Part shown: one piece after another, positions 1 to 64,000 of the stretch
Layout: each line of letters opens with the position of its first letter
How positions within the stretch are numbered: the first letter of the stretch is position 1
Assembly: GCA_019096065.1 (NCBI GenBank)
Contig: JAGUCH010000001.1
Span: forward strand, 1,798,001 to 1,862,000
Reading direction: 5' to 3'
Source: Paracyclopina nana
Lineage: Eukaryota; Arthropoda; Copepoda; Cyclopoida; Cyclopettidae
DNA: 64,000 nt
Translations under genes and position numbers: made by a program
The notes under the pieces: model-generated
What the model saw: the letters and a program-made list of their open reading frames with translations, nothing else
What the model was told of the DNA's origin: nothing
Database searches by the model: none

Positions 1-182
1 GCTCGGGCTCGTTCGCTCTCAGTTTCAAGGGCGCGTCCTTCCTAGTGAGGCAACAGGGAAAGTAAACAAAGTGCGAGTTTGCGCGAGCTCAAGCTCAAAT
101 CAGCTGATCTCTCTACTACAAAGGTGAAATCTCGAGGTCTCTTGACCGCAACCTCGATAATTATTGCTGACCTTTGCCCACT
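1..182 (+). other. 5' untranslated exon 1 of the host gene (probable)
   Basis: This stretch lies upstream of a short intron with consensus ends (donor gtaagt from 183, acceptor ttgcag ending at 235) and has no long open frame. I read it as a 5' UTR exon of the gene whose start codon is at 291. The left edge is cut by the window, and the transcription start is not visible. An alternative weak donor (aaaggtgaaa) lies near 122. Confidence 0.4.
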
Positions 183-235
183 GTAAGTTGCACATTTGGA
201 CATTCTACAAATTTTATCATTTGCTGTTGTTGCAG
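183..235 (+). other. short host intron, 53 bp
   Basis: The sequence begins gtaagttgcac and ends in a T-rich tract followed by gcag, all within 53 bp. Such a very short intron is typical of compact animal genomes. It contrasts with the roughly 39-kb intron that follows in the same gene. Confidence 0.5.
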
Positions 236-290
236 GATAACGAGAGTGAAAAGTGCAGTGTCATCATCAACAGCCTAACGGAACATCAAC

Positions 291-305
291 ATGCTGAGAC
301 ACAAG
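291..305 (+). CDS. start-codon exon of the host gene (5 codons), probably sestrin
   Basis: An exon at 236-305 is bounded by an acceptor (gcag at 232-235) and a donor (AAG|gtagga at 306). It contains one ATG at 291 followed by five open codons (M-L-R-H-K), ending in phase 0. The next exon I can recognise on this strand, at 39376, also starts in phase 0, so the two are compatible. This would place the sestrin domain almost at the N-terminus of this isoform. The link rests only on strand, phase and order. Exons hidden in the intervening 39 kb, or a different gene at the left edge, are possible. Confidence 0.35.
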
Positions 306-3300
306 GTAGGACTATGCTCATTTGCTGAGACTTTACAGCTGAGAATTTATGTGTTTTAATCTTTGCTGAGAAGCAATTATCTCAATTTGCTGATGAAATT
401 ATGAAAAATGTATTGTTTCTCAGCTTTTGTTTTGGAAACAGCTGAGAGCTGCTGAGTTTGCTTTTGTTTGGGGACTGAGGTAGATCAAATTTATTAATCA
501 GCTCAGCTGATGACTCAGTTACTCAGCCAGCTTTATGTGGTAAAAGCTGAGTTTGTTGTCATTCTCTGATAACTGTTGCCAGGCTGAATCTCAGCTGTCA
601 AAAGTCATCTGTAGATTGCATTTTTGATACTGTTCATGGTTATCTGTAGGTTTTTTTGACCTTATTTGAGTTGAACTGGGTCAGTTTACTCTTTATTTAA
701 CATTCCACATTCATGTGTCAAAAGATCAAATAAGCTTTGATATTCCTCGTGCTGTTTGTTTGTTGCTCATTCAGCCCGCTTTTTTTCATCTCATTGTTTG
801 CACTAGCTAGGCCAGTTTTATTGCTGCTCTGCAGCAGTTTGACATAAATCTTGTAGACAACTAATATCACATAAAAAAGGGCTGATGGAAAAGTGTGCTG
901 CCCATCTTTCACACATTAACACTCAACTGCTAAGAAACCTGAAACTTGCCAGCTGGTCATCATCATCACTTCCAAGTAGTAACAAAATTGCCTGAATCCC
1001 CAAGATAATGTTTGTTTACTTTTTGTGTTCAAATGCCAACATTTGTGCATTTTTTTCGCTACAGCCAATTTTCACCTTTGCTGATGTCAGCTCAAATTGA
1101 CATGTCATTAAAGCCTGACGTTTAAAAAATACTTCACTTTGGGATTTTAAGAAGGTTTGCATGCCCTCAGTGCTTTTGTCATTAAGATTCTGAACTAGGT
1201 TGATGATGAACATTTAATGATTCCTTGCACAACAGCTGTAATAACAGTTTTGAGTTCATTTAGCTCCCCGATGATGAAATGAAACCTTTTGTCAAAATCC
1301 GGCCTGGAAATCATCATTGTGGATTTTTTTCCAGCATAGTGGGAGTTTTCTTTCTCACGGTCAAAAAGTAGGCACAATGTGGCAATTACCTCGGAAATGA
1401 ATGTTGTCATTATTAAATTTGGGAAATTAGTGCCTCTATGGCTTTTTCTCACTGGCAAAGCTCATTTTACATTTGTACCTTTTTCCAGTCAATTTGAGCC
1501 TCAGTGTGGTCCATGATGCTTTATTGCTTTGATATCTCTATCTTTTTGGATTGAGTTCCTGATTTTGTGAAGACCACCCAGGCTAATTTGAAAATAATCT
1601 CTGAAACAATTTTTCAACTCTGTGACATGCAATGTCATTATTGGTAGTGATTGACAAAAAAAAAATCAAAATTGATTTTTTTATTTCTATTTTTTGGGGG
1701 CTCTGAAATGTAATTACACATTTGATGTGACAGGATCAACAAGGAGAGACATAAAAATTGCGCGTCGCGGATAAAAAATCATCCAATTACGTCAATCATG
1801 TCAAAAAATGTCAGCAGCAGCTACACAATGAGTTTCGCGTACTTTTTACAATAAATGTCCCAGGGCTGATTCTCATGGCTTTTGAAATTCAGGGAAAATC
1901 ATTTCGTATAATTGGGTTAGACATTTTTTGGTGAGTGCACAGCCTGAAAATTGCTCTATACTTAAGCGGACTAAAAAGTGGGATTTTCAGATGGACACGG
2001 ACCAGTGTGTTGTAACAAATTATTGAGTACTGATTGACACGCCCTCTCGGGTGGTTTCCCAGAATTTCTCGACTAACAAGAATGACATACACACTGGCCC
2101 AACTGGCTCAAGTATTTCGGAAATCAATTTTTGCTTTGCGCCTTTTTCAACGTCAGCTAAATTGCTCTAGGTGGATTTGAATATCATTACAACAAAGGTC
2201 TAATCAAATCCAGTTGCCTGGGGGAAATTAATTCTATGGTTTTCCGAGGTGAAAACCTGCAATTTTCCCTCTATATCGTTAGCAGCTCGACGAGCAACTC
2301 GTTTTTTTTCCTTCTAAAATTCTAGAATTAATTTCCGCCTAGATTTCAAGATTGCTATTTATTCAATGGAGCATTTGAAAAGGGCTGGTCTTTTTTCACG
2401 TTTCTAAGATCGATTCTGCTGTAGTAATCATTGTGATTCCGTTAATGCCAGTTCCTCGACCCTTTTATGTTATGATGACGCATAATTAGAGCTTATGATA
2501 ATAATAGTAATGCATGCACGAAGAAAAAATGGCCGCCAACATAACAATTAGTTTGTTTCTCGTGTTTTATTTACTGCCATGCACGCTCTGCTTGACTATC
2601 GAAATTTGATTTCAGAGCGAGCAGTTTGCTCGGCTTTCGGCCCACTGTGCATGCTCAGCCTACTTTTTAACGCTCCTAGTCTTACTCAACGACAAACATA
2701 AATTAAACCTAGGCTCTATTTATTTGGCCAAGCGCGAATTTGCGTCGAAAATGCACTTTTCGTGTACATATTATGTATTTTTCGCACTAAAAAACGGCCT
2801 TAGCAGTCTTAGTCTTAGCAATGATGATGATAATGGGAAATGGGCCCCTCAAAAAATATTTGCAGTCTTGCTATTATTAATTTTTTTATGCTTCTGCGCT
2901 ACGCCCATTTCTAATTAAACCTTTCGAGATTTTAGCAAGTTTTATATTAAGCATCAAAAGTCGCGTGTTACTCCTCCATTAAAAGTTATCCGTCTTTTGC
3001 TTTAATTGGCACTTTTTTATTTGGGCTTGCACAGTTCTGCGATTTCATGTTGATTGGAATTTCTGTTCGTTGTCGTTGTCTCCATTTGTGTCACTTTAGA
3101 TCCTCATTTGTACTCTCTCGTAAATTACGCGAAATCGACCCAAAATTTCCGGCTTATTTTTTTATAGGGCAGCTTTGCTAAGCTAAAAATCAATGCGCTG
3201 TTAAATGGGAAGGGGAAAAAACCTTGTTATTCATGTGTTCCAGTCTAGTTTTTAACTAGGTTCTTTGTGGGTAAAACAATGGTCAGAAAATAGATAGGCA

Positions 3301-6300
3301 TCACGAATCATCATCACCTAGTCATGATAAAGAGGGCTGCTAAACAAAAGGAATTAATGAGCAAGCAAGCTACCCTTTTGGAATTTAGCTGACTCAGTCT
3401 CAATGGCTAGCTAAATTGACCATAATCGAAAAGTAACGTACAAGCTGGAAAACCTTTTAAAAAATGTCCAATCCATCACCCTAAGAAAAAAAGAGGTTGT
3501 TTTGCTTTGATTTTGGCCAATAGTTTGTACAATATGTTGCTTCTGTGTTTTTGAAGCAATTTTACTTAATTGACATTTTTCCAGGTTTTCATGCTGTTGG
3601 CAATAAAAGATTGCACACACGTGTTCGCTATGCGCGCAATTGTTTTGGCTCAAAAACGTCAAACGTTATTTGTCATGTCTGGTTATTTTAACGACCGCAA
3701 AATGGAGTTGAGGAGGGGTGAATATGTTTCAATTTTCGGGCCAAAAACCCATTCGTCAATTCATCATTTATGGGATTAGCGGCCATTTTGTGGCTCTAGA
3801 CGAAAAATTATTGGTCTTCCAAGCCATGAGACTAAGCTTTTTCCTTTTTTAGTGCTATGTGAAAAGTATCTCATTTTGGGGGTTTGAGTGCCGGTTTTCC
3901 CAGTGTGCTGCGCAGGCCGGCTGTCAAGGTCGTTTCGGGTCATGGTGGAAAATTCAAGCAGTGACAAATGGCTGACTTCGCATTTGAGGATCTATTTAAG
4001 CATGCTTAAAACGGCTTGAAGAATTTGGTTTTTTTTTTGGAGCTAGATGAGTTGAGCTAGGTTTTTCATTGATTTGTGTACTCAATTTTAGTGGATTAAG
4101 GCCAATTTTGGATTTTTTTCGGCTGCATTCAGCATAGTTGTGACCAGGCACCCCGTGACGAAATGTGGTCGAGAATGTGAGCTATGTTCTCACACTTTTT
4201 TTCGGTCATTTCCAAGATGTTGGCAGATGTGTCTTTCTCCTCGTCTGCAGCTTTTGAATCTGAATGCGAAATGACGGCAAATTTATGACCACACCAGACT
4301 CCACTTCCTGTTTTAAAGCCGAAAAAAAGAAGTTCTGCAAGCCTTAAAAAATGTGCTGGAAAAAAATCCAGCGTTTTTGGATAAAAATCTATCAGTGCAC
4401 ATCCTGCTTTTGTATACATTATAGACTACTAAAATCAAAAGCAGCTGTTCATATTAGTATCAAATCAATAATATTGATGTAGGGCGATCCCAGCGGCCTT
4501 AAATGGCAACAGTTGGGATTTTCAGCTGACAAAGCGAAAGAAAAACTGAGTTACAACGTTTAGGGCTATCAGACTTTTTAAGCAATTGCTTCATGACGCG
4601 AAAATAGAGTTGGTTTATAAGCTACCTAAAATCAAGATGTTTTAGTCTTAAATGACAGTCGATTTTTAAAATACCGGTAGATGTCTTTGTTATGATACTG
4701 TTGTCTATAGCATAGTAGTTTTATGGCTTTAAAACTTACTGTCTGTTTACCTTACTTGACACAGCCTTTCCGGCTCTCATTTTATTGGGTGATATTTTGA
4801 ACCTGCGAGTGGAAACATAAACATACCCAAATTTTTTTTTTGAACTGGTTTCTCAAAGTGGAAGTGTAATAAAATTTCACAGGATTCTATGCCCTGTAAG
4901 CAATCTTTGCCCGCGATAAAATCTGTTTATTTTTTGCCGAAAGCACAATCACAAAGTTTGCATGAGCGTGGTGGAAATTTTTTTTTTTGCTACCTTCAAA
5001 TAGGACCATGGGGAATTCAGAGTGGAATGTTGAGCGCTGGCAAATTCTGCCCTTTGAAAAAAAGTTGTTTTGGCCAGGGGGGTCTCGTAAGTGAGTTCTT
5101 GACGCAAGTTTTGCATGCTAAAATCACCAAATCTGTTTGTCTTAGCCTAGGTGGCGCTAGTAGTTCTTACTACATAGCGCGTGAGCTCAAGTGACGTGTC
5201 AGTCATGGAGGCAAGCAGGCTAATCTCACGCGTCTTCAACAGAGCTCCTAGATAAGTTCTGTCTTTTTTAAAAAAGTATGCAATTTGGGCACTTTTTGAT
5301 AATTTAAGGCTGGTTATGGAAATTTTTGAAAGTGAAATCCACAGAATTCTATTGAAATTTTGTCTTGAAGCCTACCACAGCTCAGTCAGACTGTGTGCTA
5401 TAGTAAAGCAGCGACAAGAACTCACCTTATTACTATAGATCATCTTGGTTTTGGCTTATTCAGGGTAGCCCAGTCATTTGACGAGTCATTGATGGTTAAT
5501 TTTGAGCCCCTTTCTCTTCCTCCATAAATGTCATTTTGTGTGAGTCCAACCAATAAACATGGCATTTTTAGTGGTCGTCTTCAAAAAGCGGCTACTCTCT
5601 TCTCCTAAAAAAACAACTAAACCTGACTTGATGAGTTCAAGAATTCTCATGGAATTTACCACCCAATTTCGGCAACAGCAACAACAAGGCTCTGGCTTGG
5701 AAAAAGAAAAGGGCTTGAAAAAAACTAGGCTGTATGGTATACTTTGCTAAATTACTTCCCAGAGCTTTATGTAATTTACACTAGTGCGCAAATTTGGCTC
5801 TTGTCTCGGGCTCGAGCTATAAGCTGTATAGGGTAATTTTGCTACACTGGCTCAGGCAAAAAAAAAATGGTGGAACCACAAATTGCAAGCCATAAAGAGA
5901 GCGGCCAGCAATTTTTTTCGCAACAAAAACTTCTCTTTTCCCAAGTTGCAGAAGGGGGATGTTTATAAGATTGGCTTCTTGAATTTTCGATCATTCATTA
6001 ATTGCTCAATTACGTCAAGCCCAGTGTGCTGTAGTAATTATGATATAATATAAAGATGTTGTAAGGAGGTTTTCTCAGTTAAGTATTTCAAAGTCCCTAT
6101 AATTTTACGTGGACTTAATTTGGGTGTTTGGTGGCACTGCGAAAAACCCTCAGAAGATCCTCATTACTGCCAATAAAGCTGTCTCCGTCCAGATATTGGC
6201 CATTTTTGGCCTGTGTGGTAAAAGCACAAATTGCAAATGACTTTTACTGCTGTTAGCTGTCCTCTGTAGCGCTGCTGTTCCATCCGGTCGTAAAATGCGT

Positions 6301-8038
6301 TGTGTAGTGAAATAATTCTCCGCGACGAGCTTCGAGTCAATTCTTGGTTAATAACCAATTTGGAAAACGTCCACTGCTCGTGTGAAAAATGATGTATCAG
6401 AGAATCCTTTAGGGCAAACACCCCAAAGAACTAATGAAGCTCATCATTATTTTGATCTCTTCAAATTTAGTTAAGGAGTCGAGGGCTTGATAGACCCCAT
6501 CAATTGCAGCAGTAATTCGACTTTGAAAAATCACTCTCCACATAGAGCATCGTAATGAGCCTCAAAAACTTTTTTAAGGCTGCTGTTGACTTTGCCCTGT
6601 GTGATAAAAGTATAAAATGTGTGTGTGGCTGCAGGGCATGGCTGGTTTCATTAATATCTTTGAACGCCCCAAGAAATTGGAGAGGATCGAGATTAAACTG
6701 TTTCATTGCCACGAACAAAAGGCAGACGGTGCACACTGTGGGTAGCGGGGTGAAAAAATACCTTGCGCACAGGGTGTTTTGGCCTGCCAGAGCCCCAGTG
6801 TGGCCCAGTGATTGTAATTGCCCCAAGGGGCAGCCAAGCCAAAAAACTGGTGGCGAAATTGAAATTGAAGCTGGAAATAGGTAAGAAGCTTGCATAAATG
6901 AGGATTCCAGCCTCGTTTTCCCAATGAGGGAGCATGACTCGGCGAATTCTCCAATTACAGATTGCAAAATAGGGTGAAAAGTGCAAAATGGCGCCAGCCA
7001 GGCAGCTAGGGGATAAAAGGGGGCAAACTTGACAAAGATAGCCAAACATGTGTAATAAAAAACCGCTCTGGTCAGTCTATATAAAAGTCGATAAAAGTAT
7101 TTTTTTTCCTGCCAAAATTAACTGCCTCGTCCTCTCCCCTGCCAATTTCCCAGACCCCAAAGCTTTGATTTTTAATTAGAGTGGAGTTTTTCTCCAATTT
7201 AATTGATGCTTTATTATTGGGAGGTGGCTTTATGACCCCAATAAAAAATGATGACTTCCAAATTCGGTCTAGACTCGCGCTAGCTTTTTCCAACTGCAAA
7301 TTTGATTAAAAAGGCCTTATTATGATTTATGGCGTACAGCTCAGGTCGTCGGCGTTTGATCAAAACAAATTTGCAAAGTCATGCTTGGCTCAAAATTAAG
7401 ATAAACATCTCGGAGCACAATGACAAGGTATGCAAATTTCACGCCCATTTAGCTTCATTATCAGCGTCTGCTGCTGCTGCTGTTCTGGTTAGAAATATTG
7501 ATGCGTTTCTCTACTTTTTATGGCTCACAGGTTTTATGGCTTTTTCCATAACGCATCGAGATGCGTCGATACGCGTCATTGCGATAAAAAGTTATGGCCA
7601 AAGTTCATTGCCATCAGATAGCAAAAACGATGCTCCGTATCAGTTGTTTGAGGCCATATTTCACGGTTTTACGTGGGCCGGAAAAAGAAAGCAAGCTGGT
7701 TAAAAAACCTGTCTCTTAATGATATAGTATTTTTTAAAAGTAATTTTCGAGGGATATTTTTTTGTGCTTTTTCTAGCCAAATGGACATTTTAAGTTTGTC
7801 CAAATTGAGCAGTCACGCAACCTACTTTTCAAAAGAAAACGCGTTTTTCCTCTCAAATTAGCATGTTTGCAATTTGGATAGACATTTTCAAGCTACCCCC
7901 TTGCTCACAGATGAGTGCACGTGAAAAAATGACAAGATTTCCCTTCTGACACAGAAAAATGACCGTCCATCCTCCTCCTCCCAACCAGAAATTTTCCTAA
8001 GTTTTCTGAAAGTTATTGTAACGTGTTAGCACTCCTTC
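306..8038. other. host intron, no gene seen
   Basis: AT-rich sequence with many homopolymer T and A runs and only short, scattered open frames that look random. No exon with flanking splice signals and a recognisable protein was seen. It contains several copies of a CCCAGTGTG/CCCACTGTG-like motif (for example near 2641, 3899, 6019, 6792). The start is rich in cagctga/gctgag words (about 340-600). Confidence 0.5.
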
Positions 8039-8206
8039 GTTTTACCCAGGTTGAGTTTATGTCATTATGTAACATTAACTTCCATACCACCTAAGTAAAA
8101 AAATTGGAAAAAATCGAATGTGACAAGGAAAATGGGTGTTTTCGATTTTACCTAGGTGTCAAGGCAGTTAATGTTACATAATGACTAAAACTCAATGTTG
8201 ATAAAA
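8039..8206. mobile_element. MITE-like inverted repeat 1 (168 bp)
   Basis: The arms at about 8039-8101 and 8146-8206 are near-perfect inverted copies of each other. Both carry the core attatgtaacattaact or its complement. A second pairing of aaaatcga with tcgatttt lies near the loop. There is no coding capacity. The structure fits a non-autonomous foldback DNA element. No clear target-site duplication was identified. Confidence 0.6.
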
Positions 8207-8450
8207 CGTATAAGTTTTACTGAGAGTTTTTTTGGCGTATGAGGGCTCAGAATTTCTGGTTGGGCTGTAGCTGTCTTCGTTTCGCCAGATAAAGTCCGCC
8301 CACTGTGCATCCCCAGAATTCATGCATCATTATTCAGATTAAACGGGTTCAAAGACCCAGGCCATTTCCCATGCCATTTTTCAAACAATTAATGAGCAGC
8401 ATTAACTTATTCTTCATCTTGGGGAAACTGAGGAATATGCTCATAATTTA

Positions 8451-8687
8451 GGCCGTTCTCATATTGCCAGAAATAGCTAAGCTCAGGTAATAAAAAGCTA
8501 AGCAAAAACTCAACATTTGAAGCAAAGCTGCTGCTTTTTTAATGTTGAGCGAATTTAGCCAACGCAAACCAGTTAATTCACTCAACTTTTAAAAGGTGCA
8601 GCTAGCTGCTTTTCTTTTCAAAATGTTGAGTGTTGGCTTTGCTGTTTTTACCTTAGCTTAGCTTTTTCCCGCAATATGAGAACGGCC
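8451..8687. mobile_element. MITE with 17-bp terminal inverted repeats and TA flanks
   Basis: The left end GGCCGTTCTCATATTGC (8451-8467) is repeated as its exact reverse complement at 8671-8687. Both ends are flanked by TA (8449-8450 and 8688-8689), the target duplication typical of the Tc1/mariner superfamily. Inner segments also pair: gctaagc-rich and ctcaaca-rich stretches match their inverted partners near 8610-8665. The 237-bp length and lack of any open frame make it a non-autonomous element. Confidence 0.7.
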
Positions 8688-8876
8688 TAATAAATACCGT
8701 GATGCTCAGATTAAAGAAATGGCTGACACGATGATTTATGAGAGAATTGTCGTCCCTTCTTTGTTGGCTCAAATATGGCGCGAATGTGTAAAGTTATGGG
8801 CTTGACCTGCGCATTTCTAATCTTGTCAGATTGCAGTTAGCAATTTTCGCGACCAGCAAAAATAGTTATTTATTTC

Positions 8877-9051
8877 GAGCTGGGGCACGTAAAGTAGGGT
8901 CATTAAATAGCTGAGCGAGGATTTTAAAATGGGAAAACTCGAGTACAGCTTTACTAGCCCGAGCCTGCGAGGGCTGTGATTGTATGAGTGTTTTTCCATT
9001 TTAAAATCCGAGGTCAGCTATTTAATGACCCTACTTTACGTGCCCTAGCTC
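8877..9051. mobile_element. MITE-like inverted repeat 3 (175 bp)
   Basis: The two arms, each about 56 bp, lie at 8877-8932 and about 8996-9051. They are almost perfect inverted copies and share ggcacgtaaagtagggtcat and its complement. The pairing may extend weakly outward into the AT-rich flanks. The loop (about 8940-8990) is more GC-rich. This reads as a foldback or MITE element. The superfamily is not assignable because no target duplication was clear. Confidence 0.65.
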
Positions 9052-9238
9052 AAAATATACAATTTTATATTCTGTAATACGATTTTTGAGTGTTTTAATG
9101 AAGTTACCGGGCTGCCCCGTGCCCTAGAAAATACTGCTCGGTTTTTAGTTGCTATGTGAATGTCAGTGGCTCTCATGAGCTAGCATCCCGTTGTTTGGGA
9201 GCAATAAAAAAGACTTTTAAGATTCAATTAGCAGGGGT

Positions 9239-9310
9239 GCTCCTATGGCACAATGGTTAGAGCGCTTGGCTATTAATTCAGCAGTCTAGGGTTCAAACCC
9301 CAGTCATTCC
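9239..9310 (+). tRNA. tRNA-like sequence 1 (pseudo-tRNA or tRNA-derived SINE head)
   Basis: This 72-nt stretch carries an A-box-like tggcacaatgg, a strong B box (gggttcaaaccc), and a run of seven T at 9319-9325 that would act as a Pol III terminator. The central arm can be read with an ATT anticodon, which would be Asn-like, but its stem has mismatches and the acceptor ends do not pair. It is therefore probably a degenerate tRNA copy or the head of a tRNA-derived SINE, not a working tRNA. A related sequence follows about 80 bp downstream. Confidence 0.4.
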
Positions 9311-9386
9311 TTCTTAACTTTTTTTATTTCTCTATCTGGCTTAAGTTATGGTTAAAATCCTGTACATAGCATCCAATCTTCATGAT

Positions 9387-9404
9387 GTTTCCATAGCTCA
9401 GTGG
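9387..9404 (+). pseudogene. tRNA-like sequence 2, 5' part (split by the Ty3 element)
   Basis: These 18 nt (gtttccatagctcagtgg) contain an A box and the first half of a D arm. The rest continues at 18649, on the other side of the retroelement. The last four bases, GTGG (9401-9404), are the target site that is duplicated at 18645-18648. Confidence 0.6.
9401..9404 (+). repeat. target-site duplication GTGG, left copy
   Basis: GTGG directly precedes the left LTR, and the same four bases directly follow the right LTR at 18645-18648. Gypsy-type elements commonly make 4-5 bp duplications. Confidence 0.6.
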
Positions 9405-9649
9405 TGTAGTAGGTCGAGATATACTACTGTGACTTATCAAGCCACTACTCGTATCTAGGCTACGTCAAGCGGGGACGGGCCTGGAGGCTAGCAGAGGTCA
9501 GTCTTTGGGCCGCAGACAACACGTGTCAATGCGGTGAATTTATTTCCTTTACTGATGATCACACTATACTACTCGTTATACTACCGCGCGCCCGAGGCGA
9601 GCGCGCGCAGCGAGCGGTCGACCCGTAGGCCGACACGCTCCCTGCTACA
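9405..9649 (-). repeat. 3' LTR of the Ty3 element
   Basis: 245 bp, beginning TGTAGTAGG and ending TGCTACA on the + strand, with TGTAG/CTACA inverted ends. By eye it is identical to the copy at 18400-18644. It contains a GC-rich stretch with palindromic gcgcgc runs near 9580-9610. Confidence 0.92.
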
Positions 9650-9657
9650 TCACCCCA
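9650..9657 (-). other. polypurine tract of the Ty3 element (candidate)
   Basis: On the minus strand, TGGGGTGA sits directly before the 3' LTR, where plus-strand DNA priming is expected. It is short but correctly placed, just after the env stop codon at 9668. Confidence 0.5.
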
Positions 9658-9667
9658 CGCTAGAAGG

Positions 9668-11992
9668 TTACTGTGTCCTCGCAGTGACGGGTTGAGTCAG
9701 GTCTAGCAGGGAGCCCCGAGGGGGACCCTCCATGGCGGGAGCGCTGGGCTGGGTCCCATTCGCGTCAACCGCGCGTGCCTGGGGAAGCGTCTGCTGCAGG
9801 ACCCCGTATAGATCCGTGTATTGCTGGTGAATCGTACGGATCTGGGCCTGGAGGTCCTGATATGCTTGGGTCTCCTTGTCGGGCCGCGTCCACCGGCGGA
9901 GAGCCTTGAGGGGCGATGTCGACTTGTCCGGGGCATCCAAAGGGTCTTTCTCTCCCGTTTCCGAACCATCTTGCACGGTGAAGTCGCTGAGCTCGGTGGC
10001 CGCTCGTTCTCGGTGGTCTCGCTTCCAGCGGGGTCGGCGCCGGAAATCCGGGTGGCCATCATCCTCATCGTCGTCGCCAGGGAACAAGGGTCCGTCGTTA
10101 CCCAGGTTGGCTACCATGCGCCAGGGGAGTTCGACAGCCATGAAGGCAGTGTGCCACAGGCCATACATCAACCACCACCCAAGCCCCCGGCGGCGATACA
10201 GGATAATCATACGGATGATAGAGCCTAGGATGATCTTGATGAGGCCCAGGATCACCAAACCTCCGGTCATGTAGCTCCAGTATTTTCCCACGGTCGAAAA
10301 GAAAGGGATGAGGGCGTTGCCCACCTGGTCAACCATCATGTCGATGTCGTCCTCGGACCAGAGGGTGGTGGCCCCGATCCGCGTGCGGTTGTTCCTCAGG
10401 ACGTTGGACGTCAGAGTGGTGACCACGGCCTCGCGCGCGTGGTACAGCTGCAGGTAGAGGGCGTGCTCGGCCTGCTGCTGGGCGGAGTAGATACCGCCTC
10501 CTAGGCCCCGACCAATCTCGTAGGGGCGTCCATGTTGTCGATCGGAGGTGGGGTCCAATTGCGACGGCGGCGTGCAGGAGTGGATGCTAGGAGTAGCGCA
10601 CATCCAGTGTCCCTGGATCCTCCACTTCACAGGCGTGATGGCGTCGCAGGGTATGATGCTGGGCCGGTCCACCAAGATGAAGGAGAGGGGATCCGCGAAC
10701 CGGGAATGGTTCCCGACCAACACGGGGATCTCCTGCGTGCAGTTAGGGAAGGCACGCGTCATGGCCTGCATCGGGTAGCAGCTGGTGATGTAGGCAACCG
10801 CCCCAGCCCGGGTGACCAAATGGCCGGGCCCGTGGGAGTCGAGCGTGGCGTAGGAGGACCCACCGCTGGCCATGTCCTGCAGCTTGGTGAGCAGGATGCT
10901 CCGCTCATTCTTGCAGATGAGGTCCTGCAGGAATTTGAACCGGTCGTCGAGATGCAGGGCGTGCTCGGCGTGCAGGAAAGCCAGTTGGGTCTGCACGTGA
11001 GCGTGGTGGACCTCTTCCGTCAGGTGGGTTGACGCGGCGATGGGAGCTTCGCCCGGGCGGAGAAGGACGACTGCAAAGTCCCTCAGCTGAGTCCGGAAGA
11101 CCCGCCGCTGGCAGGTCGACTGGACCCCCTTAAGGACGAATCCTGCGTACCTGGATTCCTCCTCGCGGGCAATCAGGAGCAGATCCCCCACCTGACCTAA
11201 CATGGTGGAGTTCTGGTGCGGGTATAGTGAAGCGGGCCCTTGATAGACCTCAGAGGTCTCTTCCATGCAGGTGGTGTCATGAGCTTCCCATACCATGGTG
11301 CCTTCGAGCGTGTCGTGGACGATCTTGTCCCGGTAATTGGCCACGATGTGATTATCGAACACCACTCGTCCAGAGCTGGTGTGTAATTTTCCATAGACAG
11401 CGGTGACAAGGGCGTCGATCCGGGTCTGCTCGTAAGAGCGGTGATACATGACACCGTTGTGGCTGAATGACATGGTCCTGCATCGGTGGTCTCCGTCAAG
11501 GCCCCCTCGAGAGAAGTAAGCCAGGTTGGCGGGCACGTTGAGGGTCACATTCACCCGTTGGCCCTCGACGATCAGGTAGCCCCGTTCCACCGCCTTGCGG
11601 CAGGCCTGGGGCGACACGGTATAGGGCTGGTGGTAAGCAACGATCTGAGTCCCGTAGCTGACGCTGTCGAATCCGCATCTGGTCACTTCGCGGGTCAGGG
11701 TCACGTGGCAACGGTGGGCGGCGACGGGTTTGGTCGTTGCAGTCTGCAGCACCTGCACGGTGATGTTGACAGCCGATTCATAGGTGGTGCCGATATCATC
11801 GCATTCTTCCGGGTCATTCAAGTCGACGCTCTCGTGGGTTGATTTTGGTGACTCGCAGTCAAACACCGTGAAGGTGGCAGCCGGGTCTTCAGGTGGTCCG
11901 TCTCCTCCTTCCTGTAGAGCAGGTTGAGGCCGGGGTTGTGCGCTCGGCACCTCGAGTAGTAGAGTGAACGTCATCAGTATTGTGAAGTACAT
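9668..11992 (-). CDS. env: Env glycoprotein, chuvirus-like
   Basis: Membrane glycoprotein of about 774 aa expected on the virion surface. I start it at the ATG at 11992 because a strong acceptor (ctctcttttccag, ending at 11998) lies five bases upstream, as for a spliced env mRNA. The open frame itself runs back to 12100. A signal peptide (tfTLLLEVPSA region) follows the start at once. The ectodomain has many Cys and N-glycosylation sites. A transmembrane helix lies near residues 572-596, followed by a long (about 175 aa) charged tail with an acidic DDDEDD patch and a basic stretch. The FDC start, the spacing of paired Cys, the CG motif, and the later cATP..i..C..P..LdP block match my knowledge of chuvirus (Jingchuvirales) glycoproteins and their copies in LTR elements. 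That assignment is from memory of the family and needs a profile search. No frame break was seen. Confidence 0.8.
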   Translation of the reverse strand: MYFTILMTFTLLLEVPSAQPRPQPALQEGGDGPPEDPAATFTVFDCESPKSTHESVDLNDPEECDDIGTTYESAVNITVQVLQTATTKPVAAHRCHVTLTREVTRCGFDSVSYGTQIVAYHQPYTVSPQACRKAVERGYLIVEGQRVNVTLNVPANLAYFSRGGLDGDHRCRTMSFSHNGVMYHRSYEQTRIDALVTAVYGKLHTSSGRVVFDNHIVANYRDKIVHDTLEGTMVWEAHDTTCMEETSEVYQGPASLYPHQNSTMLGQVGDLLLIAREEESRYAGFVLKGVQSTCQRRVFRTQLRDFAVVLLRPGEAPIAASTHLTEEVHHAHVQTQLAFLHAEHALHLDDRFKFLQDLICKNERSILLTKLQDMASGGSSYATLDSHGPGHLVTRAGAVAYITSCYPMQAMTRAFPNCTQEIPVLVGNHSRFADPLSFILVDRPSIIPCDAITPVKWRIQGHWMCATPSIHSCTPPSQLDPTSDRQHGRPYEIGRGLGGGIYSAQQQAEHALYLQLYHAREAVVTTLTSNVLRNNRTRIGATTLWSEDDIDMMVDQVGNALIPFFSTVGKYWSYMTGGLVILGLIKIILGSIIRMIILYRRRGLGWWLMYGLWHTAFMAVELPWRMVANLGNDGPLFPGDDDEDDGHPDFRRRPRWKRDHRERAATELSDFTVQDGSETGEKDPLDAPDKSTSPLKALRRWTRPDKETQAYQDLQAQIRTIHQQYTDLYGVLQQTLPQARAVDANGTQPSAPAMEGPPRGSLLDLTQPVTARTQ

Positions 11993-11997
11993 TGCTT

Positions 11998-12016
11998 CTG
12001 GAAAAGAGAGTAAAGG
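11998..12016 (-). promoter_or_regulatory. splice acceptor for env mRNA
   Basis: On the minus strand a pyrimidine run ending ctctcttttccag lies immediately upstream of AAGCAATG, whose ATG is the preferred env start. This implies a subgenomic spliced env transcript. The matching donor in the leader or gag was not identified. Confidence 0.6.
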
Positions 12017-12293
12017 AAACGTGTTGACATGCTGCCTCATTATTGTACACCTGCCGGTTTGTGCTGCTATTATTTCTTTATTAATTGCGCTTTCTTTCAA
12101 GCCGCAGAATTTTCAAAGTATACTTAGGGGGGCCCCCAAAATTTTGCGGCCGTCTTTTCGTTGTGCTGCTCATTCTTCTACTATTCTGTGCTTGAAGCAC
12201 TGCTCGAATTTGTTGGTGTAGCAAAATCATCATTTTCAGAATCGCTCATTTCAGGCAGTGGCCTGAATTGTGGCATCGTGACCGTAGGCTGTG

Positions 12294-15200
12294 CTACCAG
12301 GGGTCTGTATGGCGGCATATTGATTGGTGCCAGCGGAGGTAGCTCTGGATCTGGTTGATCTGATTTTTGGCCTGAGCGTGATCTGGTTCTGGTTGCAGGA
12401 GATGATGCTCCATGGGCAACTTCAACTTCGGCCCCAGGAAATCTGCTGTTTCTTGTTGCAGCATTTCCGCCTGGGTCCTACGTTTTTTTGTACCGTGCTT
12501 CCCGAGGTGACGGTGCTGATACCGTTTCGTGGCCGGTTGTTGGGAGCTCGATGTTGTTCTCACTGTCGCCTTCATCATCGGAAGGAGCGCAACATCTTCA
12601 GCAAACTCATCACCTCGCATGGATAGATCTGCATTGGCTGGCGGCGGGTTGCCGGCATTGCCATCGTGGGCATCTTCCGCCGTTGCCCGGTACAATTTGA
12701 GCCTGTCGATCGAGACGACCTCGGACTTCTTTCGAATCCATGAGGGGTCAGGCAAGATCTCGAAGGTCACGTCGTTGACCTTCCTAAGTATGGTCCAGGG
12801 GCCTGACCAGAAGGTTTGGAGCTTCTTGGAGATGTGGCGGGCCACGGTGGGCGTGTACAGCCACACCTGTTGCCCCGGGACATACGTCGTTTTGTCCTTG
12901 TGGTAGGCCATCCTTTGTCGGTTGATCGATGTGGCCATGTTCTTTCGGGCCCATTCGTGGGCTGCCTGGATTCGAGCCTTGAGGGCCTGGGCAACTTGCC
13001 CGGCCTCAGAGGCCTCTCTCAGAAGTGGTTGGGGGTCTCCAAACAGAAGGTCCAGTTGCGAGGTGGCAGGCCGCCCAAATAGCAGTTCATACGGGGCGTA
13101 GCCGGTCATGCGGCATTTGGTGGTGCGCATGATGAACAGGGCGACGGGCAGTACTTCCTTCCAGCGGGATGGTCGCCCGCAGACCAGTTTGGCCAGGAGG
13201 CCGTTGAGGTCCCGGTGGGCCAGTTCAACCCAGTTAGACTTAGGGTTGTAGGCCGGCGTGGTGGAGTGCCGGACACCTAGTGCTTTGGCTACTTGCTGGA
13301 ACAGGGCGGCGGTGAAGTGGGTGCCCCGGTCAGAATGGAGGTTCTCCATTAGCCCATATCGCGGGATGATCTCTGAGGTCAGGAACCTCACGGCGGTGTC
13401 AGCGCTGGCCGAGGCGCATGGGAAAGCCTCGATCCATCGGCTGAAGAGGTCGCGTACGGTGAAGAGGTACTGATGTCCGTCGACAGGGGGCTTGAGGGGC
13501 CCCACGTAGTCGATGGCGACCCTTTGCCAGGGATAGCCCGCCCGGTGAGAATGTAGTGAGTGTCGTTGGTCCGCGGTCTCCGGCTGATGTTTCTGGCAGG
13601 TGCGGCAGGTAGCCACGACCTCCGCGGCAACTCGGGTGGCGTTAGGCATGTAGAACCGGCGGGAGACCCGGTCAACAGTGGTGTCTCTGCCCTGATGGCC
13701 CATGGTTTCGTGAATGTGCCTCACTAGCCCTTCTTCCGAGGACCGAGGAACCACGACCAGGTGGCGAGCCTCTCGGCCTTGTCCTTCTTCCTTCTTGTAC
13801 CGAAGGAGGCCTTGATCATCCAGGTAGAGGCTGTCAAAGAGGCCCAGCAGGATCTTGCCTCGATGGGAGGCGGCCTCTTTGTGCTCAGGGCTCGGTCGGC
13901 TCTGCTGGCTGATCAGTCGCCGCACCAGTTGCAAATCCTCGTCCTCTGTTTGCCCCTGGATCCACTCGGCGGGGTTGGCCATGTCCAGGGCAGCCTCGGC
14001 CGAGGCTATCATCGCTTGGACGCCCGCGCAGCTCTCATTGGACACGTCCGTGCCCTCGGTGTCGGTGACGTGCTCGGCGCGACTCAGGGCGTCGGCGTTG
14101 GCGTGCTTGGTTCCGGCCCGGTGGACGACCTTGAAGTCAAACTGGCTGATGGTCTCCAACCACCGGGCAAGCATGCTACGGGGCTCCTCCATGGTGCGAA
14201 TCCATTGCAGAGCGGCATGGTCCGTGCGGAGGATGAAAGGCCGATATTGGAGGTAATACCGCCACTTGCGCAGCCAGATGATGACGGCAGCGAGTTCCCC
14301 TTGGGTGGCGGAGTAGTTAGCCTGGCTCCGTGTCAGCTTCTTGGCCCCGAAGAGGATGACTCGCTCCTTTCCCCCTTGTACTTGCGACAGGACGGCCCCC
14401 ACGCACTGGTTGTCCCCGCTCCAGTCGGTGTCCAGGATGAATGGCTGCGGGCTCTCAAAATCGGGGAAAGCCAGGATGGGCGCCCTGCACAGCCGCTTCT
14501 TGAGCTCCTCAAAAGCGGCAACGTATTCCAGCGAGGGTTCGAACTCGGCGGTATCGGGGACGTCTTCTTCCCGGCTGAGTTTGTCTGTCAAAGCCTTGGC
14601 GACCTTCTGGTAATCCTTGATGAAGGACCGGTAATAGCCGCACTTTCCCAGGAAGATGCGTAGCTGCCGCCGGGTCCGTGGCAGGGGCCACTTCTTGACC
14701 ACGTCGATGTACTCGGGGACCACAGAGAGGCCCTCAGGCGTGATGACGTGCCCCAGGTACGTGATGCGACGGCGGAACAGGTGGCATTTGGATGGTTGCA
14801 GTTTGAGGCCAGCCCGTTGGTGGGCGTCCAGTACCCGTTGCAGGTGGCCGAAGTGAGATTCTACATCGCGGCTGTGGATCAGCACATCGTCGAGGTATGG
14901 CAAGGCAATGTCGTATGGGATCCCTTCCAAGACCCGCTGGATGAGGCGCGCATACGTTCGGGGCGCGTTGGTGAGGCCGAACGGCATGTAGGCGAATGCG
15001 TACGTTGAGTGATTGGCTGCGAATGCTGTCTTCGGGATGTCCTCGGCCCTCACGGGAACGTGGTGAAAGGCTCCCGTCGTATCCAGGGTAGAGAATACTT
15101 GCGAGTGCGCCAGCCGATTGAGGTTATCCCGAATGTCGCCAATGGGATGCGTGTCGACGATGGTTACCTTGTTCAGTGCGCAGTAATCTACGCACCACCG

Positions 15201-16406
15201 GGTCTTCCCATTCTTCTTGGTGACCGGGACCAGCGGCGCGCACCAGGGCGACTGAATAGGGACGATGATGCCTTCCTGGAGCCATTTCTGGACTTGTTCT
15301 TCTAGCGACTTCTGCAAGTGCGGGTTGATGGGCCGCCGGCGGATGTTAATGGGCTGAGTACCCGGGATGATATCGATGCGGTGCTCGGCCAAGTCGGTTT
15401 GGCCCGAGGACCCATCGAGGCTGAAGGTGTCCTGGTATTGTAGCAGCAGGGCCAAGGTGCGAGCCTTCAGCTGAGGGGTGCTCAAGATGTCGTTGTTTTC
15501 TAGGTCGAATTCTTGAATGAAGATTTGGGCCATCTCGGCCGTGTACTGGCCCTGCGGCCGGGTTTGGGCCCCCTCGAGCTTGGCTACGTAGCTTCCAGCT
15601 GCTAGCTTGGCCACGGTGGGTACTCGCCTCAAGCCTTCAACTTGCCCGTACCGGGTGTTGTTGTGGATAATGAGAGGCTCTGCGGTAGTGTTGATAACCC
15701 CGACAACGCAGTTGCCCTTTTCATCTGGTCGGATGAGGGCTCGCTGCCAGGGGTGCAGCTCAGTGGCCTCCATGAAGTCCCCTGATCCTTCAACAATCCC
15801 ATCGATGTGCGGCGATCGGGTCCAGGTGGGGATTTTTGCGGGAATGGCGCAACAAGACATTGGCCCCACTGTGGTTTCACCCCGTATGTAGACGGCATGG
15901 ACGTTGATTGCGCGACTGTCATTTTCATTAAGTGTCCCCCCTGCCAACTTGATCATTCGTCCTCGAATGCGGAGCGAGTTGGCACTATGTAGCTGGTCGA
16001 TGTCGTGGGCCTTCATGAAGGGCCCCGACAGGTTGACGTCCATGGTGAGGTTAGCTATGACAGCTGGTCGAAATAGGAAAGGTTGCGGGTAGGTGCCAAT
16101 GTGAAGCATCAATGGCTTTGGTACCTCGCCGAGTATTTCTAGAGATTGATTTTGGCCCGCTGTGTTGACAGTTTCTCCTATCAGGGGCGCAAGTTGAGCT
16201 TTTGTGAACCCTAACTTGGTTGCAAGCGTGGAGGAGATGACCGACCTCCACGTATTACCGCTGTCGATGAGTGCTCTTGATTTGACGTTGTTGAGGCGTA
16301 TTGGAACTTCAGATACGTATGATTTATTAATGTTGGAAATATGGGCGAGGAATGATCGGGCCTTGTCAGATGTGAACGTGTTTGGTGAGGTGATGGATGG
16401 TTCCAT
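12294..16406 (-). CDS. pol: Pol polyprotein (protease, RT, RNase H, integrase)
   Basis: 1370 aa from the first ATG, but normally made as Gag-Pol by a -1 frameshift (see the signal at 16412-16445). Aspartic protease motif DSG is at residues 48-50. Reverse transcriptase spans about 345-560 with LDT around 441-443 and the catalytic YLDD at 504-507. RNase H spans about 650-775 with D661, E704 and D729. The integrase HHCC finger uses His near 899/904 and C934/C937. The integrase catalytic triad is D966, D1026, E1061 (DD35E spacing). The end has a gypsy-type SIDRLKLY block and a charged tail. All catalytic residues are present and the frame is unbroken, so the enzyme set looks functional. It copies genomic RNA and integrates the DNA into host chromatin. 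Confidence 0.93.
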   Translation of the reverse strand: MEPSITSPNTFTSDKARSFLAHISNINKSYVSEVPIRLNNVKSRALIDSGNTWRSVISSTLATKLGFTKAQLAPLIGETVNTAGQNQSLEILGEVPKPLMLHIGTYPQPFLFRPAVIANLTMDVNLSGPFMKAHDIDQLHSANSLRIRGRMIKLAGGTLNENDSRAINVHAVYIRGETTVGPMSCCAIPAKIPTWTRSPHIDGIVEGSGDFMEATELHPWQRALIRPDEKGNCVVGVINTTAEPLIIHNNTRYGQVEGLRRVPTVAKLAAGSYVAKLEGAQTRPQGQYTAEMAQIFIQEFDLENNDILSTPQLKARTLALLLQYQDTFSLDGSSGQTDLAEHRIDIIPGTQPINIRRRPINPHLQKSLEEQVQKWLQEGIIVPIQSPWCAPLVPVTKKNGKTRWCVDYCALNKVTIVDTHPIGDIRDNLNRLAHSQVFSTLDTTGAFHHVPVRAEDIPKTAFAANHSTYAFAYMPFGLTNAPRTYARLIQRVLEGIPYDIALPYLDDVLIHSRDVESHFGHLQRVLDAHQRAGLKLQPSKCHLFRRRITYLGHVITPEGLSVVPEYIDVVKKWPLPRTRRQLRIFLGKCGYYRSFIKDYQKVAKALTDKLSREEDVPDTAEFEPSLEYVAAFEELKKRLCRAPILAFPDFESPQPFILDTDWSGDNQCVGAVLSQVQGGKERVILFGAKKLTRSQANYSATQGELAAVIIWLRKWRYYLQYRPFILRTDHAALQWIRTMEEPRSMLARWLETISQFDFKVVHRAGTKHANADALSRAEHVTDTEGTDVSNESCAGVQAMIASAEAALDMANPAEWIQGQTEDEDLQLVRRLISQQSRPSPEHKEAASHRGKILLGLFDSLYLDDQGLLRYKKEEGQGREARHLVVVPRSSEEGLVRHIHETMGHQGRDTTVDRVSRRFYMPNATRVAAEVVATCRTCQKHQPETADQRHSLHSHRAGYPWQRVAIDYVGPLKPPVDGHQYLFTVRDLFSRWIEAFPCASASADTAVRFLTSEIIPRYGLMENLHSDRGTHFTAALFQQVAKALGVRHSTTPAYNPKSNWVELAHRDLNGLLAKLVCGRPSRWKEVLPVALFIMRTTKCRMTGYAPYELLFGRPATSQLDLLFGDPQPLLREASEAGQVAQALKARIQAAHEWARKNMATSINRQRMAYHKDKTTYVPGQQVWLYTPTVARHISKKLQTFWSGPWTILRKVNDVTFEILPDPSWIRKKSEVVSIDRLKLYRATAEDAHDGNAGNPPPANADLSMRGDEFAEDVALLPMMKATVRTTSSSQQPATKRYQHRHLGKHGTKKRRTQAEMLQQETADFLGPKLKLPMEHHLLQPEPDHAQAKNQINQIQSYLRWHQSICRHTDPW

Positions 16407-16411
16407 TGATG

Positions 16412-16445
16412 GCCGGTCCCTTAGGACCGGCTGGCTCCGTTTTTT
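16412..16445 (-). promoter_or_regulatory. gag-pol -1 ribosomal frameshift signal
   Basis: On the minus strand the heptamer A AAA AAC (16445-16439) is in the gag frame as a canonical slippery site. A 7-nt spacer follows, then a perfect 8-bp hairpin, GCCGGTCC pairing with GGACCGGC (16424-16431 with 16412-16419). The four-base loop TAAG contains the gag stop codon. The shifted frame is open straight into pol. Confidence 0.88.
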
Positions 16446-17353
16446 GGCGCCTCCCAGGTGTAGGCGTCCACGGGGGCACTGGCCACATGTGCGATGGCCG
16501 CGTTGCGATATTTATTATATTCTTGGGGCGAGACCGGCGGGGCGGCGTGGTATGGATTGTTATTGCCACGCCCGCGGCCGCCACGTCCCCGGCCCCGGAA
16601 TCCTCCTCGCCCTCGTTGGCTGTTTGGGCGTTGGTTGGTGCATTGAGCCTTGAGATGGCCGTAGCCGCCGCAACCGTAGCATCTCATGTTAGCCTTGTCA
16701 CCTAGAGCGGCGATGATCTTGGCGACGTCGGGTTGGTCTGGGGTGCCCTCTTGGGTGATTTGCATGATGCCCCCTTGCCCCAGGGGGTTGGCCTTGCCGC
16801 CGGCTAATCCTACCAGGCACTCCTTGGAGGATGCATTGGAAGCGGCCTCCGTCAGCGTATCATATTTGCTGGCGATTACCAGCCAGCGTGTCTGGGGGTC
16901 CCGCAGATTGATAGTGAACTTCCTAATGACCTCTGGATCCTTGTCGACCTTGGCGCACCGCGGTGCATCATTGGCGAAAGCCCTCAGGTAGAGCGACTTG
17001 AGGCGTGCCGCCCAGGTCATTACGGATTCATGGGGACCCTGCGCGGCGGTGTCGTATGCCACCCTGGCGGCCTCTTGGGCCGACTCGTCCACGAAGGCCT
17101 TCTCAAGGTCGTCGAGGTAGTGCTTGTAGGTGTACGTATTATCGCCCGACTTCTTGTCGATGGAGTTGATCATTTCCAACGCAAGGCCGACAATAGATGC
17201 CTTGATCAGCATCTTCTTGGTGACTTCAGGCTCTATCGAGTCCTCGAATTGGGACTCGATGTGCATCCGCCATTGCTGGAAGGAGCGGCTGTCTGTCTCG
17301 CGGAGCAGTTGGAGTTGTTGAGGCCGACGCTGAACAGCAGCGTTGGCTCTCAT
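16421..17353 (-). CDS. gag: Gag polyprotein with CCHC zinc knuckle
   Basis: About 310 aa from the first ATG at 17353. The open frame extends eight more codons upstream to a GTG, with an in-frame stop shortly before it. The N-terminal two thirds is the helical capsid-type region with a W-x(n)-Y/F pattern typical of gypsy gag. A perfect zinc knuckle (C-x2-C-x4-H-x4-C, CYGCGGYGHLKAQC) lies at about residues 225-238. An Arg/Gly-rich RGG tail follows, for RNA binding. Gag forms the particle and packages genomic RNA. The stop codon sits in the loop of the frameshift hairpin, and pol follows at once. Confidence 0.9.
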   Translation of the reverse strand: MRANAAVQRRPQQLQLLRETDSRSFQQWRMHIESQFEDSIEPEVTKKMLIKASIVGLALEMINSIDKKSGDNTYTYKHYLDDLEKAFVDESAQEAARVAYDTAAQGPHESVMTWAARLKSLYLRAFANDAPRCAKVDKDPEVIRKFTINLRDPQTRWLVIASKYDTLTEAASNASSKECLVGLAGGKANPLGQGGIMQITQEGTPDQPDVAKIIAALGDKANMRCYGCGGYGHLKAQCTNQRPNSQRGRGGFRGRGRGGRGRGNNNPYHAAPPVSPQEYNKYRNAAIAHVASAPVDAYTWEAPKNGASRS

Positions 17354-18379
17354 TTGGCGGTTGACCTCAAGGGCCACTGCAGCAGCTATATCTTGTGGTG
17401 GCTGGGCCTATGCGTGGGGGAGAAGAGTGAGCTTTCGGTCTTTTGTGAGAATGTGCTATTATAATTACCATGGTGGTCTACGATTCAACAATGAAGTGAG
17501 TTGTGATTACTGTTAACTGGGGGAAAGCCCGAAAGGAACTGATGGCTATTCCCCACCAGCGCGGTCTTATATATCCGCCAACGCGCTCGCAGGTCGCTGC
17601 AGAGGGTTGTGGCGTGACATTTATTGATTGTTTACTGACCACCGAAAATGCCACGCTGGTGTCACATTTCTCGTTATCGTTTATTTGACCGTGACCCGCA
17701 CGTGGTGACCAGCTTTAGCTTCAGTGGAATCCTGATAGCTCGCAGCTGTTGATCCGCTACCGGTCATGTGGTCACCACGCGGTCATGAGCTTCTATCCTC
17801 CTTCTCCACCCCTTTATTTGTACATTGTCATGGGGTGGCCGGCTCCAGCATTCACTGAAATCCAAATGATTTGCGACTGGTGTTAGCAGCCCCGACCATT
17901 CGGCCATTGTCCCCCCATAACAATTACTATTTGATCACCTGCAGTTGGAATTTGCCCGTGAGTTGACCGGCCCTAGCTTAACTAGGATCTACAATGATTT
18001 GCACCAGCGTTGGCCGGGCTGACCATTCGGCCGCTGGCTCTCACGGACAATCCCTTTGATTGTTATTTGATAGCTTTTTGATTGTTTGCAGCTGCAGCTA
18101 TTGCAGAGTGATCTTTGCCCTTTTGCTCTGGTCTGAGCTTCACATTTTTACATTTTTAGCCACCACTATTTTACTTTTTATAGTCAACTGCCTTTTATGC
18201 TCTCAGCATTAATCTCTCTTTACTTCGTGGCTTGCACGTAGGTTCATGTTCTGGCAGTTGACTTGAGCATGATATTATTTGAGCAGCACTATTATCCCTT
18301 TTGTACTTATTGTGTATACTTAGCACTTATAGCTTCCGGCAGGATGTACTTAATGGGTAGTGGAGTGATGAAATCACAG
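17354..18379 (-). other. 5' leader of the Ty3 element
   Basis: About 1 kb between the primer-binding site and the gag start. No long open frame is seen. It probably carries the packaging signal and the donor for env splicing, but I could not pick out a convincing gtaagt donor. Confidence 0.5.
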
Positions 18380-18397
18380 GTCCAACGACCCGCGCCA
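18380..18397 (-). other. primer-binding site of the Ty3 element
   Basis: Two bases inside the 5' LTR, the minus strand reads TGGCGCGGGTCGTTGGAC. It begins TGG, complementary to a tRNA CCA end whose discriminator base would be G. I could not assign the tRNA with confidence. Confidence 0.7.
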
Positions 18398-18399
18398 TC

Positions 18400-18644
18400 T
18401 GTAGTAGGTCGAGATATACTACTGTGACTTATCAAGCCACTACTCGTATCTAGGCTACGTCAAGCGGGGACGGGCCTGGAGGCTAGCAGAGGTCAGTCTT
18501 TGGGCCGCAGACAACACGTGTCAATGCGGTGAATTTATTTCCTTTACTGATGATCACACTATACTACTCGTTATACTACCGCGCGCCCGAGGCGAGCGCG
18601 CGCAGCGAGCGGTCGACCCGTAGGCCGACACGCTCCCTGCTACA
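18400..18644 (-). repeat. 5' LTR of the Ty3 element
   Basis: 245 bp with the same sequence as 9405-9649 as far as I can see by eye. It carries the promoter for the minus-strand genes. No obvious TATA motif in the minus orientation was selected. Confidence 0.92.
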
Positions 18645-18648
18645 GTGG
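18645..18648 (+). repeat. target-site duplication GTGG, right copy
   Basis: GTGG follows the right LTR and matches 9401-9404. Confidence 0.6.
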
Positions 18649-18702
18649 TTAGAGCATTGGATTGCTAATCCAACTGTCTAAAGTTCAAACCTTGGATGAT
18701 CC
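18649..18702 (+). pseudogene. tRNA-like sequence 2, 3' part (anticodon-like GCT)
   Basis: This continues the half tRNA at 9387-9404. Together they give 72 nt with a perfect D stem (GCTC/GAGC) and a perfect 5-bp anticodon stem (TTGGA/TCCAA) around a loop whose anticodon would be GCT (18664-18666). A B-box-like agttcaaacct and a T6 terminator (18707-18712) follow. The acceptor arms do not pair, and a Ser(GCT) tRNA would need a long variable arm, which is absent. I therefore call it a tRNA pseudogene or tRNA-derived SINE, cut between its A and B boxes by the retroelement. Confidence 0.55.
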
Positions 18703-18712
18703 TCTCTTTTTT

Positions 18713-21700
18713 CCAACTTCTTTGGAATTTGGATTACATCCATTAATTATGAGGGGCATTAAATTGCTTAAACTCCCTCAAATTTGATTCCAGGGCCGTT
18801 AAGTATTTAATATCCCCCAAATTGCTTAGAAAGAAATGTGACATAAAAGAGCTGAGTCGGATCGGTAAACTGAATTATAACACGAGGAAATCGTATTACA
18901 GTATATAAAATAGTTTTTGTCTTTCTGGCTAGCTTTTGAACCCGGAAAACTACCCGAAATGCATTCTTGCTTATTCATTCGTTTAGTACCTAGAGTGTGA
19001 CCCATAAAAAAATGAACTAAGGCCCTGCTCACCTGCTTGGTTCTGGGGCTTTTTTCACACTTTTTGGACCAAAGCTCTGTTTTTAATAGCATATTCTAGC
19101 ATTTGTTACTTATCTGATCAAGAATTTGCCTATAGATAAAATGATAAAAATCACGGCAAACTATCGAAATTTCAATATAGAATCATACGAAATCAAATAT
19201 TTTTCCTCTGTTTTAAAACATAATTATGGCTCTCGTTTTTTTTTGTGGATCAGACTCTTGTGTCTACTGTTTTGGCTTTCACATTTTCCGTGGCCTTAAA
19301 CAATTCAGAGCGCTGTAAATACTCTTTTAATAATTCGCAGCTGATGCGGCTGTCATGTTGGCATCCAATATTTTAGCCTACTCCACTCGCGTATACTTTA
19401 TGGTCCGAGAAGGAATGCAATATTATGCGAGCCACGTGCGCGCATTTTGGCAAAAAACTGTCATCAAGCCGCTCATTTCACGCAAATTTGCCTGTTCTTT
19501 CTGCTGCATCATCATAACGTTCCTCTGCTCTCCTTTTTTCCATTACAGCATTTGCTCAAGCAAAAACTGGAAAAAAACTATATTGCATAGAGGTTGAGTG
19601 ACCTTTGCTGAATTGCGTTTTTTATGTAGTTAGCGCAATAAAAGGGTCCTTTTTTTCCATATCCTGAGATGACATTTTGTGCCCTTTACGAGACTTATTT
19701 TTTGACAACCCCTCGATAACTCGGACAAATCCTCCCCTTTTCTGGTAATCCATGTTGACGTTTTCTTATTACAAATCACCCCGGTGATGTCAAATGTACC
19801 TTGTAATCTCCCATTTTCCAGGGCTCATGGAGTTCCTATTTTTTCTTCCTATAATGTGCTCCTACTGTGCTCGTCGGATTTAATACTTTGTATGCAAGGA
19901 ATGCTGACGTCCATAAAGATGATCGCCCATCATTTCGTCAGATTGTCCTCGTCCGAGATAAAGTTGTCGTCCAGTTTTGCTTGCCACACTGGGGCATCGA
20001 TCCTGTGAAAAATCCCCAAGCCAACTTCACATTAGTCAGTGTTGGAAAAAGGTGCATTTTTGGAATTTCGCCCCCATAGTGGAGTCTGCAGTCAAATCAC
20101 GACTGTGCCATTTCGATCCAGCTAGGAAGCTTAATTCACTGGATTTTGCCCCTGCATACATATGGACTACAAATTTTCCAGTCTTGACTTCTTACTCATT
20201 TATGTGATTGCACAGTGGATAATGTGGCCTCAAAAAGGGACCATCATCATGCTCTTCTTTTTTTGTGTCCTGTCATTTCCCCTCAAATCTACTTTTGGCT
20301 GCTTTTTCTAATCTGGAAAAGCCATAGTAAAATAGTGTGATCCGTGCAAAGGCAGTAAAAATATGTATGATTATGACATTGCATTAAATGTGCTACTGCG
20401 CATAAATGTTCGACAAAAGGGCTCAACATATTATAGGCAAAACGTTTTTTGCATGCGCAATTGTTTTCCTCGAATATTTTGGAAAGTTCAGGGAATACAG
20501 AGTCCAATTACTACAAATTGGTCGAAAAACATGTTGTTTTTTACCGCCGAGCGAGGAGGAGGAAAAAAGTGCAAAATTGCTGGGAGATCTTTTGATGGCT
20601 TTGGCCATTTGGTTCGACACCTGATAAAGATCTCTGGTCCAATCACTTACTGGTGGACATTGTCGTCAAGTGCACATTGCTTGCAAATTGCCTTTAAAAA
20701 TGCAAAGCCCAGCTCACCTGGCCTTTTTCAAGCGCCAAGGGCTTTTAATTCAGGCCAAAAAAAACCCGAGTGTTATTTCAATATAAGGAACCTGCTTGAA
20801 CATGCGCGATTGTATCTCAAAAAGTCCACTGTGTGCAGTTGAGAGATTGGGCATCTTGACAAACTTGACAGTAAAGTAGTTAGATGCCGAAAAGCATAAA
20901 TAAAAATGCTGCTCGTGGCTGGAAAACAGGATCGATTTTACGACAAGTTCACCAATGGGCTTTTTGTTGTCACCGCATCAACATTCAATTCATGACCTGC
21001 TGCTGAGATGGAATCGCAGAATTTCACGCAAATAGTTCTCAGCATCAGATTTTCAGCTTGGGAGGCCAATTTGAAAGATCGCGCCGCGCACTAAAATTTT
21101 GGCCAAACTAACCAAAGCTGAGCAGAGCTACAATGAATGGTACACTCACACACCAATAAAGATGGCTCCGTGAGATATTTTGGGAGTTGGCCGGCTCCAG
21201 ATCCTCGCTGATTTAGTTGAAGCCTTTAAAGTTTTGTTTTAATTACGCGCGCGCGCGCGGCCACCACTCAGTATGAACAACTGCCAAAAAAGTGGCTAAT
21301 TGATGCCTTTTTTGGCCACTTCTTGGAACAGACTTTTGGTGCCTTTGAGGCCGTTGGAAAATCGACCAGAGTCTCCCATACCTTGTCACTTGTCAGCTGT
21401 TGTTGGCTTGGCAGGCGTGAAGGCGGGCCGGCACGGCAGACACACTATGAGTGACCAGTGCGCCCTCCACACAATATAATTATATAAAATCATATATTTC
21501 TCAGCTTGGAGATTACTTTTCTTTCAAAGTGCTCAAATATCAAATTACAATTTTTTTTTGCAATCCATTTTGCCAACTGACAGAAGAACATTTTTCCATC
21601 AAAATCTTGTCCATGTTGACAAGGCTGGAAAATTGGTTTTCTCACATTTACTATGAACTGAGATGGAAAAAAAAGTTGCTGCATTGCATCAAGAAGCTTA

Positions 21701-24700
21701 TCAATGTGGTTTTGGGCTATTTTGTTGTGGCATTTTGAATCCCTCTTAAATTGCTTCTGTCAACTCGTTCTTGTGAGAGTAAGGTTGCAAAACTGTATGT
21801 GGTACGACTCTTGACAAGTCTGCACATGTTTTTCCAGCGCGCAAGAGTGATGCTGTGTGAAGGTCTAAATGACTGAGGTCATTATCTAAATTGTCGGCTC
21901 TCAGCAAAATGAAGCTCTTTCTTCCTCCATTCTATCTTTAGGTTGTGGGTGAGCACTAATTGATTTGATGATGATACCAGGAGTGCTTTGCACACTGAGA
22001 AGAATTTACTTTTATCTTATCTAGGTCTCATTATTTTTAATGCAGTTCTCTCAGCAACCTTGGTCGAAATTGAGTTACTCTTTGCTGCTGTGTGTGGTAG
22101 TTTGAAATGGCAATTTGTGGCTCGCCTCGTTAAAAAAAATGGTTTCATGCTGCTACATTTTCCAATACATTTTGCTTTCTATTTTCCACCCTTGGTGAAT
22201 TTGACATGTCTATTTTGGGCACTATAAGAATGATCATCATAAAAAACTCTTAACTTTTCACCTGGGTTTTTTTGTTTTGCAATCAAATCATTTATTTTTT
22301 TGCCTCTATTAAAAAATTAAAAAAGAGCATTTTTAAATGGCTGCAATTCACAGAGTGACGATGTCAAAACGTGGTTGGTGTTGAATCCCTTGAGCTTTAC
22401 CATGATGATGATGACATAGAAGGGATCCATCAATCACTGGGGGGGATTTTGCAGCCTCCAAAACCTCCCACTTTAATCCACATGCAAAAGAAGAAAGCAG
22501 CCTCCAAATATGCATCAAAAGAAAACTTTTCAAAGTTGAGACATTTCCCACAGTGTGGTTTTGGGGGAATTTAGCCTGGAGTAAAAGTGAAAGCACCTCA
22601 GAATGTGTAAGTCATGCTGTCATGTGGCTGAATTTGCATGCTAAACATTTTCAGCCATATTTTTGCTATGGTGCAATATATGTAGCAAGCTGTATGTGAC
22701 CTGGCTTACTATAGTGTGTGCACTTTTATTCCCAAACTTTCCAGTCCCTTGAGACGAAGTTCCAGGCGCGGAAAATTGATTCATAAGACTATGAAAGTTT
22801 CTCCTCACATCCCTTTCTTCTTGCGAGCATTTTTCATAAAAGTTGGAATTTACATTTAGATGAAATGATTACTACACACGAAAAATGAAACACATTTCTT
22901 TGGGGAACGTTCCTCCATCCGAGCCATAGCCCCATTTGTAAACAGAGTGGTGAAAGCTCGTCTCTTTTCATTAAAACTTGTAATAATAGATATCTGCCTT
23001 GTACATGAAACGAGACCCAGGAAAACTCTTTGACAAGTTCATAAAATGAACATTTTTCTCCCTGCGAGTAGAAAAGAGTGGATAAAGAAGAATGGACAGT
23101 CGCCTTCTTCCGCTTTCTGTCCTAGATGAAAAAGGAAAATAGGAACTGAAGTTGTACAACTCCCCACCATTTCTTTTCATCCCAGTCCATTTTCGAGAAG
23201 GTAGGGCAATTGTTACGGCCACTGCAAGTGAACCATTTTTTGAGTGTACCGAGAAATACAGTTCAGTCCCATTTGGAGACACGAATACTTTTGTGCTGCT
23301 GCTGTATATGTATCGAAATAGCGAGAGGTCGTAAAAAAGCCTCAACAATTTTTACATCTGGAAACTGCTTTCACGTCTGCTTTTTTGGAGCCAAAATGAC
23401 ATTTCGACTCCTGCTGGCCAATAAATATTTAAAATGCTCTCTCGTCTAGAAAGGTTTGCTCTATTGTAAAATACCATACTATATCGCACAGCTGAGAACA
23501 TATTTTTTCATTATGCTCAAGAACTTGGTTAAAAGCCACTTTTTTGATGACTACGAAATTGGTGAGTGCAAAAGGTTTTTTCCGCGAAAACTCCCCATTG
23601 TGATGCTGATGCCAGACTTAGGGGACAGCTGTCAAATGGCAGCCATTTTTCATTCACGCTTGAAGGCTACCTTGCTGCAGTTGTAGTAACACTTTTCATC
23701 CCTAAATAATTCCGAAAAATCATCCCTGTTTTGGCTGTCTCCCTAATATTGACATTTGTGGCAACAAAGCCCTCTAAAATGCCATACGATGCAGTTTTAA
23801 ACCTTCAATTAATCATCAGCTTGGCCATTTTGCCCTCGTTTTTGGTAGTCGTGGATGGAGCTTTCTAAAATGGACATCGAGGGTTTTTGATTGCATTACA
23901 TGCTGTATCAACATATTTGGCTTCTGGCAAAAGCAGCTGAGCAAACAGCCATCACGTTTGCCAACTTTTGATGATGCACACACCAACTGAACTGGTCGAA
24001 AAAGCCAATAAAACGACTGTCAAAGTTAGTCACTATACCATCATGAAAGGGGAGAATTCAGCTAGAATGACATTTTGACGACTTTTCCAAAGAGTGAAAG
24101 CTAGTGGTTATTTAGCCGTTTTGGATCTAGATTATGCGCGCAAAATAGTCCACCGTGGCTAGCATTCACTTTGGTGTGAAAGATTGTGTTGACTTTTTTC
24201 TGGTCATTGCACTCAGTCAGCTTTTTGTTAACGCGCGCGCGCGGTTGTTATTTTAATTATGGTGCTAATAAAGTTGTTGGTTTGATTGTGGGTAATTACA
24301 ACGCTATTTCCTTTTTGCATTATTATGGACACCCCAGCTAAATACTTGAGGGTGACAACAACAACAGCCAAAAGCTGTAAAAAAGTTTGTTGCTTACCAT
24401 GTTGTAAGTACTGTTGCACACACTGGTATAGTGAAAATACTCTAAAATGAGGCTTTTCACGCATCTGCTCCCAGTGTGGCGATGTGGTGACTAATTACTC
24501 TCGAAAATGTAGCTTTTATTGCTGTTCTTTTTCAGAATTCAGATTGTAAAACTAAATTACTGCTATGAGCTGCAGTGGTTTAATTTGGAATCTTTATTTT
24601 GTGCCTGTGGTTTTTCACAATATGCTATATGCATTTTTTATGCCTTTTTGAAGGATGCAGACGAGTTAAAATTGGGTGCCATGATGATTAATGCGTGTTT

Positions 24701-27700
24701 AAGCTGGCATTCCTGGCTTGATTGCATTTCATCTCAGCAATTTTGATGGATGCAACAACAAAACGACTACCGGATTGCTTCAAAATTACACCACTCTGAT
24801 CTCTATCTGCTTAATGGGATTTCTGCAGCTGGGAATATGGCAAAAAAAAAAATAATTCTGTTATTTTTCAATTGGAGCAGCCAAAATTGAATTTGGGCCT
24901 CAGATTTGAAATAATAAAAATCTGGCTCTGTTTCTAGCTCCCCAAGAGGTAATTACAGCCAATTTTGGCTGAAAAGTAATTAAAACTTTTTTCCAGGCAT
25001 GTCGGGGGGGACTCTGAAAATCACTGGAGAAAAGCTAATTAAATAAGTTGACTAAGTAGCCCCCGGCGAGAGAGGAAAAATGAATTTGCATCACTTTTAG
25101 CAAAGCACACTCTGCATGCCCGGAACAACCCTAAAGGCATGGCTCACCTGCTCATAATATCTGATATTTTGACAAAATATCGGAGCGAAATACTGAGAAA
25201 CTGAGAAATTAGATACTGTTGCAGGATGGCTTTTGGCACCCAAAAACCGAATCCGAAGAGAAAATGTAAAAAAAATTATTTTGGAAATACCTGATATTTG
25301 CAAAAAATAAAATCGCTCGATATTTTGATCATAATATCGCAGGTGAACCAGGCCAAAGAGTTTTCCGAGGATTTTCTTTATGACATACTTTTCCCTTTAG
25401 AGGGATTTTTCCTATATGATGTAGTGTGTGCACTTTGAGCGCTTATCTGTGGGACATAAAAAGTGACTCTTTATGGTTGGTCCTGACACAAACTTATCTG
25501 CTGCTGCTGCTGTTGGAAAAGAGTTTGACTTGACATGACCATAATTAACCTTTAGGCCAAAAAACCGCTCTAATTGGTTGACCAAAAATCTCAAATTAGC
25601 ATCTCGGCATCATCACGAGAGTCTAGAATAAAATCTTCTCATTACGCCCGGATTTGCAGTCCGAAAATGGAAAAAGATGGTGCATGTTCTGCGTCAGGAT
25701 AGTTACGCTTTTTACAGCGCGATTAACCGATTATATAGCTTCTCACCGTAAAAATTTGATGCTTCTTTAATTGTCAGTGTTACTTTCTACGATTGCCAGA
25801 TATGAAATTACTGCAGCCCACTGTGCATCACCAAAAATTCCTAAGCAGGTGCAAATCCACTTTGAGCGGCATCTATTGAATTTTTTAATGGCTTTGGGTG
25901 AAATTATCTGGTGGGGTTTTAAGCCCCTGTTAATGCCCAGTGTGGGCCTCCCATCATCAACGAAAGTCGTAAAATCCTCTCACTTCATTTAGGCATCATA
26001 TAAAGAGAGTCGTAAGAAGGAAATTGCTCTGCTTTAAGGTCTCAAATTATGCTGCGAAAAAGAGCCCATTTTTGCTTGAGAAAGGGGCACGCATAATAAA
26101 TCTATATTTTGCATATTGAAGTGAATTCACACTGAATCACAATCATTTCTCAATGTCTGTGAAAAGGCGCGCGCATATTTTGTCATGGCTGTCAGGGGAT
26201 CTGAAGCAATTCCATTTACATTTAAATTATTCATAGCTAGATGCATTTGAGAGAAACACAAAATTCAATGCCTTCTATTACATGATTGAGTAGTAGTAGT
26301 GGGATGTTCAAAAGTTCTGCTTACTTTTGAAGTGACCTTTTTCGCCCTAAATTGACAAATGTAGCAGCAGACTTCAAAACGAGTTTGGCCAAGTCTTTTT
26401 TTCCCTGCTATGAGCTCCCCCCAATTTTGAGCTTCTTTCTGGCACCAAATGAACCTTTTCAACGTGTAACAAGTCAAGCCAGCTTATCAAGATCATCTGT
26501 ACCCTTCTTTTTTTCCTCACTCTCTTTTGACATAAGAATGATTTTTAGCATCAGATAAGGCCGTATTTTTGCATCAAGCCAAGCGTTGCATCTTCAGCAG
26601 AAAACAGGCAAACCTAGGTATATTATTGGATTTTCCTCTAAAATGCGTTGAGGACTTTGGAGGAGATATTCCGCCTTTGGACGCCTATTTATTTGAACTT
26701 GTTCCATAAATCAGGTGTGAAGAGAAAAACGTGCTCGGTGAGAAAACAGGGGGATAATGTGGCTTCAGAATCCATTCAAAGAGATCTTTTTTCCACGGCG
26801 TGAAGAAAACCAAAGGAAAGCAGCTTTTGAGGTCCCCTGGGAACAGTTATCATACTTTTTCAATAGAAGATCCGTGAAACTTTTCTCAGCTGCCGCTGCT
26901 CCTTTCAAATCCCCCTTTTTAGCGCTTCAATATCATCATGATAATCTTGTTGATGACGGAGAAAATGGCCCAGAAGTGCAGTTTTAAGGGATAAAAAGCT
27001 GTATTTCGGCTACTTTGCCAAAATACAGAAAAGGCCTGAAGATTTTTCCCAATTTTGCTCTGTTCAAATTGTGTGTGCAGTATATTGTAAACTTATTTAA
27101 AATACTCAATGGAAACTTCCTGAATAGGATCTAATTTCAGAAAGATCGGCAGGGCAGATAAGCTTTGAATGAATTTACCTAATGACAGGAAAAAAGCGAG
27201 TGAGTGACATTTCATTCCGATGAAGATGTCAGATGAGAAAACACGGCTTTTCACACAACAAGACATGTTTGAAGCTCTCTCTCTCTCAGCTGGAAATTTC
27301 AATTGTCACATTTTCTCTTTGCCATTTATTGTCAAAGGGGCTGACATTTTCCTTGTAGGAAAATACGAATAAATTGAGATGACATTTGATAGCATCTGCG
27401 TTTTTCCGTGATGATTAATCTGCGTAGAGTTGGTGGCGGTTCACATTTATCTCCTGTCAGACTTTGACCCCTTTTTGCGCTCTTTTATCTCGGTTCTGAT
27501 CATGTCTTGCAATTTGTCTCTTGTCCAAGAAATCCTGCCCCCCTTTTTTAATCACCCATGGGACAACGACTAATGATTTCATCAGCGAACCGAGTCTGGA
27601 AATTCAAATTATCCAGAGAGGAAAAAAATGTGCCTTTTTAAAACAAAGATATTAGTGCTACGCTTTGTTAGTTGATTCTTGTCAAGTTTATAACGAAGTT

Positions 27701-30055
27701 GTCAACTTTGCACTTGGCAATCTCACAAAGAAACCCAATTGATAAGATGCCGCAATACCTTTACAGCTCCGCGCACAGTGGGGTAAACTGCCAGAAAAAA
27801 GCTGCCGTGATGTCAATCTCTGCATTTTGCCAGATATATTCTTTATGGCCCTTTTTACGAATATTTTTTATGCAAAAAAGCGTGACATGATGACTTTTAC
27901 CTTTTGTATTGCCATAAAGATTGCTGGTTTTTTTATAGCTCTTGGCTTTTATCCTAACTTCTTATATTGGTTTTTACGCCAAAATGCAGCCAAGAAAGTG
28001 AGCAGGGCCCCTTTTTATGGCCGGTCTACAAAAGCATCTGCCAAAACGTGCCAGTCATTTGTTTAATGGCTTTTCATCGTCGTCTGCGTCGAGCAAACCG
28101 ATTTTTCGAGAATTCTTCATTATCATCCTGGTGGTTGAAATTGATTTTGAGCTGCATTCTTCCCCCACTGTGACCTCATTAAATGCAGCTCTTCTTCTTC
28201 TCTGAAAGAGTTCTCTTATCATCATATATACAAGAGCGAGACCAAATGGCTCTTTTTTTTTAACTCGAGTGCATTTTGAATATTCAACAGCTCACAATTA
28301 TCTGCTTTTAAAAGGACGAAGCTCTGAATGCACACTGGCTTTAAAAGGCTAAACCATCATCAATTCTGATAATTCTTGGAGGTCCCTAATGAGCTAAAAA
28401 CCTCATCACAGGGTGATGCAAGCTGGACAAATCTCAAAAGTTCTCCATGCTGCTTTCAAATCTTTCAAAACAACTTATGAATAGTATTAATAGTTTTGAT
28501 GAACTTGTAGATTTAATTTTTTTCGAGCTCTCTGTAATTGAGTGTTTAGTGTGTCGAATTTGGCAGGAGCAGCCAAAAAGAGCCACACAAGTAGCTCAGC
28601 CTGAAAAAGGGCTGTGTTGCAAAAAACACTGCATTATTATGATTATGGCGCAAGAGCCAAAATCGTGTACTGGATTCATCATTGTATTACCATTCCTGGC
28701 TACTTGACTATTCATGCATTTGGACGCTTTTTGTCAGCATCTGTAACTGCCAGACAACAGCAGACCTCCTTTTTTTTACGAGCCCCGCCACTAAACAAAC
28801 TCAATTCCTTCATTTGGCATCTGGCTAAATAAGTTCTAATTTGGTGCAATCATCTAATAAATTAGCAGACACCACCCACTTTTGAAATAATTGGTCTTTT
28901 TTGCTGCTGCTCCTGTTACAGAAAAAACAAACACAGCTGCTTGAAGAAACAAATGAAAGTACTCAAGCTCGTGGTAATTTGAGGCGAAAAAAACTGACAT
29001 AACACAGCGACTAAGTGCTAAATTTGTCACGTTGTGTCTGGCCTAGTCACTTTGCTCGCGATAAAAAAAAAGCAACATTGTTGATTCTCAAATTGAGCCT
29101 GTATATGTAGTGGACTGTTTGAGAATTACTTCAAAATGCATTCATTATTGTAATAGAAAATAGATGAACCCCAGCAAGGAAAGGACCATTTTTCTTGCCT
29201 CAGACAAATTGTTGCTCAAGACTTGGTCATTAATGGCAACAAAGTGAAATAGTTGTCACACATGCAGAAAATTGAAAAAAGTCTGCTAGCTGTTCTGCTC
29301 CACAATTATTATTATTTTTATGGGGAAATTCGTGAGTGATGTTCCAGGATTTGACATGGACATTTTGAAGCCTCTAATTGTTTTTTTTCCTCTTTTTTTT
29401 CCGTTGATCCGCTTTTGAGCCCTGTTGTTCCCAGTGTGAGTTATTTTGTGGTGGTAGTGATTAATGATTGCGTACAAGAAAACAGTCTCATATCACTTTT
29501 CATATGTGACAATAGATTCTGTGCCCACAACAGATGACACCATTTTGTCCACATAATTTTTCAGCCCCTAATTTGAAAAATAACAATTCTGCTGGAAAAG
29601 TAATTAAAATCTCTGCGCTACTTTGTTTGGCAGGCTCAGTGGGAAAATCGGCCATTAATGAATCTAAAAAGCTATTATTGCAGTTTTCTTCGAAATATTA
29701 AGGCACAGCTCTTTTGTTCGCCTAAACTGATCGAGGTTCACAAGATTATTATCTGACAACGTTTCTCATCCAAACCATTTGCAGCTCAACAACTGAAGTT
29801 TTCTCTTTGCCTACATTCGCCTGATTGAAGCTATTGAAACCCTCTGGTCTTGCTTGCGTATTTGGCCTATCGGCTCATTTGAGTAGGCTTGCAAGATTCT
29901 AAAATTCAAATAATATTGAGTTTACCAAACCTGAGGTCGGCTTTACCAGAGGTTAGTTTTAACAGAGGTATAACAGAGTATAAGGTCAGTTGAACTGGTA
30001 GTCCAGAGGTTGGAACCCAAGAACCTGAACCTGGAGTTGGCTGATCCTAATGTCA
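18713..30055. other. host intron, no gene seen
   Basis: AT-rich host DNA with only short random-looking open frames. It contains alternating CG runs (gcgcgcgcgcg near 21246 and 24232) and many copies of the CCAGTGTG-like motif (for example 24472, 25937, 29432). No exon-like segment with a recognisable product was found. Confidence 0.5.
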
Positions 30056-30455
30056 GCTGAGCCTGAGGTTGGTTGAGACTGAGGATAGCTGAGACTGAGG
30101 ATGGCTGAGACTGAACTTGGCTGAGACTGAGCTTGGCTGAGACTAAGCTTGGATGAGACTAAGCTTGGATGAGCCTTAGCTTGGCTGAGCCTGAGCTTGG
30201 CTGAGCCTGAGCTTGGCTGAGCCTGAGCTTGGCTGAGCCTGAGCTTGGCTGAGCCTGAGCTTGGCTGAGCCTGAGCTTGGCTGAGCCTGAGCTTGGCCGA
30301 GCCTGAGCTTGGCTGAGCCTGAGCTTGGCCGAGCCTGAGCTTGGCCGAGCCTGAGCTTGGCCGAGCCTGAGCTTGGCCGAGCCTGAGCTTGGCTGAGCCT
30401 GAGCTTGGCTGAGCCTGAGCTTGGCTGAGCCTGAGCTTGGCTGAGCCTGAGCTTG
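30056..30455. repeat. 16-bp minisatellite
   Basis: About 25 tandem copies of cttggctgagcctgag. The first third is degenerate (gactgagg, gactaagc variants). The last part (30185-30450) is almost perfect, with a T/C alternation (ggctgag/ggccgag) between units. The flanking sequence keeps weak echoes of the unit. No coding role is seen. Confidence 0.92.
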
Positions 30456-33400
30456 TCTTTAACAGAGGACAGCTGAGCCAGAGGTCAATTAAACCTGAGG
30501 TTGTCAGAGCTTGAGGTAGTCAGAATCTAAGGTTGGCTGAATTGGAAGTTAAACCTTTTTGAAACTAAGTTAAAGTCATTGTAAAGGACATTCTTTTTTG
30601 AGGTTATTCTAATAGTTTCTGATTGATGTTTTTTAACAAATGCCTTTTGTCCTACGTTAAGATTGATGTGGAATTGCCAACAAAGGAATCTTGTTGGTTC
30701 TCAGGCGTATTTGAGTGAAAGATTTGTCAATAGGTATTTTTGGGCTTGATATTCATTTCATTAGGAATGCTTGCAATGAAGCCATTTGTTTTGTCACCTC
30801 CAAGATAAAGTACTGGCGCTTTTTTGTGGTGGCCAACATGCACTCACGACACTATCAGGAGTCTTGGCCATAAATTTGATCCACACTGGAAAATTCTAAA
30901 TGATGATTGGGCCAAGTGGAGCAAGGTGGATGTAGAAATGAATCTAGGGGCCAAAAAAAACTGCAGTAGTAATTGAGCATGAAATGGTGGTGGGCAGCTA
31001 GAGAATTGACACTTTGTGCTATTACAGTTGGTGAATGGAAAAGAAGTCTTAACAAGATGATTTGACTGGGTCCAATTGAGGTGCCATTCATCACCAGATA
31101 AAAATCTTCATTTATTGTTGGTGCAAACCTTGCTTGATTGAACAATGCACTTATTTCAAGCACCCTTTGATTGCTGCCTGAATCTTATCTCAGATGCTTT
31201 TTTGGCCTGGCCACCAGTGATTTTTTCCTATAAATTCAATTGACTGAATTTCGTCAAAAGGCATTATTCAGGAGGGTTTTTGCTTCAGCTCAGCTGATTG
31301 AAAATAAGCTTGGCTTACGTTGAACATCATGTCTTGGCATCAGTTCCAGAATCCTTTTGGTAGTATACATGAGTGATTAATGGGGCTACTTACGATGCCA
31401 AGAAGTGAGAGAAAAAATCAAAATGCCATCAAACAAGGCATTGTATATAGCAGTAGTAGCTTTCACTTTTTGCATAAAAACGTTATGAGTGCTTAAGTTG
31501 GGCAAATTGGCCCACATCTTCCATAGTGCAATATATATAGCTATGCATCTCGTTTTGGGAGTTATGGTGGCTCATAAAACATTTCATTAGTGCATTCACC
31601 TTGATGATTTTTCACCTGTTGCTCTTCTTTGTCTTATCTTTCATCGCAAAGTGATATCAGTAAGTCGTTTTCCACCTGCCCACAATTTAAAGCCACACAG
31701 TGATAAAAAGGATAATCCGCGGTCTGCATACGCAGCACACTGGGCCAAAATTGGCTGTAAACCCCCCTCATTTTTTAACCTCCAGGCAAGCCTGATTGAG
31801 GCCAGTTTTTCATGCAATTTGACCACTTTTGCCATCATCAATGGAAGGCATCAATTTTTTGCATTTCCACTAACTGCCTAACACCTGCTGCCTCCCTTGT
31901 AATGATACACAGTGGAATAATGCTGGGTCATTTAAGTTACATTGCATGTTTAAACTAATCGCACAGATGCCATAAAATTGGGGAAATGGGAGGAGGTAAT
32001 AATACCTGTTTGACTTGGACTGATTTATTGATGTCTATTTTCTCTCATAGTTATCGATCAGTCACAACTTTTGCCAGAACAATAATTCCTAATTTCCTTA
32101 TCTATCACAGTATTTCTACAAGGCATCAAAATGAATTTTTTGGGCTTTTATTGCTAAGAGCAATGCTCAATTTTGGCCCATTTTCATACGTTGTACTGAG
32201 ATAGGTAATCAACTATTTCGAAATTTGGTCCCTTTTTCAATAACTTTTTATGCTATGGCCTAGGAAATTGCAGCCATCAATATTCTTCCTCACTTAGGGA
32301 AATAGGAGGAGCTTTCCATAATGAGAATTTCTCCGAAAGAAGAAATCAATCTCACTTTTTAGGCTTTAAAAAAAAAGGAAGGACGATCTCTCTTTTTTGG
32401 CAATGCTGTCGTTCTTGTAGTTTTAAACTCCAAATTCGAGTTTGAAATGCATTTCATTTTTGAAGTAGGTAGCCATAATATGCTTTTTTTGCACTGCTAC
32501 TGCTGCTCCAACACGAACAGGGTGTGTTGCATTAAGATTTTCTCCTTTGTTTATAAGACCCAAGACGCCTAATTATGGCCAAAAAACTGGACCACTCCTG
32601 TTTTGCAACGATCCAAAAAGCAGATTTAGGAGATGACCAAATAGCATAAAAGGTTCATATTTTTCACCAGCAAAATTGGCTGACCTCACGGTGCGAGTGT
32701 TTGCTGCCAATTTTTCGCATCATTAAAGCCAAAAGCCAAAAAAACCCTGGTATAATTTATATTCCACTCACTCTCAGCCAGTTGCAAAAAAGTTGAATTC
32801 TATTCTCAGTTTTGTTTTTGAGGAGAAAGTCCCAGATTTTAACGAGGCCTCTTAAAACCAAATGAAAGATCTGCAAAGCTTCAATTATGGCATACTAGTA
32901 TAAGAGGAGCAATCATGCAAACACTATAAAAAAGTGCAATTAGTAGGCCAAACTTCTTGGCATAATAACAGCGAAGATATGACATGACCTGGACAATTAT
33001 TAGGCTGATTAGTAGTAGTAGTAAGGGATAATCCTGTGGTAACGATGGATGCAGTAAAGCAGGCTAATCTTTACTTAATTGGCTGCATGCAGCTTGCTGT
33101 GAGTGCAAAGAAGCAGTAAAAATTGATTGCTCATTGTGTATGGCAAAAAAGAAGGTGTGAGGTTTGATTGGTTTTTGTTTCCATATTATGAAAGAATATG
33201 CGCTAAAAAAAGATGAGCCTTTGTTTTCCATTCATTCGGCTGCTCCTATCGATTTACATAATAAGGAGAGATTTTTCAATAAGCAAATAGTACGTGTGGA
33301 TAAAGGGGCATGTGCCATGAATTTTGATGAGGAATTCTTGGCACAAACAGGGGAAAAGTTGGGAGCAAAAAAAAAAGGCTGTCCAAAACATGGCTAAATA

Positions 33401-36400
33401 CGCTATGCTAATTGCTAGCTTTTACCTTTTAGCTTAGCACACAAAAGGAAAGTTTGGCCACTCTAGCAGAGACTTTTTCTTTTTTTAGCAGCAAAATTAT
33501 AAAGCCTTTTTTTAGTGCAGCATTTTAAAGTTCTTCTATTTGCAATCTCTTCTTTATCTTTGCATGATGTTGATCGTAATTTATGGCTTTCGCTTGGCTA
33601 CTTTTTTCCCTACAAAACAACATCATTAATCTCCCTTTAACATTAATATCATTAGTGTAGGAGGAAAAAATTCATGATGTTTTATTGGCCAACAACAACA
33701 TCAGCGACTACAAGTAGACTCTAGTAGCATTTCCCCCCCAACAAACATGTAGCCTTAATTAAAATCTGGCCAAATTACTTTTTCCTGCAAGGAAGCATCA
33801 TAGTCAGGGCTGGAAAAATTCCATTAGATGCTCGATTTAACTTTAGTGGCCATTTTTGCTCTTCAGCATTTGAAAGTGCTGCTTTTCTCTGTTCGCCAGT
33901 ACGCTAAGCTTTTTTGACGTGTTGGTTTAAATCCCCATGCAATGATTCATTAGATTTGCTAATCCATCCATCTTCTTCTTGGTATTTGAGTCACGTAAAG
34001 AACCAGAGAACAATTACCAACGCTTCTCCTCCCCCTCAGCTCTTAAATCAAATTTCGAAAAATTTCCCTAATCTTAATGATGGCTTTCACAATGGGAGAA
34101 AGTGAGGCTTTTAGCTGCGTTCCCACAGTGCATTAAAGTGAAGATATTTCAACGTTTTCAGTTTAGGGGAAAGCAATCTCCTCCTCGTGGCATTCCCATT
34201 AATTGGACTAGATTCCCTTGAGGGCGTTAAGTTGTGGGCTGATATCAAGTTTCCTCGTTTATATGGCTTTCCAGCGATGATCCACAGTGTGGAAAAAGAG
34301 AGCACATTCACAGAGATTTACTGTCCTGCCACTGTGCAATGCAGAGTCTTCTGCTGCCATAAAAGAAACAATCACTTTAATGAAATGGGGAAAGTTTGCC
34401 ATTTCCCATTTTCCCAGTGTGGTGCACTGGAGTGAGCTTTCAGATTGAAAGTCCATCCAATATGACAGCTCTAATGAAGTGGAAAAGAGCGTATACAACA
34501 CACATTTGCATTCATTCACATTCATGCAGGCAAAGCATATTATGATGCGCACAGTGTTGTGGGGAAAAATATGCTGATATCTATTTTTATCTATTTAAAA
34601 GAGAGAAATCTTCTTGTAGGCCAGTAAAATGTACGCCAACTCCGTGTGCTAATGCATGCAATGTAATAAATAAAGGTTAAATTTGAGACTCTGGAATGTC
34701 ATGAATTCTTATTGTGCCATATAGCTTACGATTTAATATTCCATTGTTATGTATTAGGAGTCCAATGTAGTGTGCACACATCAGTAAATGTTTTAAGACG
34801 AGCCAAAATTGCTCTGATATTGCTCGTTTTAATTCATTCAAATTAGGTAGAAATGGTGACTTTACAAGTGCTTTCAACTCAGTTTTCTTAGTGGAGCAGC
34901 TGTGGCTTTTCTCAGCATTATTGGCCCATTTCTCAATTGCTGCAAGAGTAGTTTTTCTGGGGTAAAAAAGGGTTATCTGAATTGCTAACCACTTCCCATT
35001 AAAAGGAGGAAGAAGCAGAAGGTCACGTAAGCTAGTTGCTGGCAAATTGTGTCTGACTACAGCTGCATACTAATGACACGTTTTGTGCAGAAAATGAGCC
35101 TTGATTTTCTGCTCTGGTGCTTTCTCATATTTTTTTCTGCTTTGGAATGGCAGTGGGGGAAGGTCCATTAGGATACTAATTTTAGAAAAAACCTAGCTTG
35201 ACTGACCTGGGGTGAATAATAATAAAAGCGAATTATTTGTCAGATGAAGCAAAAGCATGGAAGTTACCTTAATAATGGATTTTTAGCATAATTTATTCAA
35301 TGAATTGTAGACATTTCGCAATGCATTTTCGTCCTGTTTGTTTGCCCTGTGTGCCAAGCCATACAAATGTGGGCTTTAAAAAAGCTTTTTACTACTCTCT
35401 TTTTTTTCTTTGTTCCCCTTAAGATGGGTTCATTTTGCGGCCATTTTCATAAAATTTCCTTAATGCCCCAATGATCTCCTTCTCCGTGTTTTCTCCCCTC
35501 TACAATATTACTCTTTTTGTACTGTTGTAGCAATTTTAACCCCTTCTTGAAAGCACGAATGGAGGATTAAGGCTACAATGCAACACACTTTGTTTACATT
35601 CTCCAGACTGCAGCAGTGTAATAATCAGTTCACGAAAATGAAGGTAAAGAGGCTGACTAATCATTGTCAGAATTTTTTCTCCTTCAAAATTATCATAGAG
35701 CAGTTATTTATGAAGCTAAAGCAGGGATCAGACGAAAAATGTCAGTTGACATACCGCATCAAGTAGAGAAAAATTGGTCATGTTTGCTCAATGCATTTTA
35801 AAGCCCCCTGGGTGTGATTTTGAAAAAGAAACGTGTCTCGATGATCTTTGATCCTCTTTGGTGAAAAAATCACCTTTTTGAAAAAAGAGGAGGAAATTCT
35901 GACCCTGCTCTTTAAAAAGGTTCGTTCTGGAAACGCTCTGAATTCGGAATCTGATCCTTGTATATTCAGCGATTAGCATAATTTAACTCCTGATTTACAT
36001 AGATTATTGTCTGGAAACTTCAGACAAAGCATGTTTTCCTCCAGTGGATCTTCTCGAAAAGGCTGCATTATTTCATTGATTCAGACTTAAATCAGCCATG
36101 CCTTTTTTTGAGCTGCTGAGGGTGAAAAATGACTGTGGCCCCAATATGAAAAGTGTGACCTTTGTTGTGTCAATTTTCACACTGTGTGACATAAGCAAAA
36201 CCCTCAGTTTTTCATTCACACCCCGGCTAGCCAGTGTGTGTTCATTTTTTAAACATGTCATATAGTCCTAGTAAATGTGTGAGGGGACCAAAATAACCCT
36301 CTGAAGTTGTATTACAAAGGTGGGAAAAACGCATTTTGGCATTGTTGAGCCAAACATTGCTTTTAAGCAAGTATTTTGAGAAAAAAAAGTAAGCTTAGAA

Positions 36401-39375
36401 AGTTTCCACAAATGGAAGCTGATGCACACACACACAGAGGCAAAGTTCACAAAGGCTTTTTGTGCTGGTGTGAATTTTTGTCCACTTAAAGCCATCATCA
36501 TCTGCTTTTCACATTCAAGAGTGCCTTTATTTGCCCCCTAATAGTGCAACAAAGTGCACACAGTGTGTGTGTGATCAGGTAAAAAGCCAAAAATTACCAT
36601 GAGGACTTGCAGGAATTGCCTATGCTAATAGAGGATTTGGGGAGGCATTTTGGCTGCATTTTCCCCCACAGTGACATGGTCATTTGAAGCCCCCCGAAAA
36701 AAGTGCATCATGCATGAGAAACTGCACTAGCTCATCAATGAGCATCATTTTTCCCATCTCTCATTTCTTTGTCGGTGGCTAATGTCAAAATCAGAAAAGA
36801 TTTTCGCCTCGGTTCACGTCATTATTACTATTACTGCACATTTGGCACAAAGAGACTCTGTTGCCATCCATCAAAATGTTCTTGGGGCAAAAGTTTTGCC
36901 CTTCACTGCAGCAAAAATATTGATCCCAATTAACATACAAATTTTGTGTGTGTGGTTTTAAGGCTCAGGGGAAATTAAGCTGAGTGCAATTTGAATGCAC
37001 AAACATACATATCCCTTATAATTCTTATCAGGGACTCAAGCCTTTGATTCAGAGCTACCAGACTTCTTCCTGAAGTAAAGAGCAAAAGTTGACCTCTTGC
37101 AATGACATCTGACAATTGAGACAATGGATGTCCTGGAGAAAAGTAGTTTTAGGGTCTTCTTTTTCATGTCAAAGAGATAAGATTGTAGAATGGCATTTGC
37201 CTTGAAAGCTTGCAGCTACAAAGAGAAGCAGCTGAATATCCTGAATATTGAGCCTCTTTTTGTCACGATCCTGTAAACAATTATCTCTCATTTCATTTTT
37301 GACAGGCCAACAAAAAAGCCGCCTTTAAAACTATCTGGCCACACACAAAGATACTAAGTAAATGGGTCTTTTTCAGGGTCTTTTTTTCTGAGTGCTAAAA
37401 TTAGATGTTTGGCCCCTTTTTCGATCAATTTTGGTTTTTGTTTTGATTACTGAGTAGTGACGCTCCAGTAATTTAGTTTTGTTTTGATTTCGCAACCACG
37501 CGGAATTAAGCGTGATTTTGAGTGTCAACAGCCGAAAATAATGGGATTTCTCGAGATCTACGCCGCATTTTTGAACAGGAAAAAGATGACAATCCGTAAG
37601 GTAAAAGCAGAGCATTTTCCTAGCCTTAAAGCCGTACAGTGCAGTGGTGACAAATGACAATTTTGAGCCGTAATTTACAATTTTTTGCTAATGATCTTTT
37701 TTCAGGTCAACTTTTACTTTTGTCTCATGTCAGTTTTGAGGTCATGAATCATGTTTTAACTTCATTAATAACGCGCGCGTTTTTTCCACCAGCTCCTTGT
37801 GAACTGATGTCATGCTACTACTGCTTACTTCTCTCAATTTATTTTGAAGCCAGAATATTTTTCATTGCATTAACTGCACTTGTGAAAACAAGGTCCAATC
37901 GATATTTGTGTCGCCAGGAGTAGTAGACAGCAAATGCATTCATTTGGATGTTTGACAAATAGTGCGGTGTCACTGACATCCTTTGTATGCATTAATTGCC
38001 AGCCTCAGTTGACAAAAATAAGGAGACATTTTTTTTTGAATAATGATCGTTTCCCGCCATAATTCTACTCAGCTTGAAAGTTTGCGCGCGGTTTTTGCTG
38101 TTTATTGTTTGCTTTTAGTTTTTATGATTTGGCCGTATTCGCGATAACAAGGTATATAAATGGTATACTTTTGCCCTATAGTGAAAAATGCCAGTTTGAT
38201 ATCTCGAGATCTTAATCTTAATGCTTTTTCGTCAATTAATTAAATGGCCCAAAATAAAGTAGCATTAGATCCAAGGTTGAGCTTACAATGTTTTATACAT
38301 TGTTTTTGCCATTTTCCAAGATGAAGATGCTAAGCCCTTTTTGAAATTGTGGCCAGACTTCTCCAGGTAGATTTCCATCTGGAACGAATTATGGGTTTAG
38401 TCCCAATGATGTTTATCTTGAGCATTTTGTGGTTTTTTGGGGGGTGGACAAAAATGATTTCCCTAGGTTTATTTGGCGGCTTGATGTAATCACCTACCAA
38501 TTTACCAATCAATATTACCAGTTAGAGTGATTGACAACATGCAATTTGATGTCACGTTCCACATTTCTGCCCACACAATGGCACATTCCAAATGGTTTAC
38601 GTCTCATGTTTATTTGATAACAGCCTCCCTTTACGCTCACACACTGGGCCGAAGCAGCTGAAAAACGATCAGCGTTGGTCTCATTTTGTCCCCACTATTT
38701 AATACTCTAAACTCTTTCAGTGGTGGAGGAGACTTTTAAGGCAGGTCCATTTGTATTCTGCCAAGTGCACATTATAAATTTCTCACTGTTTTAATCGACA
38801 GGCTGTAAAACCTGAGATAACAAACTCAGCCCAATATACCTTTTTTTCGGTGTCCTCAAAAAAAAAGGGCAATTATTTACCTTAAAGTGCTTCACTTCTT
38901 GGACTTTTCTGCATCTTTCCTAACCAAACAACGTTAATGTCTTTTTGAGGCTTTTGTTACCACAGAAGAAAAAACGTGGGTTTTGTTTTTGTGTGCGTGT
39001 GGCTGTAACAAGCAACACGCCTTAAAATTGACAGTTGTTGACTCGTCGCCCATTTTCCAGCCAGGGAAACCTGTAAAGAGCCAAAAAGAAAGGGATCCCT
39101 GTAAAACGCACTCAGGGCAATTAAGACGAAAAAAAAGTGATATTGTCTGGTCCCAGTGTGTTTTTGAGTGGCATTTGTGGATCAGTGCCAAGCCTCGTGG
39201 CAAAGCAATAAAAGCGTGAAAATCACTACATAAGATCCCTTTCTTGGCATGTGTGAGCATCATCATCCCTTTTTATCTCCGCTACTTTTATGAGGCCGTC
39301 GTCGTCAAGAGCGGATGTCAGCTTATCAGATGATCCGTCAAAACACTTAAAAAACGCCTTCATTTCTTCTTCCAG
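30456..39375. other. host intron, no gene seen
   Basis: AT-rich intronic sequence. Copies of the CCCAGTGTG/CCACTGTG motif are especially dense near 34120-34560 and 36180-36670. The last bases (cttcttccag) form a good acceptor for the exon at 39376. Confidence 0.5.
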
Positions 39376-39507
39376 GTGATGGAGAGGACTTTGAGGACGA
39401 TGGGACTTCACCCCAAATACTTGGAGGTCTTCACAGAGACCCACGAAAGGCTCATCAGTGGGGATGGTCCAATTTCAGTGACAGACAGACATTTCATTGC
39501 TCTCATG
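39376..39507 (+). CDS. SESN: sestrin internal exon (44 codons)
   Basis: The exon is preceded by a pyrimidine tract and cag, and followed by the donor gtagga. It encodes exactly 44 codons in phase 0 at both ends. The product reads M-G-L-H-P-K-Y-L-E-V-F near its start and D-G-P-I followed by R-H-F-I-A near its end. This is the conserved N-terminal part of the sestrin domain (HP-YLE-F ... DGP ... RHYI). Sestrins are stress-induced regulators that restrain mTORC1 through GATOR2 and bind leucine in vertebrates. The expected continuation (an Ala-Ala-x-Arg-His block) is not in the window, so the next exon lies beyond the giant element. The identification rests on motif recognition of one exon. Confidence 0.72.
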
Positions 39508-39909
39508 GTAGGACAATATTTTTTTTCTCTCTCTCTCCCGGAATTTTTTGACAACCTCTTTACTTATCGCCAGTCATTCACTGGAAGGAATCTGGTTAGG
39601 GGTTGTTGGTGGTGGTGGAGGTCGTTTTTTACCTTTTGGCACCTGGTGGCAAAAGGGATTGAAAAAAACCCTGATTTCTTAGCTGGGCCGCGTTTTTTCC
39701 CCTCCCCATTCAAAATAAGAGGACTGTGTGACATATCCTCTCTCGGCGTGTCGTCAAGGTTGGGTCACATTGGCTCAGCGTGAATGGAAAAAAATAGAAT
39801 TTTTCGCATCAGAGCCGGAAAAAAATGGATTGGACAAGCTCGTAACTTGAGGAGTATTGGGAAACACTATATGGGTTATATGCAGAAATTCATCAGTGTT
39901 TTTGCCAAC
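39508..39909 (+). other. host intron between the sestrin exon and the giant element
   Basis: Begins with the donor gtaggacaat. Contains a ggttgttggtggtggtggagg purine stretch near 39600. No gene was seen. Confidence 0.6.
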
Positions 39910-39914
39910 TTGCT
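39910..39914 (+). repeat. target-site duplication TTGCT, left copy
   Basis: TTGCT lies directly before the left LTR and is repeated directly after the right LTR at 63106-63110. Confidence 0.75.
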
Positions 39915-40839
39915 GATGGGCAATAAGTACATCATGTCTCTGGTGCACGTTACGACCAGAATAGGACTTGATTGGACCCCTCCAGTGGAACCTGTGGAAA
40001 CCGTGGAGCCCGTGGAGCCGCCAGAAGTCCGGAAGGTTGCCCATTCACCGCTACATCACCACCTCAAAATCACAAAACCTCCCTTCTCAAAAAACACCTT
40101 TTCATCTCCTCCAACTCTCTGATTGTTGCTGCTGTTGCTGCTACTACCTATGCGTTGAGCCTTACCTATGGCAATTCACCTGACCTTGAGTGGAGAAGTT
40201 GCTAGCCATTGTGTGGAGGAGTTGCTAGCTGCTACATAGAGAGGACCTGCAGCTGCATGATAACGGAGAGAAGCAGATGGAAGCTGATGGAACTTGCTGC
40301 GATGCATCGAGTGGAGAAGAAGGAGAAGACTCGGGGAGTTCGACGGGGGACTTCAGAGAAACAAGACATGGACCAAGTGCACATGGCCCATTGAGTGAGC
40401 TCTGCCCTGCTATTGTCCCACCAAAGTTCTCCAAAGTGTGCTGAGGCATGAAGAAGATGGCCACAAGAATATTTACTGCAGTACTTATTTCTTTGTATTT
40501 GCTGCCATTAATTTGTGTGGTGTTAAAAGCTGAGTGAATAAGACAACCTTGTTTGACTTTGTTCGACCATAACTTGTATAGAGGTTTCCTGGGCAGTTAT
40601 GCATCCTCGTCTGAGGCTGTTGAGGCCGTTGAGGACGTGGGTAGGAGGCCCAATCACAGGTCTACAGCACTGAAGCTTGCCATGTGATGTATCTCGCCGG
40701 AGTTGGAGCACCGAGGCTGCGGCTTTGGGTCCAAGGCGGGTAGACATCCGGCCAGCACCCGGAGGCTGCGAACGGTACCGTGACCATGAAGCCGATGCTA
40801 ACCATCCTAGGCTTCAGAGGGTGTGACCGTCGCACACCA
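39915..40839 (+). repeat. 5' LTR of the giant element
   Basis: 925 bp starting GATGGGCAAT and ending CGCACACCA. The duplication TTGCT sets this boundary. If the LTR instead began at the next TG it would start two bases later, and no duplication would fit. Contains gctgctgttgctgctac repeats near 40125. No long conserved open frame. Confidence 0.85.
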
Positions 40840-40842
40840 TTT

Positions 40843-40860
40843 TGGAGGCCCCGGAGGGAT
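40843..40860 (+). other. primer-binding site of the giant element
   Basis: TGGAGGCCCCGGAGGGAT starts three bases after the LTR. The complementary tRNA 3' end would have a U discriminator (..CCTCCA), as eukaryotic tRNA-Gln does, and the complement continues into a T-loop-like ttcaat. tRNA-Gln is a guess. Confidence 0.6.
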
Positions 40861-41966
40861 TGAAGGCCACTCTCTCTCCTAAAGGTTTGATAACCAAAAC
40901 CCCATGAAGTCCCGGAAAATGTCTTGGTGTGGATCAGGATTCCTGCTCTGCGGCGCAGGTTGGGCCGCATGCTGATTGCGATCAGGGTGTGTCTACTACA
41001 GTACAAAAGCAAAATCCCGAAGGCTGACGAGCCGATGGGGGTCACTCCGATGGCATTTGGGCCTATGTGGTGCGTAGGCTTTAGATTCCCTTAGACCCAA
41101 ATTGCGCATTGATGCCGTTGGCGGGTTGGAACTGGCGCGCGGGGAGTGCAAGAAGGTACAGGCCGTGACGTACCACCAGCCCGTTGATGATGTCTTCCAT
41201 GGACCATTGTTATGATGATGGGCCTACACAAAGTAACAATGACACTGTCTTTCCCGGAGGTGAATGCATGCGTGCAGGCTCCGCATGGCATAGCTTGGAG
41301 TATGGGTGCCATGGCAGCCGGAAAGCCAGCCAAGGTGCAGGTTGCGACCTGAGCCTCTGTTGCCTATCCATAATGGGGCGAGTGAGCGCAAGAGTGTTGC
41401 GACACTAGTGGGTCTCGTCCGTGGGTTTGGCCACACAGATGGAAGAAGATGATGTAATCTATGACTTGCGAGTCAATGAACCCCAAATAGGCCACGCGTG
41501 GAGCCAGAGTGGGAGCCACAAAGGAAAATGCGTGTTTGGGGCCCAAAAAACTGGCTAACCTTGGACAAGTTGCCGAGGGCACAGGGAAGGTTGGCCGGCC
41601 CGCAACTCGAGGAGGAGTGGGCAAACTTTTATTTTTTCATTCACTGAGTCGACACTGGTTGGCGAAGTGGCATACCTTTTTTGCGTAAAAAGTTGATGCA
41701 CCTTTGTTTCAGAGACTTAGAAGAAATTACCATCCATACACCTGTTGGCACCAGTAGTGCCAAATTTTACTCCATCTTTTATATTGTAATAAGTGAGTGT
41801 GTGTATTTGTGCGTGCGTTTGTGTGTGTGTTTTGTCTTGGCCGCTCATAGCCTAGACAAAAAATAAATAAACGAGCTTAGCAACTGCAACCTTTTTCTCT
41901 GTGTCACTTGACGCGGCGTAGTAATTAGGACAAGCTTCCCTGTGCTTTGAACAGCGTATAGCTTTT

Positions 41967-42008
41967 AATTCGGTATTACCGAATTTAGTACACACAGTAG
42001 TGTACTAA
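41967..42008 (+). promoter_or_regulatory. two adjacent palindromes before gag
   Basis: AATTCGGTA-T-TACCGAATT (41967-41985) is a perfect 9-bp inverted repeat around one base. It abuts TTAGTACAC-acagta-GTGTACTAA (41985-42008), a 9-bp stem with a 6-nt loop. They could be a structured RNA element, for example for packaging, or factor-binding sites. Confidence 0.6.
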
Positions 42009-42021
42009 GACCAGAATATTG

Positions 42022-42074
42022 CGTGTGACTCCGTTGCACCTCTAAGAGATAAGAAATACTTCGTGTGACTCCGT
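42022..42074 (+). repeat. 40-bp-period direct repeat before gag
   Basis: cgtgtgactccgt occurs at 42022-42034 and again at 42062-42074. Each copy is followed by a related aagataagaa end, the second just before the gag ATG at 42096. Confidence 0.65.
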
Positions 42075-42095
42075 CACGCTTTTTACAAGATAAGA

Positions 42096-44660
42096 ATGGC
42101 TAATCAGGATTCTAGGATCACTGGACCTACTCTGGCTGAGGAAGTTACGAAAGTAAAGGATCGATTGTTGCAACATCTTGGGATTAGTGAGGACACTTTT
42201 CAAGGGTACTTATCCCAATGCCACCCAAATGGGACCAGCAGGACTGTCTTGCAAAGATTTCTGCCACACGTTGCTTACCCTGAAGCACTAGAGTTTGTTA
42301 CGGTAACCCCAGCACAAATAGCAGCTGTCTGGGATAGGACTCGGATAGTAATTGTTCCTAGGGAGCCAATTAGACCGTTGGATGATCATATTACGGCAAT
42401 CATTAGGACTATGCCTCTTAAAGATCCAGTAGGCCAGGTTGTAAATGTGGTTAAATATATTGATGCACTTGACCCTAATTCATTGACAAGCATGACCTGT
42501 GCTTTATTATGCATTTGTTTTGGTCTGGATGAGTTCCTAACTCGTATTGAGGAAAAGAAAGATCTGCAGCGTATCCAAGAAGTTGATGGAAGCTCCATGA
42601 CCTACGCAATGTCAGGGACGCATGAAATGGTTGCGACATTGATATCCAGGAATTGGCTAAAGATACGGGCATTTGGAGATGGATTTTCCATTGTAGCGAG
42701 GCTTTATGGCCTACAAATCGATTATTTCCTAAATGAGCCGCTTAACCTGAAGCCACAGAAAACTTCAGGCCAGAGTGTACATTTTCCAAACAATGAGACG
42801 AGTAATGCTGTTCCAGATATGTCTTCGATAGCAAGTCCACCTGGGACTAACCATCATGAGTTCACTACAGGTGTTGATCTGAATGGCCAAAATAAGTCAG
42901 TCCTAACCTCGACTAAAATGAATCCTCGTGATTTGCACAACTTGACTAATTCTGTCACGCTTCCTCCAATGGAAGTTGTACATAGGATGGTACAAAAGAT
43001 GTTGTCAGGAGGCCATTTGAATATTCAGGAATTGAACACGGTAAAAGCTTACTACACGAAAATGCATGATGCAAGCACGGCAAATAAAATCATTGCCTCT
43101 GCACAAATCACGGCTAAGCACATGGTTGGGGCAAAAGTAGAGTCTATCTTCAGTAAGAATTTAGAAAGAACCTTAAGCATAGTAGATGCTGCGACGAAGG
43201 AAAGAATGGTGCCGGAAACTGACGTCATCTACGATGAGTCTGCTCCGATTTCAGAGAGGCTGAAGTTAATTAACACCGACGAGATTAAGGATGTGGAATC
43301 AGCCAGACGAGTAATCCTTCAGATGGTTGACCCAAACTTATCCTCAGGAAAGAAATTGATTGAGATGCAGAAGCTCTTTAGTGTACTTAGCACGAGGGAC
43401 GAGTTTACTTCTCTCCAAAAGCAGATATTGGCAGAGGGCTACTTGAAGACCCCTGAAATAAGTGTGGCCGCTGGAGTATCAGCTGACACTTCTAGGAGCA
43501 TTTATGATCCGACTACCATGAGAGGTTACATCGCTGCACCTACGAATGGCCATGTTAAGTATGCAAGCTCACAGTCAATGAAGGAGATTAGGCACAAATA
43601 TACTAAAAAGTTTGATTTACATAGTTCCTCATTAACTGCTGAGAATATAATAAATTTTCTGGACTATATGGCGAACGAGGCTGGCAGACAGCATTGGTCT
43701 CATGCAGCTTTGTTAACAGCCATGTGTGAGGCTTCATCCCAGAATACTAGTGAGTATTTTAAGGGGATGGCTGGAGAAGGAAAAGATGGTATGGAATTGC
43801 TATGGCAAGATATCTTTAACTACACGCAGTTTGTGCGTAAAGAGGATCCATATTTCCTCATTCAGGAGATGATCCGGAAGCCTACTGAGTGCTTCACTGC
43901 CACACTTAAGGCAATTCTTCGACTGCGAATGAAGATACATAGCACAACCATTGGAGATGGCGGAGATGCTCATGCAGTCTCTGAAGCCATCTCTGATGGT
44001 TTTGCACTCTTAGGACGTCATTGGCCTCAGAATTACCAGTCATTAGTAAACAAATACAACGACTATCTGCTGAGAGCGAATATACCTGCTAGGAGTTTGC
44101 ACGCCTACAATATCATGATGAACTTGATTGGCAGTGACCTAGGTACCTATGTGCCAAGGGACGTGGATAGGGCTCATAAAGAGGAGAGGCTGCCAATGGT
44201 ACCCAATATGCGTGCCAAACCTAGAATTGCTATGGTTGAAGCTACTGAAGAAGAGGTGTTAGACAGTGCTAGCACTATGTCGGCAGCCTCTGGCCGTAGT
44301 CAACGAAGTGCTAAAATAATAAATGAGCTACAAAGCGAGTTGGCTCGAGCAAATTTTGAATTGAGTAGGCAAGCTGTTGAAGTAGCTATGATGAAAGCTG
44401 AATCACCATCCGAGAAAATAAATAGGCTGGGAAAAACTTTTAACATAGATACATCTAAGTTGCCTGAAGGAAACCCTCTTCAGACTAATGGGTGCTTGTT
44501 CTGCAACCAATTGCATTACGCTACACAGTGTACGAATTACCCGAACACGAATTTGACCTCAATTAGAAACGATGGCACATTGTGCCCGTTGTGTAAAGGA
44601 TTGCACCTTGAGTTTAGGGGAGAACAGTGTTGGAAGACACGACCTGCTCGTAAACAATAA
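42096..44660 (+). CDS. gag: Gag-like polyprotein of the giant element
   Basis: 854 aa, intact, far longer than usual Ty3 gag. The C-terminal end has two zinc knuckles: C-x2-C-x3-H-x4-C at about residues 800-812 and C-x2-C-x3-H-x7-C at about 830-845. The x3 spacing before His is more like BEL/Pao gag than the x4 of retroviral and Ty3 knuckles. The rest is largely helical and I do not recognise it. A helical, coiled-coil-prone stretch lies before the knuckles (about 730-780). Expected role: particle formation and RNA packaging. Its stop codon overlaps the pol start as TAATG (44658-44662). Confidence 0.82.
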   Translation: MANQDSRITGPTLAEEVTKVKDRLLQHLGISEDTFQGYLSQCHPNGTSRTVLQRFLPHVAYPEALEFVTVTPAQIAAVWDRTRIVIVPREPIRPLDDHITAIIRTMPLKDPVGQVVNVVKYIDALDPNSLTSMTCALLCICFGLDEFLTRIEEKKDLQRIQEVDGSSMTYAMSGTHEMVATLISRNWLKIRAFGDGFSIVARLYGLQIDYFLNEPLNLKPQKTSGQSVHFPNNETSNAVPDMSSIASPPGTNHHEFTTGVDLNGQNKSVLTSTKMNPRDLHNLTNSVTLPPMEVVHRMVQKMLSGGHLNIQELNTVKAYYTKMHDASTANKIIASAQITAKHMVGAKVESIFSKNLERTLSIVDAATKERMVPETDVIYDESAPISERLKLINTDEIKDVESARRVILQMVDPNLSSGKKLIEMQKLFSVLSTRDEFTSLQKQILAEGYLKTPEISVAAGVSADTSRSIYDPTTMRGYIAAPTNGHVKYASSQSMKEIRHKYTKKFDLHSSSLTAENIINFLDYMANEAGRQHWSHAALLTAMCEASSQNTSEYFKGMAGEGKDGMELLWQDIFNYTQFVRKEDPYFLIQEMIRKPTECFTATLKAILRLRMKIHSTTIGDGGDAHAVSEAISDGFALLGRHWPQNYQSLVNKYNDYLLRANIPARSLHAYNIMMNLIGSDLGTYVPRDVDRAHKEERLPMVPNMRAKPRIAMVEATEEEVLDSASTMSAASGRSQRSAKIINELQSELARANFELSRQAVEVAMMKAESPSEKINRLGKTFNIDTSKLPEGNPLQTNGCLFCNQLHYATQCTNYPNTNLTSIRNDGTLCPLCKGLHLEFRGEQCWKTRPARKQ

Positions 44661-47563
44661 TGGGACCAAGTACAAAAACTCCCAATAAGAATGATAAAGA
44701 TAGTTACATCTTGCCTTCATTTATGAGGGGAGAATGTAACAAAGAAGTAGGACGAGCTTACTTTGATTATTTAAAGGAGAAATCTGTGAAAAATGCCGAA
44801 ATTATGACTCGTGGAAGTGAGGACAAAAAGGCTCTGGTCCTTGCAATAAGGGGTAGAAAAAGTCGGTTTGTCCATCAGCATACTATGACTGTAATTGAGA
44901 TTAGCATAATACTGTTTGCAATAACAATATGTCAATATTGCTTATTTGGTTGGGATTATTGGCCAATTACAGTAATCTGTAGTGGAGCAATAATAGCTTT
45001 ATGGTACTACTTTGTAAAAGGTAGCACGAGTGATGAGCAAAAAACTTGTAGTAATGATGGTATCGTTACACATCTGGCCTCAGTAAATGCTAATGAAGCA
45101 GAGCCAGTAACACATTTTGAACCTTTACCGAATCCGGAACTTGAAGATGACGTGCTGAGTATATACTCATTAAAACTACATAATGTTTGTGAAAGGTATT
45201 TTATACCAGTGGAGATAACTGGAAAAATACGTTTGCATGCTTTATTTGACAGTGGAGCAATGGTGCAGATAATATCACGCACCCTTGTAAAACTGATCGA
45301 AGACAAGATTGGTTACACTCTACCTCGAGTTGAAACTAATTATGTAATTAAGAACTTTAATGGAGAAGAATTCCCAGGGAATGAAGCTGTCTCTATTCAA
45401 GTTGCATTTGGAAATCGTGTTTTAATCAGACAGGCTGTTTTCCTTGTATCTGATTGTGATACACTATTAATGATAGGAAACTCGTTATTAGTGGACAACA
45501 ATGTCCGGATGACTAGTAAAGATGGAAAGCACTTTATGGATTTCCCTGGAAAATCTAAACATAAGAAAATTCCACTCTTACTATCAAAAGAGGCTTTCTA
45601 CCCAGTGGCAATAAATGAAGGGATCACTCTGCTCCCTGGAGAAGAAGTGACCACCATGGCTAGTTTACCTCATGATTTACCTGTCATCAGTAATGACATT
45701 CAAATAGATTCTGACTCTGACGAAGATGACGACCTTGGTCGTACCCATCACCAGAAAAATGTTTATTCCGGATTGGTGGATAAGTACTTAAACTTTATGC
45801 CTAGTAACGAGTACCGCGGAGTGACCTCTGAGGGGGCACTTACTGCTGTCACTCGTAAAGGTACTTTCCCAGTAAATATTGGGAATAATACTGAGGATCC
45901 CATCTACTTAAATGCACATGCAGTGATTGGGCGAGCCAGGATTGTCAAGAAACAGAAATTTAAGAGTACGGTTGCAGCCCATGTGGCTAACATTAGTTTA
46001 AAGGCCCTGGAGCATGAAATGGAGTCATGTTACTGCAATTATTTGGATTCGCACGTAATTGTGCAGTTTACGGATATAAATGGTCTTTCTTTTACTGATA
46101 TGCATTTTTTCAATGCCTATGAGCCATTAAGGGGAAGCCACAAGCCCTTGATTAGTAGAAAAGGAAATTACGTATTTATCTCAGCTAACCAAAGTGATGG
46201 TTACGAAGAGATAACTGATGTGATAATTAGCAAATTTATGAAACGAGAAAAATGGGATGAATTACCGTGGGCTGTTATTGTCCCAGGGCATAAACTTTTG
46301 TCTGGCGAACAAAAGCGCATTGTAATAAAGATGAATATGATGGTGGATAAACTCAAAGTAGTATGGCTAAAATATAAGTATATTTGCCCACCATGCATGA
46401 CCATTGCCTTGTGTCCTATTGAATCCTACCTCAATGGGATGGATAGGGTCATAATAACTATGATGATACATGAGTATGAGAATTACCCCCTTGCTTATCA
46501 AAGAAATGAACTAGATAAGTATTTTGAACTAAATGTTCTTGGAGCTCATGGTATCATGTTTAAGTTGTCCAACAATGTTGAGTTAATATTCCATGTCCCT
46601 AGCGAACATGCTGAGAATATTGGCTACTTAACCACGCTTGTGTACATAATAATTGGTCAATTACGGTACCAAAATGTGGCCGACGACGTGTGGATCAGAA
46701 CACTTATGGATGGCGATGTGCATGTAGGTGACCCACTTTGTATGGCAACCACCGCTGCATTGCTAGTGTTATCTGGGTTACAAATGTACCCTGATGACCT
46801 TACCAAAGAGGATATAAAGACAAAATTTGGTAAATTTATACCATTTGTACTTGAACCACATGGTTGCTCGTGCAAGCCTTGCTTGGCAAAGAACATGGGC
46901 ATCAAAGTGCCACTTAAGAGCTTCACTACTATTTACGAAGGTCCTATTGTGGATACCAGTGTCAGACAAACAGTTCTAAAAAGTCCTTCTGAACTAGGCC
47001 TCGTATCAGCTAGCCTGGAGCTTTCTAAAGATGAGAGAAATAACCAAAAACTATATGATGAGGTTTATAATCTCCTTTTGAAATTTCCAAGTGAATTTGA
47101 CCCCCTCCGTGTTTTAAATGGAGTAGCAGGTTATACATTTCCATTGAAACCAGAAACGATCCTGAACATGGATCTAGAACACATTCCGGATGAGGTCAGA
47201 GAAGACTTTAGGGACCTCTTAATAGAATATAAGACTATATTCTCGGAGGATCCTAGATCATATAGGCTATGGAATGTCGAACCCATGAAGTTCCAGTTAA
47301 AGGATGATAAACCATTAGTGCCAAAAGTATTTAACATGTCGGAGTATGAAACTACGCAGGTTGACCGTAAAATAGCATTAATGCTGTCATCTGGATTAAT
47401 TGAAATTGTGGATAAGTCACTTAATAGGTACTCGGCTTGCCCTTGTTTCTTGACTTCAAGGCCAAATGATGAAAAGCTGCCTATGAAGCAACGCAAGCCT
47501 CGGCTACTAGTTGACTTAACATCTTTTAATAAAAATCTGATATTTACGACTTCGAGCACATAG
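44660..47563 (+). CDS. pol: Pol polyprotein, N-terminal part (protease and start of RT)
   Basis: 967 aa beginning at an ATG that overlaps the gag stop (TAATG), in the -1 frame relative to gag. Translation by stop-restart is therefore likely. No canonical slippery heptamer was seen at the overlap. Two hydrophobic segments (about residues 77-93 and 101-118) precede the protease, which is unusual for Pol. Aspartic protease motif DSGA is at 197-200. A long stretch of unknown function (about 300-870) follows. The N-terminal RT region begins near 900 (VDLTSFNK motif). The frame then stops at 47563 in the middle of RT, while the RT homology continues in another frame from about 47548. This is a break in the enzyme. 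Confidence 0.82.
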   Translation: MGPSTKTPNKNDKDSYILPSFMRGECNKEVGRAYFDYLKEKSVKNAEIMTRGSEDKKALVLAIRGRKSRFVHQHTMTVIEISIILFAITICQYCLFGWDYWPITVICSGAIIALWYYFVKGSTSDEQKTCSNDGIVTHLASVNANEAEPVTHFEPLPNPELEDDVLSIYSLKLHNVCERYFIPVEITGKIRLHALFDSGAMVQIISRTLVKLIEDKIGYTLPRVETNYVIKNFNGEEFPGNEAVSIQVAFGNRVLIRQAVFLVSDCDTLLMIGNSLLVDNNVRMTSKDGKHFMDFPGKSKHKKIPLLLSKEAFYPVAINEGITLLPGEEVTTMASLPHDLPVISNDIQIDSDSDEDDDLGRTHHQKNVYSGLVDKYLNFMPSNEYRGVTSEGALTAVTRKGTFPVNIGNNTEDPIYLNAHAVIGRARIVKKQKFKSTVAAHVANISLKALEHEMESCYCNYLDSHVIVQFTDINGLSFTDMHFFNAYEPLRGSHKPLISRKGNYVFISANQSDGYEEITDVIISKFMKREKWDELPWAVIVPGHKLLSGEQKRIVIKMNMMVDKLKVVWLKYKYICPPCMTIALCPIESYLNGMDRVIITMMIHEYENYPLAYQRNELDKYFELNVLGAHGIMFKLSNNVELIFHVPSEHAENIGYLTTLVYIIIGQLRYQNVADDVWIRTLMDGDVHVGDPLCMATTAALLVLSGLQMYPDDLTKEDIKTKFGKFIPFVLEPHGCSCKPCLAKNMGIKVPLKSFTTIYEGPIVDTSVRQTVLKSPSELGLVSASLELSKDERNNQKLYDEVYNLLLKFPSEFDPLRVLNGVAGYTFPLKPETILNMDLEHIPDEVREDFRDLLIEYKTIFSEDPRSYRLWNVEPMKFQLKDDKPLVPKVFNMSEYETTQVDRKIALMLSSGLIEIVDKSLNRYSACPCFLTSRPNDEKLPMKQRKPRLLVDLTSFNKNLIFTTSST

Positions 47564-48287
47564 TGCCACCTATCCCTACCTTGCTAGGGATGTTATCTAA
47601 TTCGTGTTTAATGTCATCTTTCGATGTAACATCCGGATACGATAACTTACCTGTGGACTCTGATAGTGCTGATATGTGCTGCTTTGCAGTAACGTCCCTC
47701 GCAGTATATATAGATCAGTCTTTCTGAAAAGTAAGTCATGCCTACAAGGGATCGCCATTGCTCCGAGAATGTTCGCAGAGCTCCTCCAACAGGCCCTTAA
47801 CCCTGAGATATTGCCCTTTACATGTGTATATGTAGACGATTTGGTTGTGGCCTGTAAGAACCCTGGCAAGCCTAGGCCTGCTACATTGGATGATTACATA
47901 CGACATTTAGGTGATCTGAGGAAGTTGTTTCAAAGCCTCAAGGACTTAAATGCCCTATTACAAATTAAAAAGACACAATTAGGAGTTAAAGAAGCTACAG
48001 TCTTAGGGCACCTAATATCTATTGACGAAAATGGGATTATGACTATGCGAATGCCCGATAAATTCAGGTCTGCATTTGATGATTTCCCTATTCCCACAAC
48101 CAAGAAACAGCTGCAAAAGTTTATTGGAATGACAAACTGGTTAAGCCAGTACTGTCCTAATATGGCTACATACACAGCTCCACTGCTAGATGTATTACAA
48201 ACAGCGCAAGAAAACACAGGAACGATAACCTTCAGCGCTTTACAATAGAAATGTTTCTAAAAAGCAATCGACGAGATTAAAACAGGT
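47548..48287 (+). pseudogene. broken RT segment of pol (two frame shifts, two stops)
   Basis: RT homology continues from about 47548 in a new frame (FDVTSGY-like palm motif), which stops at 47725-47727. A third frame, open across that point to 48248, carries the catalytic YVDD (about 47830-47841) and the RT thumb. That frame meets an in-frame TAG (48246-48248) and TAA (48258-48260) before the RNase H frame opens. No GT-AG intron would remove the breaks without removing conserved RT motifs. The segment is therefore defective as read, by mutation or by assembly error. Confidence 0.78.
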
Positions 48288-51200
48288 ATGTCACTGGCAT
48301 TGCCACGTTTTAAAGAAGGTTATTTAGTGGTTGATTCTGGGGTAATTAGCACCTCAGCTTTATTAATGGAGGTGAATGAGGATGGTAAAGCTGTGTGTGT
48401 TGGTGCACACAGCGCACGCTTTCCTTTATCAGTTTGCCTCTCGTACCACTCGTTTCAGCGTGAAGCATTAGGAGTTTTAACAATGATAAACCATTTTAAA
48501 AGCATACTATTCGCCTATGAGAGACTAGTCATAGTTACGGATTGTCTATCAATAGCCAGCGTGCTGGCTAGTTCGTTTACTGGTAAAGATGCTTTCACTC
48601 ATAGACTAGCAGCTCGTATTTATTCCCTGCCTGTAGCATGGAAATTGAGAGCTGTACCTCGCACAGAGGTAGAAGTAGTTGATGTATTATTAAATAAGTA
48701 CCATCAAACGCCAGAAGGTGAAACTGTATTTTATGCGCCCTACTCTATTGCGGGGCAGATTACGAAGGATATTTATGCAAATAAGTACCCTCTGCCCGAT
48801 GCAATCAAAGATAAGGTGCTAACGACACAGGAATTACTTACACATGTGTATGATACACTTGTGAATTCTGGAACTATGAGTAAGACTCTACTCCAGAAAA
48901 GGTTGCATTGCCTAAATGACAAATGGGTTGACATGATCGGCACGAAGCCGCCATTTGTGCACGACGACACGTCAACCTTACTTCAAGCAAAACATGATGA
49001 TGATGAATTTCTTGAGGACGAGATACTTTCAAAACTATCTCATTCGTTTCATGGGGAAGCTGATTTTGACTCACCAGTAAATCATATAGAAAATAACTTA
49101 AGAGTAGATACAGTAACTGTTAAACGGCGAATATCGCCACATTTACCAGGAATTACACGCAACCTACTCATTAAGTTGCAACAAAATTGTGAAGAAACAC
49201 AAAAGATAATAAATTTAATTATGCTTTCGCCTCCTGAGAAAGTACCATTAGATGTTGCGGTAAAATACCGAGTTCTTGATGGTGCCTTGTTGGTTATACG
49301 CAAGAATGTAAAGTTACCCTTCAGTGTTGCTACTAATACAAAAGTGTATATGAGTATGCCTAACTGTGTGTACCTTATGGCATGTATTCATCTGTTACAT
49401 AACCATTTGGGGAGTAAAAAGACCAATACCCTTTTTACTCAATCTATGTATTCAACTTACTCAGCCAGAATCAGTCGTATTATTATTGGTGCGTGCATGC
49501 ATTGTGCTTTATACCGCCAAGCTAATACTAGGTTTGTTGGGAAGGGGCGTTTCCGCATCCCGACTCAGCCATGGGAATTGGTAATGATTGATTTGGCCAA
49601 GTTCGATGACACTTTAGTCAAAGGGTCTTCCGCAAAAGACCTGTTAGTATTTGTCGATGTTTATTCTAAGATGATAATTGCTAAACCACTATTGGATGCT
49701 AAATATAAGCAGGTAGCGAATGCTATGGAAGAAGTAATTTCTTTGTTTGGGGTGCCAAAAACATTACTTGCAGATAATGGTGCCCAGCTAACGACTAATA
49801 AGGCCCTCCAACGCCTTGTTGATCGTTATAAAATTAAGGAGTTATGTCATTACCGAACTTTATCGCCATACAAGCATTCGAACGCTTACGCTGAAAATGC
49901 TATACGAATAATAAGGAGTGCATTAGTCTTAAACTCGAACTCATACAATATGAAGTTATGCGATGTGTTTAAGACTTCTATTTACGCAATAAATAACCGC
50001 CCTCTTACTTATTTGGCATATACTGATGATAAAGGGGTGAAGATCACCCCCACCCCTTTCTCATTATTTTTCGACAAAATGCCGTTCTATCACTTAGGAC
50101 GGGATGTGTTTGAAATACTTAGTGAAAGCGAGGACAAAATTCATAAAGCTGAATGGCGTCAACGCATGCGCGAACATGATCTAGAAGAACAGTTCCACTT
50201 AGAAAAAATGAAGGCTACTGAAAGGCCTTCCTTTAAACCTGAGATTGGATCTTTAGTTTTGGTTATAAAACACCCCATAAATAAACAACGGTATAAATTT
50301 ATGGATGATTTATTTGAAGTCATAGACATTGGACAGCATTCAACTGTGACTGTAAAGCCGTATCTTTATGATGGGCTTACTCGTGAAGTAAGCTTAGATC
50401 ATGTAAAGTTATACCGATTCCATGAACTATATAGATTTCTTCCGGAAAAGTTGTCCAACCTCTTGAAACGACCTTACACTCCGGAAGAAATTCTACGTAA
50501 AAAAGCAAGGAATGAGGTTATTGAATTTCTTGAAGGGGCAGCCCCTGAAAGTCATGATTATAGTTTGCGGGGTCACACAAAGGCCTCTAGTATAGTGGCC
50601 TCGCAAAGTTCATTGATTTCACAGTCCACATCAATGGACACAGAGCCAAGTGCGATTCACCAAACCTATAAGCGCTCTGGTTCTATTCTCATGCAAAAGG
50701 CAGCGAGCTTGTTTAAGCCCTCAGATATTTTGCGAATACAGGAGGAAAATAAACAACTCGTGCAAAAGCAATGGGAACAATATGACCGTAAGAAGTTAGA
50801 AGAAAAATACCTAGCTGACAATGCTGGTAATAATATTCTCCACAAAGAAGCAAGTGATTCTTTGTCTGACACTGGCACTGATGATTTTATTGAACAAGCA
50901 ATTGCACTAAGTGCAAATACAGGGCCCAATGAAGCATTTTACGAGGACATGCTGGCCTTGAGCCAACGTGGCCCTCCTACTTTTGCTGAAATGGCCCAAC
51001 AAGAAAGATTATACCCGAATTTACCAAGTGTCAAACCTGACCATATTAGTACTCCTGATCGCTCGAACGTCAGTGAAGGGACACTTGCAGGGGTCAGCCC
51101 TGTAAAGTGGGCCTTTCGTGGCCAATACCGTGATCAACGTGTGCCAGATATACCTGAAAGTCCGGAGAAATATCACACTCCTGACCAAAGTATGTCTGCA

Positions 51201-52661
51201 ACTCCTAATAAGGACAATAATAATATAGAGGAGATTGTTGAAAAAGCAGCATCTTTCATCGCACCTTCCAAATTTGACACTGACCTAGAATCTTTATCTG
51301 CTGGCCTGGAAAGTATGCAATTAGCACTGCCTACTGATCCATTCGGCGGAAATACACACGACGATGAACATGAAAGTAGTGATAGTGATGACACAACTAC
51401 AATTTATTATACTGCTCGTAAAAATCTGCGGCGTACACCGCTGACAAAAAGCATTAAACAGAATGTTCAAAAAGCAATCGATATTGTACGACGCCAGTTA
51501 GAACTCTCACCACGTAAACGGCCTCCCTCTCCACCAATCGATAATCCTATGGAAGGGCCCAGTGCCCCGAAACCGGAGATTTATGGAGCTGAAGGAGGGG
51601 AGCCTCAAGTTCGGTATACTATAATGAAAAGTCCGGTCAGAAAACCTGATTTGCAACCAAGAAATAGTGAGTTACCAAATGCGGGAGTACCACAAACTGT
51701 GCCAAGCACAAACGTACTTGAGCACTTTTCGGCAAAGGTTACACCTTTGGGTGACCTGGCTATGACTGAAAAGGAGCACATTGCTCATCAAGCTACTCCT
51801 GGGGTTGCACACCCCACTGTCAGGCGAACTGGCCCAGTAGTTCCACAACCGGGTACTCAGAAGCCACCTGAGGCTGTTGTACGGGCCCCGTATGAACCAG
51901 AAAAGTTGTCTCCATTAAGTTTTCTTCCTCATAACCTAAGGAGAAGAAAAAACGTTAATTATCGCTCCCTGGCAGGGTTTCAAAAGTATAATAAAAAGAA
52001 CGTACCTGCGGGTCTTCCTGCGATTGCTCAGCCTGATCCCTCTGAAGCATTGACTCGTTCCGAAGCAGCATTGACAACTGAACAGGATACAAGTCCTTCA
52101 CAGAATGTTCAACAGCTCCTTGACACGAACCTTTTGGTGTCTTCTGACCAGCCGAGTAGTTCGGCAGCCACATCATTCGCCGAACCAAAGGAACCAGAAT
52201 CCTCGGCCGCTGTCCAACCAACAGTTGAACCCGAGATTAGTGAGCCCGCTCCAATACGGATCCTTCCCAGACGACAACTGCGGGAGAGAAAGGGAACTGT
52301 AGATTACAGGAAGTTAGCGGGCATAAGAAAGTATGAGAAAGAGAAAAGCAAAAATGGTAAAGAACAAAAATACTTTCCTAATATTCCACGAATAGCTCCT
52401 TTAGATCGGGAGGACAAGGAATTCGCCCGTGTTAGGTTTACAAATACGAAAGAAAGGCCTGACCAAAAAGAGAGAGAGTTACTAGAAGAGGTAATTCCTA
52501 ATTGGAAACTGAATAAAAACATGGCTGCAGTCCCTGATTATATTCAGTTTCTCAAAGCGACTGGCATGGATCACCAAGATGATAGCAACATAAATGAAAT
52601 GAAGCGGCTGCGTCTCACCTATGATGAACTATACAAGCTAGCTTTTAAGAAGTTTAAATAG
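48288..52661 (+). CDS. pol: Pol polyprotein, C-terminal part (RNase H, integrase, long extension)
   Basis: 1457 aa in the same frame as the preceding RT segment, separated from it only by stop codons. RNase H uses D16, E59 and D85. The integrase zinc finger has His around 368-373 with C403 and C406. The integrase core is D435, D496, E536, that is, 39 residues between the last two instead of the usual 35. After about residue 720 comes an unusual extension of roughly 740 aa: charged, Pro/Ser-rich, probably disordered. It contains two copies of a basic motif (LRRRKNVNYRSLAGFQKY near nt 51930 and LRERKGTVDYRKLAGIRKY near nt 52280). No chromodomain was recognised. The function of the extension is unknown. 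Confidence 0.85.
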   Translation: MSLALPRFKEGYLVVDSGVISTSALLMEVNEDGKAVCVGAHSARFPLSVCLSYHSFQREALGVLTMINHFKSILFAYERLVIVTDCLSIASVLASSFTGKDAFTHRLAARIYSLPVAWKLRAVPRTEVEVVDVLLNKYHQTPEGETVFYAPYSIAGQITKDIYANKYPLPDAIKDKVLTTQELLTHVYDTLVNSGTMSKTLLQKRLHCLNDKWVDMIGTKPPFVHDDTSTLLQAKHDDDEFLEDEILSKLSHSFHGEADFDSPVNHIENNLRVDTVTVKRRISPHLPGITRNLLIKLQQNCEETQKIINLIMLSPPEKVPLDVAVKYRVLDGALLVIRKNVKLPFSVATNTKVYMSMPNCVYLMACIHLLHNHLGSKKTNTLFTQSMYSTYSARISRIIIGACMHCALYRQANTRFVGKGRFRIPTQPWELVMIDLAKFDDTLVKGSSAKDLLVFVDVYSKMIIAKPLLDAKYKQVANAMEEVISLFGVPKTLLADNGAQLTTNKALQRLVDRYKIKELCHYRTLSPYKHSNAYAENAIRIIRSALVLNSNSYNMKLCDVFKTSIYAINNRPLTYLAYTDDKGVKITPTPFSLFFDKMPFYHLGRDVFEILSESEDKIHKAEWRQRMREHDLEEQFHLEKMKATERPSFKPEIGSLVLVIKHPINKQRYKFMDDLFEVIDIGQHSTVTVKPYLYDGLTREVSLDHVKLYRFHELYRFLPEKLSNLLKRPYTPEEILRKKARNEVIEFLEGAAPESHDYSLRGHTKASSIVASQSSLISQSTSMDTEPSAIHQTYKRSGSILMQKAASLFKPSDILRIQEENKQLVQKQWEQYDRKKLEEKYLADNAGNNILHKEASDSLSDTGTDDFIEQAIALSANTGPNEAFYEDMLALSQRGPPTFAEMAQQERLYPNLPSVKPDHISTPDRSNVSEGTLAGVSPVKWAFRGQYRDQRVPDIPESPEKYHTPDQSMSATPNKDNNNIEEIVEKAASFIAPSKFDTDLESLSAGLESMQLALPTDPFGGNTHDDEHESSDSDDTTTIYYTARKNLRRTPLTKSIKQNVQKAIDIVRRQLELSPRKRPPSPPIDNPMEGPSAPKPEIYGAEGGEPQVRYTIMKSPVRKPDLQPRNSELPNAGVPQTVPSTNVLEHFSAKVTPLGDLAMTEKEHIAHQATPGVAHPTVRRTGPVVPQPGTQKPPEAVVRAPYEPEKLSPLSFLPHNLRRRKNVNYRSLAGFQKYNKKNVPAGLPAIAQPDPSEALTRSEAALTTEQDTSPSQNVQQLLDTNLLVSSDQPSSSAATSFAEPKEPESSAAVQPTVEPEISEPAPIRILPRRQLRERKGTVDYRKLAGIRKYEKEKSKNGKEQKYFPNIPRIAPLDREDKEFARVRFTNTKERPDQKERELLEEVIPNWKLNKNMAAVPDYIQFLKATGMDHQDDSNINEMKRLRLTYDELYKLAFKKFK

Positions 52662-53675
52662 AGATTCGTAAGAAAGGACGTGATGACGGTAATCTTAGTG
52701 CCCATATTTTATGGGGTCACTACCTTTACTTTGTCAGTCCAATATGGGCGCACCGTTTTACCAATCAAGCGCACCCAAAAGTAAGTTAATGCAAAATGTC
52801 GATTGCGGACCTGAATTTGGCCACTTGCCAAAAAGATCATAGAAATGGACACGAACGGGCAATGTCTCTTCACATGCCCGCCAGTAAGGTACAATATGCA
52901 TAAAGGTGATAAGTTGCTGAACAGTACATTGACAGCAAGAAAACAACTAACGAAACATACTCTCTGCAGTTCGTTAGCGGTTCTAGAAGTATGTATAAAA
53001 ATGATGGAAGCCACAAGGCACTGGATTTGGACTTCCTCCAGGGATTGTTCAATCCAACAACAAACCAAACCTCGCTTGCTTTGACAAAATAAATGAAGTT
53101 TGCGTAGGTTATTTTTACAATATTGATGGGACAAATAATTTTGTCCTGTTTCCTGACAAATACCGATGCAAATCAAAATTTGACCGGTACTTACGTGTGC
53201 TTGCCCCTTACTACTATAGTAGGAGACCAAGCTTACAAAAGACGATGGGCCGATTGGCCTGAATAAAGTTAACTGTTATATAAGTTATATACAGTAAAGT
53301 ACTATGAACACGCCATGCAAGAGGGAAGTTGCAGATGGGCGTAATACCAGAGGGGCTAATGCCCCATCTGAATAGATATGCTTTGAAAACTATGGTTAAA
53401 GCTCCACTGAGCTATGTCCAAATAGAACCGCTATCCACTCCATGCCTTGCGTGGATTGATAGCTACTGGGACATTCGTACCTTAGTACAGCAAAAGTTGG
53501 CACTAGGCACTGTGCAAGTGGGACACAATAAACCTCACAATACGCATGAGGGCTTGTGTTGGCAGCATTACTATATAAAATCTTGGAACGATATTGAAAA
53601 CTTCCAGAAGAAATTAGGAAAATGCACAACCTCTGAAATGAGGATTGGGCATCGATAAAAAAGGACGATTATAAA

Positions 53676-54398
53676 TCACACATGTTCTGGCATGGAAACG
53701 ATACCACAGTAGTATATGCCATAAAACAAACACTCTGTTGCAACGACTACTGTGCCTATAATATCAGAGTGTCTCGACCATGACCTGGTTGCATAACGCA
53801 GGTCTAGGCGTGACGCCTCCGGACTTTGAGTAGGATGGAACATGGAAATCTGTACAAAAATGGGATTCATCTCCCTAAGAAGGGATCTTGAAATACTAAG
53901 TACAGCTTTGTGCCTGGGCGAATAATCAGCCCAAACTATGGTCTTCATGCCTCAACAAAATGTAGGGACCCACTCTCTATTGGAATGGGCCGCTCCTTTG
54001 TGGCTACTAAAGACAACAAAAAACCTATATGCTGGTGAACTCATCAGCTTTGGATACAACTGGGGTACCTTGGAGGTGAACAAGTGTTTCCCCATAAAAT
54101 ACCATTTTACATTTCATTTGCCCAACAGTCTATGTGTGACAAACGAAATTGTAATTCTAAATGCAAATAAAGTTCAATATGTGCCGTGTTTCTCTCCTTA
54201 CTATGGCACGATTTAGTTTATTGATATCATGGATGGTGCCCACGGGCGCCATCGTTTAAATAACATTGAATAAAATTAGCCTAGCCGATAAGATCTTTTA
54301 TAGTAAAAGATTCGAAAACATACTTACCTGAATTTTGTGTGACTGCTCACTACAGTTCCCACAAAATGCAGAAAATTGTGGAGGGGGGAGTATATATA
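53676..54398 (-). other. candidate antisense transcription unit (weak)
   Basis: On the minus strand a TATATATA box (54391-54398) is followed about 60 bases later by an exon end with a perfect donor, CAG|gtaagt (exon end 54328). A possible acceptor (tctttag, ending at 54007) precedes an ATG at 53948 that opens 90 codons ending in a hydrophobic segment. The splice pairing is my guess, and there is no poly(A) signal close to the stop. Confidence 0.25.
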
Positions 54399-54584
54399 CG
54401 TAGCCGCAGGAAATGCAGCCTGCGCCCCAAAACTTTCACAAATTTTGAGCGCACTCGCGCTCTGAGAAAGTATTGTAAACAAAATTTCTAGATAAAACTG
54501 GAAATGGCAAAGTGCCACAGAAACTATAAATCTGAACACTAGCACATAAAGGTGCAAAATTTGCTTTATGGATCTTATTATTAG

Positions 54585-54658
54585 TGCTAACCGAAATTAG
54601 CTGAAAAGATCGGTGCTGATAACCTCAATCTTTTAAATTAATTTCGGCTATGAGCACC
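54585..54658. repeat. hairpin with about 27-bp arms
   Basis: gtgctaaccgaaattagc (54586-54603) pairs with its near-complement ending ttcggctatgagcac (54644-54658). Both arms include a ctgaaaagat/atctttta extension. It could form a stable RNA structure or be a small foldback element. Confidence 0.6.
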
Positions 54659-54662
54659 CGAA

Positions 54663-55760
54663 CTTGATGCACGCATCAAGACCGAGCTGGAATGCAGAGC
54701 TATAATAGCTATGCAATTCAGTGATAACAGATAAAAACGTAATCGATGAGTCTGTTCAAAATGGCTAGACAAAAAAACATTTGAGCAAGATAGACTGAAA
54801 TGTGAGTTGCATGGCGCAAAGACGCTGAGCCAGTTTCTGTTGAACAGATACCCGACTCCAAGGGGGGCAAAAAGTTGTTATGGAACAAAAATCCAGAGAC
54901 GCTCCCACACTAGAAAAATCCAGTTTGAGCGGCTTCGCTTGGAGATGTAGAATGGTGGCGCCACCATGCGCCTAACCACGAACTAAAAACGTTTTGCCCA
55001 AGGCTAAAACGAACAATGAAGAGTGGAACCGCCGGTGCACCTACAATTCACCTGGGAAGGTTTTTGAACTTATCTAAACTCAAAAATGGCCATACTTGAC
55101 TCGAGTGGTGACCCAAATTCCGGGATTTATTAGGCGGGTACAAGGAATAAAATAAAACGTTACATAAAAGTCAAGAGAATGAAAATGACTAATGTTATAA
55201 TGATACCGCTAATGACCGCCAGATGGACTAACAGAAGAAAAGGTTCAAAGTGCACAAAGATTAGGCATATTGTTAAATAAAAGAAGTGCTGAAATGTGGC
55301 TATCTTGCAGTTGCCACATGAATCCCCTCTTTTTTGGTGGAGAATTCAATTTACGCTAAACACAGCGCTAGCAAAACAAGCTAGGTCAGCACACATTGTA
55401 GACTGACATGTGAGAAAATGAAAAATACACGTCTTCTAGCCTGATATGGAAAAGAATATTGTGCCATTGCCTAGTGCTTGAGCTTGCTTTTGCTATGTGC
55501 AATGACATACGGCCGGTTTTCCAGTCCTGTAGGGACTACGTTTCCTTCGCCGCACTCAAGGCCGAGCCGGAATGCCCAAGGAAAAAAGGATGCCAAATTG
55601 GCATTGGTAGCCCATAAGCACCAACGCTTGGCCGGTAGTAATCGCAGACACTCAAATATGGTGCTGCATCAAGCCCGAGCTGGAATGCAGGGCTATAGTA
55701 AACGCTTTTCTTGAACATTGAAGCATCGTTTGCAGTGTCAAGGCCGTCAAGGTCGAGCTG
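54663..55760 (+). repeat. four dispersed copies of a gagctggaatgc motif
   Basis: Copies of tcaagNccgagctggaatgc lie near 54678, 55557, 55671 and 55750. Two of them continue with cagRgctataRta. The first is preceded by a perfect hairpin (cttgatg-cacg-catcaag, 54663-54680). No coding frame explains the conservation. Confidence 0.55.
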
Positions 55761-56049
55761 GAATGCTAGCTTATTTACAGGCCCGAATCTGTGGATTTGG
55801 GCCGCTAATGATTCGCTAATGATTAATTATGCAATTAAAATGCAATTCTTGACACCTGAGATATGGTCTACGGTCCTTTTGGCCATGAAATGTAAAAAAT
55901 TGGACTCGAAATGTGCTTGGCTATGATAATGAACTGCTGAACTTGACTAGAAAGGTGCTGAGCTTCATAAGGCTGAGCTATCTGCTGAGGTAAACGCGAA
56001 ATGAGTTGCGGCGAACACAGTAGACACAAAAAGTACAATGAACGTGGAC

Positions 56050-56055
56050 TTTATT
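56050..56055 (-). terminator. poly(A) signal of the 135-aa antisense gene
   Basis: The minus strand reads AATAAA about 100 bases after the stop codon of the upstream spliced gene, within an otherwise GC-rich region. Confidence 0.6.
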
Positions 56056-56156
56056 GTCCCGTAAGGGAGGCCTCCAGGCGAGGGGGGCGGGCTGGCCTTG
56101 GGCCACGTTGGGGCCAGCCCTGGCCGGTGCGGTGGCCTACCGATAACGAGACGATT

Positions 56157-56755
56157 TCTGCAAAAAGATAAGATGAATATAGTGGAGCTGTGATAGCTTA
56201 AGTGAATAAGTTAGACTTACTAGACGACTCCTTCAAGGGGGTCCGCCTCCGCCACGCCCATCATGCGGAGGACCCACGCAGAAATGCGGGGGAGGTCCTC
56301 GGGCTCCGCCCACACGCGGCTGACAAGCCGGTAGAGGCCTCTCGGCTTCGTCCGGTGGACCCAGACGAGGGCGGGAGCACCACCACGTAATACGTGGCCG
56401 CCCCTGCCACGTTCAGGGCCACGCCCTAGAGGATCTCTTCGGCCTGTAATACGAGAAAAAGTCTAGCTTTGACCAAATAGATAACGAATAATGCACTTAC
56501 GAAGCCCTGAACGGGGCAGGAGGACACGCCTCCTGATGGCCCAAAGGGCCTGCGGGCGGGGCCGCAGGTGGCTGGGGCCACCCGCCGCGGACTCGGCCGC
56601 GGGGGGCGCCCCTACGGGAGCCTCGGTGGCTGGCGCCACCGTTGTAGTAGAAGGATTCTGCATTCCCAATGAAAAAGATACAGTTTAACGAAAGGATTCA
56701 CCGGATTTTAATCGAAATAAAAACTTACGAACAAGCCGTGTAGGAAGCCCGCCAT
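56157..56755 (-). CDS. antisense spliced gene, 135-aa basic protein of unknown function
   Basis: Minus-strand gene with four coding pieces: 56729-56755, 56501-56657, 56221-56443, and the last base of the stop at 56157. The three introns (71, 57 and 63 bp) all have gtaagt donors and cag acceptors, and the frame stays open across every junction (phases 0, 1, 2). The product starts MAGFLHGLF, then has a Pro/Ala/Thr-rich segment, a strongly basic Arg-rich middle and a more ordered C-terminal third. I do not recognise it. Its DNA is much more GC-rich than the neighbouring pol. A TATA-like aataaaaagagg lies about 80 bases upstream and AATAAA about 100 bases downstream, so it looks like a self-contained unit. 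Coding status is inferred from splice signals only. Confidence 0.62.
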
Positions 56756-56930
56756 GTTTTGGACTTTTTAGTAAACAAGGCGCGCTACCAGAAAAATCCG
56801 GTCTGAAATCGGCCAAATTTCGTGTAAAAAAGCCTCTTTTTATTACGTGCATCTACGTAAAGTCTGGGAGCGCTGTCAGATGAAGGTAACGGCTTTGCTA
56901 ATACCTACTACTCCACTTGAATTCGAATTC

Positions 56931-56936
56931 TTTATT
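56931..56936 (-). terminator. poly(A) signal of the 304-aa antisense gene
   Basis: TAATAAA on the minus strand about 310 bases after the stop at 57245, downstream of an AT-rich tatata stretch. It lies before the promoter of the next antisense gene. Confidence 0.55.
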
Positions 56937-57244
56937 ACATATATATAGAATACAAGTACTATAGTATATACTCGAGTATATCGGAAGCTTTGAGATCAGA
57001 TCAAAATAAAAACAAGACGAGTGCAAGTGCAAAAGCCGGCTTTAAAAAAGTCTTCAAGGCCTCGAAAAGTCTGCTAGTTCTTGAAAAAGTGGAAAAGTCT
57101 GCGAAGACTGCGGAAAAGTGCGAGTTATAAAGTGAGAAAGTTGCAACGCGATGAAAGTACAAAGTGCGAAAAGTTACAGAAAACGCGCTTAAATACGTGC
57201 GAAAAGAAAGCGTTCTTCGTCTTGCAATAAGTCTGTGGCGATCC

Positions 57245-58294
57245 TTAGTTGGCATCGCTGTTCACGTCCTGGGAAGCCTTTGACTCGGCGGAATCCTGGT
57301 CCTCATCTGCGATGGAGAGAGGTTCAGCCTCAGTGATCTCGTCCTTGTCCGGAATGGACTCCGCTGCCGAATCCAAGCGACGGTGATCTCGGGCTCGAGC
57401 CCGGCGAGATCGTCTCTTCAAAGTCCGCGGTCCACACCCTTCAGTAACAGGTACCTGAAAAGGTGCATGAAAAAGAGTACATGAGTAACCTGTTTACAGT
57501 TCATAAATTGATAGGTCCTTACCCAGCCCTTGGGATTAGGGACGTCATAGATGTGGGCCAGCCCGGACATGATGCTGGGATTCCGGCGTAGTGTTCCATA
57601 GGGGTCCATGGCAGCCATTGCCATTTGGAGCGAATGGACATCAGGGTCACGCATAATCGGGGCTGGTGGCAAAGCTCGGACCTCTGGTGTACAGCAGTGG
57701 AATACCGCTGCATGCTCAGATGGGGCCTTTGTTGGAAGCATTTGCATGGCTCCACTGGCAGCCGCTGACTCCGTACGAATAGCTCGAAACGTGGCCACGA
57801 ACCTACGGCACCATCGTGATGTCCACACGCAGAAGTACACCAACATGCCAAGCAAAATCTGTAAGGAAGAGGTGGTAAATAAAATTTGGCCATAGTCGCA
57901 AAACTAGCCATAAAGTTGAACTTACCAAAGCCATCCCAATGGAGGCTCCAAGACCGATCCACCCCATTACACCGTATCGGTGATAATTGAAAACCTCATC
58001 GATCCAGTCCCTCTGAGGGGCAACGGGACGATAACCATTTGGTACCGCTGGCATTAAATCTCGGGGGTCAAACACCTCCACCTCAAAGGGATCGACAGGA
58101 GCTGGGTCAAATCCAGGTCCACCCTCAGCTTCAGAAATGCCGCTCTCAGGAATAGCAACAGTAGGACCTACTGGGCCCGTGGTTTGAGAATCCACTAGCG
58201 CAGGACCCACCGTTGATGGCTGGATTGGAACCTCAGTGGGAGCCTCTGTAGAGCTGCCCTCTGGAGTTAGAGAAACCCAGGCTAAAATGACCAT
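57245..58294 (-). CDS. antisense spliced gene, 304-aa single-pass membrane protein
   Basis: Minus-strand gene with three exons: 57926-58294, 57523-57858 and 57245-57454. The two introns (67 and 68 bp) have gtaagt/gtaagg donors and ttacag/ttttcag acceptors, both in phase 0. The start MVILAWVSL could be a short signal peptide. Residues 10-100 are rich in Thr, Ser, Pro and Gly, like a mucin-type ectodomain. The first intron lies inside a transmembrane helix (about residues 110-134) that is complete only after splicing, which is strong support for the exon model. A basic cluster and an acidic end form the cytoplasmic side. I do not recognise the family. It could be a second surface protein or a host receptor-like gene. 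A TATA-like motif and a poly(A) signal flank it. Confidence 0.75.
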
Positions 58295-58659
58295 CGCGAG
58301 TTGATTAGGATTGTAATATCTCTAGAAAAGTGACCAGCTTGGACGAAGTCCGATGGGAGAATGATCAACATTAAGTGAAAGCTGAGAGTTGCAACTGCCT
58401 GTTGCACCCTCGCTACGTTTCTCGACCTAGGAAGTCAAAAATGTCCGTGCAACTCGACGATGAGCGTGCGCGCACGCGCCCATCTTATAAGGAAGTGGTA
58501 TAAGTCCTGTTACCTTGTTCTTTTTTACCTAGACAAAAAATGACCTTGGTTTTTTAAAAAAGGGACAACCCACGCATTTAAATGCCCGAGAGTGTGGGGC
58601 ATACCTGTAAAGATGCGTATAAAAAGGGCAGTTTACGGCCCTACAGCAACAGTCTGGAA
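58295..58659. promoter_or_regulatory. divergent promoter between the antisense and sense genes
   Basis: The palindrome CTTATAAG (58484-58491) can serve as a TATA box for the minus gene starting at 58294. TATAAAAAG (58618-58626) serves the plus gene starting at 58660. Between them lies a perfect 14-bp palindrome, GCGTGCGCGCACGC (58464-58477). Two oppositely directed genes thus share one 365-bp control region. Confidence 0.6.
58618..58626 (+). promoter_or_regulatory. TATA box of the 371-aa gene
   Basis: TATAAAAAG lies 42 bases before the ATG at 58660. Transcription would start about 25-30 bases on, leaving a short leader. Confidence 0.6.
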
Positions 58660-59775
58660 ATGAGCGATAGCTTGAATAGCCTCGATAACCTAAGGATGTC
58701 TCTGATCACCGAAGCCATGGAAGGAGAATCTGCATTGGTCTCCATGATGGAGACTGATAAGACTGGAGAGTTCAACGAGCATGAGGTTAGTGAGCTCCTA
58801 AAGGATGATGAGCCAGTTATGGATCGCAACATGCCTGCTGTCAATACTGAGAACCAAGCCCTAAATCAGACGACTAGACACCAGGACCAAGAGGAACCCC
58901 TCGAGGTCCCATTGGAAAGGGTATCCTCCAGTTTGGGGTACCCATTGCCATTTGAGGATTTGATCAGGCCTCCCCACATGGAGGGCCTACAGGCCTATGC
59001 GAGGGAGGCGAGCCGGACCAGAGCTACTATACAGCAGCATTATGATGCAAGCCTGTTGAAGATAGCTACGAAAGAGGTCATGACTGTTGGAAAGGAGGTG
59101 CCTTTTGACCTAACGATCAGGATAAATGGAGAACCCTATGAACGGACCGAGCCTCGTAGGCCATTGAAGGTGAAAAACTTTGACTGCATTGAATTGATTA
59201 TCGAGCCAGTGAGTAAAGGAGGGGAGATTCCCGATTTTCTTGTTATATTTCCGATGCTAGACAATCTACCAGTCTACAACTTGCCTGACAAGATGGAATA
59301 TGACGAGAATGTCCATAAGTTGGCCAATGTCAGGAGTTGGTCTGCCGTCCAGAGCCCAACAGCTGTTGGGTATTATGTGCATGGAATCCGTGGACAGGGT
59401 GGAGCTCAACTCCCTGTAGTAGTCTCCAAACATTATACCAAGCGAGGCTGCATTCAGATCATGCCAACATTGGACTCATCATTTTGGGATCCGCGGATGT
59501 TCCATGATTTGACGTCGCCTTACGTGCAACTGTATGTGGGACCGCCGTCCTGCCTTAACAATGGCGTGGCTCAAGCACCACGAAAATTGGACGTGAAGAT
59601 CGATATGACCGCACTCCTGCCTACCATGGTAGCCCAGTTTGTCGATCGAGCCATTGGGACATATCCGCAATGCGTGAGGTACACAGCCGGGGCCAGGCCC
59701 CAAAAACTAGCTGCGTTTGTGGAGAAGTCTTGGCAACAAAAACAAGGCGAGGACCTAGACTGTACGCCGATGTAG
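58660..59775 (+). CDS. sense gene, 371-aa protein of unknown function
   Basis: The open frame runs from 58582, but I choose the ATG at 58660. The TATA box at 58618 would start the transcript after the earlier ATG. The N-terminal 100 residues are acidic, Met/Leu/Ser-rich and probably disordered. From about residue 120 the protein looks folded, with alternating hydrophobic strands, and has no membrane segment or signal peptide. I do not recognise it. A structural or nucleoprotein-like role is possible but unproven. A second open frame (59670-59957) overlaps its end in the -1 frame and may be an extension. The unit ends with AATAAA at 60057. Confidence 0.7.
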   Translation: MSDSLNSLDNLRMSLITEAMEGESALVSMMETDKTGEFNEHEVSELLKDDEPVMDRNMPAVNTENQALNQTTRHQDQEEPLEVPLERVSSSLGYPLPFEDLIRPPHMEGLQAYAREASRTRATIQQHYDASLLKIATKEVMTVGKEVPFDLTIRINGEPYERTEPRRPLKVKNFDCIELIIEPVSKGGEIPDFLVIFPMLDNLPVYNLPDKMEYDENVHKLANVRSWSAVQSPTAVGYYVHGIRGQGGAQLPVVVSKHYTKRGCIQIMPTLDSSFWDPRMFHDLTSPYVQLYVGPPSCLNNGVAQAPRKLDVKIDMTALLPTMVAQFVDRAIGTYPQCVRYTAGARPQKLAAFVEKSWQQKQGEDLDCTPM

Positions 59776-59957
59776 CGCGCGGGCGCCCTTTTGGCACAGG
59801 AACGAATGGACCAGACATTTTGCACGCTAAGCGCTCCAAAGTCGATAAGAATAAGGAGCGTGTGAACTATCTCCTCCAGGCTAAAATGGAGGAAATGACC
59901 CCCAGCGACATCAAGGTATTCACTGAGGCGATTAATGGATTTGTCGGGCAGTTCTAA
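59670..59957 (+). CDS. overlapping open frame, possible -1 extension of the 371-aa gene
   Basis: Ninety-five codons overlap the last 106 bases of the 371-aa frame and continue 180 bases past its stop. The part beyond the stop has a basic KRSKVDKNK patch and an amphipathic helical end, which looks protein-like. An A-rich stretch (caacaaaaacaagg, about 59740) in the overlap could allow slippage or mark a one-base error. No canonical slippery heptamer is in phase. It could also be a separate small protein. Confidence 0.4.
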   Translation: MREVHSRGQAPKTSCVCGEVLATKTRRGPRLYADVARGRPFGTGTNGPDILHAKRSKVDKNKERVNYLLQAKMEEMTPSDIKVFTEAINGFVGQF

Positions 59958-60056
59958 AATGAAATTACCCTTCAGAATCGAATTGTACATATTGATAAAA
60001 TACTTGGTTGTGGGCCAATACTCTTAACTTTACCATACATGTCGACATGCTATGAT

Positions 60057-60062
60057 AATAAA
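60057..60062 (+). terminator. poly(A) signal of the 371-aa gene unit
   Basis: AATAAA about 100 bases after the end of the overlapping frame and before the TATA box of the next gene. Confidence 0.55.
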
Positions 60063-60128
60063 AACCCAATGGAAAAAGCAAAGAATGTCTAGACATAGTG
60101 AGGTGGCGTGCCCATACTTGTCTGGGTT

Positions 60129-60135
60129 TATAAGG
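60129..60135 (+). promoter_or_regulatory. TATA box of the envelope-like gene
   Basis: TATAAGG lies 62 bases before the ATG at 60191, at a similar distance to the TATA box of the preceding gene. It suggests that this gene does not depend on splicing from the LTR transcript. Confidence 0.5.
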
Positions 60136-60190
60136 AAAGTTAGCGGTCTTGGGGCCCAAATAGTTTCTGATCAGAGTTTGTGCTGGTAAG

Positions 60191-62077
60191 ATGTCGTTTG
60201 AATTGGCCTTCATACTCACCCTTTTGGGATCTGGCACTTGGGGCCTGTCCAACTACCCAAATACTCAGTTCGTACTGGATGAGGCACTTTGCCATTCCGG
60301 ACATGCCCTAGTTCCAGTTAGAGTGGTCCATCATCCTAGAATGGTGAAAAAGGCTATGGTGTTAGATACGAAGGATTACAGTGGCCTTTTGCAATCAACA
60401 ATTGGCGTCCTGAATAATATTGACACCGTGGTAAAAGAAGTTAAGGACAAGGAGGACTTGGTCCATATTGGGAATATGTTGGCAGTTGGAGAAGAGAGTA
60501 CCCCTAACACCATCGACAAAGCTTGTTCCAAACGTCAAGGGTTTGTACCATTTGCCCCTAAAACTTATGAAGACATGGACGTTTTTCTAGAACTATTACG
60601 TTATACGGCAAAGGAAAGCCCTCTTGCCACTAAGGTAACTTTATGTGTAAAGTTTCGGATCGTCAATGAGGTACCTATGTCCTTGGATGGGAAAACCACA
60701 TTTCCTCAAGTGGGGTATGAGAAAAAACCGGATGATGAGATAATTGCAGGTTACCCGTGTATCACGGGTTATTTCACTGTGGGACAAGGGCCGAGGACCA
60801 TGACGTCAGTTAAAGCCCATGCACCACACAGTGATGGGAAGGCAACAATATGTGTTCAAAATGACTTTGTCATCACCCATAAGGACTTTGTCAAATCTGA
60901 ATTGTCTGGGAGGAAAAGCTTCCTTGAAAAGGCCTACAACGCCGTGATGGCCCTAGCAGAATCAGGTAAATCGACAAAATTCACCGATGGCATGATAGCA
61001 AATACCACTCCACTGAGAGTACCACCGAAAGTTTCTTTGGCCTTTCGACTACTGAAAGGTTTTAGCAAGGTATTTTTGAAGTCTGGATTATTACCAAATG
61101 ATCTGCAGCAAGTATTGTCATATGCTGACACAGTTGTGCAATTTGCCAGAAATTTTGGGCAGGCAGGCACACGGTTCAGCTTACCAACTCTGGCGCATAA
61201 TAGTGACAGAAATGCGGCCACCATTACTAATGTTTATGAACCTTTGGCGAACACTGAGCAGAGTGGAGACTTTGTCACTCAGGGAATAGTTGGGTATAAA
61301 GAAATGGACCCTACCCCTGAGGTCACATATCATATTGTGTCACGAAGCAAAGACGGATTCTTACTGCATGATAGGTATTTGACCCGCCGAAATGATCTAG
61401 TGTTTGTGTCTCGGGAAATACCCATCTATAGTGATTGCTTCGTTCATGACCATAATTTAACCGTGTGTGAAAACAAGGACTTTGACTTGACAGAAGGAGT
61501 CCAGCACTGTGCTAAAGTACTTTTAGGGCTAGCTCTGGGTGACCCTTTTGACGCCTGTGAATTAGAGCCACTTAAAACTAACACGCTCACTGATGTGGGA
61601 TGTGCTAATTATAAAGGGTTCTTAAATTTGGTCTCAAGTGCAATGATTAATAGGACTTGTTTAAATGACTTCAAGAACTCGGTGGTATTGGAACCAGGAT
61701 CCTATCAGATCCTTAGCAATTGTAAGGTTTCCCTTGGAACTCAAAGTACTGGATACGAGGACTCTCCTTGGGAAAGTGATATGGTGAAGTTCTTTACAAA
61801 ATTCCCTGAAGATGAACTTGGAGGTTTATTCAATAATTGGGAAATAATCCTGACGGTGAGCCTATTGTCTGCAGCACTGGGATTCACGTGTATGGGCATA
61901 TTGATTTGGAAAAGGCGGCGAGTATGCAGCCGATGTTATGATGATGGAGGCTATGTGAGACCTAATACGTCCCGCCCACGGCTTCGCTACAATAGAGGAG
62001 ATCGCAAGAAAGATGCTGACCAAAATCAGCGCCTTACTGTGCGAATGAGTGGCCTGGGAGGCGCGACGTTAGTATAA
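60191..62077 (+). CDS. envelope-like membrane glycoprotein, 628 aa
   Basis: Intact type I membrane protein. The signal peptide is at residues 1-19 (MSFELAFILTLLGSGTWG). The ectodomain has about 530 residues with many Cys and several N-x-S/T sites. One transmembrane helix lies at about 550-574, followed by a tail of about 50 basic residues with a C-x2-C. Position just before the 3' LTR and this topology make it the likely Env for cell-cell or cell entry. I do not recognise the fold. It does not look like the env of the Ty3 element in this window. It has its own TATA-like box at 60129. No AATAAA follows directly, so it probably uses the LTR poly(A) site. Confidence 0.75.
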   Translation: MSFELAFILTLLGSGTWGLSNYPNTQFVLDEALCHSGHALVPVRVVHHPRMVKKAMVLDTKDYSGLLQSTIGVLNNIDTVVKEVKDKEDLVHIGNMLAVGEESTPNTIDKACSKRQGFVPFAPKTYEDMDVFLELLRYTAKESPLATKVTLCVKFRIVNEVPMSLDGKTTFPQVGYEKKPDDEIIAGYPCITGYFTVGQGPRTMTSVKAHAPHSDGKATICVQNDFVITHKDFVKSELSGRKSFLEKAYNAVMALAESGKSTKFTDGMIANTTPLRVPPKVSLAFRLLKGFSKVFLKSGLLPNDLQQVLSYADTVVQFARNFGQAGTRFSLPTLAHNSDRNAATITNVYEPLANTEQSGDFVTQGIVGYKEMDPTPEVTYHIVSRSKDGFLLHDRYLTRRNDLVFVSREIPIYSDCFVHDHNLTVCENKDFDLTEGVQHCAKVLLGLALGDPFDACELEPLKTNTLTDVGCANYKGFLNLVSSAMINRTCLNDFKNSVVLEPGSYQILSNCKVSLGTQSTGYEDSPWESDMVKFFTKFPEDELGGLFNNWEIILTVSLLSAALGFTCMGILIWKRRRVCSRCYDDGGYVRPNTSRPRLRYNRGDRKKDADQNQRLTVRMSGLGGATLV

Positions 62078-62181
62078 TAACTGTATCAACCTTAATGTGA
62101 TGTAAGCGATCAATGACACCTTTTTTATATTTTTAGAGCTTAAAAACTATTTCAAAAGCTGAAAAAGTTAGGGCCGGGAAA
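62078..62181 (+). other. 3' untranslated end with polypurine tract
   Basis: About 100 bases after env ending in gggccgggaaa (62171-62181), a purine-rich tract interrupted by cc and directly touching the 3' LTR. Its last part, gggaaa, is the likely plus-strand primer. Confidence 0.5.
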
Positions 62182-63105
62182 GATGGGCAATAAGTACATC
62201 ATGTCTCTGGTGCACGTTACGACCAGAATAGGACTTGATTGGACCCTCCAGTGGAACCTGTGGAAACCGTGGAGCCCGTGGAGCCGCCAGAAGTCCGGAA
62301 GGTTGCCCATTCACCGCTACATCACCACCTCAAAATCACAAAACCTCCCTTCTCAAAAAACACCTTTTCATCTCCTCCAACTCTCTGATTGTTGCTGCTG
62401 TTGCTGCTACTACCTATGCGTTGAGCCTTACCTATGGCAATTCACCTGACCTTGAGTGGAGAAGTTGCTAGCCATTGTGTGGAGGAGTTGCTAGCTGCTA
62501 CATAGAGAGGACCTGCAGCTGCATGATAACGGAGAGAAGCAGATGGAAGCTGATGGAACTTGCTGCGATGCATCGAGTGGAGAAGAAGGAGAAGACTCGG
62601 GGAGTTCGACGGGGGACTTCAGAGAAACAAGACATGGACCAAGTGCACATGGCCCATTGAGTGAGCTCTGCCCTGCTATTGTCCCACCAAAGTTCTCCAA
62701 AGTGTGCTGAGGCATGAAGAAGATGGCCACAAGAATATTTACTGCAGTACTTATTTCTTTGTATTTGCTGCCATTAATTTGTGTGGTGTTAAAAGCTGAG
62801 TGAATAAGACAACCTTGTTTGACTTTGTTCGACCATAACTTGTATAGAGGTTTCCTGGGCAGTTATGCATCCTCGTCTGAGGCTGTTGAGGCCGTTGAGG
62901 ACGTGGGTAGGAGGCCCAATCACAGGTCTACAGCACTGAAGCTTGCCATGTGATGTATCTCGCCGGAGTTGGAGCACCGAGGCTGCGGCTTTGGGTCCAA
63001 GGCGGGTAGACATCCGGCCAGCACCCGGAGGCTGCGAACGGTACCGTGACCATGAAGCCGATGCTAACCATCCTAGGCTTCAGAGGGTGTGACCGTCGCA
63101 CACCA
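62182..63105 (+). repeat. 3' LTR of the giant element
   Basis: 924 bp matching 39915-40839 except for one fewer C (near 62245). No consensus AATAAA was seen; a gaataagac near 62801 is the nearest motif. Confidence 0.87.
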
Positions 63106-63110
63106 TTGCT
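63106..63110 (+). repeat. target-site duplication TTGCT, right copy
   Basis: TTGCT directly follows the right LTR and equals 39910-39914. Confidence 0.75.
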
Positions 63111-64000
63111 CTTAACTTTTCCTTCATCAGCAGCTAACGGCAGGTGCAATTTCGCAAGATTAAAGCTTCACGGGGCATTTGAGCATCTAGAAGAAAGTTT
63201 AATGCCGAAGTGTGCAAATTTTCGCATCATTTGTGCTTACTCTGACTCATCATCGAGGTGCACAGAAAGTGTGGAAAAAATTATGCTTTGCAGGTTGTTT
63301 TGTTCAAAATCAGCCATTTGTGAAAGTCGACAGAGGAACCTGGATTAATTTGGTGCTAATTAAAAGTAAACAAGGGCTGAATAGGGCCATTTGTTTGATT
63401 TTGTCATTTGCTCATTAACTCGAGCCACTGGGCTTTCTAAAGGCCAATTTGAGGCCGACAAGGCTCTCTTGTTGCTTTCTGGACATGTTGGAGTTGAGCC
63501 TGCTTTTTTTTGTGTATAGCAGTTGCAGCAGATATCAGATGCAGATAGTTGACGTTTACTGCGGACAAAATGCCATATTCATCCAGCAGGAGCAAAAAAG
63601 TTTTCCCTTTTACTCACATCTCATAAAGCTATCATACGTAGACCTGGTTTTGCACTGCGAGGCAAAACCTCGAAAAAAGTCCATCATAGTATTTCCCCAC
63701 CTCTATTTGCAGCTCTTTGTGTCAGAGTTCCCAGCCTGTGCACAAAGTTGAGTTGGCGTGCATTTCAGCCAAAAGTTCTTTTGCATCTCGTTCTGTCACA
63801 TTCAGAGATCTATACTTTTTGGCATGAAAAATTGATGCAGAAGCCAGAATACATCAAAATATTCTATTGCCGCCAGCCTGCAAACTTTTTCCAGGGGAAA
63901 CTCTAAAAGTGTCTCCTATCTAGCAACTTTTGAGACTAATGGGTTGCAGACTTTGCTGCTTTCCCTTTTTTCCCTACTGCTATATCAAACAACTTTGAGA
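63111..64000 (+). other. host intron downstream of the giant element
   Basis: AT-rich host sequence resuming after the duplication. No further sestrin exon or other gene was seen up to the window end. Confidence 0.55.

What the first reader, a model, noticed from the sequence alone, without database searches (positions are those of the whole stretch)
57245..58294. A spliced, antisense membrane-protein gene inside an LTR retroelement
Two introns with consensus ends on the minus strand join three exons in phase 0, and the first junction completes a transmembrane helix. Accessory genes of retroelements are normally on the sense strand and intronless. A spliced antisense gene with a mucin-like ectodomain has no role I can name.
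Basis: partly seen in the sequence, partly recalled or inferred. Interest (0 to 1): 0.92.

Follow-up and report, generated by a model that had tools for sequence, protein, structure and literature searches.

The report
Conserved spliced antisense membrane-protein gene
A large virus-like jumping element in an animal genome carries, on its opposite strand, what looks like a membrane-protein gene with introns, kept by selection across several families of the element, which is unusual because such elements tend to lose introns when they copy themselves through RNA.

Summary
Minus-strand exons 58294-57926, 57858-57523 and 57454-57245 give 123+112+69 codons in phase 0, with 67- and 68-nt GT-AG introns, inside a 23.2-kb LTR element whose LTRs differ by one base. 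The host genome is held and decides the matter: 55 further copies were found and all keep GT..AG at both introns; 43 of 55 meet all my criteria. Against seven diverged copies dN/dS is 0.10-0.21 with dS 0.84-1.49. Three further families (a pol piece 77-78%, 57-58% and 43% identical) carry an antisense ORF in the same place, again with a phase-0 intron inside the hydrophobic segment. A second spliced antisense gene (B, from 56755) lies downstream. Gene A looks like an exchanged cassette: in one element whose LTRs, pol piece, env and sense ORF are 96-98% identical to the window's, its dS is 0.66-2.3 against 0.12-0.35 for the neighbours. 'Mucin-like' is weak for this copy. No RNA evidence was available. 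Best reading: an accessory surface protein of an endogenous-retrovirus-like element, expressed from its own promoter; its introns survive because the sense RNA does not splice them. Antisense genes are known in plant LTR elements and retroviruses; my searches showed no such spliced, conserved membrane gene in animal elements.

The parts
39915..40841 (+). 5' LTR (stretch that matches the 3' LTR; two bases shorter if TTGCT is the target-site duplication)
   Evidence: 40 LTR matches scored (of 126 candidates), 98-100% identical
62182..63107 (+). 3' LTR (same remark)
   Evidence: TTGCT on both flanks
42096..44660 (+). gag-like ORF, 854 aa
   Evidence: no significant Pfam family; named by position only
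44660..47563 (+). protease and start of reverse transcriptase
   Evidence: Ty3-type aspartyl protease, weak (E 0.003, below its cut-off); frame interrupted after this ORF in this copy
47676..48248 (+). reverse transcriptase, later part
   Evidence: RVT_1 E 2.2e-9
48288..52661 (+). RNase H / integrase and a long C-terminal extension
   Evidence: (first 737 aa): rve E 1.4e-7, RT_RNaseH E 1.2e-4; extension without Pfam match
57926..58294 (-). antisense gene A, exon 1: start, ectodomain, first half of the hydrophobic segment
57859..57925 (-). gene A intron 1, 67 nt, phase 0, inside the hydrophobic segment
   Evidence: same kind of place in three further families
57523..57858 (-). gene A, exon 2: second half of the segment, most of the tail
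57455..57522 (-). gene A intron 2, 68 nt, phase 0
57245..57454 (-). gene A, exon 3: basic then acidic C-terminus, stop
56931..56936 (-). AATAAA downstream of gene A, possible polyadenylation signal
   Evidence: present in the 16 of 16 rows aligned; function inferred
56729..56755 (-). antisense gene B, exon 1 (MAGFLxGLF)
   Evidence: found in 57 of 59 loci examined, window included
56501..56657 (-). gene B, exon 2, Thr/Pro/Ala-rich; out of frame in this copy, in frame without stop in 50 of 57
56221..56443 (-). gene B, exon 3: short frame to a TAG, then a hydrophobic-basic frame; the third donor overlaps the final stop
   Evidence: TAG context in 56 of 57
56050..56055 (-). AATAAA downstream of gene B
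   Evidence: read; function inferred
58618..58627 (+). TATA box of the sense ORF that diverges from gene A
   Evidence: TATAAAAAGGGCA in 52 of 55 other copies; function inferred
58660..59775 (+). sense ORF downstream of the TATA box (371 aa; 397 aa from 58582), no known family
   Evidence: found in families I, II and III; not fetched in family IV
60191..62077 (+). env-like ORF, 628 aa, hydrophobic segment near the C-terminus; named by place and make-up
   Evidence: no named homologue found

Best explanation
Gene A is a real protein-coding gene of an endogenous-retrovirus-like LTR element. It is read from the strand opposite to gag-pol-env, away from the sense 371-aa ORF, by its own promoter in 58.3-58.6 kb (inferred). 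The host spliceosome removes two short phase-0 introns (inferred from the conserved ends). The product is a single-pass membrane protein with a variable ectodomain of about 105 residues, a hydrophobic segment split by intron 1, and a long tail with largely conserved motifs (CCT, SLQMxMAAMDPxGTLRxNPS, YxVPNPxGW at the end of exon 2, a basic stretch). The introns persist because the element copies itself through the sense RNA, in which they are reverse complements and not splice signals. Most likely role (inferred; about 0.45 on its own): an accessory protein at the plasma membrane or particle surface that works beside Env and the 371-aa protein in release or cell-to-cell passage. Shown: frames, splice ends, purifying selection, the split hydrophobic segment in four families, older synonymous divergence in gene A than in its neighbours. 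Inferred: transcription, splicing, topology, role.
For: Phase-0 exons and consensus introns. 55 of 55 other copies found align exon by exon and keep GT..AG at both introns; 43 of 55 meet all criteria. dN/dS 0.10-0.21 against the seven class-2 copies with dS 0.84-1.49; intron 1 identity 0.49-0.63 against exon DNA identity 0.70-0.84 in the six of seven measured. Six-frame comparison favours the antisense frame (16 of 18). Eighteen LTR pairs among the 40 scored LTR matches each enclose exactly one gene A copy and all 55 copies have the sense ORF's start beside them, so it travels with the element. Same place, strand and split segment in family II (4 of 6 copies examined), III (4 of 4) and IV (1 of 1); hhalign of exon 1, family I against II: E 4e-5, probability 70%, ending at the junction.
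Against: No RNA, protein or topology data. Hydropathy only; no signal-peptide or TM predictor was available and the N-terminal hydrophobic stretch is short. The TATA-like site on the gene A side is not kept in all aligned copies. Intron 2 is about as conserved (0.71-0.77) as the exon DNA, so only intron 1 shows the contrast. Exons 2 and 3 of families I and II give no significant profile match (E 0.017 and 0.095). In L063 exon 3 has a stop and shows no coding signal. In families III and IV the antisense ORF was picked partly for its hydrophobic segment.
Confidence: 0.8

Rival explanations
1. The antisense transcript acts mainly as RNA (regulator of gag-pol, or a source of double-stranded RNA) and the reading frame is secondary.
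For: Antisense transcripts with such roles are discussed for retroviruses and LTR elements (passages of PMC10186651 and PMC7264820). In gene B the introns are about as conserved as the exons (0.68-0.98 against 0.84-0.96, window against L056-L063).
Against: In gene A dN/dS is 0.10-0.21 against class 2 and the antisense frame alone stays open; an RNA role does not predict this.
Confidence: 0.07
2. Gene A (and perhaps gene B) is a cell-cell fusogen of the sORF2/FAST type that moves capsids directly between cells.
For: Abstract and passages of PMC11952523: a small single-pass protein with a basic tail in insect LTR elements does this. Gene A has an ectodomain, one hydrophobic segment, a Tyr in its second half and a basic stretch.
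Against: The passages give about 30 residues of ectodomain and 80-200 residues in all for FAST proteins; gene A has about 105 and 304. The element also has an env-like ORF. No sequence link was found or sought beyond Pfam.
Confidence: 0.12
3. A host gene was captured in antisense with its introns and has no role in the element.
For: The introns are ordinary short introns; antisense capture would preserve introns.
Against: Purifying selection among element copies, presence in four families; all 56 places found with exon 1, window included, lie beside the element's sense ORF. The search lists are lower bounds, so a host copy is not excluded.
Confidence: 0.05
4. Chance open frame with chance splice consensus.
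For: Only the single-sequence view.
Confidence: 0.01

Closest known systems
[quoted passage not shown]
   Same: Place, orientation, own promoter (reported for Grande gene23), unknown role (passages of PMC7264820 and PMC11963269).
   Different: Plant hosts; Grande's product is nuclear and most Retand clusters encode the TRP28 domain; the word 'intron' was found in neither main text; the exons here match no Pfam family.
HIV-1 ASP (antisense protein)
   Same: Antisense protein of a retrovirus that is a membrane protein, seen on cell surface and viral envelope (passages of PMC10186651).
   Different: ASP lies in the env region, has two predicted helices and is full-length mainly in group M; gene A overlaps no listed sense ORF, has one hydrophobic segment and two introns, and occurs in several families.
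HTLV-1 HBZ
   Same: Antisense gene of a retrovirus with a spliced form (passage of PMC10186651).
   Different: Expressed from the 3' LTR; bZIP regulator (recalled). Gene A starts 3.9 kb before the 3' LTR and its exons have no Pfam match.
sORF2 / FAST-like proteins of insect LTR elements
   Same: Small accessory single-pass membrane protein of an LTR element (abstract and passages of PMC11952523).
   Different: Smaller, short ectodomain, elements without Env; the passages shown describe no antisense gene.
ORF3 proteins with transmembrane domains in bdelloid rotifer LTR elements
   Same: Extra membrane-protein ORF of an animal LTR element (passages of PMC5408684).
   Different: The one occurrence of 'antisense' there concerns small RNAs; strand and introns of those ORFs are not stated in the passages seen.

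Membership tests
LTR retrotransposon / endogenous retrovirus | Near-identical direct LTRs with target-site duplication | tested here: met
   18 LTR pairs among 40 scored matches
LTR retrotransposon / endogenous retrovirus | Protease, reverse transcriptase, RNase H, integrase | tested here: met
   RVT_1 2.2e-9, rve 1.4e-7, RT_RNaseH 1.2e-4 (last two just under their curated cut-offs), protease weak (0.003)
LTR retrotransposon / endogenous retrovirus | Primer binding site complementary to a tRNA 3' end | not tested
   sequence after the 5' LTR read by eye only
Metaviridae (Ty3/Gypsy) | RT phylogeny | not tested
   best protease match is the Ty3 type (E 0.003), below its cut-off; no tree built
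HBZ-type antisense regulator | Expression from the 3' LTR; bZIP domain (recalled) | tested here: not met
   ORF starts at 58294, 3' LTR begins at 62182; no Pfam match of the exons. The transcript start itself was not testable
ASP | ORF lies in the env region on the other strand | tested here: not met
   gene A 57245-58294, env-like ORF 60191-62077
[quoted passage not shown]
   place and orientation in the window; beside the sense ORF in 55 of 55 further copies
Plant aORF-3R (Retand) | TRP28 domain | tested here: not met
   no Pfam family for the exons of A at E<=10
sORF2/FAST-like fusogens | 80-200 aa, ectodomain about 30 aa | tested here: not met
   304 aa, about 105 aa before the hydrophobic segment
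sORF2/FAST-like fusogens | Cell-cell fusion activity | not testable with these tools
   -

The most novel reading that the evidence does not exclude
Gene A is an exchangeable surface-type cassette that sets an incompatibility or immunity type of the element. An element with LTRs and pol piece 98% identical to the window's and env dS 0.12 carries a deeply different gene A allele (dS 0.66-2.3 by exon), as phages swap immunity regions (recalled). The antisense, intron-bearing layout would keep it expressed from the integrated copy independently of the LTR, so that a resident element could exclude incoming ones of the same type.
Probability: 0.18. Interest if true: 0.93.

Novelty: new variant of a known kind. 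Interest (0 to 1): 0.8.

Why it matters
Retroelements are expected to shed introns when they pass through RNA. Here at least one gene with introns has ridden for a long time on the opposite strand, where the sense RNA does not splice it, and selection has kept it. If RNA confirms it, this is comparative evidence that antisense genes of LTR elements can be old, functional and protein-coding, a point still argued for ASP and for plant antisense ORFs. The many young copies make it testable by plain RNA sequencing.

Tried and rejected
Chance ORF: rejected. Pfam and PDB sequence searches: no family for the exons of A or for pieces of B at E<=10, nothing in the PDB for env, one chance match for the sense ORF (E 1.5). 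Large protein database: nothing at E<=10 for env among 7998 scored candidates, nothing at E<=0.001 for RNase H/integrase among 7995; no positive control was run, so this is weak. IMG/VR scans: integrase, no pattern match; env and the sense ORF, six pattern matches each, none confirmed. Structure prediction of the sense ORF: the tool was off; no fold search followed. hhalign of exons 2 and 3 between families I and II: not significant. Bacterial promoter scan: not meaningful here.

Rows dropped: the IN_Cext rows (query out of frame); the L009 exon 2 row (frameshift); the exon 1 codon-position counts (they include a copy with a deletion). Exon 1 of gene B was printed one base out of register; only its presence is used. 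Of the 83 matches, second pieces of one copy were merged by eye to 56 places. L064 carries gene B but is cut off before gene A. L075 overshot the target in family IV, L076 hit it. The assignment of loci to families II-IV by pol identity rests on their closeness on the contig to the matches. The reading of families III and IV rests on my choosing the antisense ORF whose hydrophobic segment meets a donor; this is a bias.

Full report
What was claimed and what is there. One search confirms every number: exons of 369, 336 and 210 nt, introns of 67 and 68 nt with GT..AG ends, 304 residues. The element runs from 39915 to 63107 with LTRs that differ by one inserted base and TTGCT on both flanks, so this insertion is young. 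Pfam finds RVT_1 (E 2.2e-9) and rve (E 1.4e-7) on the plus strand, followed by a sense ORF of 371-397 aa and an env-like ORF of 628 aa. The exons of the antisense gene match no Pfam family at E<=10.

The genome's own copies. The window lies in G000, a 92-Mb genome of 10 contigs. The exon 1 ORF gives 83 matches there (a lower bound), which I merged by eye to 56 places including the window; the 55 others were fetched. Exon by exon, all 55 align. All 55 keep GT and AG at both introns: 52 by the script, and L032, L039 and L055, whose boundaries the script mis-set, by direct reading. The ATG is kept in 55 of 55 and the stop in 53 of 55. By ATG, frame, absence of internal stops and splice ends, 43 of 55 pass; 12 fail through a frameshift, an internal stop, a deletion or a mis-set boundary. 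All 55 have the start of the sense ORF beside them and 52 of 55 its TATAAAAAGGGCA. Eighteen LTR pairs, from 40 scored of 126 candidate LTR matches, each enclose exactly one gene A copy. No intronless copy was seen among the 55.

Selection. Forty-seven copies (L009-L055) are close to the window; seven (L056-L062) form a second allele class; L063 is further out. Window against class 2: dN/dS 0.10-0.21, dS 0.84-1.49 (L059 without exon 2), intron 1 identity 0.49-0.63, intron 2 0.71-0.77 (Nei-Gojobori with Jukes-Cantor, no formal test). Exon DNA identity is 0.70-0.84 in the six class-2 copies measured, so intron 1 is less conserved than the exons and intron 2 is about equal. In a six-frame comparison of 6 copies x 3 exons the antisense frame has no stop in 17 of 18 and the lowest ratio in 16 of 18, with one tie; exon 3 of L063 fails on both.

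Further families. A pol piece (46700-47560) finds other families in the same genome: twelve full-length matches at 77-78% (family II), seven at 57-58% (IV) and seven at 43% (III). In family II (L066, L070, L071, L072) an antisense three-exon gene lies between gene B and the sense ORF, phase 0 where measured; in L066 exon 1 ends ..DWVGLVAALVIIL and exon 2 begins LLLIMVTCFLYRL... L065 has a broken exon 1 and in L069 exon 1 was not recognised, so 4 of 6. A profile of family I exon 1 aligns with that of family II over the last 23 residues (E 4e-5, probability 70%), ending at the junction in both; exons 2 and 3 give no significant match. In family III, 4 of 4 copies have an exon that ends ..GVWII and one that begins IILSALAWG.. 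or close to it around a GT..AG intron (62 nt in L067); the second frame runs open to a stop without need of another intron. In family IV the single copy read has ..IMWTTAAFCTLV | LCLIGIGFGLWKLF.. around a 61-nt intron. So in all four families a phase-0 intron sits inside the hydrophobic segment although the rest of the protein is hardly recognisable. I read this as one old gene with an old intron; the choice of ORF in III and IV was guided by the hydrophobic segment, which is a bias, and hydropathy was computed for I, II and III only.

A second antisense gene. Downstream on the same strand lies gene B: ATG 56755, three GTAAGT donors, AATAAA at 56055-56050. Of 59 loci examined, window included, 57 have its first exon; of these 57, 50 have exon 2 open in frame, 56 have the TAG context at the start of exon 3, and 53 have behind that TAG a frame of 63-68 codons that ends in EGVV (the tool's tally of 54 includes L063, whose end differs). 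The window's own gene B is out of frame in exon 2 and behind the TAG. The same TAG context is in the family II loci L065 and L066. A stop so conserved with a conserved frame behind it suggests two products, by stop readthrough or by a second splice acceptor at CTCTAG|GG; I cannot tell which. Gene B introns (71, 57 and 63 nt in the window) are 0.68-0.98 identical between the window and L056-L063, against 0.49-0.77 for gene A introns in the same copies; this fits recombination or a constraint on the nucleotides.

Exchange of gene A. Along 52.0-61.5 kb the class-2 copies show a trough at gene A (67-81% per 250-bp bin from 57250 to 58250); most bins from 54.25 to 57.0 kb and from 58.5 kb on lie at 76-98%, apart from stretches of L057, L059 and L062 that align badly or are missing. 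A second trough lies at 52.0-54.25 kb, so gene A is not the only variable part. Synonymous divergence makes the point: window against L061, env 0.12 (198 codons), sense ORF 0.35, gene A exons 1.23, 2.30 and 0.66, with LTRs 98% and pol piece 98%. Faster protein evolution does not raise dS; replacement of the cassette by an older allele does. Against this reading, in L056 the sense ORF's dS (0.85) is as high as that of gene A exons 1 and 3 (0.61, 0.83), so the contrast there is confined to exon 2 (2.1) and env (0.44).

How it probably works. Established: retroelements move through an RNA copy of the sense strand, and introns on that strand are lost if spliced. Antisense introns read there as CT..AC and are ignored. 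The gene can therefore keep introns but must be expressed from integrated DNA. An intergenic region of about 0.3 kb separates it from the sense ORF's start. The product would be a one-helix membrane protein. I place it with Env-side accessory functions (release, particle surface, cell-to-cell passage); I give this role about 0.45 and the bare claim of a real spliced membrane-protein gene about 0.9.

What is known. Plant LTR elements often have antisense ORFs between pol and the 3' LTR; their function is unknown, and the review says that antisense and spliced transcripts should be looked for (passages of PMC7264820; PMC11963269). A term search found 'intron' in neither main text. HIV-1 ASP is an antisense membrane protein and HTLV-1 HBZ has a spliced form (passages of PMC10186651). 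An annelid survey repeats that the role of antisense ORFs is not clear (passages of PMC8220671). Insect MDG1-type elements use a small membrane protein, sORF2, for transfer into the oocyte (abstract and passages of PMC11952523). Searches (listings, open-licence PMC library; one found no paper) showed no spliced antisense membrane-protein gene in an animal LTR element; most subscription papers are not held, so this is no proof of absence.

Limits. No RNA, no protein, no structure model, no topology predictor, no related species. The window copy is itself defective in pol (frame interrupted between 47563 and 47676), while several other copies have one open frame of up to 2669 codons there.

Noticed in passing
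56426-56428 (-), and 56 of 57 loci with gene B exon 1: In-frame TAG in gene B, conserved together with the frame behind it: readthrough or an alternative acceptor.
   Followed up: partly
56658-56728, 56444-56500 and 56158-56220 (-): Gene B introns are about as conserved as its exons (0.68-0.98 against 0.84-0.96, window against L056-L063).
   Followed up: partly
47563-47676 (+): Reverse-transcriptase frame is interrupted in this copy; several other copies have one long pol frame.
   Followed up: partly
52750-54250: Plus-strand stretch with decayed-looking ORF pieces that recur in other copies with stops; a second variable region of the element.
   Followed up: partly
9668-17377 (-): A second element-like cluster with ORFs of 318, 1370 and 810 aa; gag, pol, env-like order judged by eye.
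   Followed up: no
39377-39508 (+): Just upstream of the element an exon-like stretch that I recall as sestrin-like; the element would sit in an intron of that host gene.
   Followed up: no
30056-30455: Tandem array of 25 copies of a 16-bp unit.
   Followed up: no
L064:4267-5188: A copy that stops matching the element shortly after gene B.
   Followed up: yes
L076:1043-985 (-): Family IV appears to have an extra short intron in the ectodomain part of its antisense gene and some N-glycosylation sequons (by eye).
   Followed up: no
L075:3225-4502 (+): A host-like ORF beside the family IV element that I recall as resembling a slingshot-type phosphatase.
   Followed up: no
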